Shown here piece by piece: positions 1 through 64,000 of a stretch of 64,000 nucleotides of DNA (the first letter of the stretch is position 1; every line of letters starts with the position of its first letter). The stretch comes from a virus. Location of the stretch: positions 62,001 through 126,000 of the IMG/VR virus record IMGVR_UViG_3300008267_000003. One strand, 5' to 3'. Position numbers and translations under genes: made by a program. Below the pieces are notes generated by a model that was not told the origin of the DNA, searched no databases, and saw nothing but the letters and a program-made list of their open reading frames with translations.

Positions 1-315
1 TTTGATGTGTTAAAGCCTGGTGGCAAACTTGTAATGGAATTGCCGGACCTTGAAGGTCTGTGTAGATCTTTCGTTGAAGCAGAGACTGATGATGAGAGGT
101 ACTGGCTCACCGTGTGTATTTACGGCGTTGCTCATGGTGAAGAAGTACCGTCAGAAGAAGTTAAGAAGTACGGTACAAAGTCACCACACCTGTGGGGATA
201 CTATCCAAAAGTGTTGAGTGATATATTAACCGAGATTGGATACAAAGACATTCAAATCTTACCTCAGCAGGGTATGCACATAGGTAAGAACTTTAGATTG
301 GAGGCAGTAAAATGA
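1..315 (+). CDS. SAM-dependent methyltransferase, C-terminal part (starts before the window)
   Basis: The frame is open from the first base, so the true start lies upstream and only the last 104 residues are seen. The opening motif FDVLKPGGKLVMELPD is typical of the strand after motif III in class I SAM methyltransferases of the Methyltransf_11 type. The substrate cannot be told. The stop codon overlaps the next start (ATGA), so the two genes are translationally coupled. Confidence 0.7.
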   Translation, partial: FDVLKPGGKLVMELPDLEGLCRSFVEAETDDERYWLTVCIYGVAHGEEVPSEEVKKYGTKSPHLWGYYPKVLSDILTEIGYKDIQILPQQGMHIGKNFRLEAVK

Positions 316-743
316 GTAGTATTTCGCTTGAAGGGTTATCTGGGGTTGCTGGTGATGAACGATCTCTAGCTATTCTTAAAGTCAGTCATAATGATCAGGA
401 ATATGATTGGTCGGTGTATATTCCAGCAAATGCGGATCTTTCTACTTACTTGAGCTCTATAGAGTCACAGGTTTATTCTGATATCGACTCAAAAGAAGCT
501 CAGTGGGAAGCATTAAGTCCTAAAACCAGAGAATACACAGATCCTTTCACTAACAATATCGAAACCGTAGAAATTTTAAAAGGTGAAATTGTTAGGCCCG
601 ATATTCCGGACTATTACGCTCTTCGTAGGGTGGAATATCCTTCTCTTGGGGATCAGCTTGATGCTATGTGGAAGGGTGGAAGTGCTGCTTCCGACATGCA
701 AGCTAAGATTACTGCAATTAAAACCAAATATCCAAAACCATGA
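312..743 (+). CDS. Hypothetical phage protein, possible tail-fibre-associated protein
   Basis: This is an acidic 143-residue protein. Its C-terminal section (YPSLGDQLDAMWKGG, then a stretch rich in K and A) is a motif seen in many tail-fibre-associated proteins of marine myoviruses. It overlaps both neighbours by the ATGA arrangement. The role is inferred from that motif and from its place just before the neck genes. Confidence 0.55.
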   Translation: MSSISLEGLSGVAGDERSLAILKVSHNDQEYDWSVYIPANADLSTYLSSIESQVYSDIDSKEAQWEALSPKTREYTDPFTNNIETVEILKGEIVRPDIPDYYALRRVEYPSLGDQLDAMWKGGSAASDMQAKITAIKTKYPKP

Positions 744-1009
744 TACTTAAAAAACAGCATGCTAATAAATTGATAAATATAGAAAGCTCACCTGAAGTAG
801 AGATTGCTTCAGGTGAATTTGACGCTGGTGATGTATTAATTTTATTTAACAACAGCGAATTTTTACTGAAGATTAACTCTCACATAAAAAATACTTATAG
901 ATCCGGAACACATAACTCGGTCAAAGAAATGCGCTTTCTTCCAAGATGTTTAATAAATGCGGCTTTCATAGACTCTGAAACTGTAGTATTTTCTGGAGGC
1001 TCATCATGA
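740..1009 (+). CDS. Hypothetical protein, 89 aa
   Basis: I do not recognise this protein. It has mixed alpha/beta composition and no signal peptide or membrane segment. Its start overlaps the previous stop and its stop overlaps the next start, so it sits in a tightly coupled small operon with the fibre-associated gene upstream. Confidence 0.55.
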   Translation: MILKKQHANKLINIESSPEVEIASGEFDAGDVLILFNNSEFLLKINSHIKNTYRSGTHNSVKEMRFLPRCLINAAFIDSETVVFSGGSS

Positions 1010-1116
1010 GTGGAATATTCATGGTTCTATTTGTCAGCCCGCAAGCACAGGTACAGGTTCTTACTCTGGGAACATTTTCTGGCGAACCATTATCAGATGT
1101 AGGCTTTGCAGGATAG
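1006..1116 (+). CDS. Very small ORF, 36 aa
   Basis: A short ORF begins in an ATGA overlap with the previous gene and has a good GGAGG ribosome site 7 bases upstream. The product is mostly hydrophobic or small residues and matches nothing I know. It could be a real short peptide or a truncated tail-protein remnant. Confidence 0.3.
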   Translation: MSGIFMVLFVSPQAQVQVLTLGTFSGEPLSDVGFAG

Positions 1117-1147
1117 CATCATTACCAATTAACATAAGATCAAAAAA

Positions 1148-1888
1148 ATGGCCACACCTACAACAAGAAGCGAATTTAAAGAATACTGCCTTAGAAAATT
1201 AGGTAAGCCTGTTATTGAGATTAATGTTGATGATGATCAGGTTGAAGACAGAATAGATGAGGCTTTGAGATACTACTGGGATTATCATTTTGATGGATCT
1301 GAGAAGTTGTATTACAAACATCAGGTAACAGCTAATAATGTTGTTGATAAGTATATAACCCTTCCTGAAAATATTATTGGAGCTGTACGTATATTTAATA
1401 TTGGTGATCCTATGGTTACCAATAACCTTTTTGATATAAGATATCAGATTGCTTTGAATGACCTATACACTTTGACATCGGTCTCGATGATTCCTTACTA
1501 TATGGCGTTCCAGCATATTCAACTTCTAGAGCAGCTTTTAGTTGGTCAACAGCCAATTAGATATAACCGACACACAAACAAACTATACGTTGATATGGAT
1601 TGGAATAAAGTAAATGTTGGTAATTTTTTAATTGTTGAAGCGTATGAAACTATTAATCCAAACACTTACACTGATGCGTGGGGTGATAGATGGTTAGCAC
1701 GGTATGCAGCTGCTTTAATTAAGCGTCAGTGGGGATCAAACCTAACTAAATTCTCTGGTATGCAGCTACCCGGCGGTGTTCAGTTTAACGGAGATAAAAT
1801 ATATAATGACGCTGACAACGAAGTTGAAGCACTGGAAAAAGAAATGATTGTTAGCTACTCACTTCCTGTCACAGACATGATAGGATAA
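1148..1888 (+). CDS. 13: Neck protein gp13
   Basis: Recognised from the N-terminus (SEFKEYCLRKLGKPVIEINV) and the following DEALRYYWDYHFDG motif, which are conserved in gp13 of marine T4-like phages. The protein has 246 residues against 309 in T4, the usual size in cyanophage-type relatives. gp13 joins gp14 to form the head-tail neck that caps the filled head. It starts the run 13-14-15-16-17-18-19-20, in T4 order. Confidence 0.9.
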   Translation: MATPTTRSEFKEYCLRKLGKPVIEINVDDDQVEDRIDEALRYYWDYHFDGSEKLYYKHQVTANNVVDKYITLPENIIGAVRIFNIGDPMVTNNLFDIRYQIALNDLYTLTSVSMIPYYMAFQHIQLLEQLLVGQQPIRYNRHTNKLYVDMDWNKVNVGNFLIVEAYETINPNTYTDAWGDRWLARYAAALIKRQWGSNLTKFSGMQLPGGVQFNGDKIYNDADNEVEALEKEMIVSYSLPVTDMIG

Positions 1889-1889
1889 A

Positions 1890-2612
1890 ATGGCTACTTC
1901 ATTCTTCTTTAATAATTTTGGAGCTAGCCAAGAACAACTTCTTATTGAAAATCTTGTTGTTGAATCCATTAAAATATATGGGCATGATATTTTCTATCTA
2001 CCAAGAACAAGAATAGGGATAGATGATGTGCTTGGTGAAGAGCAAACATCATCATTTGACTCACAATATTATGTTGAAATGTATATTAAGAACGTTGAAG
2101 GTTTTGGTGGGCAGGGTGATTTCCTTTCCAAATTCAATCTAGAAATAAGAGATCAGGTTACTTTCACTATTGCAAGAAGGACATTTAATGAAGAGATTGG
2201 CGCATCCTCTCTTCTCGAAAGACCTAGAGAGGGTGATCTTATTTTCATGCCTCTCAATAATAAGTTATTTGAAATAAGGTTTGTTGAACATGAAGCTATT
2301 TTTTATCAGCTAGGATCCTTGCAGACCTATGATTTGGTTTGTGAGTTGTTTGAATACAACAACGAAAGACTCAACACAGGTATACCTCTTGTTGATGAAC
2401 GTCAGAGAGATATTACCTTCAATATGTCTGACTTTGCATTAATGCTAGAGGATGGTTTATCTCTCACAGACGAAGATGGATTTGATCTAGTTCAAGAAAG
2501 ATTTGATATAGAAGTTCAAGATCCTATATCAAACAATGAAGATTTCCAAACCGAGGCAGATCTAATACTTGATTTTACTGAAATAGACCCATTTAGTGAA
2601 GGAAGGTATTAA
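1890..2612 (+). CDS. 14: Neck protein gp14
   Basis: The N-terminal SFFFNNFGASQEQLLIENLV and the segment IYGHDIFYLPRTRIGIDDVLGE are diagnostic for gp14. The length, 240 residues, is close to T4 (256). It lies one base after gene 13 and its stop overlaps the start of gene 15, as expected for a neck operon. It acts with gp13 at the portal end of the head. Confidence 0.92.
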   Translation: MATSFFFNNFGASQEQLLIENLVVESIKIYGHDIFYLPRTRIGIDDVLGEEQTSSFDSQYYVEMYIKNVEGFGGQGDFLSKFNLEIRDQVTFTIARRTFNEEIGASSLLERPREGDLIFMPLNNKLFEIRFVEHEAIFYQLGSLQTYDLVCELFEYNNERLNTGIPLVDERQRDITFNMSDFALMLEDGLSLTDEDGFDLVQERFDIEVQDPISNNEDFQTEADLILDFTEIDPFSEGRY

Positions 2613-3409
2613 TGTTTAATCAAGTTTTTTATCACGATACTATAAGAAAGTATGTGATTCTTTTTGGTACAATATTCAATGATGTGTACATTAATAAAAA
2701 TAATGGTACGGATCACAGTGAAACAATAAAGATTCCTATCTCCTATGGTCCAAAACAGAAGTTTGTATCTAGGCTTGCTCAAGATCCTAATCTCAACAAG
2801 CCTGTTGCAATTCAGCTACCTAGGATGGGTTTTGAACTTATTGATGTTAATTACGCTCCGGAAAGAAAGCTACCTACCATCAATAAAATAGCTGTTCAAG
2901 ATCCAAACAATAATAATAAAATGCATTATCAGTACATGCCTGTACCCTATGATTTTAATTTTGTATTGTATATTATGGTTAAAAACGCTGATGATGGTAC
3001 TAGAATACTAGAGCAGATATTACCATTCTTTACGCCTGACTGGACACCGACACTCAATCTAGATTCAACCATGCAACATAAGTATGATATCCCCATCATA
3101 CTAAATTCTGTTTCATCGGAAGACACATACGAGGGTGATTTTTTAAATAGAAGAGCGTTGATATGGACACTACAATTTACTCTTAAAGGATATGTGTTTG
3201 GTCCTACTAAATCTATCAAATCTATTAAAACATCAATGATTAATTTCTATGAAGTTGGAACTGCTACCCCATTCTCTGATGCTATAGATTCTAATCAGAA
3301 GATAACTACTGTAACTACGATCCCTGTGGTTGCTGGTAAAACATTGAGTGAAATAGAAGCGGATGATGACTACACCTTCTCCCAGACTATTGAAGATTTC
3401 TATGACTAA
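2612..3409 (+). CDS. 15: Tail sheath stabilizer and terminator protein gp15
   Basis: The protein has 265 residues (T4: 272) and begins MFNQVFYHDTIRKYVILFGT, the conserved opening of gp15. gp15 forms the hexameric ring that ends the tail and meets the neck. The start overlaps the stop of gene 14. Confidence 0.9.
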   Translation: MFNQVFYHDTIRKYVILFGTIFNDVYINKNNGTDHSETIKIPISYGPKQKFVSRLAQDPNLNKPVAIQLPRMGFELIDVNYAPERKLPTINKIAVQDPNNNNKMHYQYMPVPYDFNFVLYIMVKNADDGTRILEQILPFFTPDWTPTLNLDSTMQHKYDIPIILNSVSSEDTYEGDFLNRRALIWTLQFTLKGYVFGPTKSIKSIKTSMINFYEVGTATPFSDAIDSNQKITTVTTIPVVAGKTLSEIEADDDYTFSQTIEDFYD

Positions 3410-3785
3410 TGATCCAATAAGTGACGCTTTAAACATTACTCCTCTCCAAGAATTGCTACCTGCTGAACCTAAAAAACAGCTACCAGTAACTAATGATTAT
3501 GAATATGCACGGGGTAACATGCTCTCTATTCTAGAGAAGGGACAGGAAGCTTTGGATGGAGTATTAGAAGTAGCTCAACAATCACAACATCCAAGGGCAT
3601 ACGAAGTGGTTGCAGGATTAATAAAAACGCTAGCGGATGCTAATAAAGATCTACTTGAACTTCAAAAAAGACAGAAAGATATAGCTAATCCTGAAGACTC
3701 TAAACCCCAAACAGTAAATAATAATTTATTTGTGGGGTCAACTGCTGAGTTACAGAAGTTAATAAAAGACAATGCAAAAGAATGA
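3402..3785 (+). CDS. 16: Terminase small subunit gp16
   Basis: I choose ATG 3402, which overlaps the end of gene 15 by 8 bases, because the protein then begins MTNDPISDALNI like gp16 of related phages. An upstream in-frame ATG at 3363 would add 13 residues encoded inside gene 15. The helical core (EYARGNMLSILEKGQEALDG) matches the DNA-recognition/oligomerisation region. It recruits concatemeric DNA to gp17. Confidence 0.88.
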   Translation: MTNDPISDALNITPLQELLPAEPKKQLPVTNDYEYARGNMLSILEKGQEALDGVLEVAQQSQHPRAYEVVAGLIKTLADANKDLLELQKRQKDIANPEDSKPQTVNNNLFVGSTAELQKLIKDNAKE

Positions 3786-5388
3786 AAATTACCTAGGTAA
3801 TAAGAATCTTAAACGTGCTGATGTAACTATTGAATTTACTAAAGAACAGATTCAAGAGTATGTGAAGTGTGCAAGAGATCCAATTTACTTTATTGAAAAT
3901 TACGTCAAAATTATTAACGTTGATCGTGGTCTTATACAGTTTAAGCCATATGATTATCAAAAGGATATCGTAAAATTATTTGAGCGAGAGCGTTTTGTTA
4001 TATGTAAGATGCCTCGTCAGGTTGGTAAAACCACAATCGTTGTTGGTATTATATTGCACCACGCTCTGTTTAATGAGAATTATAGAATAGCTATTCTTGC
4101 TAACAAAGAAAAACAAGCTCATGAGATTCTTGGTAGAATTCAGTTAGCTTACGAGCATTTACCAAAGTGGCTGCAGCAAGGAATTAAAGAATGGAATAAA
4201 GGTAGCATTGAATTAGAAAACGGTTCTATAATACAGGCTGAAGCTACTGGATCATCTGCAATACGAGGTACTTCTCAGAACCTTGTGTATCTAGATGAGT
4301 TTGCATTTGTTCCAAACAACATCCAGGAAAGCTTTTTCTCTTCAGTTTATCCTACTATCTCTTCAGGATCTACTACAAAAGTATTGATAACATCTACACC
4401 TAACGGTTTGAACTTATTCTACAAGCTGTGGGTTGATAGTGAGAATGATCGTAACTCCTACAAAAGGATTGATGTTCACTGGTCAGATGTTCCAGGTAGA
4501 GATGAAGCGTGGAAAGAAGAAACCATACGTAACACGTCTAAGGAACAGTTTAGGCAAGAGTTTGAATGTGAATTTCTAGGATCATCTAATACGTTAATAT
4601 CACCAGAGGCATTAAGAAGGTTGGTTTTCAACGAACCAATAAAGCAAACAGAACATTTTAAGTTATTTCATGAGCCTAGGCAAACTGGTCTCTACGTAAT
4701 GATGGTTGATGTTTCAAGAGGGTTGGGTGGGGATTACTCTGCATTTATAGTGTGTGATATTTCTGAAGCACCATATAAGGTAGTTGCTACTTATAGAAAC
4801 AACAACATATCACCACTACTGTTCCCGGAAGTAATATACAATACAGCAAGAAACTTCTTCAATGCTCACGTACTTGTTGAAATAAATGATATTGGTCAGC
4901 AGGTTGTAGATATCCTCCATGAGGATCTAGAATATGAGAATATTGTATATACTGCTAAGAATCCAAAAGGGTCTGTAGAAGTCTCTCAGGGTTTTGGTGG
5001 AACATCGTACAAAGGTATAAGAACAACAAAATCCACAAAGAAGATTGGATGTAATAATTTTAAAGCATTGGTTGAAAATGATAAGGTTGAGTTAAATGAT
5101 ATCGATCTTATTGGTGAGTTGTATAGGTTTGTAAGCAATGGTCAAACGTATGAAGCAGAAGATGGTAATGATGACTTAGCTATGTGTGGTGTGCATTTTG
5201 GTTGGATAATGACACAAACGTTTATTAGGGAATTGAGTAACTTAGATATTAGAAGAAGGCTCGTGGATGAGCATAAAAGATATTTAGAAGATGATGTAAC
5301 ACCGTTTGGAATAATTTATGATGGCCAGCCTGAAGAGGAGCAGCCTGTTGTCAACACTGACTCCTTCACAAAATTCATGCTATCTTAG
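3772..5388 (+). CDS. 17: Terminase large subunit gp17, packaging ATPase and nuclease
   Basis: A 538-residue motor protein (T4: 610). Walker A lies at residues 80-88 (MPRQVGKTT) and Walker B at about 172-176 (VYLDE). A C-terminal RNase H-like nuclease begins with Asp313 (MMVDVSRG), followed by an acidic residue near 370 and the EDGNDDLAM segment near the end. It pumps DNA into proheads and cuts at headful. It overlaps gene 16 by 14 bases. Confidence 0.97.
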   Translation: MQKNENYLGNKNLKRADVTIEFTKEQIQEYVKCARDPIYFIENYVKIINVDRGLIQFKPYDYQKDIVKLFERERFVICKMPRQVGKTTIVVGIILHHALFNENYRIAILANKEKQAHEILGRIQLAYEHLPKWLQQGIKEWNKGSIELENGSIIQAEATGSSAIRGTSQNLVYLDEFAFVPNNIQESFFSSVYPTISSGSTTKVLITSTPNGLNLFYKLWVDSENDRNSYKRIDVHWSDVPGRDEAWKEETIRNTSKEQFRQEFECEFLGSSNTLISPEALRRLVFNEPIKQTEHFKLFHEPRQTGLYVMMVDVSRGLGGDYSAFIVCDISEAPYKVVATYRNNNISPLLFPEVIYNTARNFFNAHVLVEINDIGQQVVDILHEDLEYENIVYTAKNPKGSVEVSQGFGGTSYKGIRTTKSTKKIGCNNFKALVENDKVELNDIDLIGELYRFVSNGQTYEAEDGNDDLAMCGVHFGWIMTQTFIRELSNLDIRRRLVDEHKRYLEDDVTPFGIIYDGQPEEEQPVVNTDSFTKFMLS

Positions 5389-5404
5389 TGGAGAATAATA
5401 ATAT

Positions 5405-5412
5405 TATAAATA
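5405..5412 (+). promoter_or_regulatory. T4-type late promoter before gene 18
   Basis: The box TATAAATA matches the T4 late consensus exactly and lies 31 bases before the sheath start. gp55, encoded at 17559, would read it together with the gp45 clamp. Confidence 0.8.
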
Positions 5413-5442
5413 TAAAGAAACTCTCGTCTTTAGGAGAATAAA

Positions 5443-7734
5443 ATGGCATTTCAAGTTAGTCCTGGTGTAAACGTATCTGAAATTGACTTAACGACAGTCG
5501 TTCCAGCCGTATCCTCTTCAGTGGGTGCTGTGGCTGGTGTTTTTAAGTGGGGTCCTATTGAAACAAGGACTTTGGTCAGTTCAGAAATCGATCTCGTCTC
5601 AAGATTTGGTAAACCAACCAACCATAATCCCGAAACATTCTTTACTGGAGCTAGTTTTTTAGCTTACGGTAATGCTCTTTACGTTGTTAGAGCTGGTAAT
5701 ACAACTCCAGCCACAGCTTACGTAGATTGTACAACAACAAGCTCTTCCCCAAATATCACAACTACAAGTACTACTAGCCTAGCTACTGGTATGAGAGTTG
5801 CTGGAATGACTACTGTTCCAGATGGAGCATTAATTCAGTCGATTACTAATTCTACTTCATTTGTTATTTCAGTATCGGCTAATGGTGTTGAAACAAGTAC
5901 AAATGCGTACTGGTATAGCTCTAATTCTGTATTGAGTGCTATTGCAACATCTAACAGTTCTAACACTATCGCTGTTAACAACTTTGCAGGGACATCGACA
6001 GTTAAGAATGATGAACATTATCAAACATTATCTTTTTCCGATACAGATCTTCTATACATTGCAAAGTATCCTGGCGATCTAGGCAACTCTCTCAAAGTTT
6101 CAGTTTGTGATAGTGTCAATGCTTATTCAAGATCAATTAATATTCAAGGCGGCGATGCCAACTTAGCATCGGGTACAGTCTCGGTTACAGTTGGTTCTAA
6201 TACACTTACAATTGCTCTAGCAAATAGTGCATCTGGTGCTTTGACTGAAGCTAACACCCAATTAGGTACAGTTTTATCTAGATTGAAGCTAAATGATATT
6301 GTTGAAGTTGGTAACAGCTCAATTGGTAAACAGTATCTGAAAATCACTTCTATACCAAGTGTTATGGGTACTAACTCAATGTTTGCAAATTCAACGCATA
6401 GATACTTTACTGTAAGTGTTGACAACTCATATCAGCTTTCTACTAACTACTCTAGCAATACTGTTTCTGCATACTGGGAGTATTTCAATGTAGTTGACAC
6501 AGCTCCAGGTACTTCAGACTACCAAGCAAACTTTGGTAATTCATCTGCTGTTGATGAATTGCACATTGTAGTATCTGATGAGGATGGTAAGTTTACAGGT
6601 GTTCCAGGAACAGTTCTAGAAGTATTCGCAGGTCTATCAAGAGCAACAGATGCAAAAACAAATGACGGTGCAACAAACTACTATAAGACAGTCATTAATG
6701 ACACTAGCACTTATATTAGATGGGCTAATGATAGAAGCGGTGTGAGCTCTGGTCTTGCATCAACCTTATCTAGTGCTAACACTCTTCCACTATATGCATC
6801 GTTCCACAATGGTCAAGATGGAGATGATGAGTCTGTAATTCCAATGGGTAGATTGTTATCTGCTTACGATATGTTTGTATCAGAAGAAGTGGATGTATCT
6901 CTACTGATGACAGGTAAATCAAGAGGCGGTACTAATGGTGAGCAAATAGCTAATTACCTTGTAGATAACATTGCTGAGGTCAGAAAAGACTGCATCGTTC
7001 TTGCTTCTCCAGAAAAGGACGATGTTGTTAATAACGCTAGCAGAGATGAATCAAATGATGTTGTAACATTCAGAAATTCATGTCGTTCTTCTTCTTACTT
7101 GGTCATTGACTCAGGTTACAAGTATATGTACGACAAGTACAGCGATACATTCCGTTATATTCCTCTGAACGGTGATATAGCTGGTCTATGCGTTAGAACA
7201 GATTCTACTAGGGATCCATGGTTCTCACCAGCTGGTTTCAATCGTGGCCAGATCAAGAACATTATTAAACTGGCCTATAATCCAGACAAAGCTAACAGAG
7301 ATGTTCTTTACAAGAATGGTGTTAATCCTGTAGTTTCGTTCCCAGGACAGGGTACAGTTCTATTTGGAGATAAAACAGCGTTGGCTAAGCCAAGCGCTTT
7401 TGATAGAATTAACGTACGTAGATTGTTCATTACTTTGGAAAAAGCTATTTCTACTGCTGCTAAATTCTCACTATTTGAGTTTAACGATGAGTTCACTAGA
7501 GCACAGTTTGTTTCCTTAGTTGAGCCATTCTTGAGAGATGTACAAGGTAGAAGAGGTATTTACGACTTCAGAGTCGTTTGTGATTCCACCAACAACACAG
7601 GTGAAGTGATTGATAGAAATGAATTTGTGGGAGATATATACATTAAGCCTGCTAAATCAATTAACTTTATCCAACTCAACTTTGTTGCTGTAAGAACAGG
7701 TGTTGCGTTTGACGAAGTTGTTGGTAAGTTTTAA
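5443..7734 (+). CDS. 18: Contractile tail sheath protein gp18
   Basis: At 763 residues it is longer than T4 gp18 (659), the usual state in marine T4-like phages. The extra length is a Ser/Thr/Asn-rich inserted region at about residues 90-320. The conserved start SPGVNVSEIDLTT and the C-terminal block (TLEKAISTAAKFSLFEFND onward) form the sheath core. A GGAG ribosome site and a late promoter lie upstream. Confidence 0.97.
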   Translation: MAFQVSPGVNVSEIDLTTVVPAVSSSVGAVAGVFKWGPIETRTLVSSEIDLVSRFGKPTNHNPETFFTGASFLAYGNALYVVRAGNTTPATAYVDCTTTSSSPNITTTSTTSLATGMRVAGMTTVPDGALIQSITNSTSFVISVSANGVETSTNAYWYSSNSVLSAIATSNSSNTIAVNNFAGTSTVKNDEHYQTLSFSDTDLLYIAKYPGDLGNSLKVSVCDSVNAYSRSINIQGGDANLASGTVSVTVGSNTLTIALANSASGALTEANTQLGTVLSRLKLNDIVEVGNSSIGKQYLKITSIPSVMGTNSMFANSTHRYFTVSVDNSYQLSTNYSSNTVSAYWEYFNVVDTAPGTSDYQANFGNSSAVDELHIVVSDEDGKFTGVPGTVLEVFAGLSRATDAKTNDGATNYYKTVINDTSTYIRWANDRSGVSSGLASTLSSANTLPLYASFHNGQDGDDESVIPMGRLLSAYDMFVSEEVDVSLLMTGKSRGGTNGEQIANYLVDNIAEVRKDCIVLASPEKDDVVNNASRDESNDVVTFRNSCRSSSYLVIDSGYKYMYDKYSDTFRYIPLNGDIAGLCVRTDSTRDPWFSPAGFNRGQIKNIIKLAYNPDKANRDVLYKNGVNPVVSFPGQGTVLFGDKTALAKPSAFDRINVRRLFITLEKAISTAAKFSLFEFNDEFTRAQFVSLVEPFLRDVQGRRGIYDFRVVCDSTNNTGEVIDRNEFVGDIYIKPAKSINFIQLNFVAVRTGVAFDEVVGKF

Positions 7735-7750
7735 TCAAGGAGAATCATAA

Positions 7751-8296
7751 ATGGCTTTCAATATTAATACTTTCAAATCGCTAGTAAGTACTACCGATTT
7801 TGCAAGACCGTCGTTATTCACAGTTAGTATTGCAACACCCGCGGGTGTTGCACCCCTGATTCCTTTTAGTCCTTTTCTTGTTAGATCAGCAAGTTTACCG
7901 GCCTCTTCTATTGGTCAGATCCAAGTTCCTTATGGTGGTAGAACAATTAAAATTGCTGGTGAAAGAACATACGGTGACTGGACAACAACAATAATGAACG
8001 ATGAAGGATTCATTATTAGAAATGCCGTAGAAAATTGGATTGAAATTATGAATAACAAGACAACCAATTTCAGAGCATATCCTAACGAGTATAAAAAAGA
8101 TCTACGTGTAACTCAATACTCTAAGAAGGGTGCTGGAATTGGTATTCCTCTTAAGTCTATTAGTTTAATAGGCTGCTTCCCAACTGCTGTTAGTGAAATA
8201 GCTCTTGATTGGGGTGCAGCAGACCAGATTGAAGAATACTCAATCACTTGGTCTTATGATTATTGGGATGCTAATCCTTTAGCTGGTATAGTTTAA
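7751..8296 (+). CDS. 19: Tail tube protein gp19
   Basis: A 181-residue tube monomer (T4: 163). It begins with FKSLVSTTDFARPSLFTVSI and ends with a beta-rich block (EYSITWSYDYWDANP) typical of gp19. It follows gene 18 by 16 bases with an AAGGAG ribosome site and is closed by a terminator, so 18 and 19 form one late unit. Confidence 0.95.
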   Translation: MAFNINTFKSLVSTTDFARPSLFTVSIATPAGVAPLIPFSPFLVRSASLPASSIGQIQVPYGGRTIKIAGERTYGDWTTTIMNDEGFIIRNAVENWIEIMNNKTTNFRAYPNEYKKDLRVTQYSKKGAGIGIPLKSISLIGCFPTAVSEIALDWGAADQIEEYSITWSYDYWDANPLAGIV

Positions 8297-8310
8297 AATG
8301 GTGAATAAAG

Positions 8311-8330
8311 AAGGGGGCAGTGCCCCCTTT
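8311..8330 (+). terminator. Intrinsic terminator after gene 19
   Basis: Stem GGGGGC / GCCCCC (8313-8318 with 8322-8327) with a 3-base loop, extended by AA/TT pairs and followed by a short T run. It lies between genes 19 and 20. Confidence 0.75.
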
Positions 8331-8346
8331 CTAACAAGAGGATAAT

Positions 8347-9870
8347 ATGGCAAGTTTGTTTGGCTTTGAGTTTAGAAAACGTATACCAGAGGAACCTCTA
8401 GAGTCGTTTGTACCTCCAACAAATGATGATGGAGCAGCTATTGTAGCTGCTGGTGGCTCTTATGGTACATATGTAGATTTAGAAGGCACTGCTAGAACTG
8501 AAGCAGAGCTTGTAACCCGTTACAGGGATATGTCAATCACAGCAGATATTGATAGAGCTGTGGATGAAATAGTAAACGAGGCAATCGTTCTAGAGTATGA
8601 TGAGAAAGTAGTTGAACTCAATTTAGATAGACTACCTTATCCAGATGCTGTCAAACAAGCGATTCTCCAAGAATTTGAAGGCATTAAGAGTTTACTAAAC
8701 TTCGAAAACTCTGCTTATGACTTGTTTCGTAAATGGTATATTGATGGTAGATTGTACTATCACGTCATCATAGACGATAAGAACCCAAGACAAGGTATTA
8801 AAGAACTCCGTAATATAGATCCTAGAAAGATCAGAAAAATACGTGAGCAAAAGAAAAAGAAAGATCTAAAAACTGATACAGTTATAACCACTACTGCAAG
8901 AGAGTATTATATCTACAACGAAAAGGGATATAATGCTCAAGGTATTGGGAGCGGATCAGCAGCTGCTTCGCCAGCTACAGGTTTAAAGATTGCTAAAGAT
9001 TCAATTGTACACTGTACTTCAGGACTTATGGATACCAACGGTACCATGGTCATTTCCTATTTGCACAAAGCAATCAAACCACTCAATCAGTTGAGAGTTC
9101 TTGAAGATGCTACTGTTATCTACAGATTATCAAGAGCTCCTGAAAGAAGAATATTTTATATTGACGTTGGAAATCTACCGAAGATGAAAGCCGAGCAGTA
9201 TCTTCGAGATATGATGGTTCGTCATAAGAATCGGCTTGTGTATGACGCATCCACTGGTGAAGTGAGAGATGATAGAAAGTTCATGACAATGCTTGAAGAT
9301 TACTGGCTTCCAAGAAGAGAAGGTAATCGTGGAACTGAAATTACTACTTTGCCTGGTGGAGAGAATCTAGGTAAGATAGAAGATGTTGAATATTTTCAGA
9401 AGAAGCTATATCAGTCATTGAACGTACCTGTTACTAGACTACAATCAGAACAAGTTTATTCGATTGGTCGTGCAACAGAGATAACTAGAGATGAAGTAAA
9501 GTTCTCTAAGTTTATCAATCGTATGAGAAATAAGTTTTCAAGTCTTTTCTTAAAGTGTTTGGAAAAGCAACTTGTGCTTAAGGGTATTGTAACAGTGGAT
9601 GACTGGAAAGTAATGTCACAGTACGTTGCTTTTGATTACTCTAAAGATAACTACTACGAAGAGTTAAAAGAAACTGAGGTAATGACTACAAGAACTAATA
9701 CTGCATCTTTAATGGTTCCATACATAGGCAAGTATTATTCTCACGATTGGGTAAGAACCAATATATTTAAAATGAGTGATGAGGACAAGCAATCTCAAGA
9801 TGCTCAGATAATTGATGAGCTTAAGAACCAGATTTTGTATCCTCCTCCACCACCTGAACCTCAACAATAA
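8347..9870 (+). CDS. 20: Portal vertex protein gp20
   Basis: A 507-residue portal protein (T4: 524). It begins MASLFGFEFRKRIPEE and carries the conserved segments RYRDMSITADIDRAVDEIVN and YRLSRAPERRIFYIDVGNLP. It forms the dodecameric ring through which DNA enters and leaves the head. A proline-rich tail (PPPPPEPQQ) ends the protein. Confidence 0.96.
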   Translation: MASLFGFEFRKRIPEEPLESFVPPTNDDGAAIVAAGGSYGTYVDLEGTARTEAELVTRYRDMSITADIDRAVDEIVNEAIVLEYDEKVVELNLDRLPYPDAVKQAILQEFEGIKSLLNFENSAYDLFRKWYIDGRLYYHVIIDDKNPRQGIKELRNIDPRKIRKIREQKKKKDLKTDTVITTTAREYYIYNEKGYNAQGIGSGSAAASPATGLKIAKDSIVHCTSGLMDTNGTMVISYLHKAIKPLNQLRVLEDATVIYRLSRAPERRIFYIDVGNLPKMKAEQYLRDMMVRHKNRLVYDASTGEVRDDRKFMTMLEDYWLPRREGNRGTEITTLPGGENLGKIEDVEYFQKKLYQSLNVPVTRLQSEQVYSIGRATEITRDEVKFSKFINRMRNKFSSLFLKCLEKQLVLKGIVTVDDWKVMSQYVAFDYSKDNYYEELKETEVMTTRTNTASLMVPYIGKYYSHDWVRTNIFKMSDEDKQSQDAQIIDELKNQILYPPPPPEPQQ

Positions 9871-9882
9871 ATAGGAGTATCA

Positions 9883-10128
9883 ATGGAAGTCGAACCAACA
9901 CAATATGAAGTGAGTGACCTTGTTAAATACGCTTATGAAGGTCAGCCTGCTAAGATGCAGGATGTTTTTAATGAATTAATGATGGGTAGATTGTACGATT
10001 CTATTCAGCAGAAAAAAGTAGAGGTAGCTCAAAGGTTCTTTGGCACCAAGGATGAACTTGATCAAGATGCTGATCAAGATAATAACATCGAAGACATAGA
10101 GGATACACAAGATGGCCAAGTCGCTTAA
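9883..10128 (+). CDS. 67: Prohead core protein gp67
   Basis: 81 residues, close to T4 gp67 (80), and in the T4 position directly after gene 20. The middle (DVFNELMMGRLYDSIQQKK) is the conserved part and the C-terminus is very acidic, as in T4. It is a scaffold component degraded by gp21. Its 3' end overlaps the next gene by 17 bases. Confidence 0.85.
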   Translation: MEVEPTQYEVSDLVKYAYEGQPAKMQDVFNELMMGRLYDSIQQKKVEVAQRFFGTKDELDQDADQDNNIEDIEDTQDGQVA

Positions 10129-11245
10129 AAATATTTTGGAAGTTTATGCTCCAAAATCAAAAGATGAAAAAAGGTTTAAAGACAAGCATATTGTCGTTAA
10201 ATCTAAACTTGATGATAAAGGTACTCAGGATGATAACCTATTCAACGCTTCCAATATTAAACCAGTAGATCGTGAGACAGAGCACGGATATAACCCTGGT
10301 AATGACGAGAAGGTATATGAGGCTGTTCATCCAATGGCACTTCATGTAAAACCTGTTAGCGTCAACGGAAAAACGAAATACAAAGTTCATGCTGTCGGTA
10401 AAGAGCTAGCTGATGGGATTAAAGTTGGAGAGCATCTATCTGATACAGAGTTAGATGATGCTACAGATATGGGTGCTAAAATCAAGCACCTCAAAGAAGA
10501 TAATCTTAATGAAAAGAAGCTTACTCCAGCTGAAATGAAAAAGCGTGAAGATGTTGCAAAGGCTATCAAACGTGAGAATCCAAATATGCCGATGGCTAAG
10601 AAGATGGCTATTGCTACTGCCACAGCTAAGAAGGTTGCAGAAGATGTGGAGGAGTTGGATGAGTTGAGCCACGGAACTTTACGCAGCTATGTAGACAAAG
10701 CTAAAAAAGAAAACCTCCCGGGAAAAGGTGGTAATAGAGGTGTAGCATTATTGACTCCTGGTACCAGAGATAAGGGTGTTCACAGAGCAGTTGACAGAAT
10801 GAAGAAGATGAAAGCCAATGAGGAAGCAGAATATATTAACGAAAGCGAAGACTCACACAAGGCTTTCCAAGATCATCATAACATAGCTGCTAAGCACATC
10901 AAGGGTATTACCAAAGCACTTTCCAGCCACTATGATAACGTGACAAATAATAAAAACTATAATAAAGGTGAGGCACAGTGGCATCATGTTAGCGCTATTA
11001 AAAACATTAATAGAGCTCTAGAAGATCTTCATCAGAATATTGCTCAAGAGGTTGATTATAGCAGACCTCCTAAACCTCTCAAAGAAGAGGCTGACTATTT
11101 CGAAGATGATTTGACCGATCTATTGAACACAATTTACGAACACCTCTCCGATGAAAACAAACAAATTTTTGATGAGATAATCGATCATGATCCCAACCAA
11201 CTAGTTGATTTTTTAGAAGCATTGGAGATTGAATATGGCCAGTAG
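10112..11245 (+). CDS. Prohead core-region protein in the gp68 position
   Basis: A 377-residue, highly charged, Lys/Glu/His-rich protein located where T4 has gene 68, between 67 and 21. The N-terminus (MAKSLKNILEVYAPKSKDEK) resembles the short amphipathic leaders of T4 internal and core proteins. A helical motif NPNMPMAKKMAIATATAKKVAE lies near residue 155. It is probably a scaffold or packaged internal protein; I see no enzymatic motif. Confidence 0.6.
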   Translation: MAKSLKNILEVYAPKSKDEKRFKDKHIVVKSKLDDKGTQDDNLFNASNIKPVDRETEHGYNPGNDEKVYEAVHPMALHVKPVSVNGKTKYKVHAVGKELADGIKVGEHLSDTELDDATDMGAKIKHLKEDNLNEKKLTPAEMKKREDVAKAIKRENPNMPMAKKMAIATATAKKVAEDVEELDELSHGTLRSYVDKAKKENLPGKGGNRGVALLTPGTRDKGVHRAVDRMKKMKANEEAEYINESEDSHKAFQDHHNIAAKHIKGITKALSSHYDNVTNNKNYNKGEAQWHHVSAIKNINRALEDLHQNIAQEVDYSRPPKPLKEEADYFEDDLTDLLNTIYEHLSDENKQIFDEIIDHDPNQLVDFLEALEIEYGQ

Positions 11246-11579
11246 AATTCTATCAAATCAAAAAGGTGGTAAGCTAGTTGTACTTTTTACATCTAACACA
11301 GAAATGACAGTTGCTTCAGCAAATGTTGATGCCACAGAAACTGTAACAGGACTTCATATCAATCAAGTATGGTATGGTTTGGATGGTGGCTATTGGAAGA
11401 TTAGTCGTGGTGCTAACACAATTCAAATTGCAGAAACTTCTTTATATAATGACTTTGCTGGCTGCGGTGCTGCCATACAGCTTGATCAATCAGCTAATGT
11501 TGTTGTTAACTGTACTTCTGCTAATTGCACACTCATAGTTGACTTCCAAAAAGTATCAACATACACAAGCCAGTACTAA
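11235..11579 (+). CDS. Small virion structural protein, 114 aa
   Basis: ATG 11235 is chosen over the TTG six bases upstream because GGAG precedes it at a normal distance and ATG is the usual start here. The product is beta-rich and Thr/Asn/Ala-rich. It is likely a head decoration or other structural protein, judged from its place between the core and protease genes. I cannot name the family. Confidence 0.55.
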   Translation: MASRILSNQKGGKLVVLFTSNTEMTVASANVDATETVTGLHINQVWYGLDGGYWKISRGANTIQIAETSLYNDFAGCGAAIQLDQSANVVVNCTSANCTLIVDFQKVSTYTSQY

Positions 11580-11588
11580 GGATACCAG

Positions 11589-12236
11589 ATGAAACTTATT
11601 AGCGAAGTATATGAAAAAGTAAATTTTCTCGTAGAAGAAAAGGAAGGTAAAAAAGACTTTTTCATAGAAGGAACTTTCATGGTTGCCAATCGAGGCAACA
11701 AGAATAATAGAATATACAAAAAAGATATTCTTGAAAGAGAAGTTCAAAGATATACTAAAGAGCACATCAACGAGAATAGGGCTTTTGGTGAGTTGGGTCA
11801 TCCACAGGGACCTACCATCAACTTAGAAAGAACAGCTATTCTTATTAAGTCTTTAAAGAGCGAGGGCGATAACTTTATTGGTAGAGCTAAAGTTATGGAT
11901 ACTCCTTATGGTAATATTGTTAAAAATCTAATGATGGAAGGTGCAACTCTAGGTGTTTCATCTAGAGGTATGGGCTCCTTAAGAATGAATGACAAGGGAT
12001 TGAATGAAGTACAGGATGACTTTTATCTTGCAACAGCAGCAGATGTAGTTGCAGATCCTTCCGCTCCAGGCGCCTTTGTTAGAGGCATCATGGAGGGTGT
12101 TGAGTGGGTTTGGGATAATGGAGTCTTAAAACCTCAAGAGGTTGAAGAGATGAAGAAAACCATCCAAAAGGCATCTAGTAGAAACCTTGAGGAAGCTCAA
12201 CTTAAGGTTTTTAAACAGTTCATCAAATCACTGTAA
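11589..12236 (+). CDS. 21: Prohead core protease gp21
   Basis: 215 residues (T4: 212). The serine-protease catalytic elements are visible: His71 in GELGHPQGP and Ser124/125 in GATLGVSSRGMGSL. It cleaves scaffold, capsid and internal proteins after small acidic motifs during head maturation. It stands in T4 order before 22 and 23. Confidence 0.95.
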   Translation: MKLISEVYEKVNFLVEEKEGKKDFFIEGTFMVANRGNKNNRIYKKDILEREVQRYTKEHINENRAFGELGHPQGPTINLERTAILIKSLKSEGDNFIGRAKVMDTPYGNIVKNLMMEGATLGVSSRGMGSLRMNDKGLNEVQDDFYLATAADVVADPSAPGAFVRGIMEGVEWVWDNGVLKPQEVEEMKKTIQKASSRNLEEAQLKVFKQFIKSL

Positions 12237-12246
12237 ATTTTTAAAA

Positions 12247-12254
12247 TATAAATA
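12247..12254 (+). promoter_or_regulatory. T4-type late promoter before gene 22
   Basis: Exact TATAAATA, 29 bases before the scaffold start. Confidence 0.78.
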
Positions 12255-12282
12255 ATAAAGATACTTTTAAGGAGTAAAGAAA

Positions 12283-13236
12283 ATGGCAACAAAACAACAA
12301 CTAGATGAATTACAAGTAGGTGGTGGTGCTACTGGTGTCTCGATGGTACCTGATGCCGGCACTAAGAAAACATCTCTTCCTAATTCTAAATCACAGGGTG
12401 ATGGTTCACAGTCTCTAGCTGGAGATCAACAAGAAACAGATCCTCAAAACAACTCAGCTCCAACAGGAGATATGTCAGCTCAGAATAAGGCTTCGGTAGC
12501 AATGAAAGAACACATCGACGCAATGTTTAACGGAGAAGATCTCTCCGAAGAATTTAAAGAAAAAGCAACTACAATTTTTGAAGCTGCTATCTACGCTCGT
12601 ATTAACGAAGAAGTTCAGCGTCTAGAAGAGCAGTACGCAGACAAAGTAGAAGAAGCTGTTGGCGAGATTGCAGAAGAAATCACTTCTAAATTAGACGACT
12701 ATCTCAATTACTGTGTAGAGCAGTGGATGAAGGAAAATGAAGTTGCAATTGAGCATTCACTTAAGTCTGAAATCACAGAAGATTTCATGGACGGTCTAAA
12801 GAATCTATTTGCTGAAAACTATATCGAGATTCCGGAAGACAAGCTAGATGTTCTCGAGCAGCTTACAGCCAAGGTTGAAGAGCTAGAAGACAAACTCAAT
12901 TCTCAGATTTCTGAAAACATTGAACTATCCAAGTCTATCAGCCAGTACAATGTTCAAGAGATTTTTGCTGAAGTATCAGAAGGCCTAGTAATGACACAAG
13001 TTGAAAAACTACGTCAGCTTGCAGAAGGCATCGATTACGACTCAGCAGACAACTACAAAAAGAAATTGTTACTTGTTAAGGAAAACTATTTCCCAACACA
13101 GCAAGTTTCAGTTTCAACAACAGAAGAAGATAATGCAATTGGTAACAACGATTTAGCTGAAGATACTTCAGTTAGATTCCAAGATCCATCAGTTAAGCGT
13201 TACTTTTCTGCGATCTCAAGAATTAATAAAGCATAA
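12283..13236 (+). CDS. 22: Major prohead scaffold protein gp22
   Basis: 317 residues, very acidic and almost entirely helical after residue 70, with long coiled-coil stretches (EELEDKLNSQISENIELSKS). The C-terminal DPSVKRYFSAISRI is conserved in gp22. It builds the core around which gp23 assembles and is then digested by gp21. Confidence 0.93.
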   Translation: MATKQQLDELQVGGGATGVSMVPDAGTKKTSLPNSKSQGDGSQSLAGDQQETDPQNNSAPTGDMSAQNKASVAMKEHIDAMFNGEDLSEEFKEKATTIFEAAIYARINEEVQRLEEQYADKVEEAVGEIAEEITSKLDDYLNYCVEQWMKENEVAIEHSLKSEITEDFMDGLKNLFAENYIEIPEDKLDVLEQLTAKVEELEDKLNSQISENIELSKSISQYNVQEIFAEVSEGLVMTQVEKLRQLAEGIDYDSADNYKKKLLLVKENYFPTQQVSVSTTEEDNAIGNNDLAEDTSVRFQDPSVKRYFSAISRINKA

Positions 13237-13239
13237 ATA
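13232..13239 (+). promoter_or_regulatory. Variant late promoter before gene 23
   Basis: CATAAATA, one base from the consensus, overlaps the stop of gene 22 and lies 35 bases before the gene 23 start. Confidence 0.65.
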
Positions 13240-13274
13240 AAAAAGATTTTATCAACCCCGTAAGGAGAAGTAAC

Positions 13275-14603
13275 ATGATGTTAGCTGAAGAATTACAATC
13301 AAAATGGGATCCTATTCTGACTCACCCAGATTTAGCTCCTATTAAAGATCAGCATCGTAGAAGCGTTACCGCTGTTGTTCTAGAGAACACAGAGAAGGCA
13401 CTTCGCGAAGCCAATCAATACGTTCCACAAACACTTACAGAGACAGCTGCTAATGCAACTGGTGCTGATATCGATACTTTCGATCCAGTTCTTATCTCTC
13501 TAGTTCGCCGTGCAATGCCAAATCTAATTGCGTATGACATCTGCGGCGTTCAGCCAATGACTGGTCCTACCGGTTTGATCTTCGCAATGCGTTCCAAGTA
13601 TAGCAACAGCTCCAATAGCGGTGTTGAGAACTTCTACAATGAAGTTAACTCATCATTCTCTTCTGTTGTTACTGGTGCTAACACACTAGGTCAGAAGCAT
13701 GTTGGTGGTGTTCCTGGTAACACAACAACTGGTACTGCTAACCTTGCTGAAACAGGTATCTACAACTTCGGTTCAGGTATGTCTACAGCGCAAGCAGAAG
13801 CTCTAGGTACTTCAGGTAACGTTTCTTTTGCTGAAATGGCTTTCTCGATTGAGAAAGTAACTGTAACAGCTAAGTCACGTGCTCTAAAAGCTGAGTACAC
13901 AATGGAACTTGCACAAGATCTGAAAGCAATCCATGGTCTAGATGCTGAAACAGAACTAAGCAACATTCTCTCTTCAGAGATCCTTGCTGAGATCAACCGT
14001 GAAGTTGTTCGTACAATCAATGTTACTGCTACACGTGGTGCTACTGAGAATACAACAACAGCTGGTCGTTTTGACCTTGACACAGACTCAAACGGTCGTT
14101 GGAGCGTTGAGAAGTTCAAGGGTCTAATGTTCCAAGTTGAGCGTGAAGCTAACCAAATTGCCAAGGCTACACGTCGTGGTAAAGGTAACATGATCATCTG
14201 TTCTTCTGACGTTGCTTCTGCACTTCAGATGGCTGGTGTTCTTGATTACGCTCCTGCTCTAAACAGCAACAACCTAAACGTTGATGACACAGGTAACACT
14301 TTCGCTGGTGTTCTAAATGGTCGTATCCGTGTTTACATCGATCCATATGCAACTGGTAACTACATGACTGTTGGTTACAAAGGCGCATCTGCATTCGACG
14401 CAGGTCTGTTCTATTGCCCATACGTTCCTCTACAAATGGTTCGTGCAGTTGATCCTGACAGCTTCCAGCCTAAGATTGGCTTTAAGACTCGTTACGGAAT
14501 GGTTGCAAACCCATTTGCTGAAGGTTCGACAGCTGGTCTAGGTGCTCTAACCAAAGATTCTAACGTTTACTACCGTAGACTCATGGTTGACAACCTAATG
14601 TAA
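13275..14603 (+). CDS. 23: Major capsid protein gp23
   Basis: 442 residues (T4: 521 before cleavage). Conserved blocks include DTFDPVLISLVRRAMPNLIA and DICGVQPMTGPTGLIFAMR near residues 65-110 and the GYKGASAFDAGLFYCPYVPL block near 375-395. Its codon choice (many GGT, GCT, CGT codons) is more biased than in its neighbours, as expected for the most abundant protein. An AAGGAG site precedes ATG 13275. Confidence 0.97.
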   Translation: MMLAEELQSKWDPILTHPDLAPIKDQHRRSVTAVVLENTEKALREANQYVPQTLTETAANATGADIDTFDPVLISLVRRAMPNLIAYDICGVQPMTGPTGLIFAMRSKYSNSSNSGVENFYNEVNSSFSSVVTGANTLGQKHVGGVPGNTTTGTANLAETGIYNFGSGMSTAQAEALGTSGNVSFAEMAFSIEKVTVTAKSRALKAEYTMELAQDLKAIHGLDAETELSNILSSEILAEINREVVRTINVTATRGATENTTTAGRFDLDTDSNGRWSVEKFKGLMFQVEREANQIAKATRRGKGNMIICSSDVASALQMAGVLDYAPALNSNNLNVDDTGNTFAGVLNGRIRVYIDPYATGNYMTVGYKGASAFDAGLFYCPYVPLQMVRAVDPDSFQPKIGFKTRYGMVANPFAEGSTAGLGALTKDSNVYYRRLMVDNLM

Positions 14604-14642
14604 TTGTTTATAAAAATTACAATATAACATAGCAGCAATTTT

Positions 14643-14668
14643 GAGAGGATCTTCGGATCCTCTCTTTT
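14643..14668 (+). terminator. Strong intrinsic terminator after gene 23
   Basis: A perfect 9-bp stem GAGAGGATC / GATCCTCTC (14643-14651 with 14656-14664) capped by a TTCG tetraloop and followed by five T residues. Confidence 0.92.
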
Positions 14669-14674
14669 TATTTG

Positions 14675-14682
14675 CATAAATA
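14675..14682 (+). promoter_or_regulatory. Variant late promoter before the tube-like gene
   Basis: CATAAATA directly follows the gene 23 terminator and lies 18 bases before the next start. Confidence 0.6.
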
Positions 14683-14699
14683 GTAAAAAAGGATATACT

Positions 14700-15236
14700 A
14701 TGAGTGCCATTACAAATACACCAGTAAATAGAAACTTCTTAGCATCATCTAACTTCAGAATGGCTCTGCAGAGAGCTCCTTCGCTGAACTTCTTCCTTCA
14801 AGGTATTTCAATCCCTGGGTTATCTTTTGAGGGTTCTATAGATGTGCCCACCCCGTTTGTTAAAATTCCTATCCCAGGTGACCATATTAACTACGCTCCT
14901 CTTACAGTTGAGTTCATAGTTGATGAGGATCTAACAAACTATCTAGAAATATGGAATTGGATTATTTCCATTGCCGGCCCAGAATCAATAGACCCAACAT
15001 CAACAGATAGACTTGACAATAAGTTAGTAACGGATTATAATTCTAGAGCTAGATCAGATATTAAGTTAATGATTCTTTCTAGCGCTAAGAACCCAAACCT
15101 TGAAGTTACTTTTTATGATGCATTTCCTTCCAGTCTTGGCCAATTAAACTTTACAACTGTTTCTTCCGATATCTCTTACATACAATGTTCGGTTACCTTC
15201 GACTATATCAAATATAAAATTGAAAAATACAGTTGA
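14700..15236 (+). CDS. Virion structural protein with tail-tube-like layout
   Basis: A 178-residue protein almost the same size as gp19 and with a similar layout. A short N-terminal arm precedes FRMALQRAPSLNFFLQGISIP, a core hairpin region (LTVEFIVDEDLTNYLEIWNW) and a beta-rich C-terminus ending in VTFDYIKYKI. Homologues follow gene 23 in related marine phages as unnamed structural proteins. A tube or baseplate-tube fold is my inference. Confidence 0.7.
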   Translation: MSAITNTPVNRNFLASSNFRMALQRAPSLNFFLQGISIPGLSFEGSIDVPTPFVKIPIPGDHINYAPLTVEFIVDEDLTNYLEIWNWIISIAGPESIDPTSTDRLDNKLVTDYNSRARSDIKLMILSSAKNPNLEVTFYDAFPSSLGQLNFTTVSSDISYIQCSVTFDYIKYKIEKYS

Positions 15237-15261
15237 CCTTGTTTGATTAATAATGTATCAT
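15233..15261 (+). promoter_or_regulatory. Sigma70-type promoter for the uvsY operon
   Basis: TTGACC at 15233-15238, a 17-base spacer, and TATCAT at 15256-15261. It lies 23 bases before the uvsY start and begins the early/middle recombination operon. Confidence 0.75.
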
Positions 15262-15283
15262 ATGATCTAAATGGGAGGATTGT

Positions 15284-15718
15284 ATGAAGACTGATGAACT
15301 TATAATTGAGTGGGAGCGAGATAGTGATGTTGATAAAACTGAGCTGGGAAAAGAGTCACTGCGTATTCCTCAATTACACTCAAAGTATTTGAAGGAGCTG
15401 TTCCTAGCTAAATCAATGCTTACCAAACTTAACGGTGACTTCAAAAAACTATACAAACTCAAACATCAATACTATCAGGGTATCTTATCCCAGGAAGAGT
15501 TAGAAGAGCATGGTTGGAGTCCGCAACCACTGAAGATACTTAAGGTTGACATTCCAATTTATCTTGAATCAGATGATGATCTTCAGACTATACAACAAAG
15601 AATACAGCTAACAGAAGACAAGTTAGAAATTATCGAAAACATTATACGTACACTCAATAACAGAGGATATCTTTTGAAAAATGCTATTGAGTGGGAAAAG
15701 TTTAAAATGGGTGTATGA
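15284..15718 (+). CDS. uvsY: Recombination mediator UvsY
   Basis: 144 residues (T4: 137). Conserved pieces are WERDSDVDKTELGKESLRIP at the N-terminus and NIIRTLNNRGYLLKNAIEWE at the C-terminus. UvsY loads UvsX onto gp32-covered single strands. The stop overlaps the start of uvsW, the same pairing as in T4. Confidence 0.93.
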   Translation: MKTDELIIEWERDSDVDKTELGKESLRIPQLHSKYLKELFLAKSMLTKLNGDFKKLYKLKHQYYQGILSQEELEEHGWSPQPLKILKVDIPIYLESDDDLQTIQQRIQLTEDKLEIIENIIRTLNNRGYLLKNAIEWEKFKMGV

Positions 15719-17166
15719 TACAGTTAGAGAGATATAACGAAACCTATATTAAGGTTCATTGTAATGATGGTGTTGCTCAAGAGCTTTCAGACTATTTTAC
15801 GTTTGAGGTACCTGGTGCTCGTTTCATTCCTTCAGTGAGAAAGAAAGGATGGGATGGTAAGATACGGTTGTTCAACTCTGGTACGCATCACATCTACACA
15901 GGATTGATAGATTATGTTAAAGACTTTGCAAAACAAAATGATTATCCTGTAGATCTGCTTTCTGATTTTTCAGATGACACTGATGAGGTTGATGTTGAGC
16001 AGTTCTTTAAATCAATCAACCTTACAAAGCACCCTAGAGATTATCAGATAGCAGCTTTCAAGCATGCAATAAAGAAAAAAAGATCTTTACTATTATCTCC
16101 TACAGCTTCTGGTAAGTCATTAATAATATATCTTCTCTGCAGGTTCTTCAATCTTAAAACGCTATTGATTGTACCCACCACATCTTTAGTGTATCAGATG
16201 TATTCTGATTTTGAAGAGTATGGCTATGATTCAAAGTCCAATTGCCACATGATATTCTCTGGTCAGGAAAAGGACGAAGATAAATCAATATACATATCAA
16301 CATGGCAGTCAATATATAATCAACCACGTAAATGGTTTCAGCAGTTTGATGTGGTGATAGGAGATGAAGCTCACCTATTCAAAGCAAAGTCTCTTACATC
16401 TATAATGCAGAATCTTTTCAACTGCAAGTATAGGTTTGGATTCACAGGAACACTAGATGGGTCGCAGACTCATAAATTAGTACTCGAGGGTTTGTTTGGT
16501 ACAGTCAAGAAAGTAACAACTACAGCTGATTTGATTGAGCAAAAATATCTATCCGAATTCAGAATCAAAGCTATTGTATTGGAATATGATGACTACTATA
16601 AGAAGTTAATGAAAGTAGCTCCGTACAGAGATGAAATTGAGTTCCTAATTAATCATCAAGCTAGAAACAAATTTATAGCAGACCTATCATTACAACTCAA
16701 AGGCAACACCCTTATTTTATATCAGTATGTTGACAAACACGGAAAAGCACTATATGATCTTATCAAGCAAAATAAAAACAATCACATCCAGCTGTATTTC
16801 GTTTCTGGTGAGATTAGTGGTGAGAACCGAAATGATATTAGAAGAGCTGTGGAAATGGAAACTGGTTCGATTATTGTCGCTTCTTATGGTACTTTTTCTA
16901 CTGGCGTCAATATTACAAACCTGCACAATATCATTTTCGCTTCACCTTCAAAATCAAGGATCCGAAACCTACAATCCATCGGACGTGGACTACGAAAGGG
17001 AAGTAGAAAAGATAAAGCCACTCTTTTCGACATAGCGGATAATTTACAGTGGAAGCAACGACGTAACTACACCTTGAATCATTTTGTGGAAAGAATAAAA
17101 ATATATAATGAAGAGAAGTTTGAGTATAAAACATATTCCATACCTTTAAAGGATAGCAATGATTAA
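15715..17166 (+). CDS. uvsW: UvsW helicase
   Basis: A 483-residue SF2 helicase (T4: 503). Walker A lies at about 129-136 (PTASGKSL) and the DEAH box at 217-220. Motif III is FGFTGTL near 246, and motif VI is QSIGRGLRKG near the end. It unwinds R-loops and branches forks, shutting off origin-dependent initiation late in infection. Confidence 0.95.
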   Translation: MIQLERYNETYIKVHCNDGVAQELSDYFTFEVPGARFIPSVRKKGWDGKIRLFNSGTHHIYTGLIDYVKDFAKQNDYPVDLLSDFSDDTDEVDVEQFFKSINLTKHPRDYQIAAFKHAIKKKRSLLLSPTASGKSLIIYLLCRFFNLKTLLIVPTTSLVYQMYSDFEEYGYDSKSNCHMIFSGQEKDEDKSIYISTWQSIYNQPRKWFQQFDVVIGDEAHLFKAKSLTSIMQNLFNCKYRFGFTGTLDGSQTHKLVLEGLFGTVKKVTTTADLIEQKYLSEFRIKAIVLEYDDYYKKLMKVAPYRDEIEFLINHQARNKFIADLSLQLKGNTLILYQYVDKHGKALYDLIKQNKNNHIQLYFVSGEISGENRNDIRRAVEMETGSIIVASYGTFSTGVNITNLHNIIFASPSKSRIRNLQSIGRGLRKGSRKDKATLFDIADNLQWKQRRNYTLNHFVERIKIYNEEKFEYKTYSIPLKDSND

Positions 17167-17557
17167 AATAGTTAAGCTTCAAAATAACAGTGAAATCATT
17201 GGTCATGTAATTCACGAGGATGAGAAAGATGTTCTCATCGAAGATCCCTTCACAATCAACTATATCTTTTCACCAAGAAGTGAACGTCCTGTGATAGGAC
17301 TTTTAAGATATATGCCTTTTGCTGAGAGTAGAACTATATCCTTCCAAAAGGAAAATGTAATTGTATCACTTGCTGCTAGAAAGTCTATGGCTAATTATTA
17401 TGAGGCTGTTCTTCAATCCTACATTAAAGAGGTTGATGAAAGCATAGATATTGAGCTAGAAAGTATTGCAGAGCTAGAAGACAATCAAAATGATACAAAT
17501 ACAGATGTGCTCACAGCAATGATGGAAAGACTTAATCCTAATAATAGTATGCACTGA
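17159..17557 (+). CDS. Sm/LSm-like small protein, first copy
   Basis: 132 residues. The first 70 match the Sm-like pattern MIKIVKLQNNSEIIGHVIHE followed by a region like LIEDPFTINYIF and a C-terminal strand ending in VSL. An acidic helical tail follows. A relative with the same opening lies at 44812-45120. Such proteins are common in marine T4-like phages; RNA binding is inferred from the fold, not shown. It overlaps the end of uvsW by 8 bases. Confidence 0.55.
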   Translation: MIKIVKLQNNSEIIGHVIHEDEKDVLIEDPFTINYIFSPRSERPVIGLLRYMPFAESRTISFQKENVIVSLAARKSMANYYEAVLQSYIKEVDESIDIELESIAELEDNQNDTNTDVLTAMMERLNPNNSMH

Positions 17558-17558
17558 T

Positions 17559-18098
17559 ATGACAACTAACTACATTGACAATAAAACATTCTACGAAGCC
17601 ATCAAACAATACAAGCAGACAGTAAGAGATGCTGAGCAACAAAACAAAACGAAGCCTATTTTACCAAACTATCTTGGTGAGTGTATATTGTTAATTGCAA
17701 ATAGACTAGCTACCAAACCAAACTTTATCAACTATTCTTATCGTGATGAGATGATTGCAGATGGAATTGAAAACTGCATCATGTATATTGATAACTTTGA
17801 TCCAGATAAATCCACAAACCCTTTTGCATATTTTACTCAGATAATCTACTTTGCTTTTCTAAGACGGATACAGAAAGAAAAGAAACACCTGTATATTAAA
17901 CATCAGGTATATAAGAACTCGGCTATATCAGAGGAGTTGTTTGATCTACAGGATGGAGATATGTTTGATGGTGGTCCAACTAACAATATGTTTGAGAATG
18001 AGAAAATGAGTGACTTTATTAAGTCTTTCGAGGATAATCTAGAGAAGAAGCGAAAGCCCGCAGAGAAGACTGGTATTGATAAATTTGTTGAGGAATAA
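17559..18098 (+). CDS. 55: Late-transcription sigma factor gp55
   Basis: 179 residues (T4: 185). The central segment (YRDEMIADGIENCIMYIDNF, then KSTNPFAYFTQIIYFAFLRR) is the region 2-like core of gp55. It binds host RNA polymerase and recognises TATAAATA boxes, several of which occur in this window. It shares its last base with the start of gene 47. Confidence 0.94.
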   Translation: MTTNYIDNKTFYEAIKQYKQTVRDAEQQNKTKPILPNYLGECILLIANRLATKPNFINYSYRDEMIADGIENCIMYIDNFDPDKSTNPFAYFTQIIYFAFLRRIQKEKKHLYIKHQVYKNSAISEELFDLQDGDMFDGGPTNNMFENEKMSDFIKSFEDNLEKKRKPAEKTGIDKFVEE

Positions 18099-19147
18099 TG
18101 AAGATAGCTTTAATAACGGACACGCACTTTGGTGCAAGGGGAGACCATGGAGCATTCGACAAACATTTTAAGAAATTCTACGACCAATCGTTTTTTCCAA
18201 CACTTGATGAACGAGGAATACGGAATGTTATTCATCTTGGCGATATGTTTGATCGTCGCAAGTACATTAACTATCTTACTCTCAACAATTGCCGCGAGTA
18301 CTTTTTTGATCCTTTACGTGATCGGAAAATTAGGCTCGATGTTATCGTCGGTAATCACGACGTTTTCTACAAGAACACAAACTCAATAAACTCTCCAGAG
18401 CTATTACTAGCTGATTATGACAACATATCACCTTATAGTGACCCTGTTGAGTTAACATATGCAGGTTTAGACATCTTGATGCTGCCATGGATATGTGCAG
18501 ACAACTACAACGATGTCATGGGTATGATCAAGAATACTAGAGCGCAAGTATGCTTTGGTCATCTTGAACTAGCTGGTTTCCAAATGTATAAAGGACAGGT
18601 AAACGACCATGGATTTGATTCTAAAATATTCGAACGATTTGATCTTGTTTGTACTGGTCACTTTCATCATCGTTCAAGCTCTGGCAATATTCACTATCTC
18701 GGAAATCCTTATGAGCTTACGTGGGCTGATTATGAAGACCCAAGAGGATTCCACATCTTCGACACAGAGACAAGAGAGTTAGAGTTTATACAGAACCCTA
18801 ACAGGATGTTCTACAAAATATTCTTTAATGATAAGTTTGAGCTAGGTGATTATAGCCATTTAGCAGATACGTTTGTTAAGGTAGTGGTACAAAGCAGAGA
18901 TAATCCAATTCAATTAGACATGCTTATTGATAAACTAGAAAAGTCAGGTATTGCAGATCTACAGGTGGTAGATGATCACATGCATATGGATCTTCAGGAT
19001 GATAATGATATTGTTGAAAGTGCTGAAGATACAATGACAATCCTATCTAAATTTTGTGAGCAGATAGAAACAACTGCTGACAAACAACGACTAGACAGAC
19101 TTCTACGTAGTTTATATAATGAGGCGATCAATATAGAGTCAGCTTAA
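18098..19147 (+). CDS. 47: SbcD/Mre11-like nuclease subunit gp47
   Basis: 349 residues (T4: 339). Metallophosphoesterase motifs appear in order: DTHFGARGDH (8-17), GDMFDRR (about 49-55), GNHD (about 88-91) and GHFHHRS (about 188-194). With gp46 it resects DNA ends for recombination-dependent replication. Confidence 0.95.
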   Translation: MKIALITDTHFGARGDHGAFDKHFKKFYDQSFFPTLDERGIRNVIHLGDMFDRRKYINYLTLNNCREYFFDPLRDRKIRLDVIVGNHDVFYKNTNSINSPELLLADYDNISPYSDPVELTYAGLDILMLPWICADNYNDVMGMIKNTRAQVCFGHLELAGFQMYKGQVNDHGFDSKIFERFDLVCTGHFHHRSSSGNIHYLGNPYELTWADYEDPRGFHIFDTETRELEFIQNPNRMFYKIFFNDKFELGDYSHLADTFVKVVVQSRDNPIQLDMLIDKLEKSGIADLQVVDDHMHMDLQDDNDIVESAEDTMTILSKFCEQIETTADKQRLDRLLRSLYNEAINIESA

Positions 19148-19150
19148 TAT

Positions 19151-20869
19151 ATGATAAGTTTCAAATGTATTAGATGGAAGAACATTCTATCTACGGGTGA
19201 TGTATGGACAGAAGTTAATTTTCAGAAATCAAAATCAACATTGATAGTAGGTGAGAATGGTGCTGGTAAAAGTACTATTCTTGATGCTATCTGTTTTGCT
19301 CTTTTTGCAAAGCCTTTCCGCAAGATAAACAAACCTCAATTGATCAACTCGATCAATAAGAAGGGAATGCTTGTTGAGCTAGAGTTCTCAATTGGCTCTA
19401 AGCAGTATTTAATATGTAGAGGTCAAAAGCCAAACGTCTTTGATATCATCTGTAATGGTGATATGATGAACCAGACATCAGATGTTAGAGAGTATCAAGA
19501 GATGCTTGAGAAGAATATTCTTAAGCTGAACTTCAAATCCTTTTCTCAGATTGTTATTTTAGGTAGTGCATCATTCACTCCTTTCATGCAACTGCCAGCA
19601 GCTCATCGTAGAGAGATAATAGAAGATCTATTAGATATCCAAATCTTCTCCACTATGAATAGTATTCTTAAGGAAAAGATATCTCTCAACAAAGAAGAGT
19701 TGACTAGCGTATCGTTTGAGATTAAAAATGCTGTTGATAAAATTGAGCTGCATAAAAGATTGACTACTACAATCAAGGACAATAAACAAACAACAATTGA
19801 TGCAAAGAATAATCAGCTTAAAGAAGTAGCTGGCAACATGCAGATAGCTCTTGATGTTATCAAGGAGCATAAAACGACTATCACCCTTCTTGAAGGCAGT
19901 ATTGTTGATGAGGACGTTGTATCAGGTAAGTATTCTAACTACCTTGATTTGAAACGTACTGGTGAAGACAAACTAAGATCAATAACAGAAAGCATTGACT
20001 TTTTACAAGACCATGAAAGCTGTCCTACTTGCAATCAAGATATAGATGCTCACTTTAAAGATGGTAGTATCGAAGAAAAGAACAAACAAAAAACAAAAGT
20101 AGAAGAGACCCTTGTCTCACTACAAGATCATTTAGACTCTTTAAATGAGAGGTTGATGGTCATATCAGATGTGCATTCTTTTATTCAACAACAAGAGTCT
20201 TACATACAAGAATGCAACACTCAAGTAAAAATATATCAGAACACAATCAAGCTGTTACAGGATGAGATAGCAACACTTCAGTCAGACATAGAGGTACAAT
20301 CAACGGATGATGCTGAAGAGCTAGATGCGATCAAAAGAACTTTGAAAGCAGCGATCAACACGAAAGAAGAACTACTAAAAGATAAATCCGCTCTTGATGT
20401 TGCAGCTGTACTACTGAAGGACTCTGGTGTTAAGACTAAGATTATAAAGCAATATATTCCTGTAATAAATAAACTTGTTAACAAATACTTAGCTGCAATG
20501 GACTTCTTTGTTAACTTTGAATTGAATGAAAACTTCGAAGAGACAATTAAATCAAGACATCGTGATGACTTTAGCTATGAGTCGTTCTCTGAGGGAGAGA
20601 AAATGCGTATTGATCTTGCTCTCCTGTTTACATGGAGATCTATCAGCAAGCTTCGTAACTCTGCATCTACTAATCTCCTAATCATGGACGAAGTGTTTGA
20701 TAGTTCACTAGATAATAATGGTACAGAAGAGTTCCTAAAGATAATCAATACGTTGACCGCTGATACTAACTTGTTTATAATATCGCACAAGGGTGATCAA
20801 CTGTTCGATAAATTCCATTCAGTAATCAAATTCCAAAAAGTAAAAAACTTTAGTCAAATGGTGAAATAA
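19151..20869 (+). CDS. 46: SbcC/Rad50-like ATPase subunit gp46
   Basis: 572 residues (T4: 560). Walker A GENGAGKST lies at 34-42. Coiled coils flank a zinc hook (CPTC, near 291). The signature FSEGEKMR and the Walker B MDEVFDS lie near the C-terminus. It is the partner of gp47, whose gene ends 3 bases upstream. The last base is shared with the deformylase start. Confidence 0.95.
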   Translation: MISFKCIRWKNILSTGDVWTEVNFQKSKSTLIVGENGAGKSTILDAICFALFAKPFRKINKPQLINSINKKGMLVELEFSIGSKQYLICRGQKPNVFDIICNGDMMNQTSDVREYQEMLEKNILKLNFKSFSQIVILGSASFTPFMQLPAAHRREIIEDLLDIQIFSTMNSILKEKISLNKEELTSVSFEIKNAVDKIELHKRLTTTIKDNKQTTIDAKNNQLKEVAGNMQIALDVIKEHKTTITLLEGSIVDEDVVSGKYSNYLDLKRTGEDKLRSITESIDFLQDHESCPTCNQDIDAHFKDGSIEEKNKQKTKVEETLVSLQDHLDSLNERLMVISDVHSFIQQQESYIQECNTQVKIYQNTIKLLQDEIATLQSDIEVQSTDDAEELDAIKRTLKAAINTKEELLKDKSALDVAAVLLKDSGVKTKIIKQYIPVINKLVNKYLAAMDFFVNFELNENFEETIKSRHRDDFSYESFSEGEKMRIDLALLFTWRSISKLRNSASTNLLIMDEVFDSSLDNNGTEEFLKIINTLTADTNLFIISHKGDQLFDKFHSVIKFQKVKNFSQMVK

Positions 20870-21381
20870 TGATATATGATTTAGTAGCTCCAGACCACCC
20901 ACTGCTAAGAACAAAGCTGGAGAGGTTTGATTTCAACAACCCTCCAATCAACCCACACGAGCTAACTAATAACCTTATCGAGACAATGATCCACTATAAG
21001 GGTATTGGTCTTTCTGCTAACCAATGTGGTTTACCGTACAGAGCTTTTGTACTATGGTCCAATCCAACAAAAGTAATCTTTAATCCAGTCGTAGCTGATG
21101 TATCCACAGAGCAGATTATGCTGGAAGAAGGTTGTGTCACATATCCAAATCTGTTTATCAAAATTAAACGTCCTAAGCTAGTACGTATTCGCTACATGGA
21201 TTCTTTTGGTGAGTCGCATACTGATAAGTTTACTGGTATGTCAGCACGGTGCGTATTACACGAAGTAGATCATTTGAATGGTGTTAACTTTACATTCAAA
21301 GCAAATAAGTTTCATTATGATCAAGCAATGAGACAAAGGAATAAGCGTCAAAAATCTTATAAGGTGCCTGAATATGAGTAA
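20869..21381 (+). CDS. def: Peptide deformylase
   Basis: 170 residues. All three family motifs are present: GIGLSANQ (45-52), EGCVT (87-91, with the metal-binding Cys) and HEVDH (131-135, with the His pair and catalytic Glu). It removes the formyl group from new proteins. Phage deformylases are known from marine viruses and are thought to keep translation going late in infection. Confidence 0.93.
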   Translation: MIYDLVAPDHPLLRTKLERFDFNNPPINPHELTNNLIETMIHYKGIGLSANQCGLPYRAFVLWSNPTKVIFNPVVADVSTEQIMLEEGCVTYPNLFIKIKRPKLVRIRYMDSFGESHTDKFTGMSARCVLHEVDHLNGVNFTFKANKFHYDQAMRQRNKRQKSYKVPEYE

Positions 21382-22225
21382 AATTAAAGTAGCCGAGCTG
21401 TTCTACAGCTTGCAGGGTGAAGGTAAGTATGTAGGTGTTCCTAGTGTGTTTCTACGGACGTTTGGATGCAACTTCATGTGTAGTGGTTTTGGTATGCCAA
21501 AAGGAAGTGCCTCTAAAGAGCGAGATGTCATCGCTATGAATGTTGACGCATATAAGACCTATGATTCTCTTCCTCTTGTACATACAGGTTGTGATTCGTA
21601 TGCCAGCTGGGATCCTAGATTCAAACATCTTTCTCCTGTACTTAGAACTGACAGTATCGTAGATTCTATTTTAGATCTATTACCTAACAAAGAGTGGAAG
21701 AATGAACACTTAATTATTACCGGTGGCGAGCCTCTTCTTGGATGGCAAAGATCGTATGAAGATCTGCTTTGGAATGATACGATGAGACCTTTGAAGTCTT
21801 TGACTTTTGAGACTAATGGTACACAACAGCTCACAGATGATTTCAAAAAGTTCCTGGCTAAGTATTCAAGCAAGCTCAATGGAAAAACAGAAGTGGTATT
21901 TTCTGTGAGTGCAAAGCTGAGTCCATCAGGTGAGAAGTGGGAGGAAGCTATTCTTCCTAAGGTAGTCGCAGAGTATGCTTGGTATGGTGAGGTTTATTTT
22001 AAATTCGTCGTTGACAAAGAGACGGATCTTGAGGAAATTGATAGAGCAGTAGCGGCGTATCGTGAACAGGGTATTGCTGGTGAAGTATATCTGATGCCTG
22101 TTGGTGGTACTGATCAAACTTATTTCAGCAACTACAAAGCCGTTGCAGAGATGGCTATGAAGCGTGGTTGGAGATATAGTCCCAGACTTCAGGTTGACAT
22201 CTGGAGAAATGCCTGGGGCACTTAA
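21374..22225 (+). CDS. queE: 7-carboxy-7-deazaguanine synthase QueE, variant cluster spacing
   Basis: 283 residues, a radical-SAM enzyme making CDG. YSLQGEGKYVGVPSVFLRTFG and the ITGGEPLL motif are typical of QueE. The cluster cysteines look like C32 and C36, then C73 in TGCDSYASWD, which aligns with the usual WCDT segment. A roughly 35-residue insertion therefore separates the last cysteine from the other two. It overlaps the deformylase gene by 8 bases and heads the deazaguanine set. Confidence 0.88.
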   Translation: MSKIKVAELFYSLQGEGKYVGVPSVFLRTFGCNFMCSGFGMPKGSASKERDVIAMNVDAYKTYDSLPLVHTGCDSYASWDPRFKHLSPVLRTDSIVDSILDLLPNKEWKNEHLIITGGEPLLGWQRSYEDLLWNDTMRPLKSLTFETNGTQQLTDDFKKFLAKYSSKLNGKTEVVFSVSAKLSPSGEKWEEAILPKVVAEYAWYGEVYFKFVVDKETDLEEIDRAVAAYREQGIAGEVYLMPVGGTDQTYFSNYKAVAEMAMKRGWRYSPRLQVDIWRNAWGT

Positions 22226-22678
22226 ATGGATATAAACTACAATGATTTCCAAAAAGCAATTGCTTGCCTTGTTTCACAGGTCAGAAACAGTAAGATTGAG
22301 TTTGACTATGTTGTTGGAATCTCTCGTGGGGGGCTTGTTCCTGGTGTTGTTATTTCTCACCGTCTTCAGATTCCTTTTCGGGCTGTTGAGTGGTCATTGA
22401 GAGATTCACATAAAAAATACATTCCACCAGACATTGTTGTTGATGCATGGGAAGGTAGTAAAATACTTTTCATAGATGATATTGTTGATAGTGGTGAAAC
22501 TTTCATAACTATACGTAATAAGTTTGGAGAGTCTTTCAAAAATGTTAAAATAGCTTGTGTGGTTTATAATAAAGCACAGGATCTGGTTACTCCGGACTTT
22601 TGGTTCAGACAAATAGATAGAAACGTAGATAAAGAGTGGGTTAACTTCTGGTGGGAGAAAAATGAATCAACCAATTAA
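22226..22678 (+). CDS. Type I phosphoribosyltransferase
   Basis: 150 residues. The PRPP-binding motif ILFIDDIVDSGET lies near residues 78-90 and the N-terminal VVGISRGGLVPGV loop near 28-41, as in purine phosphoribosyltransferases. It starts one base after queE and overlaps the queD-like gene, so it may serve purine or deazaguanine base metabolism. That link is inference from the operon only. Confidence 0.82.
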   Translation: MDINYNDFQKAIACLVSQVRNSKIEFDYVVGISRGGLVPGVVISHRLQIPFRAVEWSLRDSHKKYIPPDIVVDAWEGSKILFIDDIVDSGETFITIRNKFGESFKNVKIACVVYNKAQDLVTPDFWFRQIDRNVDKEWVNFWWEKNESTN

Positions 22679-23162
22679 ATATAAGTACGTGTCTACGAAA
22701 GAATATGTAGATGCGTTTCCAGTAGCATACCGTCAGTGGCGTGCTGACTCGCACTGTAACCTTATTCATGGTTACAGTTTTTCGATGAAGTTTTATTTCG
22801 GTACTAATGATCTTGATGTTCGTAATTGGGCAGCTGATTATGGTGGATTGAAAGAGCTTAAAGAAGTACTACAAGATCAATTTGATCACACCCTGCTTGT
22901 TGCAGAAGATGATCCTGAGCTGGAAACATACAAGATTCTGCAGGAGAAGAAGATGGCCAAGCTAACCATTCTTCCTAAACTTGGCTGTGAAGGTCTTGCT
23001 GATCAGCTGTACAAGTATATGAACGGTGTATATATTCCAGACTACTGGGGTGTGGGTGAAGCTAAGCGTTTGTGGTGCTATCGTGTAGAAGTACGAGAGA
23101 CACAAAGCAACATGGCTTTCCGTGAGGGTCATCGTGAGTGGAATGAGGATCTTTTTGCGTGA
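22662..23162 (+). CDS. QueD-like 6-carboxytetrahydropterin synthase homologue with altered metal site
   Basis: 166 residues of the PTPS/QueD tunnel fold: HCNLIHGYSFSMKFYF near residues 31-46 and a C-terminal VEVRETQSNMA. The usual zinc triad is His, then HxH. Here the first position appears as Tyr23 and the HGH motif reads H36-G-Y38, so two ligands seem replaced, while the Cys32 before the motif remains. Either the metal site is rebuilt or this copy has a changed role. It overlaps the phosphoribosyltransferase gene. Confidence 0.72.
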   Translation: MNQPIKYKYVSTKEYVDAFPVAYRQWRADSHCNLIHGYSFSMKFYFGTNDLDVRNWAADYGGLKELKEVLQDQFDHTLLVAEDDPELETYKILQEKKMAKLTILPKLGCEGLADQLYKYMNGVYIPDYWGVGEAKRLWCYRVEVRETQSNMAFREGHREWNEDLFA

Positions 23163-23434
23163 TAAAAAGAACACACGTCTGGCTATCTGGTGGAAAGATC
23201 AAAAAGATTCCTTTTGATCCAGCCGGTAGACACATTAGGAGGCAATTTCCTTGGGCACCAGATGGTGTATATGACCATTCTGGATACGAAGTTAGATATG
23301 TTGTTGAGCAAGGCTTCATTATGTTGAACATATCAAAAATGTGGATTGATAACGGAGGTCCAGATGACGTCGACATCGCATTAAGACTTCCATGGGGAAC
23401 CTATAACGATATGCCTAAAAAGCCGCAGAAATAG
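23159..23434 (+). CDS. Hypothetical protein, 91 aa
   Basis: Starts with GTG overlapping the previous stop. The product is basic at the N-terminus and contains PWAPDGVYDHSGYEVRYVVE; I do not recognise it. It closes the deazaguanine operon before a promoter for the next unit. Confidence 0.5.
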   Translation: MIKRTHVWLSGGKIKKIPFDPAGRHIRRQFPWAPDGVYDHSGYEVRYVVEQGFIMLNISKMWIDNGGPDDVDIALRLPWGTYNDMPKKPQK

Positions 23435-23440
23435 TTGATG

Positions 23441-23469
23441 TTGACTTAATTTTTATCAAACGTTATAGT
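23441..23469 (+). promoter_or_regulatory. Sigma70-type promoter
   Basis: TTGACT at 23441-23446, a 17-base spacer and TATAGT at 23464-23469, followed by two small genes. Confidence 0.8.
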
Positions 23470-23496
23470 GGTATCTCTTTTGAAATGGAGGACACT

Positions 23497-23685
23497 ATGA
23501 CATTGAACGAGATCATGCAGGCTATTCACAGTCCTATGATGGCTGATCGTGAAACCATTGAGGAGGCCTTTGAGTATGCAATGATGGTTGCCAAAGCATC
23601 TGACAATCCTATGGCTGTCTTAACAGCAGTCTATGTAATGACAAATACTATTGCTAAGCAGTTGAAGGAGATAGATTGTGAATAA
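23497..23685 (+). CDS. Small helical early protein, 62 aa
   Basis: ATG 23497 is preferred over ATG 23485 because the GGAGG site lies between them and serves only the second. The product is helical with many Met and Ala residues and has no recognised family. It sits directly behind a strong early promoter. Confidence 0.5.
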   Translation: MTLNEIMQAIHSPMMADRETIEEAFEYAMMVAKASDNPMAVLTAVYVMTNTIAKQLKEIDCE

Positions 23686-23860
23686 CGAGTCTCTTCGCGA
23701 TAACTTTATCAAGGCTGTGAACTGCTTCAAGCACAAGCCAGCAATGCTGAAGCAGACGTTGAAAGATGCAGAGTTATATAAACAACAAGGAATTTTGTCA
23801 GAAACTGATGTTACTATTTTAAAAAGACTTGCTATGAACCACAGTTCATGCGTGTTTTAA
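23678..23860 (+). CDS. Small helical protein, 60 aa
   Basis: Starts at GTG 23678, overlapping the previous gene by 8 bases, with GAAGGAG upstream. Residues 10-50 (AVNCFKHKPAMLKQTLKDAE) look like a helical bundle. The function is unknown. Confidence 0.5.
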   Translation: MNNESLRDNFIKAVNCFKHKPAMLKQTLKDAELYKQQGILSETDVTILKRLAMNHSSCVF

Positions 23861-23865
23861 AGGTG

Positions 23866-23894
23866 TTGACCTAATTTCGTTAATTGACGATAAT
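23866..23894 (+). promoter_or_regulatory. Sigma70-type promoter
   Basis: TTGACC at 23866-23871, a 17-base spacer and GATAAT at 23889-23894. It drives the HTH gene and possibly the large RNA and tRNA after it. Confidence 0.8.
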
Positions 23895-23939
23895 GATCAA
23901 GCTGTTAAATTAAATGATTAATTGATAGGAGTTTATATT

Positions 23940-24254
23940 ATGGTAACAAAATCTAAAGTGGATCCGGACACAGGTTATACCCCGGAGCAGCAACTGGAGG
24001 CTTTCAACAATGTATTCTCAAAAAAGCCCAAGCGCAAACTGGCTCGCAATCCGGATCCAGTAGCGACAGAGAAGCCACAGACAAAGTCCGTGGATCTGAA
24101 GACTCAGGCAGTAAACCTGTACGGTCAAGGTCTGAGCGCAAAGGACGTAGCAAAGACTCTTAGCATCACGTATGCTAACGCTTACTACTACAAGCGCTTT
24201 GTTGGTGCAGATGTAGCTAAGGCTCGTCTGGATCAAGCACTGGCTCGAGTATAA
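23940..24254 (+). CDS. Helix-turn-helix protein, 104 aa
   Basis: ATG 23940 has an AGGAG site; an upstream TTG at 23922 is less likely. The basic N-terminal half is disordered. Residues 58-92 (LKTQAVNLYGQGLSAKDVAK, then TLSITYANAYYYKRF) form a resolvase-like HTH. It lies just before the first large RNA and may regulate early genes; that is inference. Confidence 0.6.
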   Translation: MVTKSKVDPDTGYTPEQQLEAFNNVFSKKPKRKLARNPDPVATEKPQTKSVDLKTQAVNLYGQGLSAKDVAKTLSITYANAYYYKRFVGADVAKARLDQALARV

Positions 24255-24266
24255 GTATTAAAGTGG

Positions 24267-24287
24267 GGTGCGACACTTCAACGCACC
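24267..24287 (+). repeat. Short hairpin that competes with the first 18-bp stem
   Basis: GGTGCG (24267-24272) pairs with CGCACC (24282-24287) over a 9-base loop. Its last two bases are also the first two of the 18-bp stem beginning at 24286, so the two helices cannot both be complete. Confidence 0.5.
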
Positions 24288-24967
24288 ATATTGAAGCACA
24301 CTGATCCTCAAGGGCACGAGAGGTGGTGTAACCCTAATGCCGGGTGAAGGTTCGAATCCAGCAGTGTGTTTCAATATGGTAACCCAACTAACTGTGATAC
24401 CAGTACGACATGCTGGGTAGCGGTTATCATAACCAGAATAGTAAAACAGAAACATTCTCTGTGATGTGTGCCTTGCTAGGAAACACAGGTACTTACCCTG
24501 TGTGATAGAATTAGCATTGAGGAGTCACGAAAGTTGAGATAGCGTGAGGGAGACTCAGCATGTTTCTGTTTGGCAAGATTTTGAAATAAAACAGAAATGT
24601 GCGTTCTGTCTCTGCAGAGAGTTCAGCAAGGGTTTGATGCGGTAATGACTTCGACATCATGTAACAGTCAGTTCCTTGTTAGCATTAATATTAATTTAGA
24701 GTAACTGAGGCGCTTCACCTCAGGGCGACCAGTGTGAGCCTGCTTTAAGTAGGACAGCTCGCAGAATCAAAGAAGCAAGAATCCGGTTACTACTTCCCTG
24801 AAAGTAGCGTTTGATTAGCGATAGAGATCCGGTGGCAGAAAACCGTTAGCGAGGCAACCCCTCAGACTCTGATAGGCAGTATCCCTCTGCACACAGACAA
24901 CAGAATAAAAGGGATGGACAGGGTAACAACTCGAGGGAGGGGCTAGCGTGGAAAACAGTAGCCTCCC
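24286..24967 (+). ncRNA. Large structured noncoding RNA 1 (GOLLD/ROOL-like candidate)
   Basis: About 680 bases with no supportable gene and dense pairing. A perfect 18-bp stem (24286-24303 with 24362-24379) closes a 58-base loop that contains a T-loop-like GGTTCGAATCC. Then come ACAGAAACAT / ATGTTTCTGT (24446-24455 with 24560-24569), hairpin ACACAGG / CCTGTGT (24483-24489 with 24497-24503), CTGAGG / CCTCAG near 24704-24722 and ATCCCT / AGGGAT (24881-24886 with 24910-24915). The terminal stem is 24935-24945 with 24959-24967. It ends 9 bases before a tRNA. The 3' domain matches RNA 2. The GOLLD/ROOL assignment rests on size, complexity and tRNA context, not on a model search. Confidence 0.78.
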
Positions 24968-24976
24968 ACTAATTCA

Positions 24977-25053
24977 GGGCCGGAAGCTCATTTGGTATGA
25001 GCAATCGACTCATAATCGATCGGCATTGGGTTCGAATCCCAAACGGCCCACCA
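24977..25053 (+). tRNA. tRNA with CAT anticodon (Met or Ile2)
   Basis: Cloverleaf with acceptor GGGCCG / CGGCCC, anticodon loop CTCATAA, T-loop TTCGAAT and encoded CCA. C4-G69 and C5-G68 resemble the identity pairs of the lysidine-modified tRNA-Ile2 more than elongator tRNA-Met, so Ile(AUA) is quite possible. Confidence 0.9.
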
Positions 25054-25067
25054 CTATTGGAGATAAT

Positions 25068-25499
25068 ATGAAATCTTGGACATTACCTGTTAAAGAAACT
25101 GAGAACGGTGAACTTTACATTGAACTTAACGATGAAATACTTGAAGGTAGTGGATTCAAGATTGGTGACACATTACAATGGAAAGATCTTAAAGATGGAT
25201 CGTACAGCTTAACTAAAGCTGAGGGTGACCTATATGTTGTTGAAGGTATCAGCATGTTCCATATCAAATTTGTAGTTCGTGCAAAGCAAGCGGAACATGC
25301 ATGTGATGAAGTTGTTATGGATAATGGTTCATTGAAAGAGCTTAGCCAGAAACATATAGACTTTAACATTCTTGGAGCTCGAAAAATCTCTCAGGATGAG
25401 TACCTTAGAATGTTCGACGAGGATAATGACTATCTTCGTAGCTGGACAGATGAACAGAAGTTAGATCTGATTAACGAGATTGATTATGAAAGTGATTGA
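25068..25499 (+). CDS. AbrB-like domain protein
   Basis: ATG 25068 follows GGAG at a good distance. The first 50 residues (KSWTLPVKETENGELYIELN, then FKIGDTLQWKDL) resemble the swapped-hairpin AbrB/MazE DNA-binding fold, common in marine phage proteins of this opening. The rest, about 90 residues, is unassigned. Confidence 0.6.
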   Translation: MKSWTLPVKETENGELYIELNDEILEGSGFKIGDTLQWKDLKDGSYSLTKAEGDLYVVEGISMFHIKFVVRAKQAEHACDEVVMDNGSLKELSQKHIDFNILGARKISQDEYLRMFDEDNDYLRSWTDEQKLDLINEIDYESD

Positions 25500-25644
25500 A
25501 CGTTGGTACGAGAAGCTGCTAGGATATGACTGGCACTACAGACTCCGTAAACAATTTACGTTTACAGAGTGGATAATTGTGTTTGTTGTGGGCTTCTTTG
25601 CCATATACTTTTTCCTTGATTGGATGATTTACGGAGATCTATAA
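25486..25644 (+). CDS. Small single-pass membrane protein, 52 aa
   Basis: A 52-residue product with a charged N-terminal half and one membrane helix (WIIVFVVGFFAIYFFLDW). It overlaps the previous gene by 14 bases and its stop overlaps the next start (TAATG), so it is coupled on both sides. Confidence 0.55.
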   Translation: MKVIERWYEKLLGYDWHYRLRKQFTFTEWIIVFVVGFFAIYFFLDWMIYGDL

Positions 25645-26309
25645 TGCGTGTATACATTGGACCATACAAGAATTGGGTCGGTCCTTTCCAGATTGCAAGA
25701 ACTATTTTGTTCTGGATGGACAGGGAAGACGATCGTGTGTACAAGTTTGGTGAGTGGCTTGCTGGTAAGGACGATTATTCTTTGTTGATGAGGGCTTGTC
25801 TTTGGGTTGAGAAGTTTAGAAAGCAAAAGATAAGCGTCAGAATTGACAATTATGATACATGGTCAATGGACCATACACTTGCTCATATCATCTTACCGAT
25901 GTTAAAACAGCTCAAGGAAACTAAGCATGGAGCTCCTAACGTTGATGATGATGATGTCCCTGAAGAACTGAAAAGCTCTTCGGCTCCACCTAGGGAAGAT
26001 GAGTGGGATATCGATGGTAACCATTTCAAGCGGTGGGATTGGGTACTTGATGAAATGATATTTGCCTTCGAGTGCAAACTTAATGATAGCTGGGACGATG
26101 AGTTCTGGACTGGTGAATGGGGCAAGTCTGAATTTGTAGAAACTGATGAAGAGCATCTTAATTCGTTGACAAATAAAATGGAAAAGTTGTATACTATGGT
26201 TAATTCAGGTAACCGTACCTGTGATTGGGAAGCGCGTCAGAAAGTTCAGAACCGTATAACCAATGGGTTCAAACTGTTTGGCAAATATTATGAAAATCTT
26301 TGGGATTGA
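25644..26309 (+). CDS. Conserved phage protein of unknown function, 221 aa
   Basis: ATG 25644 overlaps the previous stop. The protein has a very recognisable core (RIDNYDTWSMDHTLAHIILP followed by MLKQLKETKHGAPNVDDDDV) that recurs in many unrelated marine phages without known function. Trp and acidic residues are abundant and no catalytic motif is obvious. Confidence 0.7.
   Translation: MRVYIGPYKNWVGPFQIARTILFWMDREDDRVYKFGEWLAGKDDYSLLMRACLWVEKFRKQKISVRIDNYDTWSMDHTLAHIILPMLKQLKETKHGAPNVDDDDVPEELKSSSAPPREDEWDIDGNHFKRWDWVLDEMIFAFECKLNDSWDDEFWTGEWGKSEFVETDEEHLNSLTNKMEKLYTMVNSGNRTCDWEARQKVQNRITNGFKLFGKYYENLWD
26166..26195 (+). promoter_or_regulatory. Internal sigma70-type promoter
   Basis: TTGACA at 26166-26171, an 18-base spacer and TATACT at 26190-26195, inside the preceding gene and upstream of the lipoprotein gene. 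Confidence 0.5.
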
Positions 26310-26310
26310 T

Positions 26311-26841
26311 ATGAACAAATTTTATATTATGATGTTGGTAGTGGCTCTTGGTGCTTGTTCTAGTAATAAGATGACCAAAGTTCCAGAATCAACTGGTCTT
26401 GTTCCAGACTGGTTTGCATCCGAGCCTCAGAAAGACAGTACTGATGTTGTTGTTACTGCAACTGATATATCTAAGGACATGCAGTTTGCAATTGATAAAG
26501 CAATGTTAAATGCACGAGTAGAACTGGCTAACCGTATCAGTACTAAGGTAGAATCAATAGTTCGAGAATCTGTTATAGAAGATAGTTCATCCAAGGTTAA
26601 GGATGTAGAACGTGAGGTTGATCGAGTATCTAAACAAGTTACGGAACAGGTGCTATCAATGTATACACGTGAAAAACTTGTTGTGGTTAAAGAAGGTGGC
26701 GGTTATAGAGCTTATGTAATGCTCAAGCTATCTGAAGATCAAGGTCGTAAGCTGTTCAACAACGCTCGCAAAAGTTCTAAGAATAGAGAGGCTGCTTTTA
26801 GAGAACTTGATTCTGAAATTGAAAGATCAAGAAAAAACTAA
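26311..26841 (+). CDS. LPP20-like lipoprotein
   Basis: ATG 26311 gives a clean lipoprotein signal (MNKFYIMMLVVALGACSSNK with lipobox LGAC), so I prefer it to ATG 26290. After the lipobox comes a LPP20-type domain: PDWFASEP, then a helix with AMLNARVELANRIS and a final strand pair. The product should be anchored in the host envelope. The role in infection is unknown; envelope defence is a guess. Confidence 0.75.
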   Translation: MNKFYIMMLVVALGACSSNKMTKVPESTGLVPDWFASEPQKDSTDVVVTATDISKDMQFAIDKAMLNARVELANRISTKVESIVRESVIEDSSSKVKDVEREVDRVSKQVTEQVLSMYTREKLVVVKEGGGYRAYVMLKLSEDQGRKLFNNARKSSKNREAAFRELDSEIERSRKN

Positions 26842-26869
26842 AATATTTTTAGTAAAAGTTTGATTTACG

Positions 26870-26898
26870 TTGACATTTTTTATATATAGTAGTACGAT
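26870..26898 (+). promoter_or_regulatory. Sigma70-type promoter of a noncoding RNA
   Basis: TTGACA at 26870-26875, a 17-base spacer and TACGAT at 26893-26898. No gene follows before the terminator at 27045. Confidence 0.7.
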
Positions 26899-26904
26899 TA
26901 CTTT

Positions 26905-27074
26905 TTTTTGCAGGACCATTGGAATAATGATACAGATACATACAACCCCCCAGATTTCCATTAATGGCTTTACGAAGCCAGGATATCGCGCCGACTCATG
27001 GAGCGAGATATCATAGGGTCATAGTATACTCCGTATATTCCAAGACCCGAGCAAAACGACTCGGGTTTTTTTTT
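26905..27074 (+). ncRNA. Candidate small noncoding RNA, about 170 nt
   Basis: Between a promoter and a strong terminator there is no reading frame of note but clear pairing: GGCTT-TACG-AAGCC, an inverted repeat GATATC...GATATC around 26981-27012, and a short TATAC hairpin near 27023. Its position just before the tRNA run recalls the stable RNAs C and D of T4, though I see no sequence match to claim. Confidence 0.6.
27045..27074 (+). terminator. Strong intrinsic terminator
   Basis: A 7-bp stem ACCCGAG / CTCGGGT (27045-27051 with 27060-27066) with an 8-base loop, and nine consecutive T residues from 27066. Confidence 0.92.
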
Positions 27075-27099
27075 AGCTCTCTAACAATTAGGATCCATT

Positions 27100-27189
27100 G
27101 GAAGCTTGGCTGAGTGGTTTAAGGCAGCGGTCTTGAAAACCGTCGATCGTTTGCGCGGTCCGTGAGTTCGAATCTCACAGCTTCCACCA
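27100..27189 (+). tRNA. tRNA-Ser (TGA)
   Basis: Acceptor GGAAGCT / AGCTTCC, anticodon loop CTTGAAA, long variable arm as in serine tRNAs, encoded CCA. The CCA is also the start of the next 18-bp stem. Confidence 0.95.
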
Positions 27190-27260
27190 TATAAAAGTAC
27201 ACTAACCACTACAGTAGGGATCCTGGTGGGGCTGCTACACCCTAGTGTACTTTTATATGG
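27187..27260 (+). repeat. 18-bp stem spanning two serine tRNAs
   Basis: A perfect inverted repeat: CCATATAAAAGTACACTA (27187-27204) pairs with TAGTGTACTTTTATATGG (27243-27260). The loop is 38 bases. The left arm begins with the CCA of tRNA-Ser(TGA) and the right arm ends with the first GG of tRNA-Ser(GCT). No T run follows, so it is not a terminator. Confidence 0.9.
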
Positions 27261-27348
27261 AGAATTGGCTGAGAGGCTTAAGGCAGCGGTTTGCTAAACC
27301 GTCGATTCAGTAATGGGTCCACTGGTTCGAATCCAGTATTCTCCACCA
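27259..27348 (+). tRNA. tRNA-Ser (GCT)
   Basis: Acceptor GGAGAAT / ATTCTCC, anticodon loop TTGCTAA, long variable arm, encoded CCA. The first two bases belong to the preceding inverted repeat. Confidence 0.95.
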
Positions 27349-27363
27349 ACTAAGGAGGAAGAA

Positions 27364-27960
27364 ATGGCAAATATATTTTTAGTTAGCGATACCCATTTTG
27401 GTCATGCTGGTGTTTGTCGTTTCCTTAGAGACGATGGAACCAAGCTTCGGCCATGGGATGATCCAAATGATATGGATGAAGCTATGATTGAAAAATGGAA
27501 CTCTGTTGTCAAACCAAGAGACAAGGTGTATCATCTTGGAGATGTAGTAATAAATCGGAAAGCATTAAAGATACTAGGATTGCTTAATGGTGATAAGGTT
27601 TTAATCAAAGGTAATCACGATATCTTTAAGCTAGAGGATTATACACCTTACTTCAGAGATATTCGTGGTTATCATGTAATGAGTGGAATGATATTAAGTC
27701 ATATTCCAGTTCATGAAAGTAACCTTTATAGATTTGGAACAAATATTCACGGTCATACTCATAGTAACCGAGTAATGAAAACAGTTACTGTGCAAGAGTC
27801 TAGTCCGTATGATCCAAGACCGTATGATGTTAAAAAGCAAGTTATCGATCCTCGATACCACTGTGTATGTGTTGAACAAACTGACTTTGCACCAATCTCT
27901 TTTGAGGATGTAAAGTTACGAATCAAGGCAGAAGGTGGTGACATATCATTTAAAAGTTAA
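27364..27960 (+). CDS. Calcineurin-like metallophosphoesterase
   Basis: ATG 27364 follows AAGGAGGAAG. The 198-residue product carries the metal motifs in order: DTHFGHAG (9-16), YHLGDVV, KGNHD and NIHGHTHS. This is the size and layout of the small phage and bacterial phosphoesterases of unknown substrate. It lies between tRNA genes and is likely an early accessory enzyme. Confidence 0.88.
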   Translation: MANIFLVSDTHFGHAGVCRFLRDDGTKLRPWDDPNDMDEAMIEKWNSVVKPRDKVYHLGDVVINRKALKILGLLNGDKVLIKGNHDIFKLEDYTPYFRDIRGYHVMSGMILSHIPVHESNLYRFGTNIHGHTHSNRVMKTVTVQESSPYDPRPYDVKKQVIDPRYHCVCVEQTDFAPISFEDVKLRIKAEGGDISFKS

Positions 27961-27961
27961 T

Positions 27962-28039
27962 GCAACGGTGGCAGAGAGGCCCAATGCAAGAGTCTGCAAA
28001 ACTCTAAAACCGTCAGTTCGAATCTGACCCGTTGCTCCA
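27962..28039 (+). tRNA. tRNA-Cys (GCA)
   Basis: Acceptor GCAACGG / CCGTTGC, anticodon loop CTGCAAA, T-loop TTCGAAT, discriminator T and encoded CCA. It starts one base after the phosphoesterase stop. Confidence 0.93.
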
Positions 28040-28048
28040 GGAGGCTAT

Positions 28049-28294
28049 ATGAGTGGTAAAGGAAGTAAACCAAGACCTTATAGTGTTGATCAGAAAACGT
28101 TTGATTCTAATTGGAATAGTATATTCAATAAGAAGAAAAAGACTGATCAAGAAAAGTTTGATGAAGCAATAATGAAGAATGAATATTATGATAAGCTAAC
28201 CACAGAAGAAGCTTTAACTGAAATGGTTAGGATTAGTGAAGAGATGGGTGCTTATGTTGATGAGCCTATTGAGAACCCATTGATTAAAAAATAA
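28049..28294 (+). CDS. Hypothetical protein with a GKGSKPRP N-terminus
   Basis: 81 residues with an AGGAGG ribosome site. The opening SGKGSKPRPYSVDQKTFDSN followed by WNSIF recurs in many phage proteins of unknown function. It is basic at the N-terminus and acidic at the C-terminus, and soluble. Confidence 0.6.
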   Translation: MSGKGSKPRPYSVDQKTFDSNWNSIFNKKKKTDQEKFDEAIMKNEYYDKLTTEEALTEMVRISEEMGAYVDEPIENPLIKK

Positions 28295-28295
28295 T

Positions 28296-28369
28296 CTCGG
28301 TGTGATGTAATGGTAGCATAGCGATCTCCAAAATCGTTTGTTGCGGTTCGAGTCCGTACACCGAGGCCA
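28296..28369 (+). tRNA. tRNA-Trp (CCA)
   Basis: Acceptor CTCGGTG / CACCGAG, anticodon loop CTCCAAA, T-arm TGCGG-TTCGAGT-CCGTA, discriminator G and encoded CCA. Confidence 0.9.
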
Positions 28370-28377
28370 GAAACAAC

Positions 28378-28472
28378 GGTAGGTAGCACTGGTGTGCGGC
28401 TAGGTCTTATAAGCCTGGGAGAGCGGTCAGATGGGCTGCAACGGAAGAGTTCGAATCTCTTACCTACTACCA
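28378..28472 (+). tRNA. Unusual type II tRNA-like gene, apparent TAT anticodon
   Basis: Acceptor GGTAGGT / ACCTACT, a regular T-arm AAGAG-TTCGAAT-CTCTT and encoded CCA make this a tRNA. The D-arm has only a 4-base loop (GCAC-TGGT-GTGC). The anticodon stem encloses CTTATAA, and about 27 bases lie between the anticodon stem and T-stem. Read directly the anticodon is TAT (Ile, AUA codons), yet the long variable region fits Leu, Ser or Tyr. The identity is unresolved and it may be degenerate. Confidence 0.55.
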
Positions 28473-28474
28473 AC

Positions 28475-28549
28475 GCGGATATAATTCAGTGGTAGAATGT
28501 TTGCTTGCCAAGCAAAATGTCGTCGGTTCGAACCCGACTATCCGCTCCA
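28475..28549 (+). tRNA. tRNA-Gly (GCC)
   Basis: Acceptor GCGGATA / TATCCGC, anticodon loop TTGCCAA, T-loop TTCGAAC, discriminator T and encoded CCA. Confidence 0.95.
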
Positions 28550-28567
28550 CTAACAAGGAGAACCAAA

Positions 28568-28632
28568 ATGGGGCTGTTGCAGTAATCTTTTTAGTTGTTG
28601 TATTGTTATATTTTATTGATAAAAATTCTTAG
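28568..28632 (+). pseudogene. Frame-broken small membrane peptide
   Basis: An AAGGAG site precedes ATG 28568, but that frame stops after five codons. The neighbouring frame encodes AVAVIFLVVVLLYFIDKNS with its stop at 28630-28632. A single missing G in the GGGG run after the ATG would restore a 20-residue membrane peptide, so this is a recent frameshift or a sequencing slip. Confidence 0.4.
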
Positions 28633-28646
28633 AAAGGAGTCCTGTT

Positions 28647-28685
28647 ATGGACAGTGACAAGAGTGATAAGATGATGGGTGCGTAA
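28647..28685 (+). CDS. Leader-like peptide, 12 aa
   Basis: AAAGGAG lies 7 bases before ATG 28647; the product is MDSDKSDKMMGA and its stop lies inside the following tRNA-Lys gene. A good ribosome site is the only support. Confidence 0.25.
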   Translation: MDSDKSDKMMGA

Positions 28686-28752
28686 CTCAACTGGTTAGAG
28701 TAATCGGCTTTTAACCGATAAGTTGTGAGTTCGAGTCTCACCGCACCTACCA
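28676..28752 (+). tRNA. tRNA-Lys (TTT)
   Basis: Acceptor GGGTGCG / CGCACCT, anticodon loop CTTTTAA, T-arm GTGAG-TTCGAGT-CTCAC, encoded CCA shared with the next stem. Confidence 0.94.
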
Positions 28753-28834
28753 TATACAAACACATTCAAACACATAATGACGCCCGGGGTTATGGATTAC
28801 TGTTACGAGGATCCAAGAGTGTGTTTCTATATGG
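28750..28834 (+). repeat. 18-bp stem between tRNA-Lys and tRNA-Gln
   Basis: Bases 28750-28767 (CCATATACAAACACATTC) pair with 28817-28834 with one C-C mismatch. The loop has 49 bases. The left arm begins with the CCA of tRNA-Lys and the right arm ends 7 bases before tRNA-Gln. It has the same architecture as the stems at 24286, 27187 and 30385. Confidence 0.82.
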
Positions 28835-28841
28835 TATCTAT

Positions 28842-28915
28842 TGGGGTATAGTGAAATGGTATAACAACTGGTTTTGAGCCAGTCGTCCTTGGTTCGATTC
28901 CAAGTGCCCCTGCCA
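28842..28915 (+). tRNA. tRNA-Gln (TTG)
   Basis: Acceptor TGGGGTA with a weak first pair, as usual for Gln; anticodon loop TTTTGAG, T-arm CTTGG-TTCGATT-CCAAG, encoded CCA. Confidence 0.93.
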
Positions 28916-28921
28916 AGTATT

Positions 28922-28996
28922 CGGTCTTTAGTAAAATGGAGATTACGCAACGCTACGGACGTTGAGGTGTGGGTTCGATTCCTGCAAGACCGGCCA
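28922..28996 (+). tRNA. tRNA-Arg (ACG)
   Basis: Acceptor CGGTCTT / AAGACCG, anticodon stem CAACG / CGTTG with loop CTACGGA, discriminator G and encoded CCA. A34 would need conversion to inosine by the host enzyme to read CGC and CGA. Confidence 0.92.
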
Positions 28997-28998
28997 AT

Positions 28999-29074
28999 GG
29001 TGTCTTTAGTGTAGTGGCCTGCATTCGAGTCTGTGAAACTCGAGGTACGAGATCGATACTCGTAAGACACCCCA
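28999..29074 (+). tRNA. tRNA-His (GTG)
   Basis: An extra G precedes the acceptor (GTGTCTT / AAGACAC) and faces C73, the His identity pair. Anticodon loop CTGTGAA; CCA encoded. Confidence 0.92.
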
Positions 29075-29076
29075 AT

Positions 29077-29152
29077 GCTGCTTTAGCTGATGTGGTCATA
29101 GCAGGTCCCTGAAGAGGACATGAACTAGGTTCGATTCCTAGAGGCAGCACCA
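29077..29152 (+). tRNA. tRNA-Phe (GAA)
   Basis: Acceptor GCTGCTT / AGGCAGC, anticodon loop CTGAAGA, T-arm CTAGG-TTCGATT-CCTAG, encoded CCA. Confidence 0.93.
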
Positions 29153-29162
29153 AAGTTTGAAT

Positions 29163-29247
29163 GGGAGTGCGGCGCAGTTAGAGAGGCGCGGCTGACTGTA
29201 AATCAGTTCTTTCGGGTGAGTAGGTGCGAATCCTTCCACTCCCACCA
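29163..29247 (+). tRNA. tRNA-Tyr (GTA)
   Basis: Acceptor GGGAGTG with CACTCCC, anticodon loop CTGTAAA, long variable arm as in bacterial tRNA-Tyr, encoded CCA. Confidence 0.95.
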
Positions 29248-29251
29248 ATTT

Positions 29252-29326
29252 ACCTTCGTAGCTCAGTGGTAGAGCATTCGCTTGATAAGCGAAGGGTCAG
29301 TGGATCGTTCCCACTCGAAGGTACCA
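29252..29326 (+). tRNA. tRNA-Ile (GAT)
   Basis: Acceptor ACCTTCG / CGAAGGT, anticodon loop TTGATAA, encoded CCA. The T-loop reads ATCGTTC rather than TTCGANN, as does that of tRNA-Asp at 31221. Confidence 0.92.
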
Positions 29327-29335
29327 AAGGATATT

Positions 29336-29824
29336 ATGAAAAAATTACTTTTTATTTTAATGTTGTTACCATCCATTGCAAGTGCTTGTGACAGTTACGT
29401 TATTGGATTCAAAGGCATTAACAATGTATTTGATGATAACGCTTTTAGACAGTATGCAATGAAGTATAAAGCATGTTCATTAGCTTACAGTTGGAATCAA
29501 GTGCATACAGCTGTTAAATTTATTAACAGTACTAAGAAGAAGTATCAGCTGTATGGATTCAGTAAGGGCGCAGAAAGTATAGGACAGGTTTTAAAACAAG
29601 TTAAACGCAAACCATACCACGTAGTAACAATTGGTGCTTACCATACTGCGAATGTTAACTATAGAGTGTACGGTGTGTCAACGCAGAACTATTTTGACGG
29701 CTCGGGAAGTAGGAACAGGTCCCCGGGCACTCATATAAGAGGAGTAGATCACGAAGACATGCAAAGACACGTTAATAGTTACTATTTTGGTATCAAACAA
29801 TGCCAGCGGAGAAAGGGCTGTTGA
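29336..29824 (+). CDS. Exported alpha/beta-hydrolase-like protein
   Basis: ATG 29336 starts a clear signal peptide (MKKLLFILMLLPSIASAC). Near residue 74 the mature part has GFSKGAES, a GxSxG nucleophile elbow, preceded by a strand (KYQLYGF). Near 110-140 lie Asp and His residues that could complete a triad, and several Cys suggest disulfides. At 162 residues it is small for the fold. It is likely a periplasmic esterase- or lipase-like enzyme of unknown substrate. Confidence 0.6.
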   Translation: MKKLLFILMLLPSIASACDSYVIGFKGINNVFDDNAFRQYAMKYKACSLAYSWNQVHTAVKFINSTKKKYQLYGFSKGAESIGQVLKQVKRKPYHVVTIGAYHTANVNYRVYGVSTQNYFDGSGSRNRSPGTHIRGVDHEDMQRHVNSYYFGIKQCQRRKGC

Positions 29825-29849
29825 CTTATTTTTGTGCTTGAGAGATAAT
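29821..29849 (+). promoter_or_regulatory. Sigma70-type promoter
   Basis: TTGACT at 29821-29826, a 17-base spacer and GATAAT at 29844-29849. It may drive the next gene, tRNA-Glu, the second large RNA and tRNA-Asn as one transcript, since no terminator lies between them. Confidence 0.8.
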
Positions 29850-29880
29850 ACATTTGTAACCATTGATAAAGGATAACATT

Positions 29881-30303
29881 ATGAAATTAGCTGCCGGTAA
29901 GTATGTGATTGCAGACCCCTGCTACATCCTCAATGAGGAAGTGTACTTCAGACTGCTGAAAGAAACCAACTACTTCATGTACGAAGCTGTTGAACGTGGT
30001 GGTGTAATGTCAGACAGTGAGACGGGAAAGTTCTTTGCTGTATTCAGTACCAAGTATGGTGATGGCACATACAGGGATGGTAAGGGATTCAAGTATGGTG
30101 TAGATGCAGGTTGCATTGCATGTATCCCTGCTGAGATGTGTGATCTGAAAGAAGACCGTGAGTACATCAACGAAGTAACTTTTGCTAGAGACTTCGAGGT
30201 ACGGTACGAGGATGGTTTGATTATATTTGGAGATGTAATTATTAATACTGATCCAGATGATTTTTATGATGATGAGGAAGAAAGCTACGAAGATGTAGCG
30301 TAA
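29881..30303 (+). CDS. Conserved phage protein of unknown function, 140 aa
   Basis: ATG 29881 follows AAAGGA. The opening AAGKYVIADPCYILNEE and the GVDAGCIACIPAEMC segment belong to a family found in many phages and some bacteria, with no assigned function. The C-terminus is a run of Asp and Glu. The start is set by the ribosome site and lies 32 bases after an early promoter. Confidence 0.65.
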   Translation: MKLAAGKYVIADPCYILNEEVYFRLLKETNYFMYEAVERGGVMSDSETGKFFAVFSTKYGDGTYRDGKGFKYGVDAGCIACIPAEMCDLKEDREYINEVTFARDFEVRYEDGLIIFGDVIINTDPDDFYDDEEESYEDVA

Positions 30304-30312
30304 GGTTTTAGT

Positions 30313-30387
30313 GCACCGTTCGTCTATCGGTTAGGACATTGCCCTTTCACGGCAGTAAGAGGAGTTCGATTCTCCTACGGTGTACCA
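30313..30387 (+). tRNA. tRNA-Glu (TTC)
   Basis: Acceptor GCACCGT / ACGGTGT, anticodon loop CTTTCAC, encoded CCA that also opens the 18-bp stem of the second large RNA. Confidence 0.95.
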
Positions 30388-30879
30388 TTTGATATGCTGG
30401 TTGTAAGCCATGGGCCGCAAGCCTGAGTAACTATCACAATATCTGGTTATCTCGAGTAACTCCAGTGAGTCGATAGCAAATAGTGCAGCCAGCATTTCAA
30501 ATGGTAACATAAAGGTTTGGCAGGAGCAGAGTCCAGTGGGAAGGACGACTAGGGGCCTGTAAAAACAAAGTAGTGAAACAATGGTATATCAACCATCAAA
30601 GTAGCGAACAGCCCTTATAGTAAACGGAGTAGCGGGAGAGAGTGATGTCTCAATGTGTCTACACCGGCCAAAAGAATCCCGTAGTCCCGTCTACGTTATT
30701 AACGGGGGTGTATTGGCACTAACCAGAACGCCAGGGTGCATACGATCACGGACCTCAAAACTCACTGACATGAGTGATAGAAACATCGTAGGTGGGTATC
30801 ACACCTTGTTTAACCAAAAGTAAATGTGATGGACAGAGTAACTGCTCAGGAGGGGGCTTATGGGAATGAGTAGCCTTCC
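30385..30879 (+). ncRNA. Large structured noncoding RNA 2 (same family as RNA 1)
   Basis: About 495 bases between tRNA-Glu and tRNA-Asn without a supportable gene. An 18-bp stem with one T-T mismatch (30385-30402 with 30487-30504) opens it. Then come ATGGT / ACCAT near 30582-30597, CCCGT / ACGGG and GTAG / CTAC nested near 30679-30705, ACTCA / TGAGT near 30761-30777, ATCACA / TGTGAT (30798-30803 with 30825-30830) and a terminal stem (30849-30860 with 30871-30879). The block GATGGACAGAGTAAC matches RNA 1 at 14 of 15 positions. The 3' end lies 8 bases before tRNA-Asn. Confidence 0.78.
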
Positions 30880-30887
30880 AAGATTAT

Positions 30888-30964
30888 TGACCAGTAGCAC
30901 AGTTGGTAGTTGCATCTGACTGTTAATCAGAATGTCGGTGGTTCGAGCCCACCCTGGTCAGCCA
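30888..30964 (+). tRNA. tRNA-Asn (GTT)
   Basis: Acceptor TGACCAG / CTGGTCA, anticodon loop CTGTTAA, discriminator G and encoded CCA. RNase P cleavage here would define the 3' end of the large RNA. Confidence 0.95.
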
Positions 30965-30980
30965 AATTAGAAAGGGTAGT

Positions 30981-31220
30981 ATGTGGGAAGTAATATTTAC
31001 GTTCTTAGCGTTATTCTTTACAGATATATTTTACACATACTATCTAAGATCAATACAGAATGAGCAGCCACTTGCATCTAGTATATGGGCTGTGATTGTA
31101 TTTGCTGTTGCCAGTGTAGCAGTAATCAACTATACTACTAATCACTGGCTTCTCATTCCTGCATGCCTAGGTGCTTTCTGTGGCACTTACGTAGGTATGA
31201 TTCTGAGGAGAAAGAAATAA
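30981..31220 (+). CDS. Small membrane protein, 79 aa
   Basis: Three hydrophobic segments (VIFTFLALFFTDIFYTYYL; IWAVIVFAVASVAVINY; LLIPACLGAFCGTYVGMIL) and a basic tail RRKK indicate a small inner-membrane protein. AAAGGG precedes the ATG. The stop codon directly abuts tRNA-Asp. Confidence 0.6.
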   Translation: MWEVIFTFLALFFTDIFYTYYLRSIQNEQPLASSIWAVIVFAVASVAVINYTTNHWLLIPACLGAFCGTYVGMILRRKK

Positions 31221-31295
31221 GGTTCCAAAGTGTTCATGGACGCACACGACACTGTCACTGTCGAAGAAGGGGATCGTTACCCCTTGGGACCGCCA
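31221..31295 (+). tRNA. tRNA-Asp (GTC)
   Basis: Acceptor GGTTCCA / TGGGACC, anticodon stem CGACA / TGTCG with loop CTGTCAC, T-stem AGGGG / CCCCT, discriminator G and encoded CCA. The T-loop ATCGTTA is unusual, which would make automated detection weaker. Confidence 0.85.
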
Positions 31296-31331
31296 TCATA
31301 TATACATTATTGTTAACTTCCAAAGGTAATA

Positions 31332-32120
31332 ATGAAAGCACTAATACTTTCCTTTGCGTTGCTGTTCAGTACCAACGTCCTGTCAGCAACCCAGTACGTA
31401 TATAACTATTCAAAAAATGAAATTGTGATAGATGAAGGTTCAGATAAGGTAAGACCCATTGCAAGTGTTACAAAGTTGATGACTGCTATTGTAATCCTTG
31501 AAAGTGAAGTTAGCCTAGATGAAAAAGTTCCTTATAAAGGATTCAAGAACATTCCATCCAAGCAAAGAACAAGAGACGAGTTGTTAGCTCTCCTGCTGAT
31601 TAAGAGTGACAACAACGCTGCAGAAGCTCTTGCAAGAAGTTTTCCAGGTGGTAGAGATCATTTTATTGATATGATGAATGTAACATCCAAGTTCCTGGGC
31701 ATGGAGTATACTACGTATGATGATCCTTCTGGTCTTAGTCCTAGAAATCAAAGTACTGCAAAAGATCTTACAAAGCTGTTGCATTATGCTTCGACCTACC
31801 CTAAAATCAAACAGATTGCTTCTATGACTAGCTTCATGTTGGTAGAACCTTCTGTAAAGAAGGCAACAGCAAAGAAGAAGAAAAAGAAAGCAAGAACATT
31901 CAGTAGTTATAGAGTGATTACAGTAAACAATACTAACTTTCATCTACTGAATGAATACGAAGAGATTGAGATCTCCAAGACTGGATACACCAATCCAGCT
32001 GGTAAGTGCTTAACAATGTTTGTTACTAAGAATGGTGAGCATTTTGCAGTTGTTATTCTTGGTGAGCGTAATATGAGAGATGTAGAAAAAGTATCAAGAA
32101 AGATTTTAGATAATCTGTAG
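31332..32120 (+). CDS. D-alanyl-D-alanine carboxypeptidase-like protein (PBP, peptidase S11)
   Basis: 262 residues with a signal peptide (KALILSFALLFSTNVLSA). The three penicillin-binding motifs are intact: S45-V-T-K48, S92-D-N94 and K216-T-G218. It lacks the C-terminal membrane-anchoring extension of DacA, so it is probably free in the periplasm. A basic run of six lysines at 181-186 is unusual. It likely trims peptidoglycan stem peptides of the host. Its stop codon gives the first base of tRNA-Thr. Confidence 0.87.
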   Translation: MKALILSFALLFSTNVLSATQYVYNYSKNEIVIDEGSDKVRPIASVTKLMTAIVILESEVSLDEKVPYKGFKNIPSKQRTRDELLALLLIKSDNNAAEALARSFPGGRDHFIDMMNVTSKFLGMEYTTYDDPSGLSPRNQSTAKDLTKLLHYASTYPKIKQIASMTSFMLVEPSVKKATAKKKKKKARTFSSYRVITVNNTNFHLLNEYEEIEISKTGYTNPAGKCLTMFVTKNGEHFAVVILGERNMRDVEKVSRKILDNL

Positions 32121-32193
32121 CCCTTTTAGTTAAATGGTATAACACTTGATTTGTAATCATGGATTGGCAGTTCGATTCTGTCAAGGGGCACCA
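32120..32193 (+). tRNA. tRNA-Thr (TGT)
   Basis: Acceptor GCCCTTT / AAGGGGC, anticodon loop TTTGTAA, T-arm GGCAG-TTCGATT-CTGTC, encoded CCA. It begins on the last base of the preceding stop codon. Confidence 0.92.
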
Positions 32194-32194
32194 T

Positions 32195-32271
32195 CTGAGT
32201 GTAGTTCAGCCTGGTAGAATGCCTGCTTTGGGAGCAGGAGGTCGGGAGTTCGATCCTCTCCACTCAGACCA
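32195..32271 (+). tRNA. tRNA-Pro (TGG)
   Basis: Acceptor CTGAGTG / CACTCAG, anticodon stem CCTGC / GCAGG with loop TTTGGGA, encoded CCA. Confidence 0.93.
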
Positions 32272-32286
32272 ATTATAGGAATGGTT

Positions 32287-32649
32287 ATGACTAAATTATT
32301 TGGTAAAGTTGATAAGGGTTGGGGCCATGAACTTATATGGGCATCGACCGATCAGTATTGCTGCAAGTTTTTAAACTTTGATAGACCAGCAGCAAAGACA
32401 TCAATGCATTATCATGAACATAAAGATGAACAGTGGTATGTTCAGAGTGGTAGGTTTCAGGTCGACTGGATTAATCTAGAAGATGGTTCGACAAAGTTTT
32501 GTAATCTTGAGGTAGGAGATACATGGCATAATTATGCTGGTACACCTCATAGGTTAGTTTGTATTGAACCTGGAACAGTAGTCGAAGTGAGCACTGCTGA
32601 TAGTGTTGAGGACAACTACAGGATTATTCCTGGCGATAGCCAGAAATAA
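32287..32649 (+). CDS. Cupin-fold protein, mannose-6-phosphate isomerase type II-like
   Basis: ATG 32287 is better spaced from AGGA than ATG 32281. The 120-residue protein has the cupin metal motifs: SMHYHEHKDEQWYVQSG (motif 1) and GDTWHNYAGTPHRLV (motif 2). It opens like the C-terminal domain of mannose-1-P guanylyltransferase/isomerases (GWGHELIWA). A role in sugar metabolism is plausible beside the glycosyltransferase at 38364. Confidence 0.75.
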   Translation: MTKLFGKVDKGWGHELIWASTDQYCCKFLNFDRPAAKTSMHYHEHKDEQWYVQSGRFQVDWINLEDGSTKFCNLEVGDTWHNYAGTPHRLVCIEPGTVVEVSTADSVEDNYRIIPGDSQK

Positions 32650-32658
32650 TAAACAAAT

Positions 32659-32740
32659 GCGCATGTGGTGAAATGGTAGACACGCTAGTCTTAGGAACTA
32701 GTCTTTCGGGGTGGGGGTTCGAGTCCCTCCATGCGCACCA
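32659..32740 (+). tRNA. tRNA-Leu (TAG)
   Basis: Acceptor GCGCATG / CATGCGC, anticodon stem CTAGT / ACTAG with loop CTTAGGA, variable arm, encoded CCA. Confidence 0.94.
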
Positions 32741-32790
32741 CACACTCGCGTTTGTTGACCGCGTATAATAGGATAAGTTGTCAACATCTA

Positions 32791-32864
32791 GCCTCGTTAG
32801 TTTAATGGTAGAACTCCATCCTTACACGGTGGTTACGGTGGTTCGATTCCATCACGAGGCACCA
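32791..32864 (+). tRNA. tRNA-Val (TAC)
   Basis: Acceptor GCCTCGT with ACGAGGC, anticodon loop CTTACAC, T-loop TTCGATT, encoded CCA. Confidence 0.94.
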
Positions 32865-32871
32865 AATTAAA

Positions 32872-32957
32872 GCCCGGGTGGTGGAATGGTAGACACAGCA
32901 GACTTAAAATCTGCCGCTTGAAAGGGCGTACCGGTTCGAGTCCGGTTCTGGGTACCA
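32872..32957 (+). tRNA. tRNA-Leu (TAA)
   Basis: Acceptor GCCCGGG with TCTGGGT (three G-U pairs), anticodon loop CTTAAAA, long variable arm, encoded CCA. Confidence 0.93.
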
Positions 32958-32969
32958 ATAGGAGATGAT

Positions 32970-33170
32970 ATGAGTATAGTGCTTCGAAGAGATCAGATAG
33001 AAAAACTAATTGACATTTATAATCACTTTCATGAGATACAATCGTTTACTATCTCTCTGGATGATAATTCTGATATGATATCAATCAACTTCGATATTAA
33101 CGATGTTAAAGCAGATTACAAACCAAGTGAAAAGTTTGATAAACCCTTCAAGCCTATGGTGTTTAAATGA
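32970..33170 (+). CDS. Hypothetical protein, 66 aa
   Basis: GGAG precedes ATG 32970. The N-terminal half is helical (RDQIEKLIDIYNHF), then two short strands and a Lys/Pro-rich tail. Not recognised. It overlaps the next gene by 4 bases. Confidence 0.5.
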   Translation: MSIVLRRDQIEKLIDIYNHFHEIQSFTISLDDNSDMISINFDINDVKADYKPSEKFDKPFKPMVFK

Positions 33171-33367
33171 AAATAGAACTCAGTGATGATACAGTCAATC
33201 GTCTCATATGGGATGTTCTATATGAAGACCTCAAAATTTTTAGAGTAGACTTGAATCGACTGGATAGTATGTCTATACTCAATGAAGCAGATCGTAGAGA
33301 TTACAAAGACTACCTAAGATATATCAACGCTCTTGAAACTCTTTTAGAGTATTATAGCGTTAAATAA
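33167..33367 (+). CDS. Hypothetical helical protein, 66 aa
   Basis: Starts in an ATGA overlap with the previous gene. It is all-helical and acidic (NEADRRDYKDYLRYINALET). The function is unknown. Confidence 0.5.
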   Translation: MKIELSDDTVNRLIWDVLYEDLKIFRVDLNRLDSMSILNEADRRDYKDYLRYINALETLLEYYSVK

Positions 33368-33371
33368 ACAC

Positions 33372-33446
33372 CTGGCGTTCGTTCAACGGATAGGACAGGA
33401 GTCTTCTAAACTCTTAATGGGGGTTCGATTCCCTCACGCCGGACCA
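33372..33446 (+). tRNA. tRNA-Arg (TCT)
   Basis: Acceptor CTGGCGT / ACGCCGG, anticodon loop CTTCTAA, T-arm GGGGG-TTCGATT-CCCTC, encoded CCA. It reads AGA, the Arg codon favoured in this AT-rich genome. Confidence 0.93.
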
Positions 33447-33452
33447 ATCAAT

Positions 33453-33526
33453 GCGGGATTAGTTTAATGGTAAAACAGCAGATTTCCAATCTTCGGTTAT
33501 CAGTTCGATTCTGATATCCCGCTCCA
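33453..33526 (+). tRNA. tRNA-Gly (TCC)
   Basis: Acceptor GCGGGAT / ATCCCGC, anticodon loop TTTCCAA, discriminator T and encoded CCA. Last tRNA of the run. Confidence 0.93.
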
Positions 33527-33535
33527 AACAAAAAA

Positions 33536-33712
33536 ATGGATCTTAATTCTAAGTTAGAGAATAAAGCAGAAGAGCTAGACAACCAGGTGATGTATTCACC
33601 ACAAGGGTTGTCTAAACTTTTATTAGAAGCATTGAATCGTATTCAACAACTCGAGTCTGAAATTGAAGTACTGAAAGAAGAAAATGCAAAACTTAATTCT
33701 AACTTTAGATAA
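33536..33712 (+). CDS. Small coiled-coil protein, 58 aa
   Basis: An ATG 10 bases after tRNA-Gly opens a frame whose second half is a heptad-like coiled coil (IQQLESEIEVLKEENAKLNS). No strong ribosome site is visible. The 3' end overlaps the HNH gene by 29 bases in another frame. Its middle also forms a strong nested hairpin. Confidence 0.45.
   Translation: MDLNSKLENKAEELDNQVMYSPQGLSKLLLEALNRIQQLESEIEVLKEENAKLNSNFR
33576..33614 (+). repeat. Nested hairpin inside the coiled-coil gene
   Basis: TAGACAACC (33576-33584) pairs with GGTTGTCTA (33606-33614), and inside it GGTGA (33586-33590) pairs with TCACC (33596-33600). No T run follows. It lies about 70 bases upstream of the HNH gene start. Confidence 0.55.
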
Positions 33713-34250
33713 TAGTGGACTTCCAAACAATTGGACTACATGGCAAGATGCCGTAGTATTGAAATGTAAAGGACTCATCGCATGGGAGTTTGGTGATGAG
33801 GAGTTTATGTTCAGAGGTGGAATATCTCGTATGACAGGAGAGCAATCTACTGTGGAGGTATCGTCAATCATTGCTCTCAAATCAAAGTTCAAGTACAAAG
33901 GTAGATCACCTGCATTCTCCAATCGTAATTTGTTTAGACGTGATTTACATACCTGTGCTTATTGTGGTAAAAGTTCTGGTGACCATGAACTAACTAAAGA
34001 TCATATTATTCCACAATCAAGAAAAGGTCCTACATCGTGGATGAACTGTGTTACAGCGTGTAAGAAATGTAACAATAAAAAAGATGACAGAACACCAGAA
34101 GAGGCTAATATGCTCTTGCTGTATGTTCCATATATACCGGATAAGGCTGAGTCACTCATTCTTCAGAACAGAAACATTCTAGCTGACCAGATGAACTTTC
34201 TGTTGAATTTTATTCCTAAACATAGTAGAGTGTGGAACACTGTTAATTGA
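33684..34250 (+). CDS. HNH endonuclease
   Basis: 188 residues. The C-terminal half holds the HNH core: CAYCG near 94-98, DHIIPQSRKG near 110-119, a central Asn (MNCVTACKKCNNKK) and a second CxxC for structural zinc. The N-terminal 80 residues form a beta-rich domain seen in similar free-standing phage and cyanobacterial HNH proteins. It may be a homing-type or genome-degrading nuclease. Confidence 0.85.
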   Translation: MQNLILTLDNSGLPNNWTTWQDAVVLKCKGLIAWEFGDEEFMFRGGISRMTGEQSTVEVSSIIALKSKFKYKGRSPAFSNRNLFRRDLHTCAYCGKSSGDHELTKDHIIPQSRKGPTSWMNCVTACKKCNNKKDDRTPEEANMLLLYVPYIPDKAESLILQNRNILADQMNFLLNFIPKHSRVWNTVN

Positions 34251-34266
34251 TTGGAGTTTTTATATT

Positions 34267-34578
34267 ATGATGCAGCAATCTGTTGAGAATAAAATAAGTA
34301 TTATTTCAAAGCAATATGATTATGTAGACTTTGATCCATTTAACAAGAAGCATAGGATCGCTTTCCTGGAGTTTAAATTCACAGGAAAGTGGCCTAGCAA
34401 TCTTCGATTCAATCTTGATCCGTTGTACAATAATGTACCTTCGATGATCAATCAAAAGCTACTCAACTTCTACTTTAACAGAGACCGAGCTATCCCTAAA
34501 GAACTGAAAGAAAGGTATAATACACAAAATGTCATCTACCCCATCGGAGCAATCACAGCAGGAGACGAAGTTGAGTAA
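34267..34578 (+). CDS. Hypothetical protein, 103 aa
   Basis: GGAG lies upstream of ATG 34267. The product has aromatic, basic segments (FDPFNKKHRIAFLEFKFTGK) and an acidic end. It overlaps folE by 50 bases, suggesting coupling. No family recognised. Confidence 0.5.
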   Translation: MMQQSVENKISIISKQYDYVDFDPFNKKHRIAFLEFKFTGKWPSNLRFNLDPLYNNVPSMINQKLLNFYFNRDRAIPKELKERYNTQNVIYPIGAITAGDEVE

Positions 34579-35278
34579 TGAAGGCGCAAAAATTGCTATT
34601 ACGCAAGTATCAGAAATAATTAAGCAACGTATCAAAGCTGATAAGGCACAGTTTAAAGCTAGTGATAACATCTCTAAGTACGTCTACGATAACGAGCTAC
34701 CAGTTTTGGTAGAAGAAGTCAAGTGGAAGTTTCAGAAGGTACTAGACTCACTCATCATTGATACAGAGAATGATCCTAACTCCAAGGATACCGCTAAGCG
34801 TTTAGCTAAGATGTATGTGTATGAACTAATGTCAGGTCGTTATGAACCTATGCCTGATGTAACTTCTTTCCCTAACGAAGGTGAGAACCGATTTGAAGGT
34901 ATGCTTGTAGTGCGCGCTGAGATCCGTTCTATGTGTTCACATCACCATCAGCCTGTTAAGGGTGTTTGTTATATTGGTATCATTCCTACAGGTCGTGTTA
35001 TTGGTCTTTCAAAGTATGTTCGTCTTGCTCAGTGGTGTGCACGTCGTGGTCAACTACAAGAGGAATTGGTTAATCAGATTGCTAAGGAGATTATGAAGGC
35101 AACTGACACAGAGAACGTTGCCGTATACATCGAAGCTACTCATGGATGTATGGATAACCGTGGTGTCATGGCTCACTCATCAATGACACAGACATCAGCT
35201 GTACATGGTCTGTTCCATAACAATAGTGTTAAGCAAGAGTTCTTTGATAACATTAAATTGCAGTCAATGAAGAGTTGA
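34529..35278 (+). CDS. folE: GTP cyclohydrolase I FolE
   Basis: 249 residues. The zinc motif MCSHHHQPVKG (C136, H138/H139) and the second Cys207 in ATHGCMDNRGV are in place, as are SMTQTSAVHG near the end. It makes dihydroneopterin triphosphate, the first step to tetrahydrobiopterin, folate or 7-deazaguanine. With QueE, QueD-type proteins and DpdA in this genome, the deazaguanine route is the likely purpose. Confidence 0.92.
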   Translation: MSSTPSEQSQQETKLSNEGAKIAITQVSEIIKQRIKADKAQFKASDNISKYVYDNELPVLVEEVKWKFQKVLDSLIIDTENDPNSKDTAKRLAKMYVYELMSGRYEPMPDVTSFPNEGENRFEGMLVVRAEIRSMCSHHHQPVKGVCYIGIIPTGRVIGLSKYVRLAQWCARRGQLQEELVNQIAKEIMKATDTENVAVYIEATHGCMDNRGVMAHSSMTQTSAVHGLFHNNSVKQEFFDNIKLQSMKS

Positions 35279-35303
35279 CTTCATTAATTAACTAACATAC
35301 AAT
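35275..35303 (+). promoter_or_regulatory. Sigma70-type promoter
   Basis: TTGACT at 35275-35280, a 17-base spacer and TACAAT at 35298-35303, overlapping the folE stop. Confidence 0.75.
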
Positions 35304-35311
35304 TGTCAGCT

Positions 35312-35524
35312 ATGAAAGATTTGTCAGTATTTGCAAAAGAAGTATGGGCTGCAGAAAGTGTTGATGCTAAGAGAAGTGCAATGCTACTCTTACTGGGGCA
35401 GTTTCAACACAGGGACAAGATCCAGCAGTTCATTGAGGAAGTAGAGTCGACTACATCTTCTAAACGTCTCGACTTCTTAGCAGCAAATCTTGTTTTGAGA
35501 GACGGTGACCCTGTAATTAAATAA
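35312..35524 (+). CDS. Hypothetical helical protein, possibly leaderless, 70 aa
   Basis: The -10 box of the promoter ends at 35303, so transcription should begin within a few bases of ATG 35312, leaving almost no leader. A later in-frame ATG at 35345 would shorten the protein by 11 residues. The product is helical (FIEEVESTTSSKRLDFLAAN) and of unknown function. Confidence 0.5.
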   Translation: MKDLSVFAKEVWAAESVDAKRSAMLLLLGQFQHRDKIQQFIEEVESTTSSKRLDFLAANLVLRDGDPVIK

Positions 35525-35555
35525 TCTTTTTAACATGAAATAGGAGAAGTAAAGA

Positions 35556-35807
35556 ATGACACAGCATGAGAAACTAATTGGCTTTTTCAAGTCCGGTAAA
35601 GAAATCACTGCAGCACAGGCAGCTGGCTTGTTTCAAGTAACTAACTTGGCAGCACGTGTATCTGAGTTGCGTGCAGAAGGTTACTCCATCTACACCAACA
35701 AAACTAAGAATGGTAAGACTGCTTACCGTCTTGGTACACCATCACGTCGTATGGTGGCTTTGGCTTACCGTTTGGTCGGTAACCAAGCTTTCACACGTCA
35801 CGCCTAA
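35556..35807 (+). CDS. Winged-helix DNA-binding protein, 83 aa
   Basis: AGGAG precedes the ATG. Residues 3-60 form a winged helix: EKLIGFFKSGKEITAAQAAG, then LAARVSELRAEGYSIYT and a beta wing. Similar small phage proteins are annotated as HTH regulators. Codon use is strongly biased, suggesting high expression. A terminator follows. Confidence 0.7.
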   Translation: MTQHEKLIGFFKSGKEITAAQAAGLFQVTNLAARVSELRAEGYSIYTNKTKNGKTAYRLGTPSRRMVALAYRLVGNQAFTRHA

Positions 35808-35824
35808 TCACTAAAACGTGAGAT

Positions 35825-35854
35825 AACCCGCTGTCTAACAAACAGCGGGTTTTT
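35825..35854 (+). terminator. Intrinsic terminator
   Basis: A 10-bp stem AACCCGCTGT / ACAGCGGGTT (35825-35834 with 35842-35851), a 7-base loop and a T run. Confidence 0.9.
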
Positions 35855-35857
35855 ATT

Positions 35858-36244
35858 ATGAAAATTTACTTTGTAGAGTTTACACATAAACAGTCAGGTA
35901 AGAAATTTTATAAGTTTGGCATTACCAAGTACGGTGATGTTATGAAGAGGTTTTCAGAAGAAGAGAGTATCAGATTCAAGAACGATCCAAAACAATATGA
36001 TGATTTTAATATCAGAGTCATAGCAAGTGCCTGGAACGAGTATGAGCAGGTAGCAGAACAAGAAAAGATTCTTTTGAAAAAATATCCAAAGAATATTTGG
36101 GTAGAAGAGTATGTTGGTGTAACAGATAAAACTTATAAATTTTCAGGTGTAACAGAGTGTGTTAGTTTAACATACAATCAGGTTGTAGAAGCAAGAAAAT
36201 ATATGTATAATTTGAGAGAGGAGTGGGGTAATGATAAGCACTAG
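35858..36244 (+). CDS. GIY-YIG/T5orf172-like protein
   Basis: 128 residues. The opening KIYFVEFTHKQSGKKFYKFG followed by ITKYGDVMKRF resembles the short GIY-YIG variants of the Mug113/T5orf172 type, with the IT and R positions in place. The catalytic Glu could be E64 or E66. The assignment is tentative. Confidence 0.5.
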   Translation: MKIYFVEFTHKQSGKKFYKFGITKYGDVMKRFSEEESIRFKNDPKQYDDFNIRVIASAWNEYEQVAEQEKILLKKYPKNIWVEEYVGVTDKTYKFSGVTECVSLTYNQVVEARKYMYNLREEWGNDKH

Positions 36245-36653
36245 TATATGGGTAACATTTCAGAAAGAGGGTATCCACAAGTACCCAGCTGCAACATCAG
36301 ACCCTAAACTTGCTGAAGTATCGTTTCTAGGATATCCACACCGACATATGTTCCATTTCAAAGTGGAGCTAGAGGTGTTTCACGATGACCGTGATGTTGA
36401 ATTTATTTTGTTGAAGCGTGAGTTAGAAGGCCTATATAATACAGGCACGCTTCAACTTAATAATATGTCCTGTGAGATGATTGCTAGAGAACTTCTTACC
36501 TATATGCATGAGAACTACCGTGGTCGCAACTGTACAATTAGTGTCAGTGAAGATAACGAGAATGGTTGTACACTTGTTTATAAAAAAGACGCGACACTAG
36601 AACCTGGTAAGTCTATAGATTTCACTAAAGCTCAACTTGCTGACTGGAAATAA
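36231..36653 (+). CDS. QueD/PTPS tunnel-fold homologue with intact His triad
   Basis: 140 residues. GIHKYPAA (His16) and YPHRHMFHFKVELEV (His37, His39) supply three His in the positions of the QueD zinc site. DRDVEFILLKRELEGL and SCEMIARELLTYM then VSEDNEN match the later parts of the fold. It directly precedes dpdA. A role as the working carboxytetrahydropterin synthase is plausible, given the altered site in the 22662 homologue. Homologues are usually labelled hypothetical. Confidence 0.6.
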   Translation: MISTSIWVTFQKEGIHKYPAATSDPKLAEVSFLGYPHRHMFHFKVELEVFHDDRDVEFILLKRELEGLYNTGTLQLNNMSCEMIARELLTYMHENYRGRNCTISVSEDNENGCTLVYKKDATLEPGKSIDFTKAQLADWK

Positions 36654-36655
36654 TT

Positions 36656-37507
36656 ATGGCTACATTTTGTCATATTGCACCGATCCCCCATCTTGAAATT
36701 GTTAAGGGAGCATCAACACACTTACTACTTGCTCATCTAGTTGAGCAGAGTCCTGAATACGTTGACTTCTACCTTCAAGAACAAAAGAACGGTAGTACGT
36801 TGATTCTTGACAACTCTGCTTTTGAAATGTACAAGCAGAATAGACCAATGTATGATATTAACAACCTAATTAACATGGCCAGAAAGGTCAATGCTAACTA
36901 TGTCGTGATGTCGGACTATCCCAATGACTATGGATCAAAAACAATTAAGGCTGCAGAACAACTAGCCCCACAACTACGAGCGGAAGGCTTTGGTACCTTC
37001 TTCTGTCCCCAATCAAAGATAGGAGATAGAGATGACTTGTTCAATGCTTTTGAGTGGGCAGCTGATTCTGATCACGTTGATTACATTGGCGTATCCATAC
37101 TTGCAATTCCAAACGCATATGCAGTCGAGAAAGGTAATAAACTACAACGGTTTGTAAGTCGTTTCATGTTTATGCAAGAGCTATACGATTGTGGTATCTT
37201 ATCTAAGATCAAAGCTAATGGTAAAAAGATCCACATGCTTGGTATGCTTGATGGTCCTGGTGAGATTAGATTGATGAGTCAGTTCAGTGAGTATATCAAT
37301 ACATGGGATAGCAGTGCTGCTATTTGGCTTGGTCTTCATGCTGGTAGAACATTTGACGACTCTCCTACCGGTCTACTACATGGTAAGTACGAGGAAGAGG
37401 TTGACTTCAACTACCGCAACGACAAAAGCGTGTTGACTGCAATCATCAATAAGAGTATAATTGACAACTATGTTCAGATATACCTAATGGAGAGTGAAGA
37501 TGCCTAA
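36656..37507 (+). CDS. dpdA: DpdA-like DNA transglycosylase (TGT superfamily)
   Basis: 283 residues with a TIM-barrel pattern. STLILDNSAFEMYKQNR near 49-65, NYVVMSDYPNDYG near 82-94 and KIHMLGMLDGPGEIRLM near 195-211 are the features of the phage DpdA branch of tRNA-guanine transglycosylases. DpdA swaps guanine in DNA for a 7-deazaguanine base. It lies 3 bases after the QueD-like gene, and its end holds the promoter for the next genes. Confidence 0.78.
   Translation: MATFCHIAPIPHLEIVKGASTHLLLAHLVEQSPEYVDFYLQEQKNGSTLILDNSAFEMYKQNRPMYDINNLINMARKVNANYVVMSDYPNDYGSKTIKAAEQLAPQLRAEGFGTFFCPQSKIGDRDDLFNAFEWAADSDHVDYIGVSILAIPNAYAVEKGNKLQRFVSRFMFMQELYDCGILSKIKANGKKIHMLGMLDGPGEIRLMSQFSEYINTWDSSAAIWLGLHAGRTFDDSPTGLLHGKYEEEVDFNYRNDKSVLTAIINKSIIDNYVQIYLMESEDA
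37433..37461 (+). promoter_or_regulatory. Internal sigma70-type promoter
   Basis: TTGACT at 37433-37438, a 17-base spacer and a perfect TATAAT at 37456-37461, inside the end of dpdA and 39 bases before the next start. Confidence 0.7.
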
Positions 37508-37883
37508 TTATCAATATAATGAAGATGTTTACCTTGCGGACATTAAGAAATATCTTGATTCTACGTATGGTCAGCATTATGTGGCTAAAGATATACAAGT
37601 GGTGGATGTGTGGGAGTCTCTTGGTTCGCTTGAATCAACAGCACGTGATACTGCTATCAAATACCTGTGTCGGTATGGTAAGAAGGATGGTAAGAATAGG
37701 AAAGATCTATTAAAAGCCATTCACTATATTATTTTAATGATGTATGCTGGTGAAGAAGAACAACAAGCTGAAAAGCTTCAGAAAGTTTTTCAGCAAAGGC
37801 CACTTGGGCCACTTGATCCACAACAAGACATTCGTGATGCTTATGAAAGGGTAGATTATCATGATTCATATTCTGGGAAGTAA
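37500..37883 (+). CDS. DUF3310 nucleotide kinase-like protein
   Basis: ATG 37500 overlaps the dpdA stop by 8 bases. Residues 48-80 (TAIKYLCRYGKKDGKNRKDL, then LKAIHYIILMMYA) are the diagnostic DUF3310 signature, named from a T7-like family. The biochemical role is unproven. It overlaps the dUTPase gene by 23 bases. Confidence 0.78.
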   Translation: MPNYQYNEDVYLADIKKYLDSTYGQHYVAKDIQVVDVWESLGSLESTARDTAIKYLCRYGKKDGKNRKDLLKAIHYIILMMYAGEEEQQAEKLQKVFQQRPLGPLDPQQDIRDAYERVDYHDSYSGK

Positions 37884-38367
37884 TAGCAATTCAACCCTCA
37901 CTGAGGTGCAAGAAGGAGACTCTCAACCAAATGCAATTGACCTTCGTTTGGATAGAGTGTTTGCTATGAATAATGCTGAGTTTGTTATTGATAACGAATC
38001 AAAGAAGCATCGTGGTACATACGAATGGTTACCAGATGCTGATGGTTGGTATCACTTGAACGAGGGTACGTATGAGATAGTAATGGAGAACATCATCCAT
38101 ATTGGTCCTGATGAGGCTGGTTGGGTTATTACCCGATCAACTTTAAATCGTAATGGTGTATTCATTACATCTGGACTCTATGATTCTGGATACCATGGTG
38201 TGATGGCTGGTGCATTGCACGTGCGTGGTGGTCCAGTAAAGATTAAGAAAGGAACACGTGTAGCACAGTTCCTACTTTTTAAAGCAGAAGCATTATCCGA
38301 GTACAACGGCTCATATGGTTTGAAAAGTGAGCATGATAAAAAATATACACAAGGAGTTTTACAATGA
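37861..38367 (+). CDS. dUTPase/dCTP deaminase family enzyme
   Basis: 168 residues with the trimeric dUTPase-fold motifs: AIDLRLDRVF (19-28), RSTLNRNGVFI (motif 2), GLYDSGYHG (motif 3) and GTRVAQFLLFKAE (motif 4), with a C-terminal NGSYGLKSEHDKKY lid. The family covers both activities; I cannot decide which, though dCTP deaminase-type spacing is likely. It supplies dUMP and protects DNA from uracil. Confidence 0.82.
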   Translation: MIHILGSNSNSTLTEVQEGDSQPNAIDLRLDRVFAMNNAEFVIDNESKKHRGTYEWLPDADGWYHLNEGTYEIVMENIIHIGPDEAGWVITRSTLNRNGVFITSGLYDSGYHGVMAGALHVRGGPVKIKKGTRVAQFLLFKAEALSEYNGSYGLKSEHDKKYTQGVLQ

Positions 38368-39329
38368 GTGAAGGTTTCAAATTACAAATAAGCATTGAGG
38401 AGCTACAGAAACGTAAGTTGTTTCTTGCTGTTCCAATGTACGGTGGTCAGTGCGCTGGTATGTTCACACGATCAGTAGCAGACCTGTCGGCTGTGTGTAC
38501 TAAACACGGTATTCCTCTACAGCTCTTCTTCCTTTTTAACGAGTCTCTTGTTACACGTGCACGTAACTACTGTGTAGATGAGTTTATGCGTTCTGGTGCA
38601 ACCCACCTGATGTTTATCGATAGTGATATTGGATTTAATCCACAGGATGTTATCGCTATGCTGGCTATGCAGTCGGATGAAAGTCCATATGATGTTATTG
38701 GTGGTCCTTATCCTAAGAAATGTATTTCATGGGAGAAGATTAAGCAAGCGGTTGATAAGGGTATGGCAGACGAGAATCCAAATCAACTTGAGAAGTATGT
38801 TGGTGACTATGTGTTTAATCCTAAAACAACACAGCGCGAGATTCCTCTCAACCAACCAGTTGAAGTTCTCGAGATTGGTACTGGTTTCATGATGGTTCGT
38901 CGTAAGACATTTGAAGACTATCAGAAAGCATATCCACACCTCTACTACAAACCAGATCATGTGCGTACAGAGCATTTTGATGGTACTCGTGAAATCATGG
39001 CTTACTTTGATTGCGTTATTGACCGTGGATACGGTTACGAGAATCTTCACCAGTTGTTGCGTGATGTTGCTGAAGGTAAAGAAGGCCTCCAGGATATCGC
39101 TAAACGTATGGTAGATGGAGAACAGCATTCATCTAAACGTTATCTGTCAGAAGACTATATGTTCTGTTACAATGTACAGCGTATGGGTGGCAAAGTATTC
39201 TTCTGTCCATGGATGCAATTGCAACACGTTGGTAGCTATGTGTTTGGTGGTTCGTTAGCTGACCTCGCATCGATTGGTGCATCTGCAACTGCTGATACAA
39301 GTAAACTCAAACACAAATCCAAGAAGTAA
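38364..39329 (+). CDS. Glycosyltransferase family 2-like protein
   Basis: 321 residues. LFLAVPMYGG opens a GT-A fold, FIDSDIGFNP gives the DxD motif near residues 91-93, and EDYMFCYNVQRMGGKVFFCP is the late acidic motif. The acceptor is unknown: DNA bases, virion proteins or surface glycans are possible. An AAGGAG site precedes the ATG, which overlaps the dUTPase stop. Confidence 0.8.
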   Translation: MSEGFKLQISIEELQKRKLFLAVPMYGGQCAGMFTRSVADLSAVCTKHGIPLQLFFLFNESLVTRARNYCVDEFMRSGATHLMFIDSDIGFNPQDVIAMLAMQSDESPYDVIGGPYPKKCISWEKIKQAVDKGMADENPNQLEKYVGDYVFNPKTTQREIPLNQPVEVLEIGTGFMMVRRKTFEDYQKAYPHLYYKPDHVRTEHFDGTREIMAYFDCVIDRGYGYENLHQLLRDVAEGKEGLQDIAKRMVDGEQHSSKRYLSEDYMFCYNVQRMGGKVFFCPWMQLQHVGSYVFGGSLADLASIGASATADTSKLKHKSKK

Positions 39330-39345
39330 CTAAGGATATTACATT

Positions 39346-40023
39346 ATGAAACTAAGTGCAAGAACAATTCAGGTTTTGAAGAGCTTTGCTCAGATTAATC
39401 CTTCTTTGATCTTTACACCTGGTAATGAAATCAAGACAGTATCACCACAGAAAACTATCCTAGCTAAAGCTACTATTGCTGAAACAATTCCTCAGCAGTT
39501 TGCTATCTACGACCTGGTTAAGTTTCTTGGTGTACTGTCGTTGTTCAACGATCCAGATCTTGAGATCAATAACAAATTCATTACTATCAAAGGTGGAAGC
39601 TCCAATCTAAATTTTGTTTACTGCTCACCAGATATGGTAGTTCAGCCTCCTAAAAAGATGATCGAGCTACCAAACGATTGTGTTGAGAAAACAATAACAC
39701 CAGCAACTCTTCAGTCGGTAATGAAAGCAGTTGGTGTACTTCAACTACCAGATGTTGCCTTTGTAGGCAAAGATGGTAAACTCACCATGGAAGCTTTGGA
39801 TACCAAACCAAACAATCCTAATCAAGATAATATCAGTAACAATTTCTCTATAGACATAGGAGAAACTGTTAAAACTTTTAAGATGATCATCAAAGCTGAA
39901 AACCTAAAGATCATGAATGAAGAGTATACGCTGAAAATATCTCCTCAAGGCCTTTGCCATTTCAAAGGTTCTGATGTAGAGTATTGGATTGCTTGTGAGG
40001 AACATTCAACTTACCTGGGATAA
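39346..40023 (+). CDS. 45: Sliding clamp gp45
   Basis: 225 residues (T4: 228) with the opening MKLSARTIQVLKSFAQINPS and a C-terminal YWIACEEHSTYLG. The clamp tethers the polymerase and also activates late transcription with gp55. It begins the run 45-44-62-regA in T4 order. Confidence 0.95.
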   Translation: MKLSARTIQVLKSFAQINPSLIFTPGNEIKTVSPQKTILAKATIAETIPQQFAIYDLVKFLGVLSLFNDPDLEINNKFITIKGGSSNLNFVYCSPDMVVQPPKKMIELPNDCVEKTITPATLQSVMKAVGVLQLPDVAFVGKDGKLTMEALDTKPNNPNQDNISNNFSIDIGETVKTFKMIIKAENLKIMNEEYTLKISPQGLCHFKGSDVEYWIACEEHSTYLG

Positions 40024-40026
40024 TTA

Positions 40027-40968
40027 ATGATTCGTGATGACTTTCTTTGGGTTGAGAAATACAGACCTAAAACTATTGATAATGCTATTCTCCCTGACTC
40101 TCTAAAAAAGACATTTCAACAATTTGTTGATCAGGGAGAAATTCCAAACCTATTGTTGGCAGGTCGAGCTGGTGTTGGTAAGACAACAGTAGCTCGAGCT
40201 ATGATTGAGCAGCTTGAGTGTGATTACCTGATCATCAACGGATCGATGAATGGTAACATTGATACCCTACGAAATGAGATTAAAGAGTTTGCTTCAGCGA
40301 TCTCTTTTTCTGGTGGTCGTAAGTATGTTATTCTTGACGAAGCTGATTATCTCAATCCTAATAGTACACAACCAGCTCTTCGCAACTTCATGGAAGAGTT
40401 TTCAAGAAACTGTGGATTTATTCTCACAGCCAACTTTAGTAACCGTATCATTGAACCTCTCCATAGCAGATGCTCGGTAATTGACTTTAAGATCGAAAGA
40501 GATCACAAGCCGCTAATGGCAAAGGATATGTTCAAGCGTGCTTGCACTATCCTAGATACAGAAGGTGTTTCCTACGATTCAAAAGCAGTGGTTGAGGTTG
40601 TTAAGAAGTTCTTTCCTGATATGCGTCGTATCCTCAACGAGCTTCAGAGATACTCTGCTACCGGTAAGATTGATAGCGGTATCCTTGTTAACTTCTCTGA
40701 GGAGAATCTAAAGACTCTCATGGACCTTCTCAAACAGAAGAACTTTACAGAGGTCCGTAAATGGGTTGGTGAGAATAACGACATAGACACTACAACGTTC
40801 TTTAGACGCTTGTACGACTCCGCTTCACAGTATATGAAGCCTGGATCTATTCCGATGCTCGTCATGACTATTGCCGACTACCAGTATAAGGCTGCGTTTG
40901 TTGCTGATCATGAGATAAATATCCTTGCTTGTCTAACAGAACTAATGGCAGAGGGAGAATTTAAATGA
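40027..40968 (+). CDS. 44: Clamp loader large subunit gp44
   Basis: 313 residues (T4: 319), AAA+ ATPase. WVEKYRPKTIDNAI opens the protein; Walker A AGRAGVGKTT lies near 45-54, Walker B VILDEAD near 102-108, and the SRC sensor motif near 146. Confidence 0.96.
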   Translation: MIRDDFLWVEKYRPKTIDNAILPDSLKKTFQQFVDQGEIPNLLLAGRAGVGKTTVARAMIEQLECDYLIINGSMNGNIDTLRNEIKEFASAISFSGGRKYVILDEADYLNPNSTQPALRNFMEEFSRNCGFILTANFSNRIIEPLHSRCSVIDFKIERDHKPLMAKDMFKRACTILDTEGVSYDSKAVVEVVKKFFPDMRRILNELQRYSATGKIDSGILVNFSEENLKTLMDLLKQKNFTEVRKWVGENNDIDTTTFFRRLYDSASQYMKPGSIPMLVMTIADYQYKAAFVADHEINILACLTELMAEGEFK

Positions 40969-41144
40969 CATTACTAAGCGAATACGAACAAGGTCCAATC
41001 AACTCTAGAGTATTCAGATTAAACGATGGTAACTATCAGGTACTCGTGTTCAATGCATTAAGTGGTAAAGAAGTAGCCGAATTCTTTAAGAACTATGAAC
41101 AGGCTACAAACTTTGCGGAATCCAGAATGCTACTTAATGAGTAA
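40965..41144 (+). CDS. Hypothetical protein, 59 aa
   Basis: A 59-residue ORF starts in an ATGA overlap with gene 44 and overlaps the next membrane gene by 8 bases. The sequence SRVFRLNDGNYQVLVFNALS followed by a helix is a compact alpha/beta peptide found inserted before gene 62 in related phages. The function is unknown. Confidence 0.55.
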   Translation: MTLLSEYEQGPINSRVFRLNDGNYQVLVFNALSGKEVAEFFKNYEQATNFAESRMLLNE

Positions 41145-41424
41145 AATTATAGTTGGAATTATTCAGTGGATACGTAATGACTATACTTCTTATCATTTCC
41201 GCTTTATTGCCGAGCTTGTTGCTTGGGGGATTAGTATTGGGTGTAGCATTACTATGGCACTTACCGTACCAACTCCTCCCCTCTTGGTTCTTTACCCTGT
41301 GTGGATTCTTGGCTGCACTATCTATGCTTGGGCTTCTTGGACTCGCAGGAGTTTTGGTATGCTGGCTAACTACATACTCTTAGTCACTATTGATACAATT
41401 GGTCTTATAAGAATGTTAACATGA
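41137..41424 (+). CDS. Membrane protein, 95 aa
   Basis: ATG 41137 is the start that overlaps the previous stop. Hydrophobic segments lie at about residues 24-44, 46-66 and 76-92, after a short charged N-terminus (WIRNDYTSYHFRF). Its stop overlaps the gene 62 start. A hydrophobic frame at 41153-41383 overlaps it and looks like a shadow. Confidence 0.6.
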   Translation: MSKIIVGIIQWIRNDYTSYHFRFIAELVAWGISIGCSITMALTVPTPPLLVLYPVWILGCTIYAWASWTRRSFGMLANYILLVTIDTIGLIRMLT

Positions 41425-41798
41425 ATGTTTTTGAATTTGTAAATGCAATCAATTCCACCAAGCAAGACCTTCTAAGCGATCCAGCTTTGGAGAGACATTA
41501 CTCCCCATACATGGTGAATAAGGCTCTTTCATACTTCCCGGATACGATGTTGTATGCCAATGAAATGAACCGTAATTCCCACATAGACTCTAAGCTTCAG
41601 TTTCATTTTTTTCTAAATAGTATAAGACCTGCAAAGCGATTTGCAAAGTGGGTGAAGAAACAAAATGATAATGACCTTACTGCTGTCATGGAATATTATG
41701 GTTATAGTCCTGAAAAAGCCAAAAGTGCATTATCCATCCTTTCTTCAGATCAAATGATCACTATAAAACAAAAATTAGAAAAAGGTGGACAATTATGA
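41421..41798 (+). CDS. 62: Clamp loader small subunit gp62
   Basis: 125 residues, shorter than T4 gp62 (187). The core ERHYSPYMVNKALSYFPDTM, then LYANEMN, is diagnostic. It completes the gp44/62 complex. The shortened C-terminus is normal in marine relatives. It overlaps regA by 4 bases. Confidence 0.92.
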   Translation: MNVFEFVNAINSTKQDLLSDPALERHYSPYMVNKALSYFPDTMLYANEMNRNSHIDSKLQFHFFLNSIRPAKRFAKWVKKQNDNDLTAVMEYYGYSPEKAKSALSILSSDQMITIKQKLEKGGQL

Positions 41799-42190
41799 AC
41801 ATTATTGACAATCTTGTCGAGGTTGCGTTATCTTCTGAGGAAGACTTCTTAAAAATTAAAGAAACCCTGACACGTATTGGTGTTGCATCAAGAAAAGACA
41901 AGAAGCTATTTCAGTCTTGTCATATTCTGCATAAGCAAGGAAGATATTACATTGTGCATTTCAAAGAGCTATTTGCACTAGATGGTAAACCCTCCAATTT
42001 CTCAGATGATGATAAGGCCAGACGTAACACAATTATTAACCTCATTGCAGAGTGGGGTCTAGTTAAGTTAGTCAATCCTCAGAAATCAAGCAGTCCAGTG
42101 GCTCCATTCTCACAGGTAAAGGTCATCACTCACAAGGAAAAGGGTGAGTGGGAACTTGTTGCCAAATACAATATAGGTAAGAAAAAGTAA
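41795..42190 (+). CDS. regA: Translational repressor RegA
   Basis: 131 residues (T4: 122). Conserved: SEEDFLKIKETLTRIGVASR, the QSCHILHKQGRYYIVHFKEL core and the NTIINLIAEWGLVKLV helix. RegA binds ribosome sites of early mRNAs, including its own operon. Confidence 0.94.
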   Translation: MNIIDNLVEVALSSEEDFLKIKETLTRIGVASRKDKKLFQSCHILHKQGRYYIVHFKELFALDGKPSNFSDDDKARRNTIINLIAEWGLVKLVNPQKSSSPVAPFSQVKVITHKEKGEWELVAKYNIGKKK

Positions 42191-42808
42191 TTGGAATCAT
42201 CTAAAAAATGGGATTATAGATTCCTGGAGTTAGCGGAATCTGTATCCAAGTGGTCTAAGGATCCCTCAACAAAGGTAGGTAGTGTTATAGTTGACTCAAA
42301 GCGTAGAGTCATTGGTATGGGTTATAATGGATTCCCACGTGGTGTTGATGATAGTGAAGAACGGTACAATGACCGGGAAACTAAGCTACTTTTTGTCTGT
42401 CATGCAGAGCGAAATGCGCTAGACAATGCCCCGGGCAGTGTTGAGGGAGCAACACTATACGCTACTATGTTCCCCTGCAACGAATGTTGTAAAAGTATTA
42501 TCCAGAAAGGTATTACTAAAGTAGTAACATTTGTACCTAGCAGGGCAAAATATCTGTTGTACAAATATGATAACTCATATACAATGTTAAGTGAGTCTGG
42601 TGTGAAGGTTTACCAGTATGATTATGGACTTTATGAGGGGTGGAAAAATGGAAGTAATGGATCGAACAAAGCTACAGAAACTCCTGGAATCAAACGTGTG
42701 CAAAGTGTCGTTCACGAAACAGGACGGCACAGTACGGGATATGGTTTGTACACTGAAGGACTCGATTATCGTTCCACACGAAAAGAAGACAGATCGAGTG
42801 AAGACTGA
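42191..42808 (+). CDS. cd: dCMP deaminase with an extended, overlapping C-terminus
   Basis: The start is TTG 42191, one base after the regA stop; the next residues (KKWDYRFLELAESVSKWSKD) match the family start. Zinc motifs HAERNA and PCNECC are intact. Homology to known enzymes seems to end near GLYEGWK (about residue 152). A further 53 polar residues follow, encoded out of frame with the next gene over 161 bases. This tail may be real or the result of a lost stop. Confidence 0.85.
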   Translation: MESSKKWDYRFLELAESVSKWSKDPSTKVGSVIVDSKRRVIGMGYNGFPRGVDDSEERYNDRETKLLFVCHAERNALDNAPGSVEGATLYATMFPCNECCKSIIQKGITKVVTFVPSRAKYLLYKYDNSYTMLSESGVKVYQYDYGLYEGWKNGSNGSNKATETPGIKRVQSVVHETGRHSTGYGLYTEGLDYRSTRKEDRSSED

Positions 42809-42899
42809 AAATAACAACGTAATGGCGGTTTGGGATGCTGAAAAAAACGCTTGGCGTTCTTTCAAGATCGATAGTATAATATCATTCCAACCTTTGTGA
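42648..42899 (+). CDS. DUF2693-like small protein, 83 aa
   Basis: ATG 42648 follows GAGGGG. Residues 5-45 (RTKLQKLLESNVCKVSFTKQ, then DGTVRDMVCTL) are the SH3-like signature of a family shared by many T4-like phages; the C-terminus has VWDAEKNAWRSF. The function is unknown. It overlaps the tail of the dCMP deaminase frame. Confidence 0.7.
   Translation: MEVMDRTKLQKLLESNVCKVSFTKQDGTVRDMVCTLKDSIIVPHEKKTDRVKTENNNVMAVWDAEKNAWRSFKIDSIISFQPL
42850..42879 (+). promoter_or_regulatory. Possible sigma70-type promoter
   Basis: A perfect TATAAT at 42874-42879 with a weak TTGGCG 18 bases upstream, before the 73-residue gene. Confidence 0.4.
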
Positions 42900-42906
42900 G
42901 GATATC

Positions 42907-43128
42907 ATGTACCAACGTAAAGCTAATATGAAACCTGCAGCTTTGCAGGATGGTTGTAACGTATCTCTGCGCTCTCTCATTGCGTTTATTGAAGACTGTG
43001 AGAAGACCCTCAAAGCTAAGGGTCAAGAAGATGAGGCGTTCCGTTTCGAGTGTATTGCTGAGTATCTGAGAAAAGATTTTAGCCCTTCTAAGGGTTTAAC
43101 CTTCAAGTCAGGGGTGCTTGGATTATAA
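42907..43128 (+). CDS. Hypothetical protein, 73 aa
   Basis: A GAGGA site precedes the ATG. The product is helical with a basic N-terminus (CEKTLKAKGQEDEAFRFECI). Not recognised. A late promoter box overlaps its stop codon. Confidence 0.5.
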   Translation: MYQRKANMKPAALQDGCNVSLRSLIAFIEDCEKTLKAKGQEDEAFRFECIAEYLRKDFSPSKGLTFKSGVLGL

Positions 43129-43131
43129 ATA
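43124..43131 (+). promoter_or_regulatory. T4-type late promoter without a downstream gene
   Basis: Exact TATAAATA. The only thing between it and the terminator at 43188-43221 is about 50 noncoding bases. Confidence 0.6.
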
Positions 43132-43137
43132 CTAAAA

Positions 43138-43221
43138 ACATCACAGGATTATTGCATGCACTATAAACAAGTATTGCAGTAGTAAGGAAAGGCACACTAG
43201 CTTAGGCTGTGTGCCTTTTTT
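43138..43221 (+). ncRNA. Candidate late small RNA, about 85 nt
   Basis: Bounded by a late promoter and an intrinsic terminator. It contains no ORF beyond an 8-codon frame at 43156. If the promoter is real, a short terminated RNA must be made late in infection. Confidence 0.45.
43188..43221 (+). terminator. Intrinsic terminator before phoH
   Basis: AAAGGCACAC (43188-43197) pairs with GTGTGCCTTT (43209-43218), with an inner AGC/GCT pair, followed by T residues. Confidence 0.88.
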
Positions 43222-43252
43222 GTTTTCTAAACTCTAACAAGAAGGACAGCGC

Positions 43253-43996
43253 ATGAAACACAAAGCAAGAACTGCTGAAGCCTCCATCCACCAATTTCCA
43301 GATCAAACGAAAAGGAAACTCAAACTAAAAATCGATGACTTAAACGTCTTTGATGCTCTCACCAAAAACCAATCTAAATTCTTTGAACTATACAAACAAG
43401 GAGCACAAGCAATTATGCTGCATGGTGCAGCTGGTACTGGTAAAACGTTTATTGCGCTTTACAAAGCACTGGAAGAGGTTATGGATAGAAGTAACCCATA
43501 CCAGAAAGTAGTGTTGGTCAGATCTGTAGTTCCTTCCCGAGAAATTGGTCACCTACCAGGAGATGAAAAAGAAAAGACAGATGTTTATGTAGCACCTTAT
43601 AGAGCCATTTGCCAGGATCTTTTTGATACTGAGCAAGCATATGAAAGGTTGGTGGAGCAGAAGAATATTGAGTTTATGATTACTTCGTTTGTTAGAGGCA
43701 TCACTATTGATAACGCTGTCATCATAGTTGACGAATGTCAGAACATGAATTTCCAAGAGCTCAGTTCTATTATTACTAGAGTAGGAGAAAACACAAAGAT
43801 TATATTCTGTGGTGATTTCAAACAAACCGATCTATGCAAGAAGCATGATCAATCAGGCCTCAAGGATTTCGTAGAGGTAGTTAACAAAATGCCATCATTC
43901 AGAAATGTTGAATTTGGTATTGAAGATATTGTTCGCAGTTCTCTTGTAAAGGAGTTTATTGTAGCAAATTTACATATTCAATCTATAAAAAGTTGA
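43253..43996 (+). CDS. phoH: PhoH-like ATPase
   Basis: 247 residues. Walker A HGAAGTGKTFIA lies near 58-69, then VLVRSVVPSREIGHLPGDEK and the Walker B VIIVDECQNM near 159-168. PhoH is a hallmark of marine phages; its role is uncertain, with RNA or phosphate-stress functions proposed. Confidence 0.95.
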   Translation: MKHKARTAEASIHQFPDQTKRKLKLKIDDLNVFDALTKNQSKFFELYKQGAQAIMLHGAAGTGKTFIALYKALEEVMDRSNPYQKVVLVRSVVPSREIGHLPGDEKEKTDVYVAPYRAICQDLFDTEQAYERLVEQKNIEFMITSFVRGITIDNAVIIVDECQNMNFQELSSIITRVGENTKIIFCGDFKQTDLCKKHDQSGLKDFVEVVNKMPSFRNVEFGIEDIVRSSLVKEFIVANLHIQSIKS

Positions 43997-44021
43997 CTTT
44001 CTATAGGAGATAAGGTATAAA
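43993..44021 (+). promoter_or_regulatory. Sigma70-type promoter overlapping a late box
   Basis: TTGACT at 43993-43998, a 17-base spacer and TATAAA at 44016-44021. The same bases form TATAAATA (44016-44023). Confidence 0.65.
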
Positions 44022-44023
44022 TA
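44016..44023 (+). promoter_or_regulatory. T4-type late promoter before hsp20
   Basis: Exact TATAAATA, 61 bases before the Hsp20 start, sharing its bases with an early -10 element. Confidence 0.75.
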
Positions 44024-44083
44024 GGGATGCGTTGCCTTCGGGGACGCATTCTTAATTTAACCTTGCTTAATAGGAGGTCTTCA

Positions 44084-44599
44084 ATGACTAATCTAGTAGA
44101 CGCACTCGCTAACACTTTTGCTTTCGGCCCTGGCTTCAAATACGGAACAAAAGACATGGACAAATTCTTTGTTGGTTTTGATGAGCAATTCAACAAAATG
44201 GCAAAGCTACATGATGAAGTAACAAAAAACATTCCCAACTACCCTCCATACAATATCAAGAAAGTAAGCGATAGTAAGTATACTATTGAGCTTGCAGTTG
44301 CTGGTTTTGCCAAGCAAGATATTGAACTTGAGTTTGTCGATAACAAATTAATTATTACTGGCAAAGCATCAGATGATAGTGAAAATGAGCACTTCCTGTT
44401 CAAAGGAATTGCTAATAGAGCATTCACTCGTACATTTGTTCTTGACGACCAAGTCGAGATTCAAAACGCTGAGATGTTGAATGGAATGTTAAAGATTTTC
44501 CTTGAGCGTATTATTCCAGAGCATAAAAAGCCCAAGAAAATTGAAATCAATGAGAAACCTTCAAATGGGAACAAAGAGTTCTTGACGGAGGAAAAATGA
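44084..44599 (+). CDS. hsp20: Small heat-shock protein Hsp20
   Basis: ATG 44084 follows AGGAGGT; an in-frame ATG at 44027 is too close to the promoter to be likely. The 171-residue protein opens with ALANTFAFGPGFKYGTKDMD and holds an alpha-crystallin domain at about 55-145 (YTIELAVAGFAKQDIELEFV; ANRAFTRTFVL). Chaperones of this kind are core genes of T4-like cyanophages. Confidence 0.93.
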   Translation: MTNLVDALANTFAFGPGFKYGTKDMDKFFVGFDEQFNKMAKLHDEVTKNIPNYPPYNIKKVSDSKYTIELAVAGFAKQDIELEFVDNKLIITGKASDDSENEHFLFKGIANRAFTRTFVLDDQVEIQNAEMLNGMLKIFLERIIPEHKKPKKIEINEKPSNGNKEFLTEEK

Positions 44600-44772
44600 G
44601 CGAATTTATTCAGAACATTCTCGAAGTGACGAGGAAGTTTCTGTTTAATGAACCAAGCTCAGCACAATTTTCCAAAACAGAACTTCAGTACTTGAATCAA
44701 TCTGTTGACCACTGTGACCTTGAGCACAGAATGAAACAGCTTGAAAGAAAGCACACCCACCTTCGTTATTAA
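44596..44772 (+). CDS. Small DUF3563-like protein, 58 aa
   Basis: GGAGG precedes ATG 44596, which overlaps the hsp20 stop. The end reads LQYLNQSVDHCDLEHRMKQL followed by ERKHTHLRY, similar to the conserved C-terminal motif of the bacterial DUF3563 family. The function is unknown. A terminator follows at once. Confidence 0.6.
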   Translation: MSEFIQNILEVTRKFLFNEPSSAQFSKTELQYLNQSVDHCDLEHRMKQLERKHTHLRY

Positions 44773-44775
44773 CAT

Positions 44776-44799
44776 AAGGGGACGCAATGTCCCCTTTCT
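44776..44799 (+). terminator. Intrinsic terminator after hsp20 unit
   Basis: AAGGGGAC / GTCCCCTT (44776-44783 with 44789-44796), a 5-base loop and a T-rich tail. Confidence 0.85.
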
Positions 44800-44811
44800 T
44801 TAAGGAAATAT

Positions 44812-45120
44812 ATGAGCGTACGAGTAATAAGACTTGTCAATGGTGAAGAACTAATTGGTGAGCTTGAACTGGTTAAAAAAAATAATCATCACAACGATTA
44901 CAAACTCTCTAAAGTAGGTGTTGTATCATTAGTACCAACACAAACAGGAGTGGGTATTTCTTTATATCCCTTTGCACCATACTCAGATGATGATGACTTT
45001 ATTTTTCGACATGAGCATGTTGTAACATCATTTGGTCCTTCAGTAGATCTTCTAAACAATTATAATAAAATGTTTGGATCTGGTATCCAGATTGCTTCTA
45101 CAGGATCGTTGATAAAATAA
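44812..45120 (+). CDS. Sm/LSm-like small protein, second copy
   Basis: 102 residues. VRVIRLVNGEELIGELELVK is the Sm1-like strand pair, followed by a strand ending in GVVSLVPTQT and a later DFIFRHEHVVTSFGP. It resembles the N-terminal part of the protein at 17159. RNA binding is inferred only. Confidence 0.55.
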   Translation: MSVRVIRLVNGEELIGELELVKKNNHHNDYKLSKVGVVSLVPTQTGVGISLYPFAPYSDDDDFIFRHEHVVTSFGPSVDLLNNYNKMFGSGIQIASTGSLIK

Positions 45121-45137
45121 TTACCCATCTGTATAAT
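45109..45137 (+). promoter_or_regulatory. Sigma70-type promoter for the polymerase gene
   Basis: TTGATA at 45109-45114, a 17-base spacer and a perfect TATAAT at 45132-45137, 20 bases before the start of gene 43. Confidence 0.75.
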
Positions 45138-45157
45138 AATGGTTTTAGTGAGGGTAC

Positions 45158-47686
45158 ATGCGCTTCTATACAAACGTAAATGTTGTTGGTGATTCTGTCT
45201 TTGTGAGAGGATATGATGGGGATAAGCGCTTTGAGCTCAAGGCACCTTATCACCCATACATCTTTGTTAACTCAAACAAGAAAACCAATTACAAAACACT
45301 CAATGGTAAATCTGTTGAGCGGATTGAATTTGAAAGTATCAAGAACTCACGTGACTTCATTGATAATTACTCAAACGTGAGTGGGTTCGAGATACACGGC
45401 TCAAATCTCTTCACCTACCAAGCAATCTACGATCTTTACAAGGGTGAGGTAGTTTATGATGTAGATCGTATCAATGTTGTTTCACTTGATATTGAGACAT
45501 CAACCCTCAACGGTTTCCCTAACCACGAGCTTGCCGATAAAGAGGTAATTACACTATCTCTTAGGAAAAAAGGAAAGGTAATTGTACTAGGTACAAGACC
45601 CTATACTCCTAAATCAAATGACATTGTATATTGGCAATGCCGTAATGAGATTGATTTGCTTCAGAAGTTTCTTCAGATATGGAACTCTGATAAATGGAAG
45701 CCAGATGTTGTTACTGGATGGAATGTAGAGTACTTCGATATTCCATATCTCTACAGACGCATATCTAACATGCTTGGTAAGAAAGAAGCAGATAAATTAT
45801 CTCCATGGAAGATTGTTCGTGAACGTCAGGTTGGTGGAGAAGGATCGTCGAAGGTATATGATCTGATAGGTATTTCAGTTCTCGACTATCTTGCTCTGTA
45901 TAAGAAGTTTTCTTACACTCCTCAAGAATCATATAAACTGGATCATATTGCTGAGTACGAGCTTGGTGAAAAGAAACTTGACTACTCAGAATATGAGACG
46001 ATGCATGAGTTCTATGTAAACAACTTTGAGAAGTTTGTAGACTATAACATACATGACGTTGTCCTTGTTGATAAACTTGAAGAGAAGTTAAAGTTTATTG
46101 AGCAGGTATTTGCTATCTCATATGACGCCAAGGTCAATTACAACGATACATTTACCACTGTCCGTATATGGGATGTTATTATTACAAACTATCTAATGGA
46201 CAGGGGTATTGTTGTTCCTCACATTGAACGCGAAGAGCTTGATCAACGTGCTTCTGATGATAAAAGACTTGGTCCGATTGTTGGTGCGTATGTAAAAGAC
46301 CCACAGGTTGGTATGCATGAATGGGTTTGTTCATTTGACCTTAACAGTCTATACCCTCACTTGATTATGCAGTACAACATTAGTCCGGATACATTCATAG
46401 ACATGGAGGATGGTATCTCCATTGAGCGTATGCTTGATAAGGCTATTGGATCTAATCTTGAATCTAAGCTCAGAGAAAAGAACTATACAATTACACCCAA
46501 GGGTGCTCTATTTACAAAAGATAGAGTTGGCTTCTTAGCTGAGCTGATGGAGACCATGTATAATGATCGTTCTGCTTGGAAGAAGCGAATGATTGAAGCA
46601 AAGAAGAAGTATGAGCAGACACCTACTCGTGAGCTTGAAAATGAGATCGCAAGATGTAACAACATGCAGATGGCAAAGAAGATTCAGCTGAACTCTGCCT
46701 ATGGTGCTCTTGGTAATGTTTTCTTCAGATGGTATCAACGTGATCTAGCAGAAGCAATCACAACATCTGGTCAGTTGTCTATTCGTTGGATGGAAAAGAA
46801 TATCAATCAATATCTTAACAAGCTGTTTAAAACAGATAACGAAGACTATGTGATTGCTTGTGATACTGACTCTATGTACATCCGTCTTCAGCGACTAGTG
46901 GATCAAGTATTTGATAAAGATGCTGATGTGAATAAGGTTGTAAAGTTCCTTGATGATGTTTGTGAAAAGAAACTACAACCGTTCATTGACAACACCTTCA
47001 ATGACCTTGGTGAGTACATGATGGTCATGAAACAGAAGATGGTGATGAAGCGAGAGGCTATTGCTAACAAGGGTATATGGACTGGAAAGAAACACTACAT
47101 CCTCAATGTGTTTAACAATGAGGGTGTTTCATATACTCAACCAAAGTTAAAGATGCAAGGTATTGAAGCGGTTCGATCTTCTACTCCTTCTGTTTGCAGA
47201 AGGAACTTTAAGAATGCTCTTGATGTGATTATGAATCATGATGAGAAAGCCATTCATAAGTTTGTTAGTGACTTTAAACATGAGTATATGCTTTTACCTT
47301 TTGAAGATATTGCTTTCCCACGTTCAGTTAAGGACCTTAACAAGTACAAAGACAGCGCATCGATCTATAGGAAATCAACTCCTATTCACGTCAAGGGATC
47401 GTTGATATACAATAGCCTTCTTAAAGAAAAGAAACTTGAAACTAAATATCAAACCATTAAAGATGGTGATAAGATCAAGTTCATATATCTAAAAGCACCG
47501 AACCCAGCAAGAGACACTGTTATATCTTGCCCAAGCACTTTACCAAAAGAGTTTAGTATAGAACCTTACATTGATTATGATCTTCAGTTTGAGAAATCAT
47601 TCCTCGATCCAATCAAAGGTATATTAGATGCTATTGGATGGCATATAACAGAACGTAGAGCAACCCTAGAACAATTCTTCGAATAG
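45158..47686 (+). CDS. 43: DNA polymerase gp43 (family B)
   Basis: 842 residues (T4: 898). The exonuclease motif SLDIETST lies near 110, polymerase motif A FDLNSLYPHLI near 390, motif B KIQLNSAYGALGN near 507 and motif C CDTDSMYI near 568. A C-terminal clamp-binding end (LEQFFE) is visible. The gene is intact, with no intron or intein. Confidence 0.97.
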   Translation: MRFYTNVNVVGDSVFVRGYDGDKRFELKAPYHPYIFVNSNKKTNYKTLNGKSVERIEFESIKNSRDFIDNYSNVSGFEIHGSNLFTYQAIYDLYKGEVVYDVDRINVVSLDIETSTLNGFPNHELADKEVITLSLRKKGKVIVLGTRPYTPKSNDIVYWQCRNEIDLLQKFLQIWNSDKWKPDVVTGWNVEYFDIPYLYRRISNMLGKKEADKLSPWKIVRERQVGGEGSSKVYDLIGISVLDYLALYKKFSYTPQESYKLDHIAEYELGEKKLDYSEYETMHEFYVNNFEKFVDYNIHDVVLVDKLEEKLKFIEQVFAISYDAKVNYNDTFTTVRIWDVIITNYLMDRGIVVPHIEREELDQRASDDKRLGPIVGAYVKDPQVGMHEWVCSFDLNSLYPHLIMQYNISPDTFIDMEDGISIERMLDKAIGSNLESKLREKNYTITPKGALFTKDRVGFLAELMETMYNDRSAWKKRMIEAKKKYEQTPTRELENEIARCNNMQMAKKIQLNSAYGALGNVFFRWYQRDLAEAITTSGQLSIRWMEKNINQYLNKLFKTDNEDYVIACDTDSMYIRLQRLVDQVFDKDADVNKVVKFLDDVCEKKLQPFIDNTFNDLGEYMMVMKQKMVMKREAIANKGIWTGKKHYILNVFNNEGVSYTQPKLKMQGIEAVRSSTPSVCRRNFKNALDVIMNHDEKAIHKFVSDFKHEYMLLPFEDIAFPRSVKDLNKYKDSASIYRKSTPIHVKGSLIYNSLLKEKKLETKYQTIKDGDKIKFIYLKAPNPARDTVISCPSTLPKEFSIEPYIDYDLQFEKSFLDPIKGILDAIGWHITERRATLEQFFE

Positions 47687-47693
47687 GAAAACA

Positions 47694-47996
47694 ATGGCTA
47701 AGATTACTATAGACTTAGACGACGCGTACACTGACTTTGGATTTTCAGCTGTAAGTGAAGATGAACTCAAATCAATGGAGCGTCAGCTTCAACAGCAAGT
47801 CCAACAAAAAGAACAAGAGTTATCGTTGACTTCCAAAGAATATAAAGATAAACTGGAAACTCTTTATAAACTAATTATGCCACTGCTACTCAATCTTGCT
47901 AAAGATGATGATAAAGAATACATCTACTGGCCAGAAAGAACCAAGAAAATGAAAGCATTCATTGATAAGGTGGATAAACTAGTAAACAATGATTAA
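47694..47996 (+). CDS. Conserved T4-like marine phage protein, 100 aa
   Basis: An acidic, Gln-rich helical protein (SMERQLQQQVQQKEQELSLT) with a C-terminal YIYWPERTKKMKAFIDKVDK motif that recurs next to polymerase or UvsX genes in related phages. The function is unknown. Confidence 0.6.
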   Translation: MAKITIDLDDAYTDFGFSAVSEDELKSMERQLQQQVQQKEQELSLTSKEYKDKLETLYKLIMPLLLNLAKDDDKEYIYWPERTKKMKAFIDKVDKLVNND

Positions 47997-48891
47997 CTAT
48001 CTTGCTTTAGTTGTTGCTGTAGGTCTCTCTTCTGTAGCAGCTTACTTTTCTATACTTGGACTCACTGCAATCTTTGCAGCTTCATATTGGCCTGTTATTA
48101 TTATGGGATCAATGCTCGAGGCTGCTAAGGTTGTTGCTGCTTCATGGGCATTTCGTAATTGGAATGTAGCTCCTGCGTTCATCAGATACTATCTCGTAGC
48201 GGCTGTTGCTATTCTAATGATGATCACATCAATGGGTACGTTTGGGTATCTTTCCAAAGCTCATATTGAACAAACCTCATCTGTTGGTGATATTGCGGCT
48301 CAGGTTGCAGTGTATGATGAAAGGATCAAGAATCTAAATGAAAACATCGAGGCTAACCGTAAACTTCTTAAACAGTTTGACGAGGCAGTTGACCAGGTCA
48401 TGTCACGCTCGACGGATTCTAAGGGGGCGGAACGCTCGCTCCAAATTAGAAAATCACAACAGAAAGAGCGTAGCCGCCTCATGGAAGAAATTTCTACTCT
48501 ACAAAAAGAGGTTGGGAGGCTTAGTGCTGAGAGATCCCCACTGGTTTCGCAAGTCAAAAAAGTCGAGAAAGAGGTCGGTCCAATCAAGTACATCGCAGAA
48601 CTTTTTATTGATAGGGCTGATGATTCGTTTTTGGAGAAGACGGTCCGCTGGGTTATTATAATGATTGTGACTGTATTTGATCCTCTGGCTGTGCTGTTGC
48701 TTATTGCAGCCAATATGGGTATAATACGACAAGGTAGGATTAGTAAGATGAACAACACACGGGCTGCAAATATAGAAGTGAATAGAGATCTTGCTGCTGA
48801 GAGAAGGTTCAAAAAGCTACAAGAGCTAACTGGCAAGGCAAGCCGCAGTAAAGTTACTATTGACAAAAACAAGATAAGGAAGATGACATGA
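47989..48891 (+). CDS. Membrane protein with a long periplasmic or cytoplasmic coiled coil
   Basis: 300 residues. Three membrane segments lie in the first 95 residues, a coiled coil runs at about 100-200 (VYDERIKNLNENIEANRKLL), and another membrane helix lies near 225-250 (WVIIMIVTVFDPLAVLLLIA) with a basic tail. Such proteins sit just before uvsX in marine T4-like phages. A membrane anchor for replication is possible but unproven. Confidence 0.65.
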   Translation: MINYLALVVAVGLSSVAAYFSILGLTAIFAASYWPVIIMGSMLEAAKVVAASWAFRNWNVAPAFIRYYLVAAVAILMMITSMGTFGYLSKAHIEQTSSVGDIAAQVAVYDERIKNLNENIEANRKLLKQFDEAVDQVMSRSTDSKGAERSLQIRKSQQKERSRLMEEISTLQKEVGRLSAERSPLVSQVKKVEKEVGPIKYIAELFIDRADDSFLEKTVRWVIIMIVTVFDPLAVLLLIAANMGIIRQGRISKMNNTRAANIEVNRDLAAERRFKKLQELTGKASRSKVTIDKNKIRKMT

Positions 48892-49943
48892 GTTTTTTAA
48901 AGAGTTTGATTAAGGAGATTGGTGATGAGGACACTTATTTGGCCAGTGACGGCGGTGGTAGTGCTGAGTATTCTGGTTGTATTGATACTGGCAGCTATAT
49001 TCTCAACGCTCTTCTCTCTGGCAGCATCTATGGCGGCGTACCTGATAATAAAATTACTGCATTTGCAGGAGAGTCCGCTACTGGTAAAACTTTCTTCGTA
49101 CTTGGTATCGTTAGAGCCTTCCTTGACAAGAACCCAAACGCAGCAGTCGTCTACTACGATACAGAAGCAGCCGTCACCAAAGCAATGATGGAATCTCGTG
49201 GCATTGATACAACACGTGTTATCATTGCTGAGCCAGATACAATTCAAAAATTTAAAACTCATGCTTTAAAGTTGATTGAGGCCTATGAGAAGCAGCCAGA
49301 AGATACACGTCCTAAGATGATGTTCGTGTTAGATAGTCTAGGATTGTTGTCAACATCAAAAGAGATGGAAGATTCTCTTGATGGTAAAGATGTAAGGGAC
49401 ATGACAAAGTCGCAAGTTATCAAAGCTGCTTTTAGAGTACTGACATTGAAGTTGGCAAAGGTCAAAGTACCTATGCTTGTTACTAACCACGTGTATGAGG
49501 TGATTGGATCGTATGTACCAACAAAAGAACTCGGAGGCGGAACAGGTCTCAAGTATGCTGCCAGCACTATTGCAATGCTCTCTAAAAAGAAAGAGAAGGA
49601 TGGCGATGGAGACATCATTGGTAACCAAATCAAAATCAAAACATACAAGTCGAGACTCTCAAAAGAGAACCAAGACGCAACTGTGCTACTTACTTACGAC
49701 AAGGGCCTAGATAGATACTTTGGTTTACTAGACCTTGCTGAAGAAGCTGGTGTAATTAAAAAAGTATCAACACGGTATGAGTTGCCAGATGGGCGTAAAG
49801 TATTTGGTAAAGAGATTAACAATAATCCAGAACAATACTTTACAGAAGAGATTTTGCAACAGCTAGAGAACTACGCAAAAGGAAAGTATAGTTATGGATC
49901 CCAAGTCGGAACATTACAAGATAACCTTCAAGAATCAGAGTGA
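48888..49943 (+). CDS. uvsX: RecA-like recombinase UvsX
   Basis: 351 residues (T4: 391). Walker A GESATGKTFF lies near 60-69, Walker B MMFVLDSLG near 144-152, and an L2-like loop (LGGGTGLKYAASTIAML) near 218-234. It drives strand invasion with UvsY and gp32. Confidence 0.95.
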   Translation: MSFLKSLIKEIGDEDTYLASDGGGSAEYSGCIDTGSYILNALLSGSIYGGVPDNKITAFAGESATGKTFFVLGIVRAFLDKNPNAAVVYYDTEAAVTKAMMESRGIDTTRVIIAEPDTIQKFKTHALKLIEAYEKQPEDTRPKMMFVLDSLGLLSTSKEMEDSLDGKDVRDMTKSQVIKAAFRVLTLKLAKVKVPMLVTNHVYEVIGSYVPTKELGGGTGLKYAASTIAMLSKKKEKDGDGDIIGNQIKIKTYKSRLSKENQDATVLLTYDKGLDRYFGLLDLAEEAGVIKKVSTRYELPDGRKVFGKEINNNPEQYFTEEILQQLENYAKGKYSYGSQVGTLQDNLQESE

Positions 49944-50076
49944 CCAGATAGGCTTCAAGTTCTTTTTTAATGACAGAGACATACTGGACTTTCTTAAGAC
50001 GAGACCTAATGGTGCACTAATACTCAAATTGGAGCAATATGATAGAGAAACTGATACTTTCCAACTTATTAAGTAA
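49894..50076 (+). CDS. Small protein bridging uvsX and gene 41, 60 aa
   Basis: It overlaps the end of uvsX by 50 bases and the start of gene 41 by 38 bases, filling the gap between them. The product (EHYKITFKNQSDQIGFKFFF followed by NDRD) is a plausible compact fold. The function is unknown. Confidence 0.5.
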   Translation: MDPKSEHYKITFKNQSDQIGFKFFFNDRDILDFLKTRPNGALILKLEQYDRETDTFQLIK

Positions 50077-51430
50077 TGAGGAGTATGGCCGAAAGGCCAT
50101 TCCTTTTTTAAAGTCGGAGTACTTTCAAGAAAGAACTATACGAGCGCTATACGATAGTATCGATACGTTTGTAAAGCAGTATAACAAGTTTCCTAGTAAA
50201 GAAGCACTTGTTATTGAATTAGATAATGACAAATCAATAGCGAGTATCTTCAGTGATGTTGAATCGCTAGTAACTGATCTTGAAGATACTCCTTCAACCA
50301 ATCTCGAGTGGCTCTTAGACCAGACAGAGAAGTTCTGTCAGGATAAAGCAATTTATAATGCTATCATGAAGTCCATTCAGATCATCGATACGGACAAAGA
50401 TAATCATAGCAAGGGTGCTATACCTCAAATTCTATCTGACGCTCTTGCTGTATCTTTTGACTCCAACGTGGGTCATGATTTTTTAGAAGACTTTGAGTCT
50501 CGATATGACTTTTATCACAAGAAAGAAAAACGTGTTCCATTCGATCTGGATTACTTTAACAAGATTACTAAGGGAGGACTCCCAACTAAGACCCTTAATG
50601 TGGTACTTGCTGGTACTGGTGTTGGTAAGTCTCTCTTCATGTGTCATTGTGCTGCAGCTAACCTCTTTAAAGGACATAATGTTCTTTATATAACAATGGA
50701 AATGGCTGAGGAGCGTATTGCTGAACGTATTGATGCAAATATGCTTAATGTTACTGTCGATGAACTGGCACTGCTTCCTAAAGATTCTTATCAGAAGAAG
50801 ATTGATCGTGTTCGTGAGAAGACTAACGGTAAGTTAATAATTAAAGAATATCCTACAGCATCTGCTGGTGCCGGTCACATGAGACATTTGTTGAATGAGT
50901 TGAAACTTAAACGAAACTTCAAACCAGATATCATATACATTGATTATCTTAATATTTGTATTTCTTCGAGATTGAAATATGGTGCAAATGTCAACTCTTA
51001 TACATACATCAAGGCTATTGCAGAAGAGCTGAGAGGTCTTGCTGTTGAGTTTGATGTCCCGATCGTTACAGCTACACAGACTACTAGAAGCGGATTTACT
51101 AGTAGTGATCTGGGCCTTGAAGATACCAGTGAATCATTTGGCCTTCCAGCCACAGCTGACTTTATGATTGCATTGATAAGTTCAGAAGAGTTGCAGGACC
51201 TCAACCAATTCATGGTTAAGCAGCTTAAGAACCGCTTTAATGATCCAGGGACTCATAGAAGATTTGTTATAGGCGTTGACAGGTCTAAGATGAGACTGTA
51301 TGATGTAGAACAGACAGCACAAGAAGATGTGCTTGATGATGATACACCAGTATTCGATAAATCAGATTCCGGAATGAGAATCAAATCAGAAAAAGGTAAG
51401 TTTAAAGATGCTTTTAAATCGTTTAGTTAG
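50039..51430 (+). CDS. 41: Replicative DNA helicase gp41
   Basis: 463 residues (T4: 475), DnaB family. Walker A AGTGVGKSLFM lies near 191-201, Walker B PDIIYIDYLN near 296-305, and the QTTRSG motif near 347. It acts with primase at the fork. Confidence 0.95.
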   Translation: MIEKLILSNLLSNEEYGRKAIPFLKSEYFQERTIRALYDSIDTFVKQYNKFPSKEALVIELDNDKSIASIFSDVESLVTDLEDTPSTNLEWLLDQTEKFCQDKAIYNAIMKSIQIIDTDKDNHSKGAIPQILSDALAVSFDSNVGHDFLEDFESRYDFYHKKEKRVPFDLDYFNKITKGGLPTKTLNVVLAGTGVGKSLFMCHCAAANLFKGHNVLYITMEMAEERIAERIDANMLNVTVDELALLPKDSYQKKIDRVREKTNGKLIIKEYPTASAGAGHMRHLLNELKLKRNFKPDIIYIDYLNICISSRLKYGANVNSYTYIKAIAEELRGLAVEFDVPIVTATQTTRSGFTSSDLGLEDTSESFGLPATADFMIALISSEELQDLNQFMVKQLKNRFNDPGTHRRFVIGVDRSKMRLYDVEQTAQEDVLDDDTPVFDKSDSGMRIKSEKGKFKDAFKSFS

Positions 51431-51596
51431 CATATTCTGGTTTCTGATTATGTTCACAATAGTATTCTCCATATCAACTTTCTTTCTAACAGTTAACCAT
51501 GTCATTAGTTATGTTAGCAGGTTGTTTGATTTACCTATGGTTGTAATCTATACGATGATAGAAAGACAAAATGAGGCTGAGGACGAGAAAGTTTAA
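51408..51596 (+). CDS. Small membrane protein, 62 aa
   Basis: ATG 51408 overlaps the end of gene 41. The first 35 residues are hydrophobic (IFWFLIMFTIVFSISTFFLT), then an acidic tail. Its 3' end overlaps the SprT-like gene by 26 bases. Confidence 0.5.
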   Translation: MLLNRLVSIFWFLIMFTIVFSISTFFLTVNHVISYVSRLFDLPMVVIYTMIERQNEAEDEKV

Positions 51597-52047
51597 TAAT
51601 CGAAAGCTATCCAGTATACTTCGAACAGCAACTAAATTTTATATTCAACACCTACTTCCAAACTATAAACACAGTCTTTTCAAAATTGACATAATTGGTG
51701 TAAAAAATTTAGAAGCGGATGGTACATTCGAGAAAATATCAACGAACAGATATACTATAGAGCTGAGGACTGATTTAGATATACAAATAATGCTACTAAC
51801 GCTTGCTCATGAATTGGTTCACCTTAAACAATATGCAACCAATGAATTGAGAAGCCGGGTGGTTGCTGGCCAGCTTGTTGATATATGGAAAGGCAAGCGG
51901 TACAGGAATCTCAAATACGATGACCAACCGTGGGAGATAGAAGCGTTACAAAAAGAACAAGATTTGTTCGAAGATTTCATATCCGAGTGTTATGCGTCTG
52001 GAAAATTGATAAATAAGCTAGTGAAACTGCGCGGTTTCACCCGTTGA
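51571..52047 (+). CDS. SprT-like zinc metalloprotease domain protein
   Basis: 158 residues with AHELVHLKQYA near 88-98, giving HExxH, and an acidic helix (EDFISECYAS) that could supply the third ligand region. SprT-like proteins of this size occur in many marine phages; the substrate is unknown. Confidence 0.72.
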   Translation: MRLRTRKFNNRKLSSILRTATKFYIQHLLPNYKHSLFKIDIIGVKNLEADGTFEKISTNRYTIELRTDLDIQIMLLTLAHELVHLKQYATNELRSRVVAGQLVDIWKGKRYRNLKYDDQPWEIEALQKEQDLFEDFISECYASGKLINKLVKLRGFTR

Positions 52048-52072
52048 CCTAATTCCCACTTTCCATTATAGT
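52044..52072 (+). promoter_or_regulatory. Sigma70-type promoter
   Basis: TTGACC at 52044-52049, a 17-base spacer and TATAGT at 52067-52072, 29 bases before the exported peptidase gene. Confidence 0.8.
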
Positions 52073-52100
52073 AATAATACATTACTAACTCGGAGCTTCT

Positions 52101-52604
52101 ATGTCTAAGACTTTTGTTGCTATTTTAGCAATGTATTTTATTTTTGTGATTAGCAATGACCCAGCAGAGAAACGTGCAGTAATCCAGCCCGCGCAGACGT
52201 TATCTCCTGATATGATGAATCTACTATCAACAGCTAAGAAGTATACTAACTATCAGGGAACTCTTAGTCTACCGCACGTCAGCGAGGTTTCTCAGAAAAA
52301 GCTAGAGGAGATGTACTGCAATAACCGTCCTCGCTGTCCAGTATCTGCTCTTTACTTCCAAGGTCAGATATTCTACAGTGACCGTCTAGATATGCAGGAC
52401 TTGTTATCACGTTCTATCCTCCTCCATGAGTTCGTACACCACGTACAGAATGAAAGACACGGTGATACATACGATTGTGATATGTGGAAAGCAAAAGAGT
52501 TAGAAGCATACAAAATACAAGCTCAGTTTCTTAGGAAACATGGATATAATGACCAAATCATTCGCGATGTTGTAAAGACATTGAGATGCCCTATTAAAGG
52601 ATAA
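52101..52604 (+). CDS. Exported or membrane-anchored HExxH peptidase-like protein
   Basis: 167 residues. The N-terminal hydrophobic segment (TFVAILAMYFIFVIS) is a signal or anchor. LLHEFVHHVQ near 114-123 gives the HExxH metal motif and a Glu-rich helix (KAKELEAYKIQAQF) follows. Four Cys in the mature part could form disulfides. It likely acts in the periplasm. Confidence 0.65.
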   Translation: MSKTFVAILAMYFIFVISNDPAEKRAVIQPAQTLSPDMMNLLSTAKKYTNYQGTLSLPHVSEVSQKKLEEMYCNNRPRCPVSALYFQGQIFYSDRLDMQDLLSRSILLHEFVHHVQNERHGDTYDCDMWKAKELEAYKIQAQFLRKHGYNDQIIRDVVKTLRCPIKG

Positions 52605-52606
52605 GC

Positions 52607-53176
52607 ATGACAAATAAAGTGAGTGAAACCACTGCAGCTACAGCGCAAGATGATGTTGATTTGCTATTATATAAATCTGGATCGTTTTATCTTTCCGGTG
52701 ACATCGATGAACATTCTGTTTCAGATTGCATAAAGTGGATACTGGCTGAAAATATGGCCAACCGTCATACGCATCTGAACTTGTACATAAACAGTCTTGG
52801 TGGTGACCTATACCAGGCTTTTGGTCTTATTGACCTGATAAAAGCTAGTAGAATTCCTGTACACACAATAGGCGTAGGTAGTTTGATGAGTGCTGCATTT
52901 CTTATCTTTATTTCTGGTTCAAAAGGCAATCGAATTATGACTAAAAATACTAGCGTCATGTCTCACCAGTTCTCAACCTATTATGAGGGTAAAGAACACG
53001 ACGTTAAAGCTTCAGAAAAAGAAACTAGATATATTAAGCAGCGTATGTTAGATGTTATTAAACAAAGCTGTACAATGGACGAGAGAATGATAAAGCGAAA
53101 GCTACTTCCACCATCCGATGTCTGGCTATCTGCAGATGAATGCGTGGAGTTAGGTGTAGCAGATGCAATCTTCTAG
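52607..53176 (+). CDS. clpP: ClpP-like protease
   Basis: 189 residues. The ClpP core reads INSLGGDLYQAFGLIDLI, the Ser nucleophile lies in GSLMSAAFLI near residue 94, the His in SVMSHQF near 119, and a late Asp in the PPSDVWLSADE segment may complete the triad. No partner ATPase lies nearby, so it may pair with host ClpX or ClpA, or act alone. A terminator follows. Confidence 0.85.
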   Translation: MTNKVSETTAATAQDDVDLLLYKSGSFYLSGDIDEHSVSDCIKWILAENMANRHTHLNLYINSLGGDLYQAFGLIDLIKASRIPVHTIGVGSLMSAAFLIFISGSKGNRIMTKNTSVMSHQFSTYYEGKEHDVKASEKETRYIKQRMLDVIKQSCTMDERMIKRKLLPPSDVWLSADECVELGVADAIF

Positions 53177-53184
53177 TAAAATTG

Positions 53185-53207
53185 ACCCACTTCGGTGGGT
53201 TTTTTTA
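53185..53207 (+). terminator. Intrinsic terminator after the clpP-like gene
   Basis: ACCCAC / GTGGGT (53185-53190 with 53195-53200) with a TTCG loop and seven T residues. Confidence 0.9.
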
Positions 53208-53210
53208 TGA

Positions 53211-53218
53211 TATAAATA
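53211..53218 (+). promoter_or_regulatory. T4-type late promoter of the internal-protein cassette
   Basis: Exact TATAAATA, 25 bases before the 53243 start and just after a terminator. Confidence 0.78.
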
Positions 53219-53242
53219 GAAGATAATGTTACGGAGTATGCA

Positions 53243-54253
53243 ATGAAATCATTTTTTCAATTCATTTTAGAATCAGTTTTAGTTGAGAAAGCACCTACAC
53301 CATCAACAGGTGCTCTCGAAGCAGCTAATAAAACAAACACAGCATTCGGAGATGCTTATGAGACAGCAACTGTCCTTCTTCTTCATAATAATACAGCTGC
53401 CCAGCATAATAAAGATAAAAACTACCTAGCTTCCATTGAGCATGTGAAACAAAAACATGAAAAAGCTATGGCCAGTCTGCCTTCTAATAAAGCAGGTGAT
53501 GCGCTCACGTTTGCAAGACGATCAGTGCATGCATATCTTGGAACACTATCGCATCAGGGCATTACTCAAGATCATATACATGAGGTTCATCATACAAGCC
53601 AAGGTATCAGTTCACATTTAGGTAAAACAGTCGATAGAGCAAGTAATCCTCACGATCTGTTAATAAAGGGTTCTAAAGATGGTAAATCTTTCATGCACGG
53701 TGCATCTCTCAAAGCTAAATCAGGTACTGCATCAAACAATTCAGTAGCTGCTTTTGAAAGAGCAAGTAATGCAGGTGATTCAAAACTTGGAGTAAAGACT
53801 AATATTTCTAAGCATTGGGAAGAAGGTAAGAAGAATGCTGGGTTGGTTGGTAAGACTGCTAAAGCGATAAAAGAACTACGCCATGATCCAGAAGTCAAAG
53901 AAGCTAATAGAAAAACTCAAAATGCATCAGCTGGTACACATGCAGAGGATTTTAACAACGCTAGTCACGAGGCTAAGCAGAAACACATGCTACACTTCTT
54001 AAAAGCAAATCCAATCCTTCCATACCATTATGTTGTTGGTAATAAGGGTACATCAACACCTATCAAAACACATCCAGCTGTTCAAGCTATCCACAATTCC
54101 AAATCATTAACTGCCACTACAAAGAACAATGTAGTTCATTTCCACAATGAAAAAGGTGAACACATTGCTTCTGCTGAGCATAGAACAACTCATGGACCTT
54201 TTGTGAGTCCACAAGTTAATTTTAAATTTGGAACAATGAAAGCTGCAAAATAA
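53243..54253 (+). CDS. Putative packaged nuclease-like protein with capsid-targeting N-terminus
   Basis: 336 residues. The start MKSFFQFILESVLVEKA resembles the T4 internal-protein targeting peptide, which gp21 removes. In the mature part, DLLIKG near 137 and GASLKAKSG near 153-161 could be the D and xxK halves of a PD-(D/E)XK nuclease site; this is only a motif reading. Late expression is supported by the promoter at 53211. Confidence 0.6.
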   Translation: MKSFFQFILESVLVEKAPTPSTGALEAANKTNTAFGDAYETATVLLLHNNTAAQHNKDKNYLASIEHVKQKHEKAMASLPSNKAGDALTFARRSVHAYLGTLSHQGITQDHIHEVHHTSQGISSHLGKTVDRASNPHDLLIKGSKDGKSFMHGASLKAKSGTASNNSVAAFERASNAGDSKLGVKTNISKHWEEGKKNAGLVGKTAKAIKELRHDPEVKEANRKTQNASAGTHAEDFNNASHEAKQKHMLHFLKANPILPYHYVVGNKGTSTPIKTHPAVQAIHNSKSLTATTKNNVVHFHNEKGEHIASAEHRTTHGPFVSPQVNFKFGTMKAAK

Positions 54254-55419
54254 TGCGTCATATATTCTATCTACTGAAAGAATCAGCAGCCAACGAAGAG
54301 AAGTTAAAGCATCTTGAGCATGCAGAAGACCATCCTATCAACGCTGGTGTTGATGGATACAAACATGCTGTCAACACTCTTACCGCTGTACATAAAACAC
54401 TCACAGGTCAAAAGGGTGGTGCTGATCTAATGACCAAATATGATGGCAGTCCGAGTATTGTATTTGGACATCATCCACAGACTGGTAAGTTCTTTGTTGC
54501 ATCCAAATCTGCGTTCAACAAAGATCCAAAGATTAACTATACTGACGAAGACATTGAAACTAATCATGGTCATGCTCCTGGTCTAGTATCTAAACTAAAG
54601 ACCGCACTAGCCCATCTTCCAAAAGTTAGCCCTCAGAAAGGCGTCTTTCAAGGAGATGTGATGCATACATCTGAGGATGTGGAAGAGAAGGGTGGTAAGG
54701 TTCACTTTAAACCAAATCTAATTAAGTACTCTACACCAGCCGACTCAGCAGAAGGTAAGAAGATTAAGAACTCCAAGATTGGTGTTTATGTCCATACAGG
54801 ATATGAGGGTGGTGATGTTGAGTCCATGAAAGCAAACTATACTCCAAATCTTTCTGGTTTTGCTAACCACGACAGTGTCCATATGATGAAATGGGGATAT
54901 GACACAAAGAATTCAGACTATAATGAAGATGCTCAGAAGCAATTTAAAAGACATTTAGAAGATGCAACGGATGTTGGTAAGAAACTAAAACCTAAAGATT
55001 ATGCAGCTATTGAACCTCACACCGAACATATAAAAACTTACATCAACAAGACAGTAAGAGATGATTCAACCCCTACTGCAGAAGGTTTGTATGATCATGT
55101 CAGAGACCAGCATGAAAAGGGTATTGAAAAGGTCAAAACTCAAAAAGCAAAAGATCAAAAGACTCAAGCAATGAATACGCAGCTAGGTCATATAAGAGCT
55201 AACACTGAGGCTATCAGCAATGTGTTTGCAATGCATCATCACCTACAGAAAGCAAAGGATGTATTAGTCAATGCTATGTCTCATGGCCAAGACTTCGAAC
55301 ATCATATTGGTGATACAAAAACAAAACCAGAAGGATTTGTTGCTGTTGTAAATAATAGACCAACTAAGCTGGTTGATAGAAACGAGTTTAGTAAACAGAA
55401 TTTCTTAGCGAGACAATAA
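54253..55419 (+). CDS. KxDG-type covalent nucleotidyltransferase (RNA-ligase-like)
   Basis: 388 residues. MTKYDGSPSIVFG near 60-72 holds K62-x-D-G, the lysine-adenylation motif of ligases. A GVFQGDVMH strand (motif III-like), EGFVAVV near 360-366 (motif IV) and TKLV with K372 (motif V) complete the set. The short leader MRHIFYLLKESA suggests packaging in the head. The start overlaps the previous stop (TAATG). A polynucleotide ligase or repair role is inferred. Confidence 0.65.
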   Translation: MRHIFYLLKESAANEEKLKHLEHAEDHPINAGVDGYKHAVNTLTAVHKTLTGQKGGADLMTKYDGSPSIVFGHHPQTGKFFVASKSAFNKDPKINYTDEDIETNHGHAPGLVSKLKTALAHLPKVSPQKGVFQGDVMHTSEDVEEKGGKVHFKPNLIKYSTPADSAEGKKIKNSKIGVYVHTGYEGGDVESMKANYTPNLSGFANHDSVHMMKWGYDTKNSDYNEDAQKQFKRHLEDATDVGKKLKPKDYAAIEPHTEHIKTYINKTVRDDSTPTAEGLYDHVRDQHEKGIEKVKTQKAKDQKTQAMNTQLGHIRANTEAISNVFAMHHHLQKAKDVLVNAMSHGQDFEHHIGDTKTKPEGFVAVVNNRPTKLVDRNEFSKQNFLARQ

Positions 55420-56024
55420 TGAAAAGATTCTCTCAATTCATAGCTGAGGCAGTGCAGAAGAAAGCATTGCATGTTTTTGATATTGATGATACTCTTATGC
55501 ATACAACGGCAAAGATCCACGTTAAGGACCCTCAAGGTAAGGTAGTAAAGACTCTTACAAATCAAGAGTTTAACGATCATAAGCTACCTGCAGGACACAG
55601 CTACGACTTTGGTGAATTCAGAAACGCTGAGAAGTTTAATAAAGAGTCTAAGCCAATGCCGCACATGATCAACCATGTGAAGAAGCTGACATCTGATCCA
55701 AGCAATCATGTTATATTTAATACAGCACGTGCTAACTTTGATGATAAGAATACTTTCTTGCATACCTTCAAGAAGCATGGTATTAATATGAACAAGATTC
55801 ATGTTATCAGAGCAGGTAACCTCAATAAAGAGGGTGCCCCTGCTGAGAAGAAAGCTGTAGTCATTCACGGCTACATAAAGAAGCACAAGTACAATGATGT
55901 CCATATGTACGACGATAGCAAGACTAATCTAAAGTCTTTTGTTGGATTAAAACAGGCTCATCCAAACACAACATTCCATGCTCATCACGTTGAGGGTGAG
56001 AATGTAACAACGAAGGTAGTATAA
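55419..56024 (+). CDS. HAD-family phosphatase with capsid-targeting N-terminus
   Basis: 201 residues. MKRFSQFIAEAVQKKA is very close to the T4 internal protein III leader, with the gp21-type site IAEA. HVFDIDDTLMHT at 18-29 supplies the two catalytic Asp (D21, D23); FNTARANF is motif II and MYDDSKTN motif IV. It resembles the phosphatase half of polynucleotide kinase-phosphatases. Its last base is shared with the next start. Confidence 0.75.
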   Translation: MKRFSQFIAEAVQKKALHVFDIDDTLMHTTAKIHVKDPQGKVVKTLTNQEFNDHKLPAGHSYDFGEFRNAEKFNKESKPMPHMINHVKKLTSDPSNHVIFNTARANFDDKNTFLHTFKKHGINMNKIHVIRAGNLNKEGAPAEKKAVVIHGYIKKHKYNDVHMYDDSKTNLKSFVGLKQAHPNTTFHAHHVEGENVTTKVV

Positions 56025-56632
56025 TGAAAAGATTTACCAATTTCCTCCTAGAAGGAAAAGATAAGACTGCGGTTCTACTATTTGGTAGAATGAATCCCAT
56101 TACTAGTGGTCATGAGGAGAACGTAGAAGCTGCCCATGATCTGGCAAACTCTCATGATGGCCACCTTCATGTTGTTGCTAGTGGTTCACATGATGAGAAA
56201 AAGAATCCTCTTTCACCAGAACAAAAGCAAAAACATTTGCAGCGTGCATTCGGACACTTAGACAGTACAACAATTACTACAGCATCTAAATCAAAACCAA
56301 CAATCATGCATCATGCATCTGATATTGCTAAGACAGGTGTTAAGCATCTAGTGATTGCTGGTGGTAGTGACAGGGCAGAGGAGTATAAAACGTTGCTCAA
56401 TAAGTATAATGGAGTCAAAGGAAAAGCTCATGGTGAGTATCACTTTGATTCAATTACAGTAAAGAATACCGGTGAACGTAAGGCTGGTGTTAGTGGTACT
56501 GATATGAGAAATCATGCTTCAGGTGGTAACTACGGTAAGTTCAAAGCTGGACTTCCAAGTAAAATCAAGAAGAATGAGAAGTACTCAAGAGATATGTACA
56601 ATGATGTAAGATCGGGAATGAATATTAAATGA
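56024..56632 (+). CDS. Cytidylyltransferase-like protein with capsid-targeting N-terminus
   Basis: 202 residues. The leader MKRFTNFLLEGKDK is followed at once by AVLLFGRMNPITSGH (16-30), the nucleotide-binding motif of NMN/pantetheine-phosphate adenylyltransferases, and a late GVSGTDMR matches the ISSTxxR motif. The substrate is unknown. It ends in a 4-base overlap with the fibre gene. Confidence 0.75.
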   Translation: MKRFTNFLLEGKDKTAVLLFGRMNPITSGHEENVEAAHDLANSHDGHLHVVASGSHDEKKNPLSPEQKQKHLQRAFGHLDSTTITTASKSKPTIMHHASDIAKTGVKHLVIAGGSDRAEEYKTLLNKYNGVKGKAHGEYHFDSITVKNTGERKAGVSGTDMRNHASGGNYGKFKAGLPSKIKKNEKYSRDMYNDVRSGMNIK

Positions 56633-59600
56633 CTACAAAGATCACTGCTGATAACATTGAGCAAACTACACTTGCCACACTTTCAGGTGGTCCAGCAATT
56701 GCTAATATTCAGATTGCAAATTCATCATACGGTCTATTAGATGATACTGCTGTGAATACAGCTGGTGGCTATGTGGTAATTAATGGAACTAAGTTTTCGA
56801 ATGGATGTTCTGTCCTTATAGGTAACACTGTAGCTACAACTGTTACGTTTGTATCAGCTACTCAGGTTAGAGCTCAGGTACCTGCAAAGGTTGGAGCTTC
56901 ATATGTGGTGTATGTGACTAATCCGGATGGTGGTACTGCTATTGCAGTAAACGGTCTTACATATAGTAACACTCCTGTTTGGGCTACAAATAGTACATTG
57001 ACCCCGGGTGCTGTTGATGAGGCTATTAGTATTAATTTATCTGCCCCTTCAGATTCCAACGTTGTTTATTCTGTTGCTGCAGGTAGCTCGCTTCCATCTG
57101 GTGTGTCATTAGCTTCAAATGGATTGTTGAGCGGCACTATCACTGGTATATCAGAAGAAACCACTTATAACTTTACCGTGGATGCGATCGACGTTGAACT
57201 ACAGGATACGTCTAGATCATTTAGCATAACTATTATAGCTGGTGATCAATACTACAAAAACACAACATTACATTTGAATGGTGAAACAGCATCTAATACA
57301 TGGATCATAGATGCTAGTACTAATAAGTTTCCAATCACCGTTGCTGGTGATACTAAGCCCGTAGGATTTAGTCCATATGAAACTATTTGGAGTAATTATT
57401 TTGATGGTGCCGGGGATGACTTAACGATCCCTACGAACTCGGCTTTCACTTACGGTACTGGAGATTTTACCATAGAAATGTGGGTGTATATAACAGCCAA
57501 TCCAGGCGATTACGCTTATTTTTATGCCCAAGGGCCTAACACAACTGCGTCTATGTGTTTATATATTCAAAGTGGGAAATTCAATGTTTGGAACGGATCC
57601 AACATTATTGTTGGATCAACATCATATTCACTGAACAGGTGGTATCACGTTGCGTTAAGTAGATCGGGAACATCTTTAAAATTGTTTTTGAATGGTGTTG
57701 AAGATGGATCTGCAACAAATAGTAGTAATATAACAACCGGGTCTACATATGGTTCAACCATCGGTCGTTGGGTAGAAATTGTAGATAATCGTTATTTCAC
57801 TGGATACATCTCAAATGCTCGTGTCGTTAAAGGCACTGCACTCTACACAGCAAACTTCACTCCACCAACCTCACCATTAACCGCAATCACAAACACCAGT
57901 TTATTAACCTGTCAAAGTAATAGATTAAGAGATGCTAGCACAAATAATTTTACAATTACAAGAAACGGTGATGTATCAGTAAGTAATTTTGGTCCTTTTG
58001 TCGAAACTGATTTAATTACTGGTAGTGCATTTTTTGATGGCACAGGGGATTATTTAAATGCAGGTACTACTCAACTTTGGACTCCTGCTAATAGTTTTAC
58101 TGTAGAAAGCTGGTTTTATATTACTTCTTTTGGTGGTAACACTAGAGGGCTTTTTGCTAAAGATGCTGGTACCTCAGGTTCCTCTAGAGGCATATCGATT
58201 TACGTAAACACAAATGGATCGGTAACTGTATTTTATTCATCATCTGGATCAGACGAATTATCTGCAACTTCTGTTTCTTCTGGTTTAGTAACAGTTAATC
58301 AATGGTATCATTTTGCTTTTGTCAAAAACGGAAGTAGTTGCACTCTTTATTTAAATGGATCTTCAGTATTATCCTTCACTTCAGCAACTATTGCGTGTCC
58401 CGTATCTCCATCAAATTTAATCGGTGCGTTTACAAATGGATCAACTGCTTTAAATATGCTAGGGTATATGAGTGATTTTAGATTGGTTTCAAACACAGCA
58501 GTCTACACTTCAAACTTTACACCACCAACCACACCATTAACTGCAATTGCAAACACAAGTTTACTCACACTACAATCTCGTATTGGCGAAAACAATAATC
58601 GTTTTGTTGATACTTCTGGATTGAATAATATTATCACTAGAAACGGTAATACAACACAAGGTACATTTAGTCCATATCAAAGAGGTGGTTGGAGTGGTTA
58701 TTTTACGGGATCATCAACAAGTTACATATCGACACCATCGACAACATTATTAAATCAAGGACAAACATACACTGTACAGTGTTGGATATATCCAACATCA
58801 TTTACAACATCAACTAGCGCTGTTCGTAGAATGTATCTGTTTGTTAAGGGTGTTATTTACGCAGGTTTATCAATACATAGTGACGGAACATTAGGTTGGT
58901 ATGGTTGGCCTACTCCTGGTGGAATGATAGCTACTTCAGCGGCAGGAACAATCACAACTAATTCTTGGCAGCATGTTGCACTCGTTGTTAATCCCGGCAA
59001 CTATATTAAGTTATTTAAAAATGGTGTAGAAGTAGGAACAGCGAGTTATACTGCTGCAGGCGCAGATGGATCAGCGATAATAATAGGGCATGGTGATACA
59101 GGTCAAGGTACCGATGGATTCATTGGATATATTAGTAATTTTAAGATAACCCAATCAGCATTAACCGGTGGTCAATTGGATTATTCCACCACACCAACAA
59201 TTTCCTCACCAACAGGATCCTCGTTATTAACATTGCAAACGAATCAATTCAATGATACAAGCAACTATAATTTATCTATAACACCAGCCGCAGCTGCATC
59301 AGTACAACCATTTAGTCCATTCAAAACGCATACGATAACAGCTAATACTCTTAGTGTTTTTTTTAATGGTACTGGAGACTTTTTAAGTGTTCCTGTAAAT
59401 ACTGCTTTTCAATTTGGAACTGGAGATTTTACAATTGAATGCTGGTGGTATCCGACAAGTTTAGCAACATTCCAACCTTTGATTTATCATACTGATGACA
59501 GCGGCGTTGCTGGAACAGGAGAGTATGTATTAGTTTATAATACAACTTTAGGAATGAGGTTTTATATAAACGGTGGAACAACAACAATAACACAAGGAAA

Positions 59601-61158
59601 TACTACAGGATGGTCTACAAATTTGTGGTACCATGTAGCAGCAGTTAGAAACGGAAATACGTTAACGATTTATAGAAACGGAATTTCTATTGCAAGCGGT
59701 AGTGTTTCGGGAATTACTATTGGTGCAAGTGTACTAACTTACATAGCCGGAGAACCATTTGATCCAGGATATATGACAGGGTATATTTCGAATGTTCGTA
59801 TCGTTAAAGGAACCGCAGTCTACACTTCAAACTTTACACCACCAACCTCACCATTAACCGCAATTGCAAACACCAGTTTATTAACCTGTCAGTCGAGCAG
59901 TATAATTGACAATAGCACAAATAATTTTGCAATTACAAGAAATGGTAATGCTAGAGTTACTACTGTGAATCCATTAGGATTTACCGTAACTAATTTATCA
60001 GGATCATCGGCGGATTATTCCATCATTGACGAAGGTGGTAGTATGTACTTTGATGGCACTGGTGATTATTTGGCAACTGCGGATAAAGTTGATTTAAGAC
60101 CAGGAACTTCCAACTTTACTTTAGAAGGTTGGATTTATCGTGATGTTGCTGGTGCAGCACACACCATATATGCAAAAGGTGGAGCGTCAACAGGTATTTT
60201 ATTACAAGTCACATCTACAAATGTATTGAGGTTTACTCATACAACAACTAATATAGATTCTACTATAACTATACCAGCAAAATCTTGGACTCATGTAGCA
60301 GTGGTACGTAGTGGCACTTCAACAAATCAAACTAAACTCTATATTAATGGTGTATTTGCAGCACAAGGAACAGTAAGTACTGATTTCACACAAACAGAAG
60401 AAGCTAGAGTTGGAACAAACAGAGCTGCTGGTGAAAACTTTAATGGTTATATTTCCGCATTGAGATTCTTAAAAGGTGTTGATCATTACACTTCTGGATT
60501 TGTACCACCAGCTGCACCACTAACACCCATTGTAGGAAGTACTTTATTGTTGAATGGTACTAATGGTGGTGTTTTTGATTACACTAGAAAAAATAATTTA
60601 GAAACAGTTGGTGATATTAAGATCAGAAACAATATTGTTAAGTATGGTAACACATCAATGTATTTTGATGGTACTGGAGATTATTTAAAAGCATCAACAT
60701 CCGACATGGGTAATTTTGGCACAGGAAATTTTACAATTGAGATGTGGGTGTACTTTAACACTGTTTCAGGAACACAAAATTTAATTGATTTTAGAACAGC
60801 AACAAATGATGTTGCTTTAACAATCGCCTTAGCGAGTAGTGCTATAATATTATATGTAACCGGGTCTACAAGAATAACAACATCAACTTTGTCTGCTACA
60901 ACTTGGTATCATATCGCGTGTGTTCGCAGTTCTGGTGTTACAAAAATTTATATCAATGGAACTCAATCTGGATCTAATTATACCGATACCAATTCTTATG
61001 TAGGAAAGGCAAATAGGCCTTTGATCGGCGAATTGGCTGATGGAACTACACCATTACAACCATTAAATGCTTATGTTGACGATCTTCGTATCACCAAAGG
61101 TGTTGCAAGATACACCGCAAACTTCACAGCACCTACATCAGCTTTACTGACCAGATGA
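56629..61158 (+). CDS. Giant LamG-repeat tail fibre or adhesin, 1509 aa
   Basis: An IPT/TIG-like domain occupies about residues 20-110 and a second Ig-like domain 120-205. Six LamG (concanavalin-like) domains start near 256, 467, 690, 909, 1139 and 1342, each marked by a motif like YFDGTGDYL and a GYISNxRxVKGTAVYT end. They are linked by FTPPTSPLTAIANTSLLT. LamG domains bind sugars, so this is probably a host-recognition fibre. Linkers are near identical at DNA level between some repeats. Confidence 0.85.
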   Translation: MTTKITADNIEQTTLATLSGGPAIANIQIANSSYGLLDDTAVNTAGGYVVINGTKFSNGCSVLIGNTVATTVTFVSATQVRAQVPAKVGASYVVYVTNPDGGTAIAVNGLTYSNTPVWATNSTLTPGAVDEAISINLSAPSDSNVVYSVAAGSSLPSGVSLASNGLLSGTITGISEETTYNFTVDAIDVELQDTSRSFSITIIAGDQYYKNTTLHLNGETASNTWIIDASTNKFPITVAGDTKPVGFSPYETIWSNYFDGAGDDLTIPTNSAFTYGTGDFTIEMWVYITANPGDYAYFYAQGPNTTASMCLYIQSGKFNVWNGSNIIVGSTSYSLNRWYHVALSRSGTSLKLFLNGVEDGSATNSSNITTGSTYGSTIGRWVEIVDNRYFTGYISNARVVKGTALYTANFTPPTSPLTAITNTSLLTCQSNRLRDASTNNFTITRNGDVSVSNFGPFVETDLITGSAFFDGTGDYLNAGTTQLWTPANSFTVESWFYITSFGGNTRGLFAKDAGTSGSSRGISIYVNTNGSVTVFYSSSGSDELSATSVSSGLVTVNQWYHFAFVKNGSSCTLYLNGSSVLSFTSATIACPVSPSNLIGAFTNGSTALNMLGYMSDFRLVSNTAVYTSNFTPPTTPLTAIANTSLLTLQSRIGENNNRFVDTSGLNNIITRNGNTTQGTFSPYQRGGWSGYFTGSSTSYISTPSTTLLNQGQTYTVQCWIYPTSFTTSTSAVRRMYLFVKGVIYAGLSIHSDGTLGWYGWPTPGGMIATSAAGTITTNSWQHVALVVNPGNYIKLFKNGVEVGTASYTAAGADGSAIIIGHGDTGQGTDGFIGYISNFKITQSALTGGQLDYSTTPTISSPTGSSLLTLQTNQFNDTSNYNLSITPAAAASVQPFSPFKTHTITANTLSVFFNGTGDFLSVPVNTAFQFGTGDFTIECWWYPTSLATFQPLIYHTDDSGVAGTGEYVLVYNTTLGMRFYINGGTTTITQGNTTGWSTNLWYHVAAVRNGNTLTIYRNGISIASGSVSGITIGASVLTYIAGEPFDPGYMTGYISNVRIVKGTAVYTSNFTPPTSPLTAIANTSLLTCQSSSIIDNSTNNFAITRNGNARVTTVNPLGFTVTNLSGSSADYSIIDEGGSMYFDGTGDYLATADKVDLRPGTSNFTLEGWIYRDVAGAAHTIYAKGGASTGILLQVTSTNVLRFTHTTTNIDSTITIPAKSWTHVAVVRSGTSTNQTKLYINGVFAAQGTVSTDFTQTEEARVGTNRAAGENFNGYISALRFLKGVDHYTSGFVPPAAPLTPIVGSTLLLNGTNGGVFDYTRKNNLETVGDIKIRNNIVKYGNTSMYFDGTGDYLKASTSDMGNFGTGNFTIEMWVYFNTVSGTQNLIDFRTATNDVALTIALASSAIILYVTGSTRITTSTLSATTWYHIACVRSSGVTKIYINGTQSGSNYTDTNSYVGKANRPLIGELADGTTPLQPLNAYVDDLRITKGVARYTANFTAPTSALLTR
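57817..57915 (+). repeat. LamG linker repeat, copy A
   Basis: About 100 bases encoding the end of LamG 1 and the linker. They closely match 59788-59890, especially from TTCGT..CGTTAAAGG to the end of ACCAGTTTATTAACCTGTCA. Confidence 0.75.
59788..59890 (+). repeat. LamG linker repeat, copy B
   Basis: This copy lies at the end of LamG 4 and shares long identical runs with the copy after LamG 1. A weaker copy lies at 58480-58570. Confidence 0.75.
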
Positions 61159-61511
61159 CAACTAAAATAACAGCAGCTAATATTTCCGAAGCAGCACTAA
61201 CCACTATTAGTGGTGGTCCTAAAGTAACATCCATCTCATCCACTAACTCACTTTACGGTGCTTTAGAATCTAACACAGTTAATGCTACTGCAGGTGGATA
61301 CATTAAAGTCTTAGGTTCAGGATTTGCTAATGTTACACAGATATATATTGACGTAGATAACCCAACTCTTGCAACATCTGTTTCGTTTATTAGTAACACA
61401 GAAGTGAGAGCTGTTGTACCAGCCAAAACAGCTGGTTCATATCTCGTATACGTTGTAAGAACAACAGATGGCGCAGTAGCCACTGTCATTAACGGAATAA
61501 CATATGCGTAA
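61155..61511 (+). CDS. Stand-alone copy of the fibre N-terminal IPT/TIG domain
   Basis: 118 residues. It begins MTTKITAANISEAALTTISG, parallel to the fibre start MTTKITADNIEQTTLATLSG, and ends VINGITYA where the fibre has AVNGLTYS. It is a duplication of the attachment domain without LamG repeats. It overlaps the fibre stop by 4 bases. Confidence 0.75.
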   Translation: MTTKITAANISEAALTTISGGPKVTSISSTNSLYGALESNTVNATAGGYIKVLGSGFANVTQIYIDVDNPTLATSVSFISNTEVRAVVPAKTAGSYLVYVVRTTDGAVATVINGITYA

Positions 61512-61542
61512 AAACGTAAGAAAAAATAACTAAAGGACTAAC

Positions 61543-62184
61543 GTGAATACATTATTTGACGATATTGCAAAATTTAGAGATGAAGAGGTTGATGGTATTG
61601 GAGGGTGGTGGTGGCCCGTTGCTGATGATGGAGCGTGGGATGGTCCAAGTAAAGATTGGCAAGGGTTGAAGAATGCATTTCAATATGTGAAACAAAAAGG
61701 GGTTGTAGTTCAGGCAGGAGGTAATTGTGGTCTTTATCCAAGGCTACTATCCGAACATTTTGACTATGTTTACACATTCGAACCAGATCTCTATAACTTC
61801 CACTTTCTAGCTCGTAACTGCCAAAAAGAAAACATTATTAAAATTAATGCTGCTCTTGGTGAAATGAACAAATTAGTAGGTACATCTAGATCCGGATATA
61901 CAAGTAACAACTGCGGTGGATTGACTGTCACAAACAACAATACTTTTATTCCAACATTCTCCATTGATCAACTAGCACTTAGTCGCTGTGATATGATTCA
62001 GCTCGATTGTGAGGGTTATGAACCAAACGTGATTGTTGGTGCAATGGAAACAATTCTACAGTTTAAACCAGTTATAACATTGGAAACCTGCACAATAGAG
62101 ATTGAACAATTACTAACTCCTCTTGGTTATAAAAGAATGGAAGGACGATTTGGTCATGTTGATCAATGTCTCGTAGCTTCATGA
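61543..62184 (+). CDS. FkbM family methyltransferase
   Basis: GTG start with an AAAGGA site. 213 residues: VVVQAGGNCGLYPRLLSEHF is the SAM-binding loop, TFEPDLYNF motif II, and DMIQLDCEGYEPNVIVGAME the diagnostic FkbM block. It lies after the fibre genes and may modify fibre or host glycan structures; the target is unknown. Confidence 0.87.
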   Translation: MNTLFDDIAKFRDEEVDGIGGWWWPVADDGAWDGPSKDWQGLKNAFQYVKQKGVVVQAGGNCGLYPRLLSEHFDYVYTFEPDLYNFHFLARNCQKENIIKINAALGEMNKLVGTSRSGYTSNNCGGLTVTNNNTFIPTFSIDQLALSRCDMIQLDCEGYEPNVIVGAMETILQFKPVITLETCTIEIEQLLTPLGYKRMEGRFGHVDQCLVAS

Positions 62185-62186
62185 AT

Positions 62187-62194
62187 TATAAATA
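62187..62194 (+). promoter_or_regulatory. T4-type late promoter
   Basis: Exact TATAAATA directly after the FkbM stop and 45 bases before the last gene. Confidence 0.75.
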
Positions 62195-62239
62195 AAGTAT
62201 AATCCCGGCAGTAAGGCCTAGGTAAACCTGCGGAAAACT

Positions 62240-64000
62240 ATGAAAAAAGATAAAGATAATCAAAATACGGCTATCAGCCGTGCCAAAAAAGGACAAGCAA
62301 TTCTAACTGGTAATCCAGCAGATATTGTTGTTGTCAGCCCCGAAGAAAAGCCTAAAAAGCTCCAATCAGAAGATCATTTACTTGAAAAAGTAGTTAGCCT
62401 TGTTCAACGTCGTAAGAGAGCAATCTCTATGAGACGTCGTGAACCTAAGATGGAGCGTAGACGTCAAATCTTAAAAACTAGACTAGCATCTAAAGAAAAG
62501 TTAATGCAGCGTGCCATGAGAATGGCTAAGCAGCTTTTGCGTAGAAAGATGGCTGGTAAACGTGGCTCTCAGTATCAATACCTTGGTCCTACAGAAAGAC
62601 TTAATATTGATAAAATGATTGAGCCAAGAGCCCAGGCAATTAAAAAGATTGCAATGAGACTGCTTCCAAGAGTTCAATCTGGTGAAAGAAGAAGACTTAG
62701 TGCAGTTCACGCTGGCAAATCTACTAAAGGTGTTTATAACACATCAACCAGTATTGTATCTCACTACGAACCAAGTATTAAATCCAATTTGATTGGTGAG
62801 AAGATCTCCAAAGAAGATTTGAATCAATTGTTCAGTCTTTACGAAGCTGGTTTTATGAGAAATCTTGGTTCTGTAATAACTTCTCCTATTAGAGCAGCTG
62901 GTATTGTAGGTAAGATTGGTTTAGGAGCAGCGGCAATCAGCAGTGCAATGTCTACACCTAGAGGGGCTGTAGGTACACTGGCTGCAGGAACTGCTGCTGC
63001 AAGTAAGAAGATGTCTGAGTTTGGAAAAATAGACAAAGACAAAGAAAAAGATACTGGTAAGTCATGGTCTCTGTTCAAAACTCCTCAAGAGAAAATGGAG
63101 TTGGAAAGACTCAAGCAATCTAAAGAAGCCACAACACAGTCAAAGATAACTACTCAGCAAAAGAAACTTGATTTAGCATCACAGAAGGATGAATTAGAGA
63201 AGAAAAAGAAACTTAACCTTGTAGCTCATAAAGAATGGGACTATGAAGGATATCTTACTGAAAAAGCTCTGCACAGCATATTTCAAAAGTCTCTAGATAG
63301 TGATATACCTTTTGAGTCTCTTAAAGAAGTATTCAACAGGGGAATACAAGAGTGTAGCTGTCAAGGTATGAAAGAGAAGCAACAGGTTGCAATGCAGCGT
63401 GTTAACTCGTTTATCTCTCAGGGTAAGTCTTATTATGAAGAGGATAAGGATATTGCTGAGAGACAAGGTCTATGGGCTAATATTCACGCTAAGCGTAAAC
63501 GTATCGAATCTGGGTCTGGTGAAAGAATGAGAAAGCCAGGATCCAAAGGTGCTCCAACAAAACAAAACTTTGTTGATGCTGCAGAGGAAACTGTAAAGAA
63601 GACACCACATGAAAAGTTTAAAGCTGGTTTAAAGAAAGCTGGATACGATCCTGACGCAGGTGCAAAAAGGTTATTAGATCTTATTGCAAAGCAAAAGAAA
63701 GAGCGTGAAGAGCGTGAAGCAAAGTATAAAGAGATGTCTGAAGAAGATCAGCTCAATGAGTATGGAGATACTGCTAAGGGTCAGAAAATGCTGACCAAGG
63801 TTCAGAAACGAGCAGTAGATAGAGTAGTATCTAAAAAAGCAGATACAGATCCTAAGTATGCTAAAAAGAATAGCGATACTGCTAAACGTGCTTGGGAGAG
63901 ATTTACTAATATTGATGAGAGCTTTGTCGTGGACCGTGCAGCTGGTTACAGTACGACGTACACAGCGGCGGATTTAGGTATTAAAATGCAAGGTGGTTTT
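62240..64000 (+). CDS. Large basic virion-type protein, C-terminus beyond the window
   Basis: Open from ATG 62240 to the window end (587 codons, no stop). The N-terminal 160 residues are strongly basic with Arg-rich helices (RRREPKMERRRQILKTRLAS), a type of segment I associate with large structural proteins of marine T4-like phages. A hydrophobic Ala/Gly-rich stretch lies near 225-255 and a long charged coiled coil follows. Late promoter, size and composition suggest an internal head or baseplate-associated protein. Confidence 0.65.
   Translation, partial: MKKDKDNQNTAISRAKKGQAILTGNPADIVVVSPEEKPKKLQSEDHLLEKVVSLVQRRKRAISMRRREPKMERRRQILKTRLASKEKLMQRAMRMAKQLLRRKMAGKRGSQYQYLGPTERLNIDKMIEPRAQAIKKIAMRLLPRVQSGERRRLSAVHAGKSTKGVYNTSTSIVSHYEPSIKSNLIGEKISKEDLNQLFSLYEAGFMRNLGSVITSPIRAAGIVGKIGLGAAAISSAMSTPRGAVGTLAAGTAAASKKMSEFGKIDKDKEKDTGKSWSLFKTPQEKMELERLKQSKEATTQSKITTQQKKLDLASQKDELEKKKKLNLVAHKEWDYEGYLTEKALHSIFQKSLDSDIPFESLKEVFNRGIQECSCQGMKEKQQVAMQRVNSFISQGKSYYEEDKDIAERQGLWANIHAKRKRIESGSGERMRKPGSKGAPTKQNFVDAAEETVKKTPHEKFKAGLKKAGYDPDAGAKRLLDLIAKQKKEREEREAKYKEMSEEDQLNEYGDTAKGQKMLTKVQKRAVDRVVSKKADTDPKYAKKNSDTAKRAWERFTNIDESFVVDRAAGYSTTYTAADLGIKMQGGF

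Follow-up and report, generated by a model that had tools for sequence, protein, structure and literature searches.

Positions 24286-24976 of the window (the whole stretch of 64,000 nucleotides analysed, taken from IMG/VR record IMGVR_UViG_3300008267_000003) are a real structured noncoding RNA region, but one made up of five or more separate modules in a row and not of one giant RNA. The modules are independent structured RNAs in a phage tRNA operon, and they are shuffled among the tRNA genes of uncultivated phages. We read the whole as a set of companion RNAs of a tRNA array, in which hairpins of the type found in module B may control or shield tRNA 3′ ends, and to this overall reading we assign a probability of roughly 0.55.

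Separable RNA modules between an HTH gene and a tRNA

As the first-pass annotation had it, the stretch lies between an HTH gene and a tRNA and holds no supportable gene: the ORF list shows no sense frame of at least 40 aa wholly inside 24286-24976 and only two antisense frames, of 65 and 49 aa. Protein coding was dismissed for lack of a sense ORF. Just 5′, at window positions 21374-23162, putative proteins resembling QueE and QueD (7-deazaguanine synthesis) were recognised by eye. The stretch and its neighbours are arranged as follows:

3′ end at 24254: HTH ORF, the upstream neighbour
24286-24379, plus strand: module B, an 18-bp stem (24286-24303 with 24362-24379) closing a tRNA-like insert, with a T-arm (GGTTCGAATCC) at 24349-24359
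24381-24434, plus strand: module D, an RNA of ~54 nt with an invariant AACTAACTGTGATAC-type core, found at 13 loci and aligned
24444-24571, plus strand: module X, an RNA of ~128 nt with a perfect 12-bp closing helix (24444-24455 with 24560-24571)
24586-24687, plus strand: module M, an RNA of ~100 nt with an H-type pseudoknot and two hairpins, from alignment and covariation
24701-24780, plus strand: segment Y, ~80 nt
24782-24968, plus strand: module CA, an RNA of ~187 nt with a 5′ hairpin near 24790-24807 and an invariant GGACAGGGYAACAACTC at 24916-24932
24977-25053, plus strand: tRNA-Met (CAT), directly 3′ of CA

Folding of 24255-24985 yields -224.9 kcal/mol, compared with -205.2 +/- 5.6 for dinucleotide shuffles (z = -3.5), and none of 20 shuffles matched the native value. 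Taken part by part, B (z -5.65), X (-3.12) and, to a lesser degree, D (-1.86) are more stable than their shuffles, whereas M (-0.80) and the CA segment 24780-24976 (+0.67) are of ordinary stability, so that it is not energy alone but conservation and covariation that flag these two. Both long helices reported earlier were recovered to the base, namely the 18-bp stem of B, which includes one G-U pair, and a 10-bp helix (24446-24455 with 24560-24569) that grows to the 12 bp closing X. Scans for promoters (8, versus 4.8 +/- 2.1 in shuffles) and terminator-like sites (4, versus 1.3 +/- 1.1, with 0 inside 24286-24976) are uninformative.

Strong compensatory changes are present in CA, M and the B stem, which is the covariation in homologous phages that the first-pass annotation had named as a test. 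For CA, the full alignment was uninformative in RNAalifold because its middle is misaligned, and pairs were instead counted in sequence-anchored form: the 3′ hairpin P1 (GGGAGG/CCTCCC) is 92.4% paired, as opposed to 59.2% and 61% with partners shuffled in two counts, and occurs in 44 distinct arm combinations; the 5′ hairpin covaries too. The five helices of M, the H-type pseudoknot among them, are 98.3% paired, with 10 pairs changed on both sides and a result equalled in 0 of 500 shuffles.

The modules recur elsewhere, separately and in different orders, which is where the claim of a single giant RNA fails. Profile searches of the listed IMG/VR loci returned 154 matches to CA in 141 loci, usually as the only module between tRNAs, and 15 matches to M in 13 loci, where it adjoins tRNA-Glu or stands in three tandem copies (L210). 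M lies 5′ of CA in the window and 3′ of it in L010, a phage contig that also bears a tmRNA match at 13913-14302 (beta_tmRNA 137 bits, permuted tmRNA 120.5 bits). At its other loci, D is found 4 nt 3′ of a B stem and/or 3-5 nt 5′ of a tRNA; among the listed loci, X has relatives at two (L214 and L224) and Y at one (L123). Scans of IMG/VR with short conserved strings from CA and from B each retrieved at least 119 stretches where we estimate ~14 by chance, in contigs that are partly redundant and with counts that cover the listed loci.

The neighbouring HTH gene, present in six IMG/VR loci, allows the same site to be compared among relatives. Between HTH gene and tRNA, L001 (HTH protein 90% identical) retains no more than a B stem, its insert being a different one, and L004 has CA alone, the 3′ part of the stretch, before tRNA-Met; in L003, 9 bases separate the HTH gene from tRNA-Met. 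Since these relatives differ in content, the stretch is an assembly of parts that are present at some loci and missing at others. The window itself carries a second, divergent CA:

30705-30878, plus strand: second CA, directly 5′ of tRNA-Asn

Model R1 of CA scores this copy at E = 4e-10 and the first one at E = 1e-33. Some 200 nt of further noncoding sequence lie between the second CA and the trailer hairpin of tRNA-Glu, and the region as a whole (30385-30878) is probably another of the earlier 'giant RNA' candidates.

Neither B nor CA matches any family in Rfam 15. CA is absent from 50,697 phage records by blastn, an exact 33-base pattern used as a single-element homologue search found no match, and blastn against cultured phages gave tRNA or chance-level matches only. 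In bacterial genomes the B pattern is not enriched, with 22 matches against our estimate of ~60 expected by chance. One Lake Pavin contig binned as a Planctomycetia MAG (L239) bears several B-like stems and is possibly a misbinned phage contig. We found no description of these modules in the literature, within a coverage that stops short of subscription papers and most preprints.

Relation to GOLLD and ROOL

The first-pass annotation proposed one giant ornate RNA of the GOLLD or ROOL kind with a variable 5′ part. GOLLD (RF02032) is a phage noncoding RNA found beside tRNAs, whose linker can hold tRNAs, and ROOL (RF03087), likewise noncoding and from phages, is frequently located near tRNA islands (PMC12286853). 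The window region resembles both in being phage noncoding RNA that adjoins tRNAs, and its size and whole-region folding score would also fit. That a structured noncoding RNA lies beside phage tRNAs has held up; the proposal that it belongs or is related to GOLLD or ROOL has not. The covariance-model search that had been suggested gave no match to either family in the window at Rfam thresholds, where Rfam 15 yields tRNAs only, nor around the element at E <= 10, and the membership cut-offs (>150 bits for GOLLD, >99.1 bits for ROOL) were not reached. Across the whole 162-kb virus record, the GOLLD model found nothing; nor did the ROOL model, a weaker result as its control was silent, and the ROOL negative relies mainly on cmscan.

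A genuine GOLLD (214 bits) does occur at L035:1381-1845; it encloses a tRNA and has a B stem on one side and CA on the other. Its place between B and CA could be taken to favour the giant-RNA reading. It was recovered by the same kind of scan, however, so that a GOLLD in the window would have been detected, and it indicates that a real GOLLD can be one more module among the others. The GOLLD layout, a conserved 3′ and a variable 5′ domain within one long RNA, differs from what we see: the conserved CA is free-standing in most loci, and the window parts, of ~50-190 nt each, are separable and variable in order. With membership refuted by sequence, we regard a single giant RNA of this kind as highly improbable.

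Hairpins at the tRNA CCA end and their exchangeable inserts

The B stem follows the consensus CCATATTGAARCACAYT ... AGTGTGTTTYAATATGG, around an insert of ~23-135 nt. In 144 of the 153 tRNA-abutting copies among the listed loci, it begins exactly at the encoded tRNA CCA, which thereby lies inside a helix of ~17 bp; the tRNAs concerned are mostly those for Lys, Glu, Leu, Ile and Gln. In the 17-bp alignment, 96.3% of positions are paired versus 74.4% after shuffling, and 118 cells versus 29 are changed on both sides, although the 96.3% is partly built in, as trailer stems were selected for pairing; the contrast with shuffled trailers is not affected by that selection, and the shuffled trailer rate of 1/1116 is the fairer control. 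That rate derives from a census of loci picked via CA and not via B, counting stems with a score of at least 12 that start from CCA: 65 of 1116 tRNAs carry one, compared with 1 after shuffling. The stems are unevenly distributed in these CA-chosen loci, being most frequent on tRNAs for Lys (27/46) and Glu (16/51), followed by Ile, Leu and Gln, with none for Met (0/97), Arg (0/103), Thr (0/61) or Asp, and the same bias emerged from a stricter census that dropped stems with the far arm in another called tRNA. A 12-bp CCA stem was found on 0 of 60 tRNAs from five cultured phages with tRNAs, a small control.

Three hairpins of this design lie downstream in the window:

27187-27260, plus strand: trailer of tRNA-Ser(TGA), a B-type hairpin pairing with the CCA around a different insert
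28750-28834, plus strand: trailer of tRNA-Lys(TTT), a hairpin pairing with the CCA around its own insert (z -4.1)
30385-30504, plus strand: trailer of tRNA-Glu(TTC), a hairpin pairing with the CCA around an insert of family S (TAAGCCATGGGC...GAGTAACTAT...ATAGCAAATAGTGC)

Family S recurs in six further loci (L022, L081, L096, L115, L116 and L125). By a looser count of the listed loci, 259 of 439 B copies, including the one at 24286-24379, have no called tRNA directly upstream. With no intact tRNA before it and a tRNA-like insert, the latter copy looks like a free-standing derivative, and since it is not behind a tRNA, a trailer role would be read from its relatives. Over this B, no match to RF00005 was obtained and the tRNA-Sec model reached 14.5 bits (E 1.6); the T-arm motif is present.

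The position of B is reminiscent of theta ribozymes, which cleave at a G just 3′ of gut-phage tRNAs, mostly ones that lack an encoded CCA (PMC10879173). Like them, B is a structured RNA beginning at a phage tRNA 3′ end; that shared slot, and the pseudoknot in M, would suit modules that act as ribozymes maturing tRNA ends. In B, however, the CCA that is paired is encoded and the inserts can be swapped, the base following the CCA is U and not the G of an HDV-like cleavage site, and no Rfam ribozyme family was detected in the window or in 14 rich loci, except for a group I intron in L153. We consider ribozyme activity the least probable of the readings weighed here. The intron match (L153:13185-13378, 53.4 bits, minus strand) lies in a tRNA array.

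The inserts are exchangeable. Among 339 B copies on 164 contigs of the listed loci, 284 different inserts fall into 209 clusters, 15 of which occur in at least three contigs and two contexts, that is, behind different tRNAs or none. Conversely, the insert differs at a single site: the tRNA-Glu trailer has 45 nt inserted in L054 and 63 nt in L099, and a short loop in L044 and L030. A tRNA T-loop is found in 22 of the 209 clusters, that of the window B included (shuffled mean 0.4), in most cases separated from the 3′ arm by 3-6 nt, a tRNA-like spacing. Anticodon-arm-like hairpins are weakly enriched in inserts (13 versus 4.5 shuffled), and insert stability is not raised (mean z -0.34, compared with -0.38 for random pieces of the same loci).

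Identical inserts at many sites, differing inserts at one site, presence or absence among close relatives and the many copies with no tRNA in front would all be expected if B hairpins were MITE-like palindromes, a selfish mobile DNA that settles at the 3′ ends of tRNAs and carries the inserts as passengers. Mobile elements of this sort would not explain the compensatory changes in the stem, nor its commonest second-from-apex pair, a U-G wobble of a kind that would be lost from a palindrome maintained as DNA; the stem stands in a constant register with the CCA, moreover, and inspection by eye revealed no target duplication. We therefore judge this origin quite unlikely.

Proposed companion RNAs of a phage tRNA array

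What might such modules do? Stable RNAs of unknown function have been known from phage tRNA arrays for a long time, species 1 and 2 of phage T4 among them. CA, M, D and X may occupy the same niche, probably as small RNAs that are transcribed along with the tRNAs and separated from them by host tRNA-processing enzymes. Like the T4 species (rnaC and rnaD), the window modules are noncoding RNAs inside a phage tRNA array, and rnaC has a T-arm (CCGGGTTCGAATCCCGG), as do the tRNA-like B inserts. Unlike in the window, trailers that pair with the CCA are absent from the T4 tRNAs, and at E <= 10 the profiles of CA, M, D, X and Y detect nothing in the T4 region, rnaC and rnaD included. The tRNA 3′ external transcribed spacers of E. 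coli, which act as sRNA sponges, resemble B in being trailers of tRNA transcripts with an RNA role of their own; to our knowledge, they do not form a CCA-pairing hairpin with exchangeable inserts.

B is one copy of a hairpin type that is widespread and, as sequence and covariation show, commonly makes up the 3′ trailer of a tRNA, with the CCA at the foot of its ~17-bp helix and the insert at the apex. Most likely, this helix serves to control the 3′ end of the tRNA or to shield it. With the helix in place, neither trimming by exonucleases nor charging would proceed until the tRNA is freed by a double-strand cut (host RNase III is one candidate) or by some other trigger, and the insert would depart as a separate small RNA. 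Such a release step is assumed, as tRNA-Lys(TTT) and tRNA-Glu(TTC), the sole Lys and Glu tRNAs found in the record, both carry the hairpin, and a permanent block of maturation would cost the phage both. A search of the virus record for an RNase III gene returned none, so the host would have to provide the enzyme.

The Lys and Glu bias also invites a reading as anti-defence decoys or shields, in which capped tRNAs, tRNA-like inserts and companion RNAs absorb or resist host nucleases that attack tRNAs, be they anticodon nucleases or CCA-tail cutters such as Cas12a3. In favour of this, defence by tRNA cleavage is widespread, with CCA tails as the target of Cas12a3 (PMC12851939), the inserts are hypervariable, and some of them bear tRNA-like T-arms. 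Yet anticodon-arm-like hairpins are enriched only weakly, stems are found on Ile and Leu tRNAs too, and a stem would also deny the phage the use of these very tRNAs, which makes decoys rather unlikely in our view. A search of the record for the T4 RNA-ligase family gave no match, with a silent control. More tentatively than the reading as tRNA-array companions, we may be dealing with a modular RNA cassette, in which a helix that caps the CCA of Lys and Glu tRNAs and of a few others, its swappable inserts and the companion RNAs regulate tRNAs or protect them from host attack.

For phage genomes more broadly, a lengthy structured gap next to tRNAs need not be a single giant RNA. The modules described here are common, covarying RNA families that are missing from Rfam 15, and they sit in the long-known niche of phage tRNA-array RNAs; what is new is not this niche but the CCA-capping, insert-swapping design. 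A helix that engages the tRNA's own CCA and carries a swappable insert offers an experimental handle on it.

Follow-up and report, generated by a model that had tools for sequence, protein, structure and literature searches.

This locus raises the question of why long stems that open on a CCA recur along a viral tRNA region, and what they do there. The sequence-only reading had described four of them, each with 18 pairs. In the whole stretch of DNA that was analysed, 64 kb in length (the window), a search for stems of at least 16 bp, allowing one mismatch and arms 10–150 nt apart, returned exactly four, E1 to E4, at the positions claimed; these were the sole near-perfect stems of that length. 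In 30 dinucleotide-preserving shuffles of the window, such stems numbered 0.27 on average and 1 at most. The features of the region were as follows.

24269–24285, plus strand: small hairpin (TGCG/CGCA), ending immediately 5' of the CCA of E3, in the place where the other elements have a tRNA
24286–24379, plus strand: element E3, arms 24286–24303 and 24362–24379, loop of 58 nt
24906–24968, plus strand: conserved 3' segment of the first large RNA, preceding tRNA-Met, with 75% identity to 30821–30880
27100–27189, plus strand: tRNA-Ser(UGA), whose CCA starts E1
27187–27260, plus strand: element E1, an 18-bp stem without mismatch and a 38-nt loop, between two tRNA-Ser genes
27259–27348, plus strand: tRNA-Ser(GCU), whose nucleotides 1–2 (GG) complete the E1 stem
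28676–28752, plus strand: tRNA-Lys(UUU), whose CCA starts E2
28750–28834, plus strand: element E2, arms 28750–28767 and 28817–28834, with a C.C mismatch at pair 8 and a U.G at pair 16
30313–30387, plus strand: tRNA-Glu(UUC), whose CCA starts E4
30385–30504, plus strand: element E4, arms 30385–30403 and 30486–30504
30821–30880, plus strand: conserved 3' segment of the second large RNA, preceding tRNA-Asn

All four stems start with CCA and end with TGG. The CCA is the encoded 3' end of a tRNA in three of them and the GG of E1 is the 5' end of the next tRNA, both as originally read, and the loops of 38, 49, 58 and 84 nt, with four interiors unlike in sequence, also agreed with that description. 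The claim of 18 pairs in each was accurate for E1, where 18 of 18 are Watson-Crick, and too generous for the others: E3 contains one G.U, and E2 and E4 contain one mismatch each, which in E4 is a U.U accompanied by one G.U. In three of the four, pairing extends to the discriminator position (ACCA/UGGU). No tRNA was called upstream of E3 at 24286, and a T-arm-like GGTTCGAATCC was read in its loop. E3 and E4 are the 5' domains of the first and second large RNAs, respectively. The bases directly 3' of the four stems were TAACCC, AGAATT, TATCTA and TAACAT; an intrinsic terminator was rejected because there was no U run after the stems and the arms of the elements had a mean G+C of only 29%.

Viral contigs were searched with a stem pattern that contained no part of any tRNA, and at least 231 distinct copies were found. 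Among the matches listed, 161 of 231 distinct copies started exactly at the CCA of a tRNA called by ARAGORN, and 16 of the other 70 adjoined an uncalled T-arm, against a random rate of 0.3% per side. The remaining 54, without tRNA or T-arm, were ambiguous in orientation, the pattern being nearly palindromic, and no count was drawn from them. Several of the copies without a tRNA were elements followed by a large RNA. The exact stem pattern had no match in 84,980 bacterial and archaeal genomes, and the element family is phage-specific. The absence of similar elements from related phages had been named as a finding that would refute the element, and related phages carry many. The Synechococcus phage BUCT-ZZ01 is an isolate that carries the tRNA-Lys element, at 11396–11298 of L325 on the minus strand. 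With up to two mismatches allowed, the pattern had no match in the cultured phages DLP6, L02, Lacusarx, CcrColossus and DSL-LC03, and one lone, unpaired arm match each in Cr30 and S-CRM01. No matching family was found in Rfam, and no description of the element was found in titles and abstracts of open-licence literature. A BLAST comparison of one element with 50,697 phage records, for which an 18-bp arm is too short, and another with the large-RNA 3' domain as query returned nothing useful.

The stems ranged from 17 to 23 bp, with 18 bp the commonest length. The stem showed strong covariation: in 41 elements picked regardless of their stem sequence, 177 double-change cells were counted, compared with a mean of 39 and a maximum of 56 after shuffling. 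Pairing was also asymmetric in a strand-specific manner, with A.C at pair 8 in 86 of 161 copies and U.G at pair 16 in 120 of 161. A core, AARYRYAYU, was matched at eight or more of nine positions in 30 of the 41 tRNA elements against a background of 1.8%, the consensus having been composed after the sequences had been seen.

The same topology was found in permuted tmRNAs. The phage's own genome carries a single permuted tmRNA, outside the window (RF01850, 169 bits; RF04321, 148 bits), and one was present in 24 of 40 related records. Its intervening sequence (IVS) starts with a stem that pairs the same CCA: with the best of several strand shifts chosen, 11–14 of the 14 positions from the CCA paired across the IVS in all 18 phage tmRNAs that were parsed out of 26 loci tried. 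Among the other eight loci, the stem was visible by eye in the IVSs of L356, L358, L364, L367 and L372, and the left arm alone in that of L371. The core was matched at eight or more of nine positions in 17 of 25 IVSs, compared with none of six IVSs of cultured phages, which were taken by eye and of which that of S-CRM01 was just a few bases long. The tmRNA IVS of BUCT-ZZ01 (L325/L378) lacked the core, even though its tRNA-Lys element is present. A CA-anchored IVS stem was also found in the permuted tmRNAs of DLP6 and CcrColossus, which are phages without tRNA elements, and topology alone is therefore no proof of kinship. One narrow permuted-tmRNA pattern had no match in bacterial genomes; the Rfam consensus line (CCAaaaauauauu..auauuuuuuaU) would fit the core, so the core may be wider than phages. 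The tmRNA IVS is stated to be absent from the mature RNA (PMC11915505). The element is also not confined to tRNA arrays: the permuted-tmRNA IVS shares its manner of pairing the CCA and, in many cases, its core. The earlier suggestion had left two roles side by side, covering of 3' ends or the setting of processing order, and the topology and core shared with the tmRNA IVS favour a role in processing.

In our reading, the four features are a single phage RNA element present four times, here termed a CCA clamp: a spacer of the IVS type that would be cut out of the precursor and would mask the CCA until it is released by an endonuclease. We give this reading a probability of roughly 55%. The upstream RNA in the precursor may be a tRNA, a small hairpin or a permuted tmRNA's 3' piece; its last bases would pair with a complementary strand 30–200 nt downstream, and the next RNA would often begin at the end of that strand. 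The duplex would keep synthetases and 3' exonucleases away from the CCA and prevent its contacts with RNase P. A double-strand-specific endonuclease, probably that of the host and with RNase III as the obvious candidate, would cut the duplex, and the ends would then be trimmed. RNase III substrates are duplexes of roughly two helical turns. For the UUN tRNAs, those for AAR, CAR and GAR codons, release may be delayed or metered, for example until U34 is modified. The RNase III domain PF14622 was absent from the phage's own record. Of the 135 ORFs of at least 130 aa in that record, 30 were scanned with Pfam; these 30 included T4-type replication, virion and metabolic genes and no RNA-processing nuclease acting on tRNA.

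With a test independent of stem sequence, a stem was present at 50 of 844 CCA-ended tRNAs, compared with 21 of 3075 control CCA sites. It was carried by 43 of 79 tRNAs of the types Lys(UUU), Gln(UUG) and Glu(UUC), the 43 including three leader-trailer extended acceptor stems behind tRNA-Lys (L013, L058 and L081), and by 7 of 765 of all other tRNAs. In a second set, selected by the element, the figures were 175 of 407 UUN tRNAs and 74 of 2639 others. tRNA-Lys(UUU) had the stem in 109 of 159 cases compared with 1 of 56 for tRNA-Lys(CUU). Most tRNAs of the same arrays lack the stem, which is therefore not a general maturation signal; of the original proposal, an element recurring at tRNA 3' ends was borne out, while a service to tRNAs in general was not, as the element marks Lys(UUU), Gln(UUG) and Glu(UUC). 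The preference might be historical, a single ancestor having passed on an ordinary processing hairpin that originated behind its Lys, Gln and Glu tRNAs, and the isotype counts are indeed not independent, since many loci are from related phages. However, 18 kinds of tRNA were found as the next one within 400 nt of a tRNA-Lys(UUU) element and the loops are mostly unrelated, indicating that the association with Lys persisted through a reshuffling of arrays and loops, and rare copies behind Leu, Ile, Thr, Ala and Ser tRNAs indicate that other sites are possible. We regard a purely inherited preference as unlikely.

The loops form many families, which change tRNA partner. The 290 tRNA-anchored elements fell into 166 loop clusters, 111 of them singletons; many clusters recurred behind differing tRNAs (e.g. 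Gln, Lys and Val) with the type of outer stem shifting with context, while the E2 loop belongs to a five-member family in which every member lies behind tRNA-Lys. Within clusters, paired changes in inner stems were seen by eye, and loop stability was slightly above that of shuffled loops (mean z −0.67). The loop families are not explained by a processing role alone. The element could thus chiefly be a carrier for small structured RNAs, in which the stem gives the loop ends that are stable and defined and the tRNA provides only 5' processing, as in tRNA punctuation. Such a carrier would account for clusters shared across tRNAs under varying outer stems, for the paired inner changes and for the use of the element as the 5' domain of large RNAs; however, the singletons and the low stability z speak against it, and it needs neither UUN tRNAs nor pairing to the tRNA's own CCA, which is lost when the tRNA is released. 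We consider it possible but improbable. Two other roles for the loops were rejected. As rRNA mimics, the 290 loops had no matches at E<0.01 and 15 at E<0.1 against E. coli 16S, 23S and 5S rRNA, and shuffled loops scored alike (0–2 and 12–17, respectively). For duplexes formed by the loop and the anticodon loop of the tRNA that precedes it, the mean energy was −7.35, compared with −7.28 to −7.60 for shuffled partners.

A masked CCA could also protect the tRNA, in that clamped precursors would escape nucleases whose action depends on a free CCA or on a mature, modified anticodon, and later release would refill the pool. The selectivity for Lys(UUU), Glu(UUC) and Gln(UUG) fits such a counter-defence, as these include classic targets of tRNA-cutting nucleases: PrrC is described as aided by mnm5s2U34 of tRNA-Lys, and zymocin and PaT as cutting tRNA-Glu(UUC) and tRNA-Gln(UUG), respectively (PMC13191261), and PARIS AriB is reported to cut tRNA-Lys(UUU) (PMC12409363). 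Cas12a3 is reported to cut CCA tails, and its authors state that viruses would have to resist it by means as yet undiscovered (PMC12851939). However, AriB is described as also cutting Thr(UGU) and sparing Gln(UUG) in vitro (PMC12409363), the reported substrates of Cas12a3 are diverse tRNAs beyond UUN (PMC12851939), zymocin and PaT are yeast toxins rather than phage defences, the tmRNA IVS is clamped alike without such a threat, and no given defence is tied to these hosts; a counter-defence is quite unlikely. A DNA-level mobile or recombination element (MITE-like or integron attC-like) that has tRNA CCA ends as its insertion sites and exchanges loops would agree with near-palindromic ends, conserved arm sequence and loop families that switch tRNA partner, but it is highly improbable, because the arm covariation and strand-specific asymmetry fit RNA and not terminal repeats, the interiors are mostly unrelated, both in the window and across the clusters, and no exact-pattern copy was found in the bacterial and archaeal genomes.

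If the CCA-masking spacer works as proposed, the virus would time the usability of selected tRNAs via the CCA tail, which is common to every tRNA, and one processing signal would join large phage tRNA arrays and phage permuted tmRNAs, both of which are unexplained. The roles of single phage tRNAs could then be tested by changing the stem with the tRNA left intact, and S. elongatus PCC 7942, the host of BUCT-ZZ01, is genetically tractable. With the strict UUN preference, it can be asked directly whether the driver is U34 modification or immunity that cuts tRNAs. In a wider version, UUN tRNAs, which have a heavily modified U34 and are attacked by anticodon nucleases, would be kept as clamped, inert precursors by a clamp taken from or shared with the tmRNA IVS, one endonuclease would bring about their maturation jointly with tmRNA, timed or after modification, and the loops would be a large, fast-evolving set of small RNAs with a part in sensing the opening or tuning it; taken as a whole, this version is doubtful.

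Among known systems, the leader-trailer acceptor stems of L013, L058 and L081 also form a long stem from the CCA region of an upstream tRNA in the same arrays. They differ in that the loop is a complete tRNA whose own acceptor stem is prolonged, with a sequence unlike that of the element. RNase III stems bracket pre-16S and pre-23S rRNA, where a long duplex closes a looped-out RNA in a polycistronic precursor; here, in contrast, the loop excludes the mature tRNA, whose 3' terminal bases are inside the duplex. GOLLD and ROOL are described as large structured RNAs beside phage tRNA islands (PMC12286853), which the large RNAs begun by E3 and E4 resemble in lying next to tRNAs, while E1 and E2 stand alone. 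The GOLLD model (RF02032), found in L028 and L048, had no window match at gathering or at E up to 1, nor did the ROOL covariance model (Rfam 15) match the window. At gathering scores Rfam identified only tRNA there, with nothing credible at E up to 1, and no known RNA in one other element region.

The permuted tmRNA IVS (RF04321/RF01850) separates two pieces of one tmRNA, the 3' piece with T-arm, acceptor and CCA and the 5' piece with GGGG..TTTCGAC, whereas the window elements follow complete, unpermuted tRNA-Ser, tRNA-Lys and tRNA-Glu or a small hairpin. The CCA of the element is fully paired, with UGG or UGGU, in a stem of 17–20 bp, whereas the tmRNA IVS has UGAU, and the distance from CCA to core is about 4 bp greater in the element. 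Both are spacers flanked by a 3' end in CCA and a 5' end rich in G, the IVS being removed at maturation; in both the left arm opens in the CCA, the right arm stops at the downstream 5' end, and the core is often common.

The virus record is 162 kb long (the window is its bases 62001-126000) and carries T4-type genes for a sliding clamp, clamp loader, gp32, baseplate and RNase H (Pfam). The window contains 24 tRNA genes, and four stems were found in the tRNA region, each starting with CCA and ending with TGG, as the sequence-only reading had described. A whole-window scan for stems of 16 bp or longer, with one mismatch allowed and arms 10-150 nt apart, found these four and no others, compared with a mean of 0.27 and a maximum of 1 in 30 dinucleotide shuffles. 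The 18 pairs claimed for every stem were nearly right, with one mismatch each in two of the four. In three, the CCA was the encoded 3' end of a tRNA, in agreement with that reading. The features of this region are as follows:

24286: stem with a small hairpin, not a tRNA, directly before it
27187, 28750 and 30385: stems opening, between them, at the encoded CCA of tRNA-Ser(UGA), tRNA-Lys(UUU) and tRNA-Glu(UUC)
24286-24972 and 30385-30884: large non-coding RNAs of about 690 and 500 nt
28378-28472: 95-nt tRNA-Ile(UAU) called by ARAGORN

The two large RNAs have similar 3' segments and recur in many loci. They had no match in Rfam, are distinct from GOLLD, which sits elsewhere in the viral loci L028 and L048, and possibly constitute another class of large RNA in phages. 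The tRNA-Ile(UAU) was not among the Rfam tRNA matches at the gathering score, and matched the tRNA-Sec model weakly (29 bits, below the cut-off).

Similar elements were present in related phages. A set of 80 viral loci was retrieved via an unrelated phosphoesterase gene (27364-27960) and was thus unselected for the stem. In these loci and the window, 50 of 844 CCA-ended tRNAs had a stem by a sequence-blind test, versus 21 of 3075 other nearby CCA sites. A tRNA-free pattern built on the most frequent stem sequence matched at least 119 and at least 120 stretches of viral contigs in two scans, and gave zero matches in bacteria and archaea (84,980 genomes) at a gap of 25-55 nt. For 161 of 231 distinct copies among the matches listed, the start coincided exactly with the CCA of an ARAGORN-called tRNA, and a T-arm adjoined 16 of the 70 others; the remaining 54, of ambiguous orientation, were left out of any count. 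In locus L060, two different CCA-anchored elements (1962-2174 and 2188-2339) lie in tandem behind one tRNA-Glu.

The CCA-anchored element is an RNA structure. Across 41 elements chosen without regard to stem sequence, both partners had changed in 177 cells, compared with 39 (maximum 56) in 500 column shuffles. Pairs were formed in 96% versus 67% after shuffling, a comparison inflated by selection for pairing. Pairing could extend past the CCA to the discriminator base (80%) and base 72 (76%) in these elements. Among the matches listed, the 161 pattern-selected copies had stems of 17-23 bp, most commonly 18, with A.C at pair 8 in 86 and U.G at pair 16 in 120, the orientation to the tRNA being constant; the pattern left pair 8 free and limited the right side of pair 16 to a purine.

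In the unselected set, the stem stood behind 15/25 tRNA-Lys(UUU), 11/24 tRNA-Gln(UUG) and 17/30 tRNA-Glu(UUC), and behind 7/765 remaining tRNAs (two Leu(UAG) and one each of Leu(CAA), Ala, Ser(UGA), Arg(ACG) and Phe). In the pattern-found loci, the counts among the matches listed were 94/134, 30/127, 51/146 and 74/2639, respectively, with Leu(UAG) (16/102) highest of the common remaining tRNAs. Fisher tests gave very small p values, with related phages being non-independent samples. Only 1 of 56 tRNA-Lys(CUU) carried the stem (both sets together, among the matches listed), indicating that the anticodon, not the amino acid, is the separator. The three preferred tRNAs are those with UUN anticodons, which have in common the 2-thio-U34 made by MnmA.

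The loops of 290 tRNA-anchored elements fell into 166 sequence clusters, the biggest with 10 members, and clusters spanned tRNA types. In one with Gln, Lys and Val members, the outer stems differed and the inner stems showed paired changes by eye. The loop of the 28750 stem belonged to a five-member cluster, every member behind tRNA-Lys. A T-arm motif was found in 10 of 161 loops versus 0.6 in shuffles (among the matches listed), so some loops are tRNA-derived. Comparison with E. coli rRNA ruled out rRNA mimicry by the loops, and pairing with the anticodon loop was rejected on testing.

A permuted tmRNA was identified in the same virus record, outside the window (locus L336, 6176-6544), scoring 169 bits as betaproteobacterial type and 148 bits as tmRNA_permuted, with the tag ANDSEYALAA (ARAGORN). 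This tmRNA may point to the host. Permuted tmRNAs scored above the Rfam cut-off in 24 of 40 related records. According to PMC11915505, such a tmRNA must shed the intervening sequence (IVS) that separates the CCA of the first piece from the G of the second. From the CCA, 11-14 of 14 positions paired across the IVS in the 18 of 26 loci resolved by the parser (in L363, CCAGAAACACATT with AGTGTGTTTCTGATGG), and five further IVSs read by eye concurred on CCA pairing. The core AARYRYAYU, a consensus written after the sequences were seen, was matched at no fewer than 8 of its 9 positions in 17/25 IVSs and 30/41 tRNA elements, compared with 0/6 cultured-phage permuted tmRNAs and 1.8% of stretches behind any CCA. 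The tmRNAs of DLP6 and CcrColossus had a CA-anchored stem without the core, so the stem topology is wider than the core.

Among cultured phages, Synechococcus phage BUCT-ZZ01 (L325) carried two good copies, at 5248/5370 and 14650/14787. Its tRNA-Lys(UUU) is followed by a stem that shares the core (CATAATTATCTTAAAGCACATT with AGTGTGCTTTAAAATAATTAT); of the CCA, the A alone is paired, and the right arm can alternatively pair with a second hairpin downstream. In this region (L325 11162-11396, minus strand), one strand, AATAATTATAT, is common to the two hairpins, which could therefore exclude each other. The core was absent from the BUCT-ZZ01 tmRNA IVS. Five other cultured phages (DLP6, L02, Lacusarx, CcrColossus and DSL-LC03) gave zero pattern matches, and Cr30 and S-CRM01 gave one unpaired match each. 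Leader-trailer pairing adds about 12 bp to the acceptor stem of tRNA genes, including tRNA-His, in viral loci L013 (4058-4159), L058 (5081-5182), L081 (4177-4276) and L325 (14081-14174).

The element links a completed 3' end with the 5' end that follows: of the 290 elements, 84 reached the start of the following tRNA or ran at most 5 nt into it, and another 72 stopped within 20 nt before it. By analogy with the permuted tmRNA, where the same design is excised, the tRNA elements are predicted to be spacers cut from the precursor, the CCA being kept in duplex until cutting; our guess at the cutter is a host double-strand-specific nuclease. Free RCCA aids RNase P and is required for charging. The preference for UUN tRNAs is left unexplained by housekeeping alone. 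Possible roles are a putative metered release, so that U34 modification comes first, and a putative protection from tRNA-cutting immunity, as treated in PMC13191261, PMC12409363 and PMC12851939.

The element had been proposed as undescribed, and neither a matching Rfam family nor a description in titles or abstracts of the open-licence papers listed was found; its design is known from the permuted tmRNA IVS, with which it shares a spacer running from a CCA to a 5' end. The element differs in standing behind complete tRNAs and not inside a tmRNA, which places it outside the permuted tmRNA IVS family. We filed it as the known CCA-to-5'-end IVS design of the permuted tmRNA in a new use, behind complete tRNAs.

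Follow-up and report, generated by a model that had tools for sequence, protein, structure and literature searches.

Four predicted nucleic-acid enzymes behind T4-type head-targeting leaders in a freshwater T4-like virus

A freshwater T4-like bacterial virus carries a four-gene cassette at positions 53243-56632 of the window (the whole stretch of 64,000 nucleotides that was analysed), and each of the four products starts with a leader of the form found on T4 internal proteins. The cassette is likely to encode four cargo enzymes comparable to the T4 internal proteins, possibly delivered for early end repair. Packaging of the four proteins in the head is very probable, the virion evidence being that of their homologues' proteomes, and their injection into the cell is also to be expected, if with slightly less confidence. 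Nucleic-acid end repair, of RNA or DNA, has an even chance of being their job, and RNA specifically is proposed only tentatively as the substrate. The leader, its gp21 and gp22 partners and the passenger folds are strongly supported by sequence, co-occurrence and proteomics of homologues. The initial annotation had proposed head packaging and co-injection, and the evidence was mostly in its favour (leader positions, co-occurrence with gp21, exchange of passengers, four of five virion lists and four folds).

Gene layout and predicted enzymes

The four coupled ORFs of the initial annotation were found at its coordinates and with the N-termini given there, preceded by two short elements:

53184..53201, + strand: intrinsic-terminator-like hairpin with T tail (pattern scan), between a clpP-like gene upstream and the cassette
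53211..53218, + strand: TATAAATA octamer, beginning 32 nt upstream of the ORF1 start codon
53243..54253, + strand: ORF1, 336 aa, leader and predicted basic PD-(D/E)xK-like nuclease of HinP1I/MspI-like fold
54253..55419, + strand: ORF2, 388 aa, leader and DUF6267 (PF19782), predicted covalent nucleotidyltransferase (ligase) fold
55419..56024, + strand: ORF3, 201 aa, leader and predicted HAD phosphatase, polynucleotide-kinase-phosphatase-like, without kinase domain
56024..56632, + strand: ORF4, 202 aa, leader and predicted HIGH-superfamily nucleotidyltransferase, cytidylyltransferase/NMNAT-like

All three inner junctions read TAATG with a one-base overlap of stop and start, and the end of ORF4 overlaps the following gene, which starts at 56629. 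Neighbours of the cassette include the replication genes uvsX and gene 41. The identical hairpin sequence is also located 5' of the cassette in the relative L006. The octamer TATAAATA, which we take to be a T4-type late-promoter element, recurs 36-38 nt upstream of the scaffold and tail-sheath genes; as it was counted six times in the window against 5.4 by chance, i.e., without excess, it is only the placement that favours a late-promoter role.

The passenger types suggested earlier (nuclease fold, KxDG ligase fold, HAD, cytidylyltransferase-like) were all recovered, from structure models for ORF1 and ORF2 and from profiles and alignments for ORF3 and ORF4. For the two models, fold claims are based on conserved residues combined with VIA-align 2 rows, which re-examine Foldseek's own candidates and for which a Z under 8 is possibly a common arrangement. 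With Foldseek alone, neither model had a match at E<=0.001, and a sequence-only search against solved structures gave nothing useful for ORF1, ORF2 or ORF3.

The ORF1 model aligned with HinP1I (Z 9.4 and 9.1) and MspI (Z 8.0), the next row reaching 4.3, and may be regarded as a nuclease that resembles these two enzymes. It shares their fold but differs in sequence (10-11% identity) and in a Ser-Leu-Lys at the presumed catalytic strand, where Ser replaces the usual acidic or amide residue of the catalytic motif; D138 and S155-L-K157 are invariant in eight homologues. GCGC and CCGG occur in the record at 1.06 and 1.25 of expectation and are not depleted, therefore they give no sign of the target of the ORF1 nuclease.

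ORF2 belongs to a Pfam family of its own, DUF6267, which matches 469 of 50,697 phage records and whose name is absent from the open-licence PMC literature. Its AF2 model (pLDDT 87.8) aligned best with an RNA ligase (Z 9.9 over 189 residues at 3.5 A), the matches being all ligases among the 50 listed. K62, D64 and G65 (the KxDG motif I), G134-D135, E360-G361 and K372 are invariant in 16 aligned sequences, and by our own assignment the last three would represent the later acidic and Lys ligase motifs. The protein is therefore described here, from its model, as resembling RNA/DNA ligases; PF09414 (RNA_ligase) and PF01068 (DNA_ligase_A_M) had no matches in the source record. It is conceivable, if rather unlikely, that DNA and not RNA is the substrate of the packaged enzymes, which would then either mend or prepare the phage DNA as it enters, by sealing nicks and cleaning ends, or break down that of the host. 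A nuclease of restriction-enzyme fold is among the four, DNA ligases also align to ORF2 with Z about 7, and a DNA ligase of the PF01068 type, the DNA-ligase family searched, was not found elsewhere in the record. RNA ligases align better, however (Z 9.9-8.2 versus about 7.3), a gap that is small evidence.

In ORF3 the HAD motifs D21, D23, T102-A-R, K145 and D165-D166 are invariant in 16 sequences. The match to phrog_415 (E 4e-9, residues 12-174) comprises the HAD motifs only, and this profile also scores in 10 of 14 control genomes. A P-loop kinase domain was found neither among the Pfam hits of the 201-aa protein nor within its phrog_415 match.

The best profile for ORF4 is phrog_3041 (E 7e-44), and the Pfam model CTP_transf_like scores slightly below its cut-off. 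The alignment contains xxGH and SxTxxR-type motifs, presumably the signature motifs of the HIGH superfamily, with S-x-T varying to S-x-S. A match to phrog_3462 (nicotinamide-nucleotide adenylyltransferase, E 9e-4) would fit a kit that serves NAD+ and nucleotide chemistry, with ORF4 as an NMN adenylyltransferase that restores NAD+ on entry, countering defences that deplete NAD, and DUF6267 as an adenylyltransferase on other than nucleic-acid ends. Homologues of ORF4 are named NMNAT in S-SCSM1 and NadR-like in S-CREM1, and the S-SCSM1 authors, in the part of their text used here, propose NAD effects. Such a kit is nevertheless improbable: the stronger matches of ORF4 are cytidyltransferase families, with a weak one to phosphopantetheine adenylyltransferase, and ORF4 shares its cassette with a HAD protein and with proteins of ligase and nuclease fold. 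This company, together with phrog_455, a single profile joining DUF6267 and cytidyltransferase, points to a shared pathway. The label of a nucleic-acid processing kit, as initially given, would be compatible with the four folds.

The leader and its head-maturation partners

All four ORFs begin with about ten residues that are hydrophobic at positions 4, 7 and 8 and have Glu at position 10, and at the leader ends putative L/I-x-E cut sites (ILE, LKE, IAE, LLE) can be read from the sequence:

53243..53272, + strand: ORF1 leader, predicted cut point MKSFFQFILE/S; positions 1, 4, 7 and 10 invariant in eight homologues
54253..54282, + strand: ORF2 leader, predicted cut point MRHIFYLLKE/S; family logo described below
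55419..55448, + strand: ORF3 leader, predicted cut point MKRFSQFIAE/A; resembles MKTYQEFIAE of T4 IPII/IPIII
56024..56053, + strand: ORF4 leader, predicted cut point MKRFTNFLLE/G

The proposal that gp21 cuts after a small-acidic motif was wrong, since L/I-x-E is the rule (PMC9026906). An exact leader pattern, M..[FYWIL]..[FYLIMW][ILVMF].E, matched 8 of the 227 ORFs (non-overlapping, at least 50 aa) of the 162-kb source record. When residues 2-40 of each ORF were shuffled in 2000 runs, 0.32 ORFs matched on average and never more than 3, which bears out the T4-form ten-residue targeting leader claimed for all four genes. Half of the eight are the adjacent cassette genes; the other four include one ORF reaching the record end and a UvsX-like recombinase (48888-49943), whose match we take for chance. 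In the T4 control (NC_000866, 60-80 kb; plus-strand CDS, repEA, repEB and the cut tk omitted) the pattern picked only ipII and ipIII among 36 CDS and missed ipI.

For the ORF2 family a sequence logo was built from 66 unique DUF6267 N-termini that had been selected without the motif. It carries 3.0-3.5 bits at positions 4, 7, 8 and 10, 1.2-1.7 bits at positions 2, 3, 5, 6 and 9, and 2.3 bits, chiefly Glu, at position 11. According to T4 genetics, positions 4 and 7 serve targeting and positions 8 and 10 processing (PMC9026906). A loose pattern, with a register shift of up to one and a wider residue choice, fits 69 of 73 unique DUF6267 N-termini; both sets, 66 and 73, represent closer relatives, because only the best 80 among 592 confirmed relatives contributed to them. 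Among unique N-termini, loose-pattern leaders were found in 19/22 for ORF2, 25/41 for ORF3 and 10/16 for ORF4. In the cultured Methylophilales phage Melnitz-3, a relative that has the cassette too, the products of genes 15-18 likewise start with leaders or with sequences close to one.

The passengers behind the leader are basic (pI 8.3-9.7), unrelated to one another by fold, and exchangeable. In L006 and L008, whose ORF3 proteins are 97% and 96% identical to that of the cassette, about 70 bp spanning the putative promoter and the leader start are kept (96% and 93% identity), and the first-slot passenger is unrelated to ORF1, i.e., it was exchanged behind the leader. Among eight ORF1 homologues, residues 11-31 form a hypervariable linker (pair identity 0.13), compared with 0.56 for the passenger.

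The window also encodes the predicted partners of the leader:

11589..12236, + strand: gp21-type prohead protease (phrog_207, E 3e-75), predicted leader-cutting enzyme
12283..13236, + strand: gp22-type scaffold (phrog_237, E 7e-84), core protein predicted to bind the leader
13275..14603, + strand: gp23-type major head protein (phrog_138, E 9e-171)

Passenger leaders were present in 7 of 8 gp21-positive and in 0 of 9 gp21-negative records, all 17 chosen by hand, the positives carrying HAD, ORF1 or DUF6267 relatives and the negatives, several of them fragments under 60 kb, HAD relatives only. The eighth positive record (L115) has a short leader outside the pattern. The gp21 test covered records from 9 of the 16 ORF3 groups that lack a leader, and at the gp21-negative loci L063, L066 and L079 other ORFs fit the loose pattern.

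Virion proteomes of relatives

Among five cyanophages with a proteome and a leader-bearing ORF4 homologue, four have this homologue in the virion list (S-SM1 T4-GC190, S-CREM2 gp154, S-SZBM1_140 and S-SCSM1_91), the fifth being S-CREM1. This tally leaves out S-CBWM1, the virion of which is said to contain NMNAT (PMC9602691). The S-SM1 homologue was present and that of S-PM2 undetected in the virion (PMC3037559); the latter, as annotated, starts without a leader. The S-CREM1 homologue (leader MKRYTNFLSE) is not named among the 14 virion proteins of that phage, of which only structural and unknown ones are named. DUF6267 homologues without leader were virion-listed in none of three proteomes.

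Considering all leader-bearing CDS, 5 of 6 were detected in S-CREM2 compared with 47 of 213 other CDS (p 0.003), the detection of gp13 being one peptide, and the enrichment in S-SZBM1 on its own was not significant (p 0.45). For three proteomes pooled, in which leader CDS were matched by eye between scan lists and annotated starts, we rely on the exact pattern (6/11 versus 124/708, p 0.007); the loose pattern gave 7/19 versus 123/700 (p 0.04) and a mixed criterion p 0.002. For S-SCSM1, 48 virion-protein CDS were counted in the record and 45 are given in the paper. The proteome authors caution that abundant proteins may carry over.

The leader might also be some other type of amphipathic N-terminus, for dimerisation or for attachment to membrane or replisome, on proteins that are made and used in the cell. 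The cassette does adjoin uvsX and gene 41, the UvsX-like N-terminus fits the pattern too, and several further leader proteins were undetected in virions (S-SZBM1_191, S-SZBM1_192, S-SCSM1_30 and S-CREM2 gp175). We nevertheless consider this very unlikely, as conservation falls on the positions to which T4 genetics assigns targeting and cleavage, the HAD relatives of the nine gp21-negative records have no leaders, and leader-bearing ORF4 homologues are in four of five virion lists but leader-less DUF6267 homologues in none of three. Short motifs match easily, but the shuffling test and the logo argue against both a coincidental resemblance of the four leaders and a common origin of the four genes, and these readings were rejected, given four distinct passenger folds and leaders that vary freely at positions 2, 3, 5, 6 and 9.

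Proposed delivery and comparison with known systems

As all four genes carry the T4 head-loading tag, the virus probably brings a ready-made kit with its DNA. In the mechanism that we propose, the four enzymes would be made late, together with the head proteins, and the ten-residue leader would draw each of them into the gp22 core. Cleavage by gp21 after L/I-x-E would free the enzymes, which would be packed with the DNA and ejected alongside it into the cell, so that end repair could be at work within the first minutes of infection. The ORF3 HAD phosphatase would strip 3' phosphates, and the DUF6267 ligase would seal the ends. These would presumably be RNA ends, for example those of tRNA cut by the host, since the solved structures closest to DUF6267 are RNA ligases. 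ORF4 would supply or transfer nucleotides, and the ORF1 nuclease, in the swappable first slot, might be directed at the DNA of the host or of a competitor, or might trim ends.

A wider reading, which we judge to have slightly less than an even chance, is that the leader is a general address tag across fresh and marine T4-like phages and the locus a swappable cargo rack of RNA/DNA end-repair enzymes, including DUF6267 as a new ligase family, that undo host-defence damage before phage gene expression. The leader would then also explain other cyanophage virion enzymes (a Cas9-annotated protein, SAM hydrolase, kinase, NMNAT), the presence of which their authors left open in the text drawn on here. 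If true, phages would deliver catalysis at time zero, beyond inhibitors; T4 internal proteins have so far been known mainly as small restriction-enzyme inhibitors. The leader rule predicts virion presence in any T4-like genome and holds for five of six proteins in one proteome and six of eleven over three. DUF6267, a family of unknown function, would gain a predicted activity.

T4 Pnkp and RNA ligase accomplish tRNA repair, and ORF3 and ORF2 share their logic of 3'-phosphatase plus ligase, with ORF3 differing in having no kinase domain. Jumbo phages have repair sets of a HAD protein and an ATP-grasp RNA ligase that follow the same phosphatase/ligase logic, and for which the excerpted text mentions no packaging (PMC7824862); DUF6267 lies outside PF09414. 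T4 IPI, IPII, IPIII and Alt are, like the cassette products, unrelated basic passengers behind a common leader with an L/I-x-E cut site, T4 internal proteins being described as basic (PMC9026906). The leader of IPII and IPIII has hydrophobic residues at 4, 7 and 8 and Glu at 10, as in the cassette. Alt is an ADP-ribosyltransferase, and Ip1-3 act as inhibitors of restriction enzymes of type IV (PMC12373910), whereas the cassette comprises four predicted nucleic-acid enzymes in one operon.

The cyanophage virion cytidylyltransferases/NMNATs are ORF4 homologues with the same leader, detected in virions by others, and the DUF6267 genes of those phages, unlike ORF2, have no leader. The excerpted texts of the authors who reported these virion enzymes make no mention of a leader, and 'capsid targeting' together with 'cyanophage' was found in the open-licence PMC literature in a T4 review alone. 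In the giant phages phiKZ and SPN3US, which belong to a different phage group, a protease related to gp21 cleaves ejected head proteins on the C-terminal side of Glu (PMC9026906), as is proposed here for the cassette.

Genomic setting of the cassette

The source record (162,011 bases, of which the window covers 64 kb) derives from a T4-like phage encoding a gp21-type prohead protease, a gp22-type scaffold, a gp23-type capsid protein, portal, tail sheath and DNA polymerase as well as UvsX-like and gene-41-like proteins. The presence of gp21 and gp22 partners for the leaders is strongly supported. The cassette and its flanking elements are:

53184-53201, terminator-like hairpin 5' of the first cassette ORF
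53211-53218, candidate T4-type late-promoter octamer TATAAATA 5' of the first cassette ORF
53243-56632 (+), four-ORF cassette with one-base overlaps (TAATG junctions)
56629-61158, gene for a 1509-aa protein overlapping the cassette end, with lectin-like repeats and six laminin-G/concanavalin-like matches

The octamer, which we take to be a T4-type late-promoter element, is also found 36-38 nt 5' of the scaffold and sheath genes; its count within the window shows no excess over chance. The region immediately 5' of the cassette (52101-53176) encodes a ClpP-type protease and a DUF6647 protein.

Leader sequences and exchangeable passengers

The initial annotation had described T4-form leaders on four coupled genes, and this was borne out: the exact pattern M..[FYWIL]..[FYLIMW][ILVMF].E, fixed to positions 4, 7, 8 and 10, matched 8/227 ORFs of the source record vs. 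0.32 expected. The conserved positions are those of T4, where mutational work assigns residues 4 and 7 to targeting and 8 and 10 to processing, with cutting after L/I-x-E (PMC9026906). Within a control set of 36 T4 CDS between 60 and 80 kb, ipII and ipIII were caught and ipI was missed. For DUF6267, the family of ORF2, 66 unique N-termini were obtained from the best 80 of 592 relatives by choosing, of the ATGs lying 8 residues or more ahead of the domain, the one nearest to it, the motif itself being unused; in their logo, positions 4, 7, 8 and 10 reached 3.0, 3.2, 3.1 and 3.5 bits, position 11 reached 2.3 bits and positions 2, 3, 5, 6 and 9 ranged from 1.2 to 1.7 bits. Among eight ORF1 homologues, residues 1, 4, 7 and 10 are invariant and residues 11-31 hypervariable (pair identity 0.13, passenger 0.56). 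AlphaFold confidence was below 50 for ORF1 residues 1-30 and ORF2 residues 9-18, as expected for a loose propeptide. Judged from sequence, the cassette leaders are real.

By the same kind of comparison they are also modular, and passenger exchange is strongly supported. In two related virus loci (L006 and L008), whose ORF3 proteins are 97% and 96% identical to that of the cassette, about 70 bp around the gene-1 promoter and leader start are kept (96% and 93% identity), followed by a first passenger unrelated to ORF1, and homology returns at ORF2. Further leader-bearing passengers are present in other relatives; in Melnitz-3, cultured on Methylophilales, leaders or near-leaders begin genes 15-18. 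Elsewhere in the source record, an 82-aa leader gene without a PHROG match (1666-1914 (-), MKRFADYINEV) has TATAAATA 40 nt upstream, and an 88-aa leader gene (126147-126413, MLSFLEYIAEA, phrog_7595) lies just beyond the window end; similar genes at two related loci, L009 and L013, likewise bear leaders.

Across 17 hand-picked virus records, each encoding passenger relatives, predicted leaders go together with the T4 head. Both gp21 and gp23 were present in eight, and in seven of these the examined passenger carried a leader by the loose pattern (register shifted by at most one, wider residues); the exception, L115, has a shorter leader. In the other nine, several of which are fragments, HAD relatives without leader and neither gp21 nor gp23 were found (7/8 vs. 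0/9, p = 0.0004). Three of the gp21-negative loci contain other ORFs fitting the loose pattern.

The leader tag itself is already known from T4, whose Ip2 and Ip3 have recently been shown to inhibit restriction (PMC12373910). The operon of tagged enzymes, the model-based assignment of DUF6267 to a ligase fold and the spread of the tag across water-borne T4-like phages look new; in the open-licence PMC literature "DUF6267" had no mention, and "capsid targeting" with "cyanophage" returned one paper, the T4 review cited above (PMC9026906).

Leader proteins in virions of related phages

The presence of cassette homologues in virions is strongly supported. ORF4 homologues, all starting with a leader, are included in the virion lists of S-SM1 (PMC3037559), S-CREM2 (PMC10665884), S-SZBM1 (PMC9146016) and S-SCSM1 (PMC9602691 and sequence-record notes). 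S-CREM1 also has a leader-bearing homologue, which matches no protein among the 14 that the available text gives for its virion (PMC9964418), so that four of five lists contain such a protein. In S-PM2 the homologue lacks a leader at the annotated start and is cited as undetected in the virion (PMC3037559). S-CREM2, S-SZBM1 and S-SCSM1 encode DUF6267 homologues without a leader, and none of these proteins appears in the virion lists.

The S-CREM2 proteome includes 5/6 exact-leader CDS, one of which rests on a single peptide, vs. 47/213 others (p = 0.003; p = 0.0002 after removal of 24 structural proteins), the detected leader proteins including SAM hydrolase gp6, APH-like kinase gp14, gp13 and gp136. 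Shortly after the annotated start of gp12, a virion-detected protein annotated as Cas9, lies a stretch resembling the leader. S-SZBM1_191, S-SZBM1_192, S-SCSM1_30 and S-CREM2 gp175 carry leaders and were undetected in their own proteomes. Pooled over three proteomes, 6/11 exact-pattern proteins were detected vs. 124/708 (p = 0.007), and 7/19 vs. 123/700 for the loose pattern (p = 0.04). S-SZBM1_191 (105 aa) and S-SCSM1_30 (106 aa) are similar small leader proteins. CCGG occurs 0 times vs. about 155 expected in the S-SZBM1 genome (L092-L095), a strong sign of restriction avoidance.

Predicted enzymes and proposed role

The passengers had been read as a nuclease, a KxDG ligase, a HAD phosphatase and a nucleotidyltransferase, and the fold assignments are strongly supported. 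For the ORF1 model (pLDDT 85.2) the top structural matches are HinP1I (Z 9.4 and 9.1) and MspI (8.0), all others scoring at most 4.3. ORF2 matches PF19782 (E 1e-98) and gave a confident model (pLDDT 87.8, pTM 0.86); Foldseek alone returned no significant match, and the 50 matches listed in the VIA comparison are all RNA, tRNA or DNA ligases, the best of those listed being a Naegleria RNA ligase (Z 9.9 over 189 residues; T4 Rnl2 8.2). Across 16 sequences there is no variation at K62, D64 or G65, nor at the G-D, E-G and K positions further along. HAD motifs are retained in 16 ORF3 sequences, ORF4 matches cytidyltransferase families, and one phage profile, phrog_455, unites DUF6267 with an ORF4-type cytidyltransferase domain. 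With the leader removed, each of the four products has a basic pI (8.3-9.7).

We infer that the cassette proteins would be made late and captured by the head core, that gp21 would cut their leaders, and that the enzymes would be packaged in the source phage, ejected and active. We think that the kit repairs broken nucleic acid at entry, by healing and sealing, with the exchangeable first-slot nuclease as a possible variable weapon; this proposed logic resembles jumbo-phage RNA repair (PMC7824862). DNA repair is a live alternative; RNA is the somewhat more likely substrate because RNA ligases top the fold list and the window contains 24 tRNA genes (all within 24977-33526). Another live alternative is that ORF4 rebuilds NAD+.

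Inteins tend to sit at active sites. In three related loci (L041, L043 and L046) the DUF6267 gene is broken by a split intein exactly after KWDG, with a free-standing HNH-endonuclease-like ORF (by eye) between the halves of the L043 gene, from 3386 and from 4555; in L045 the motif is uninterrupted.
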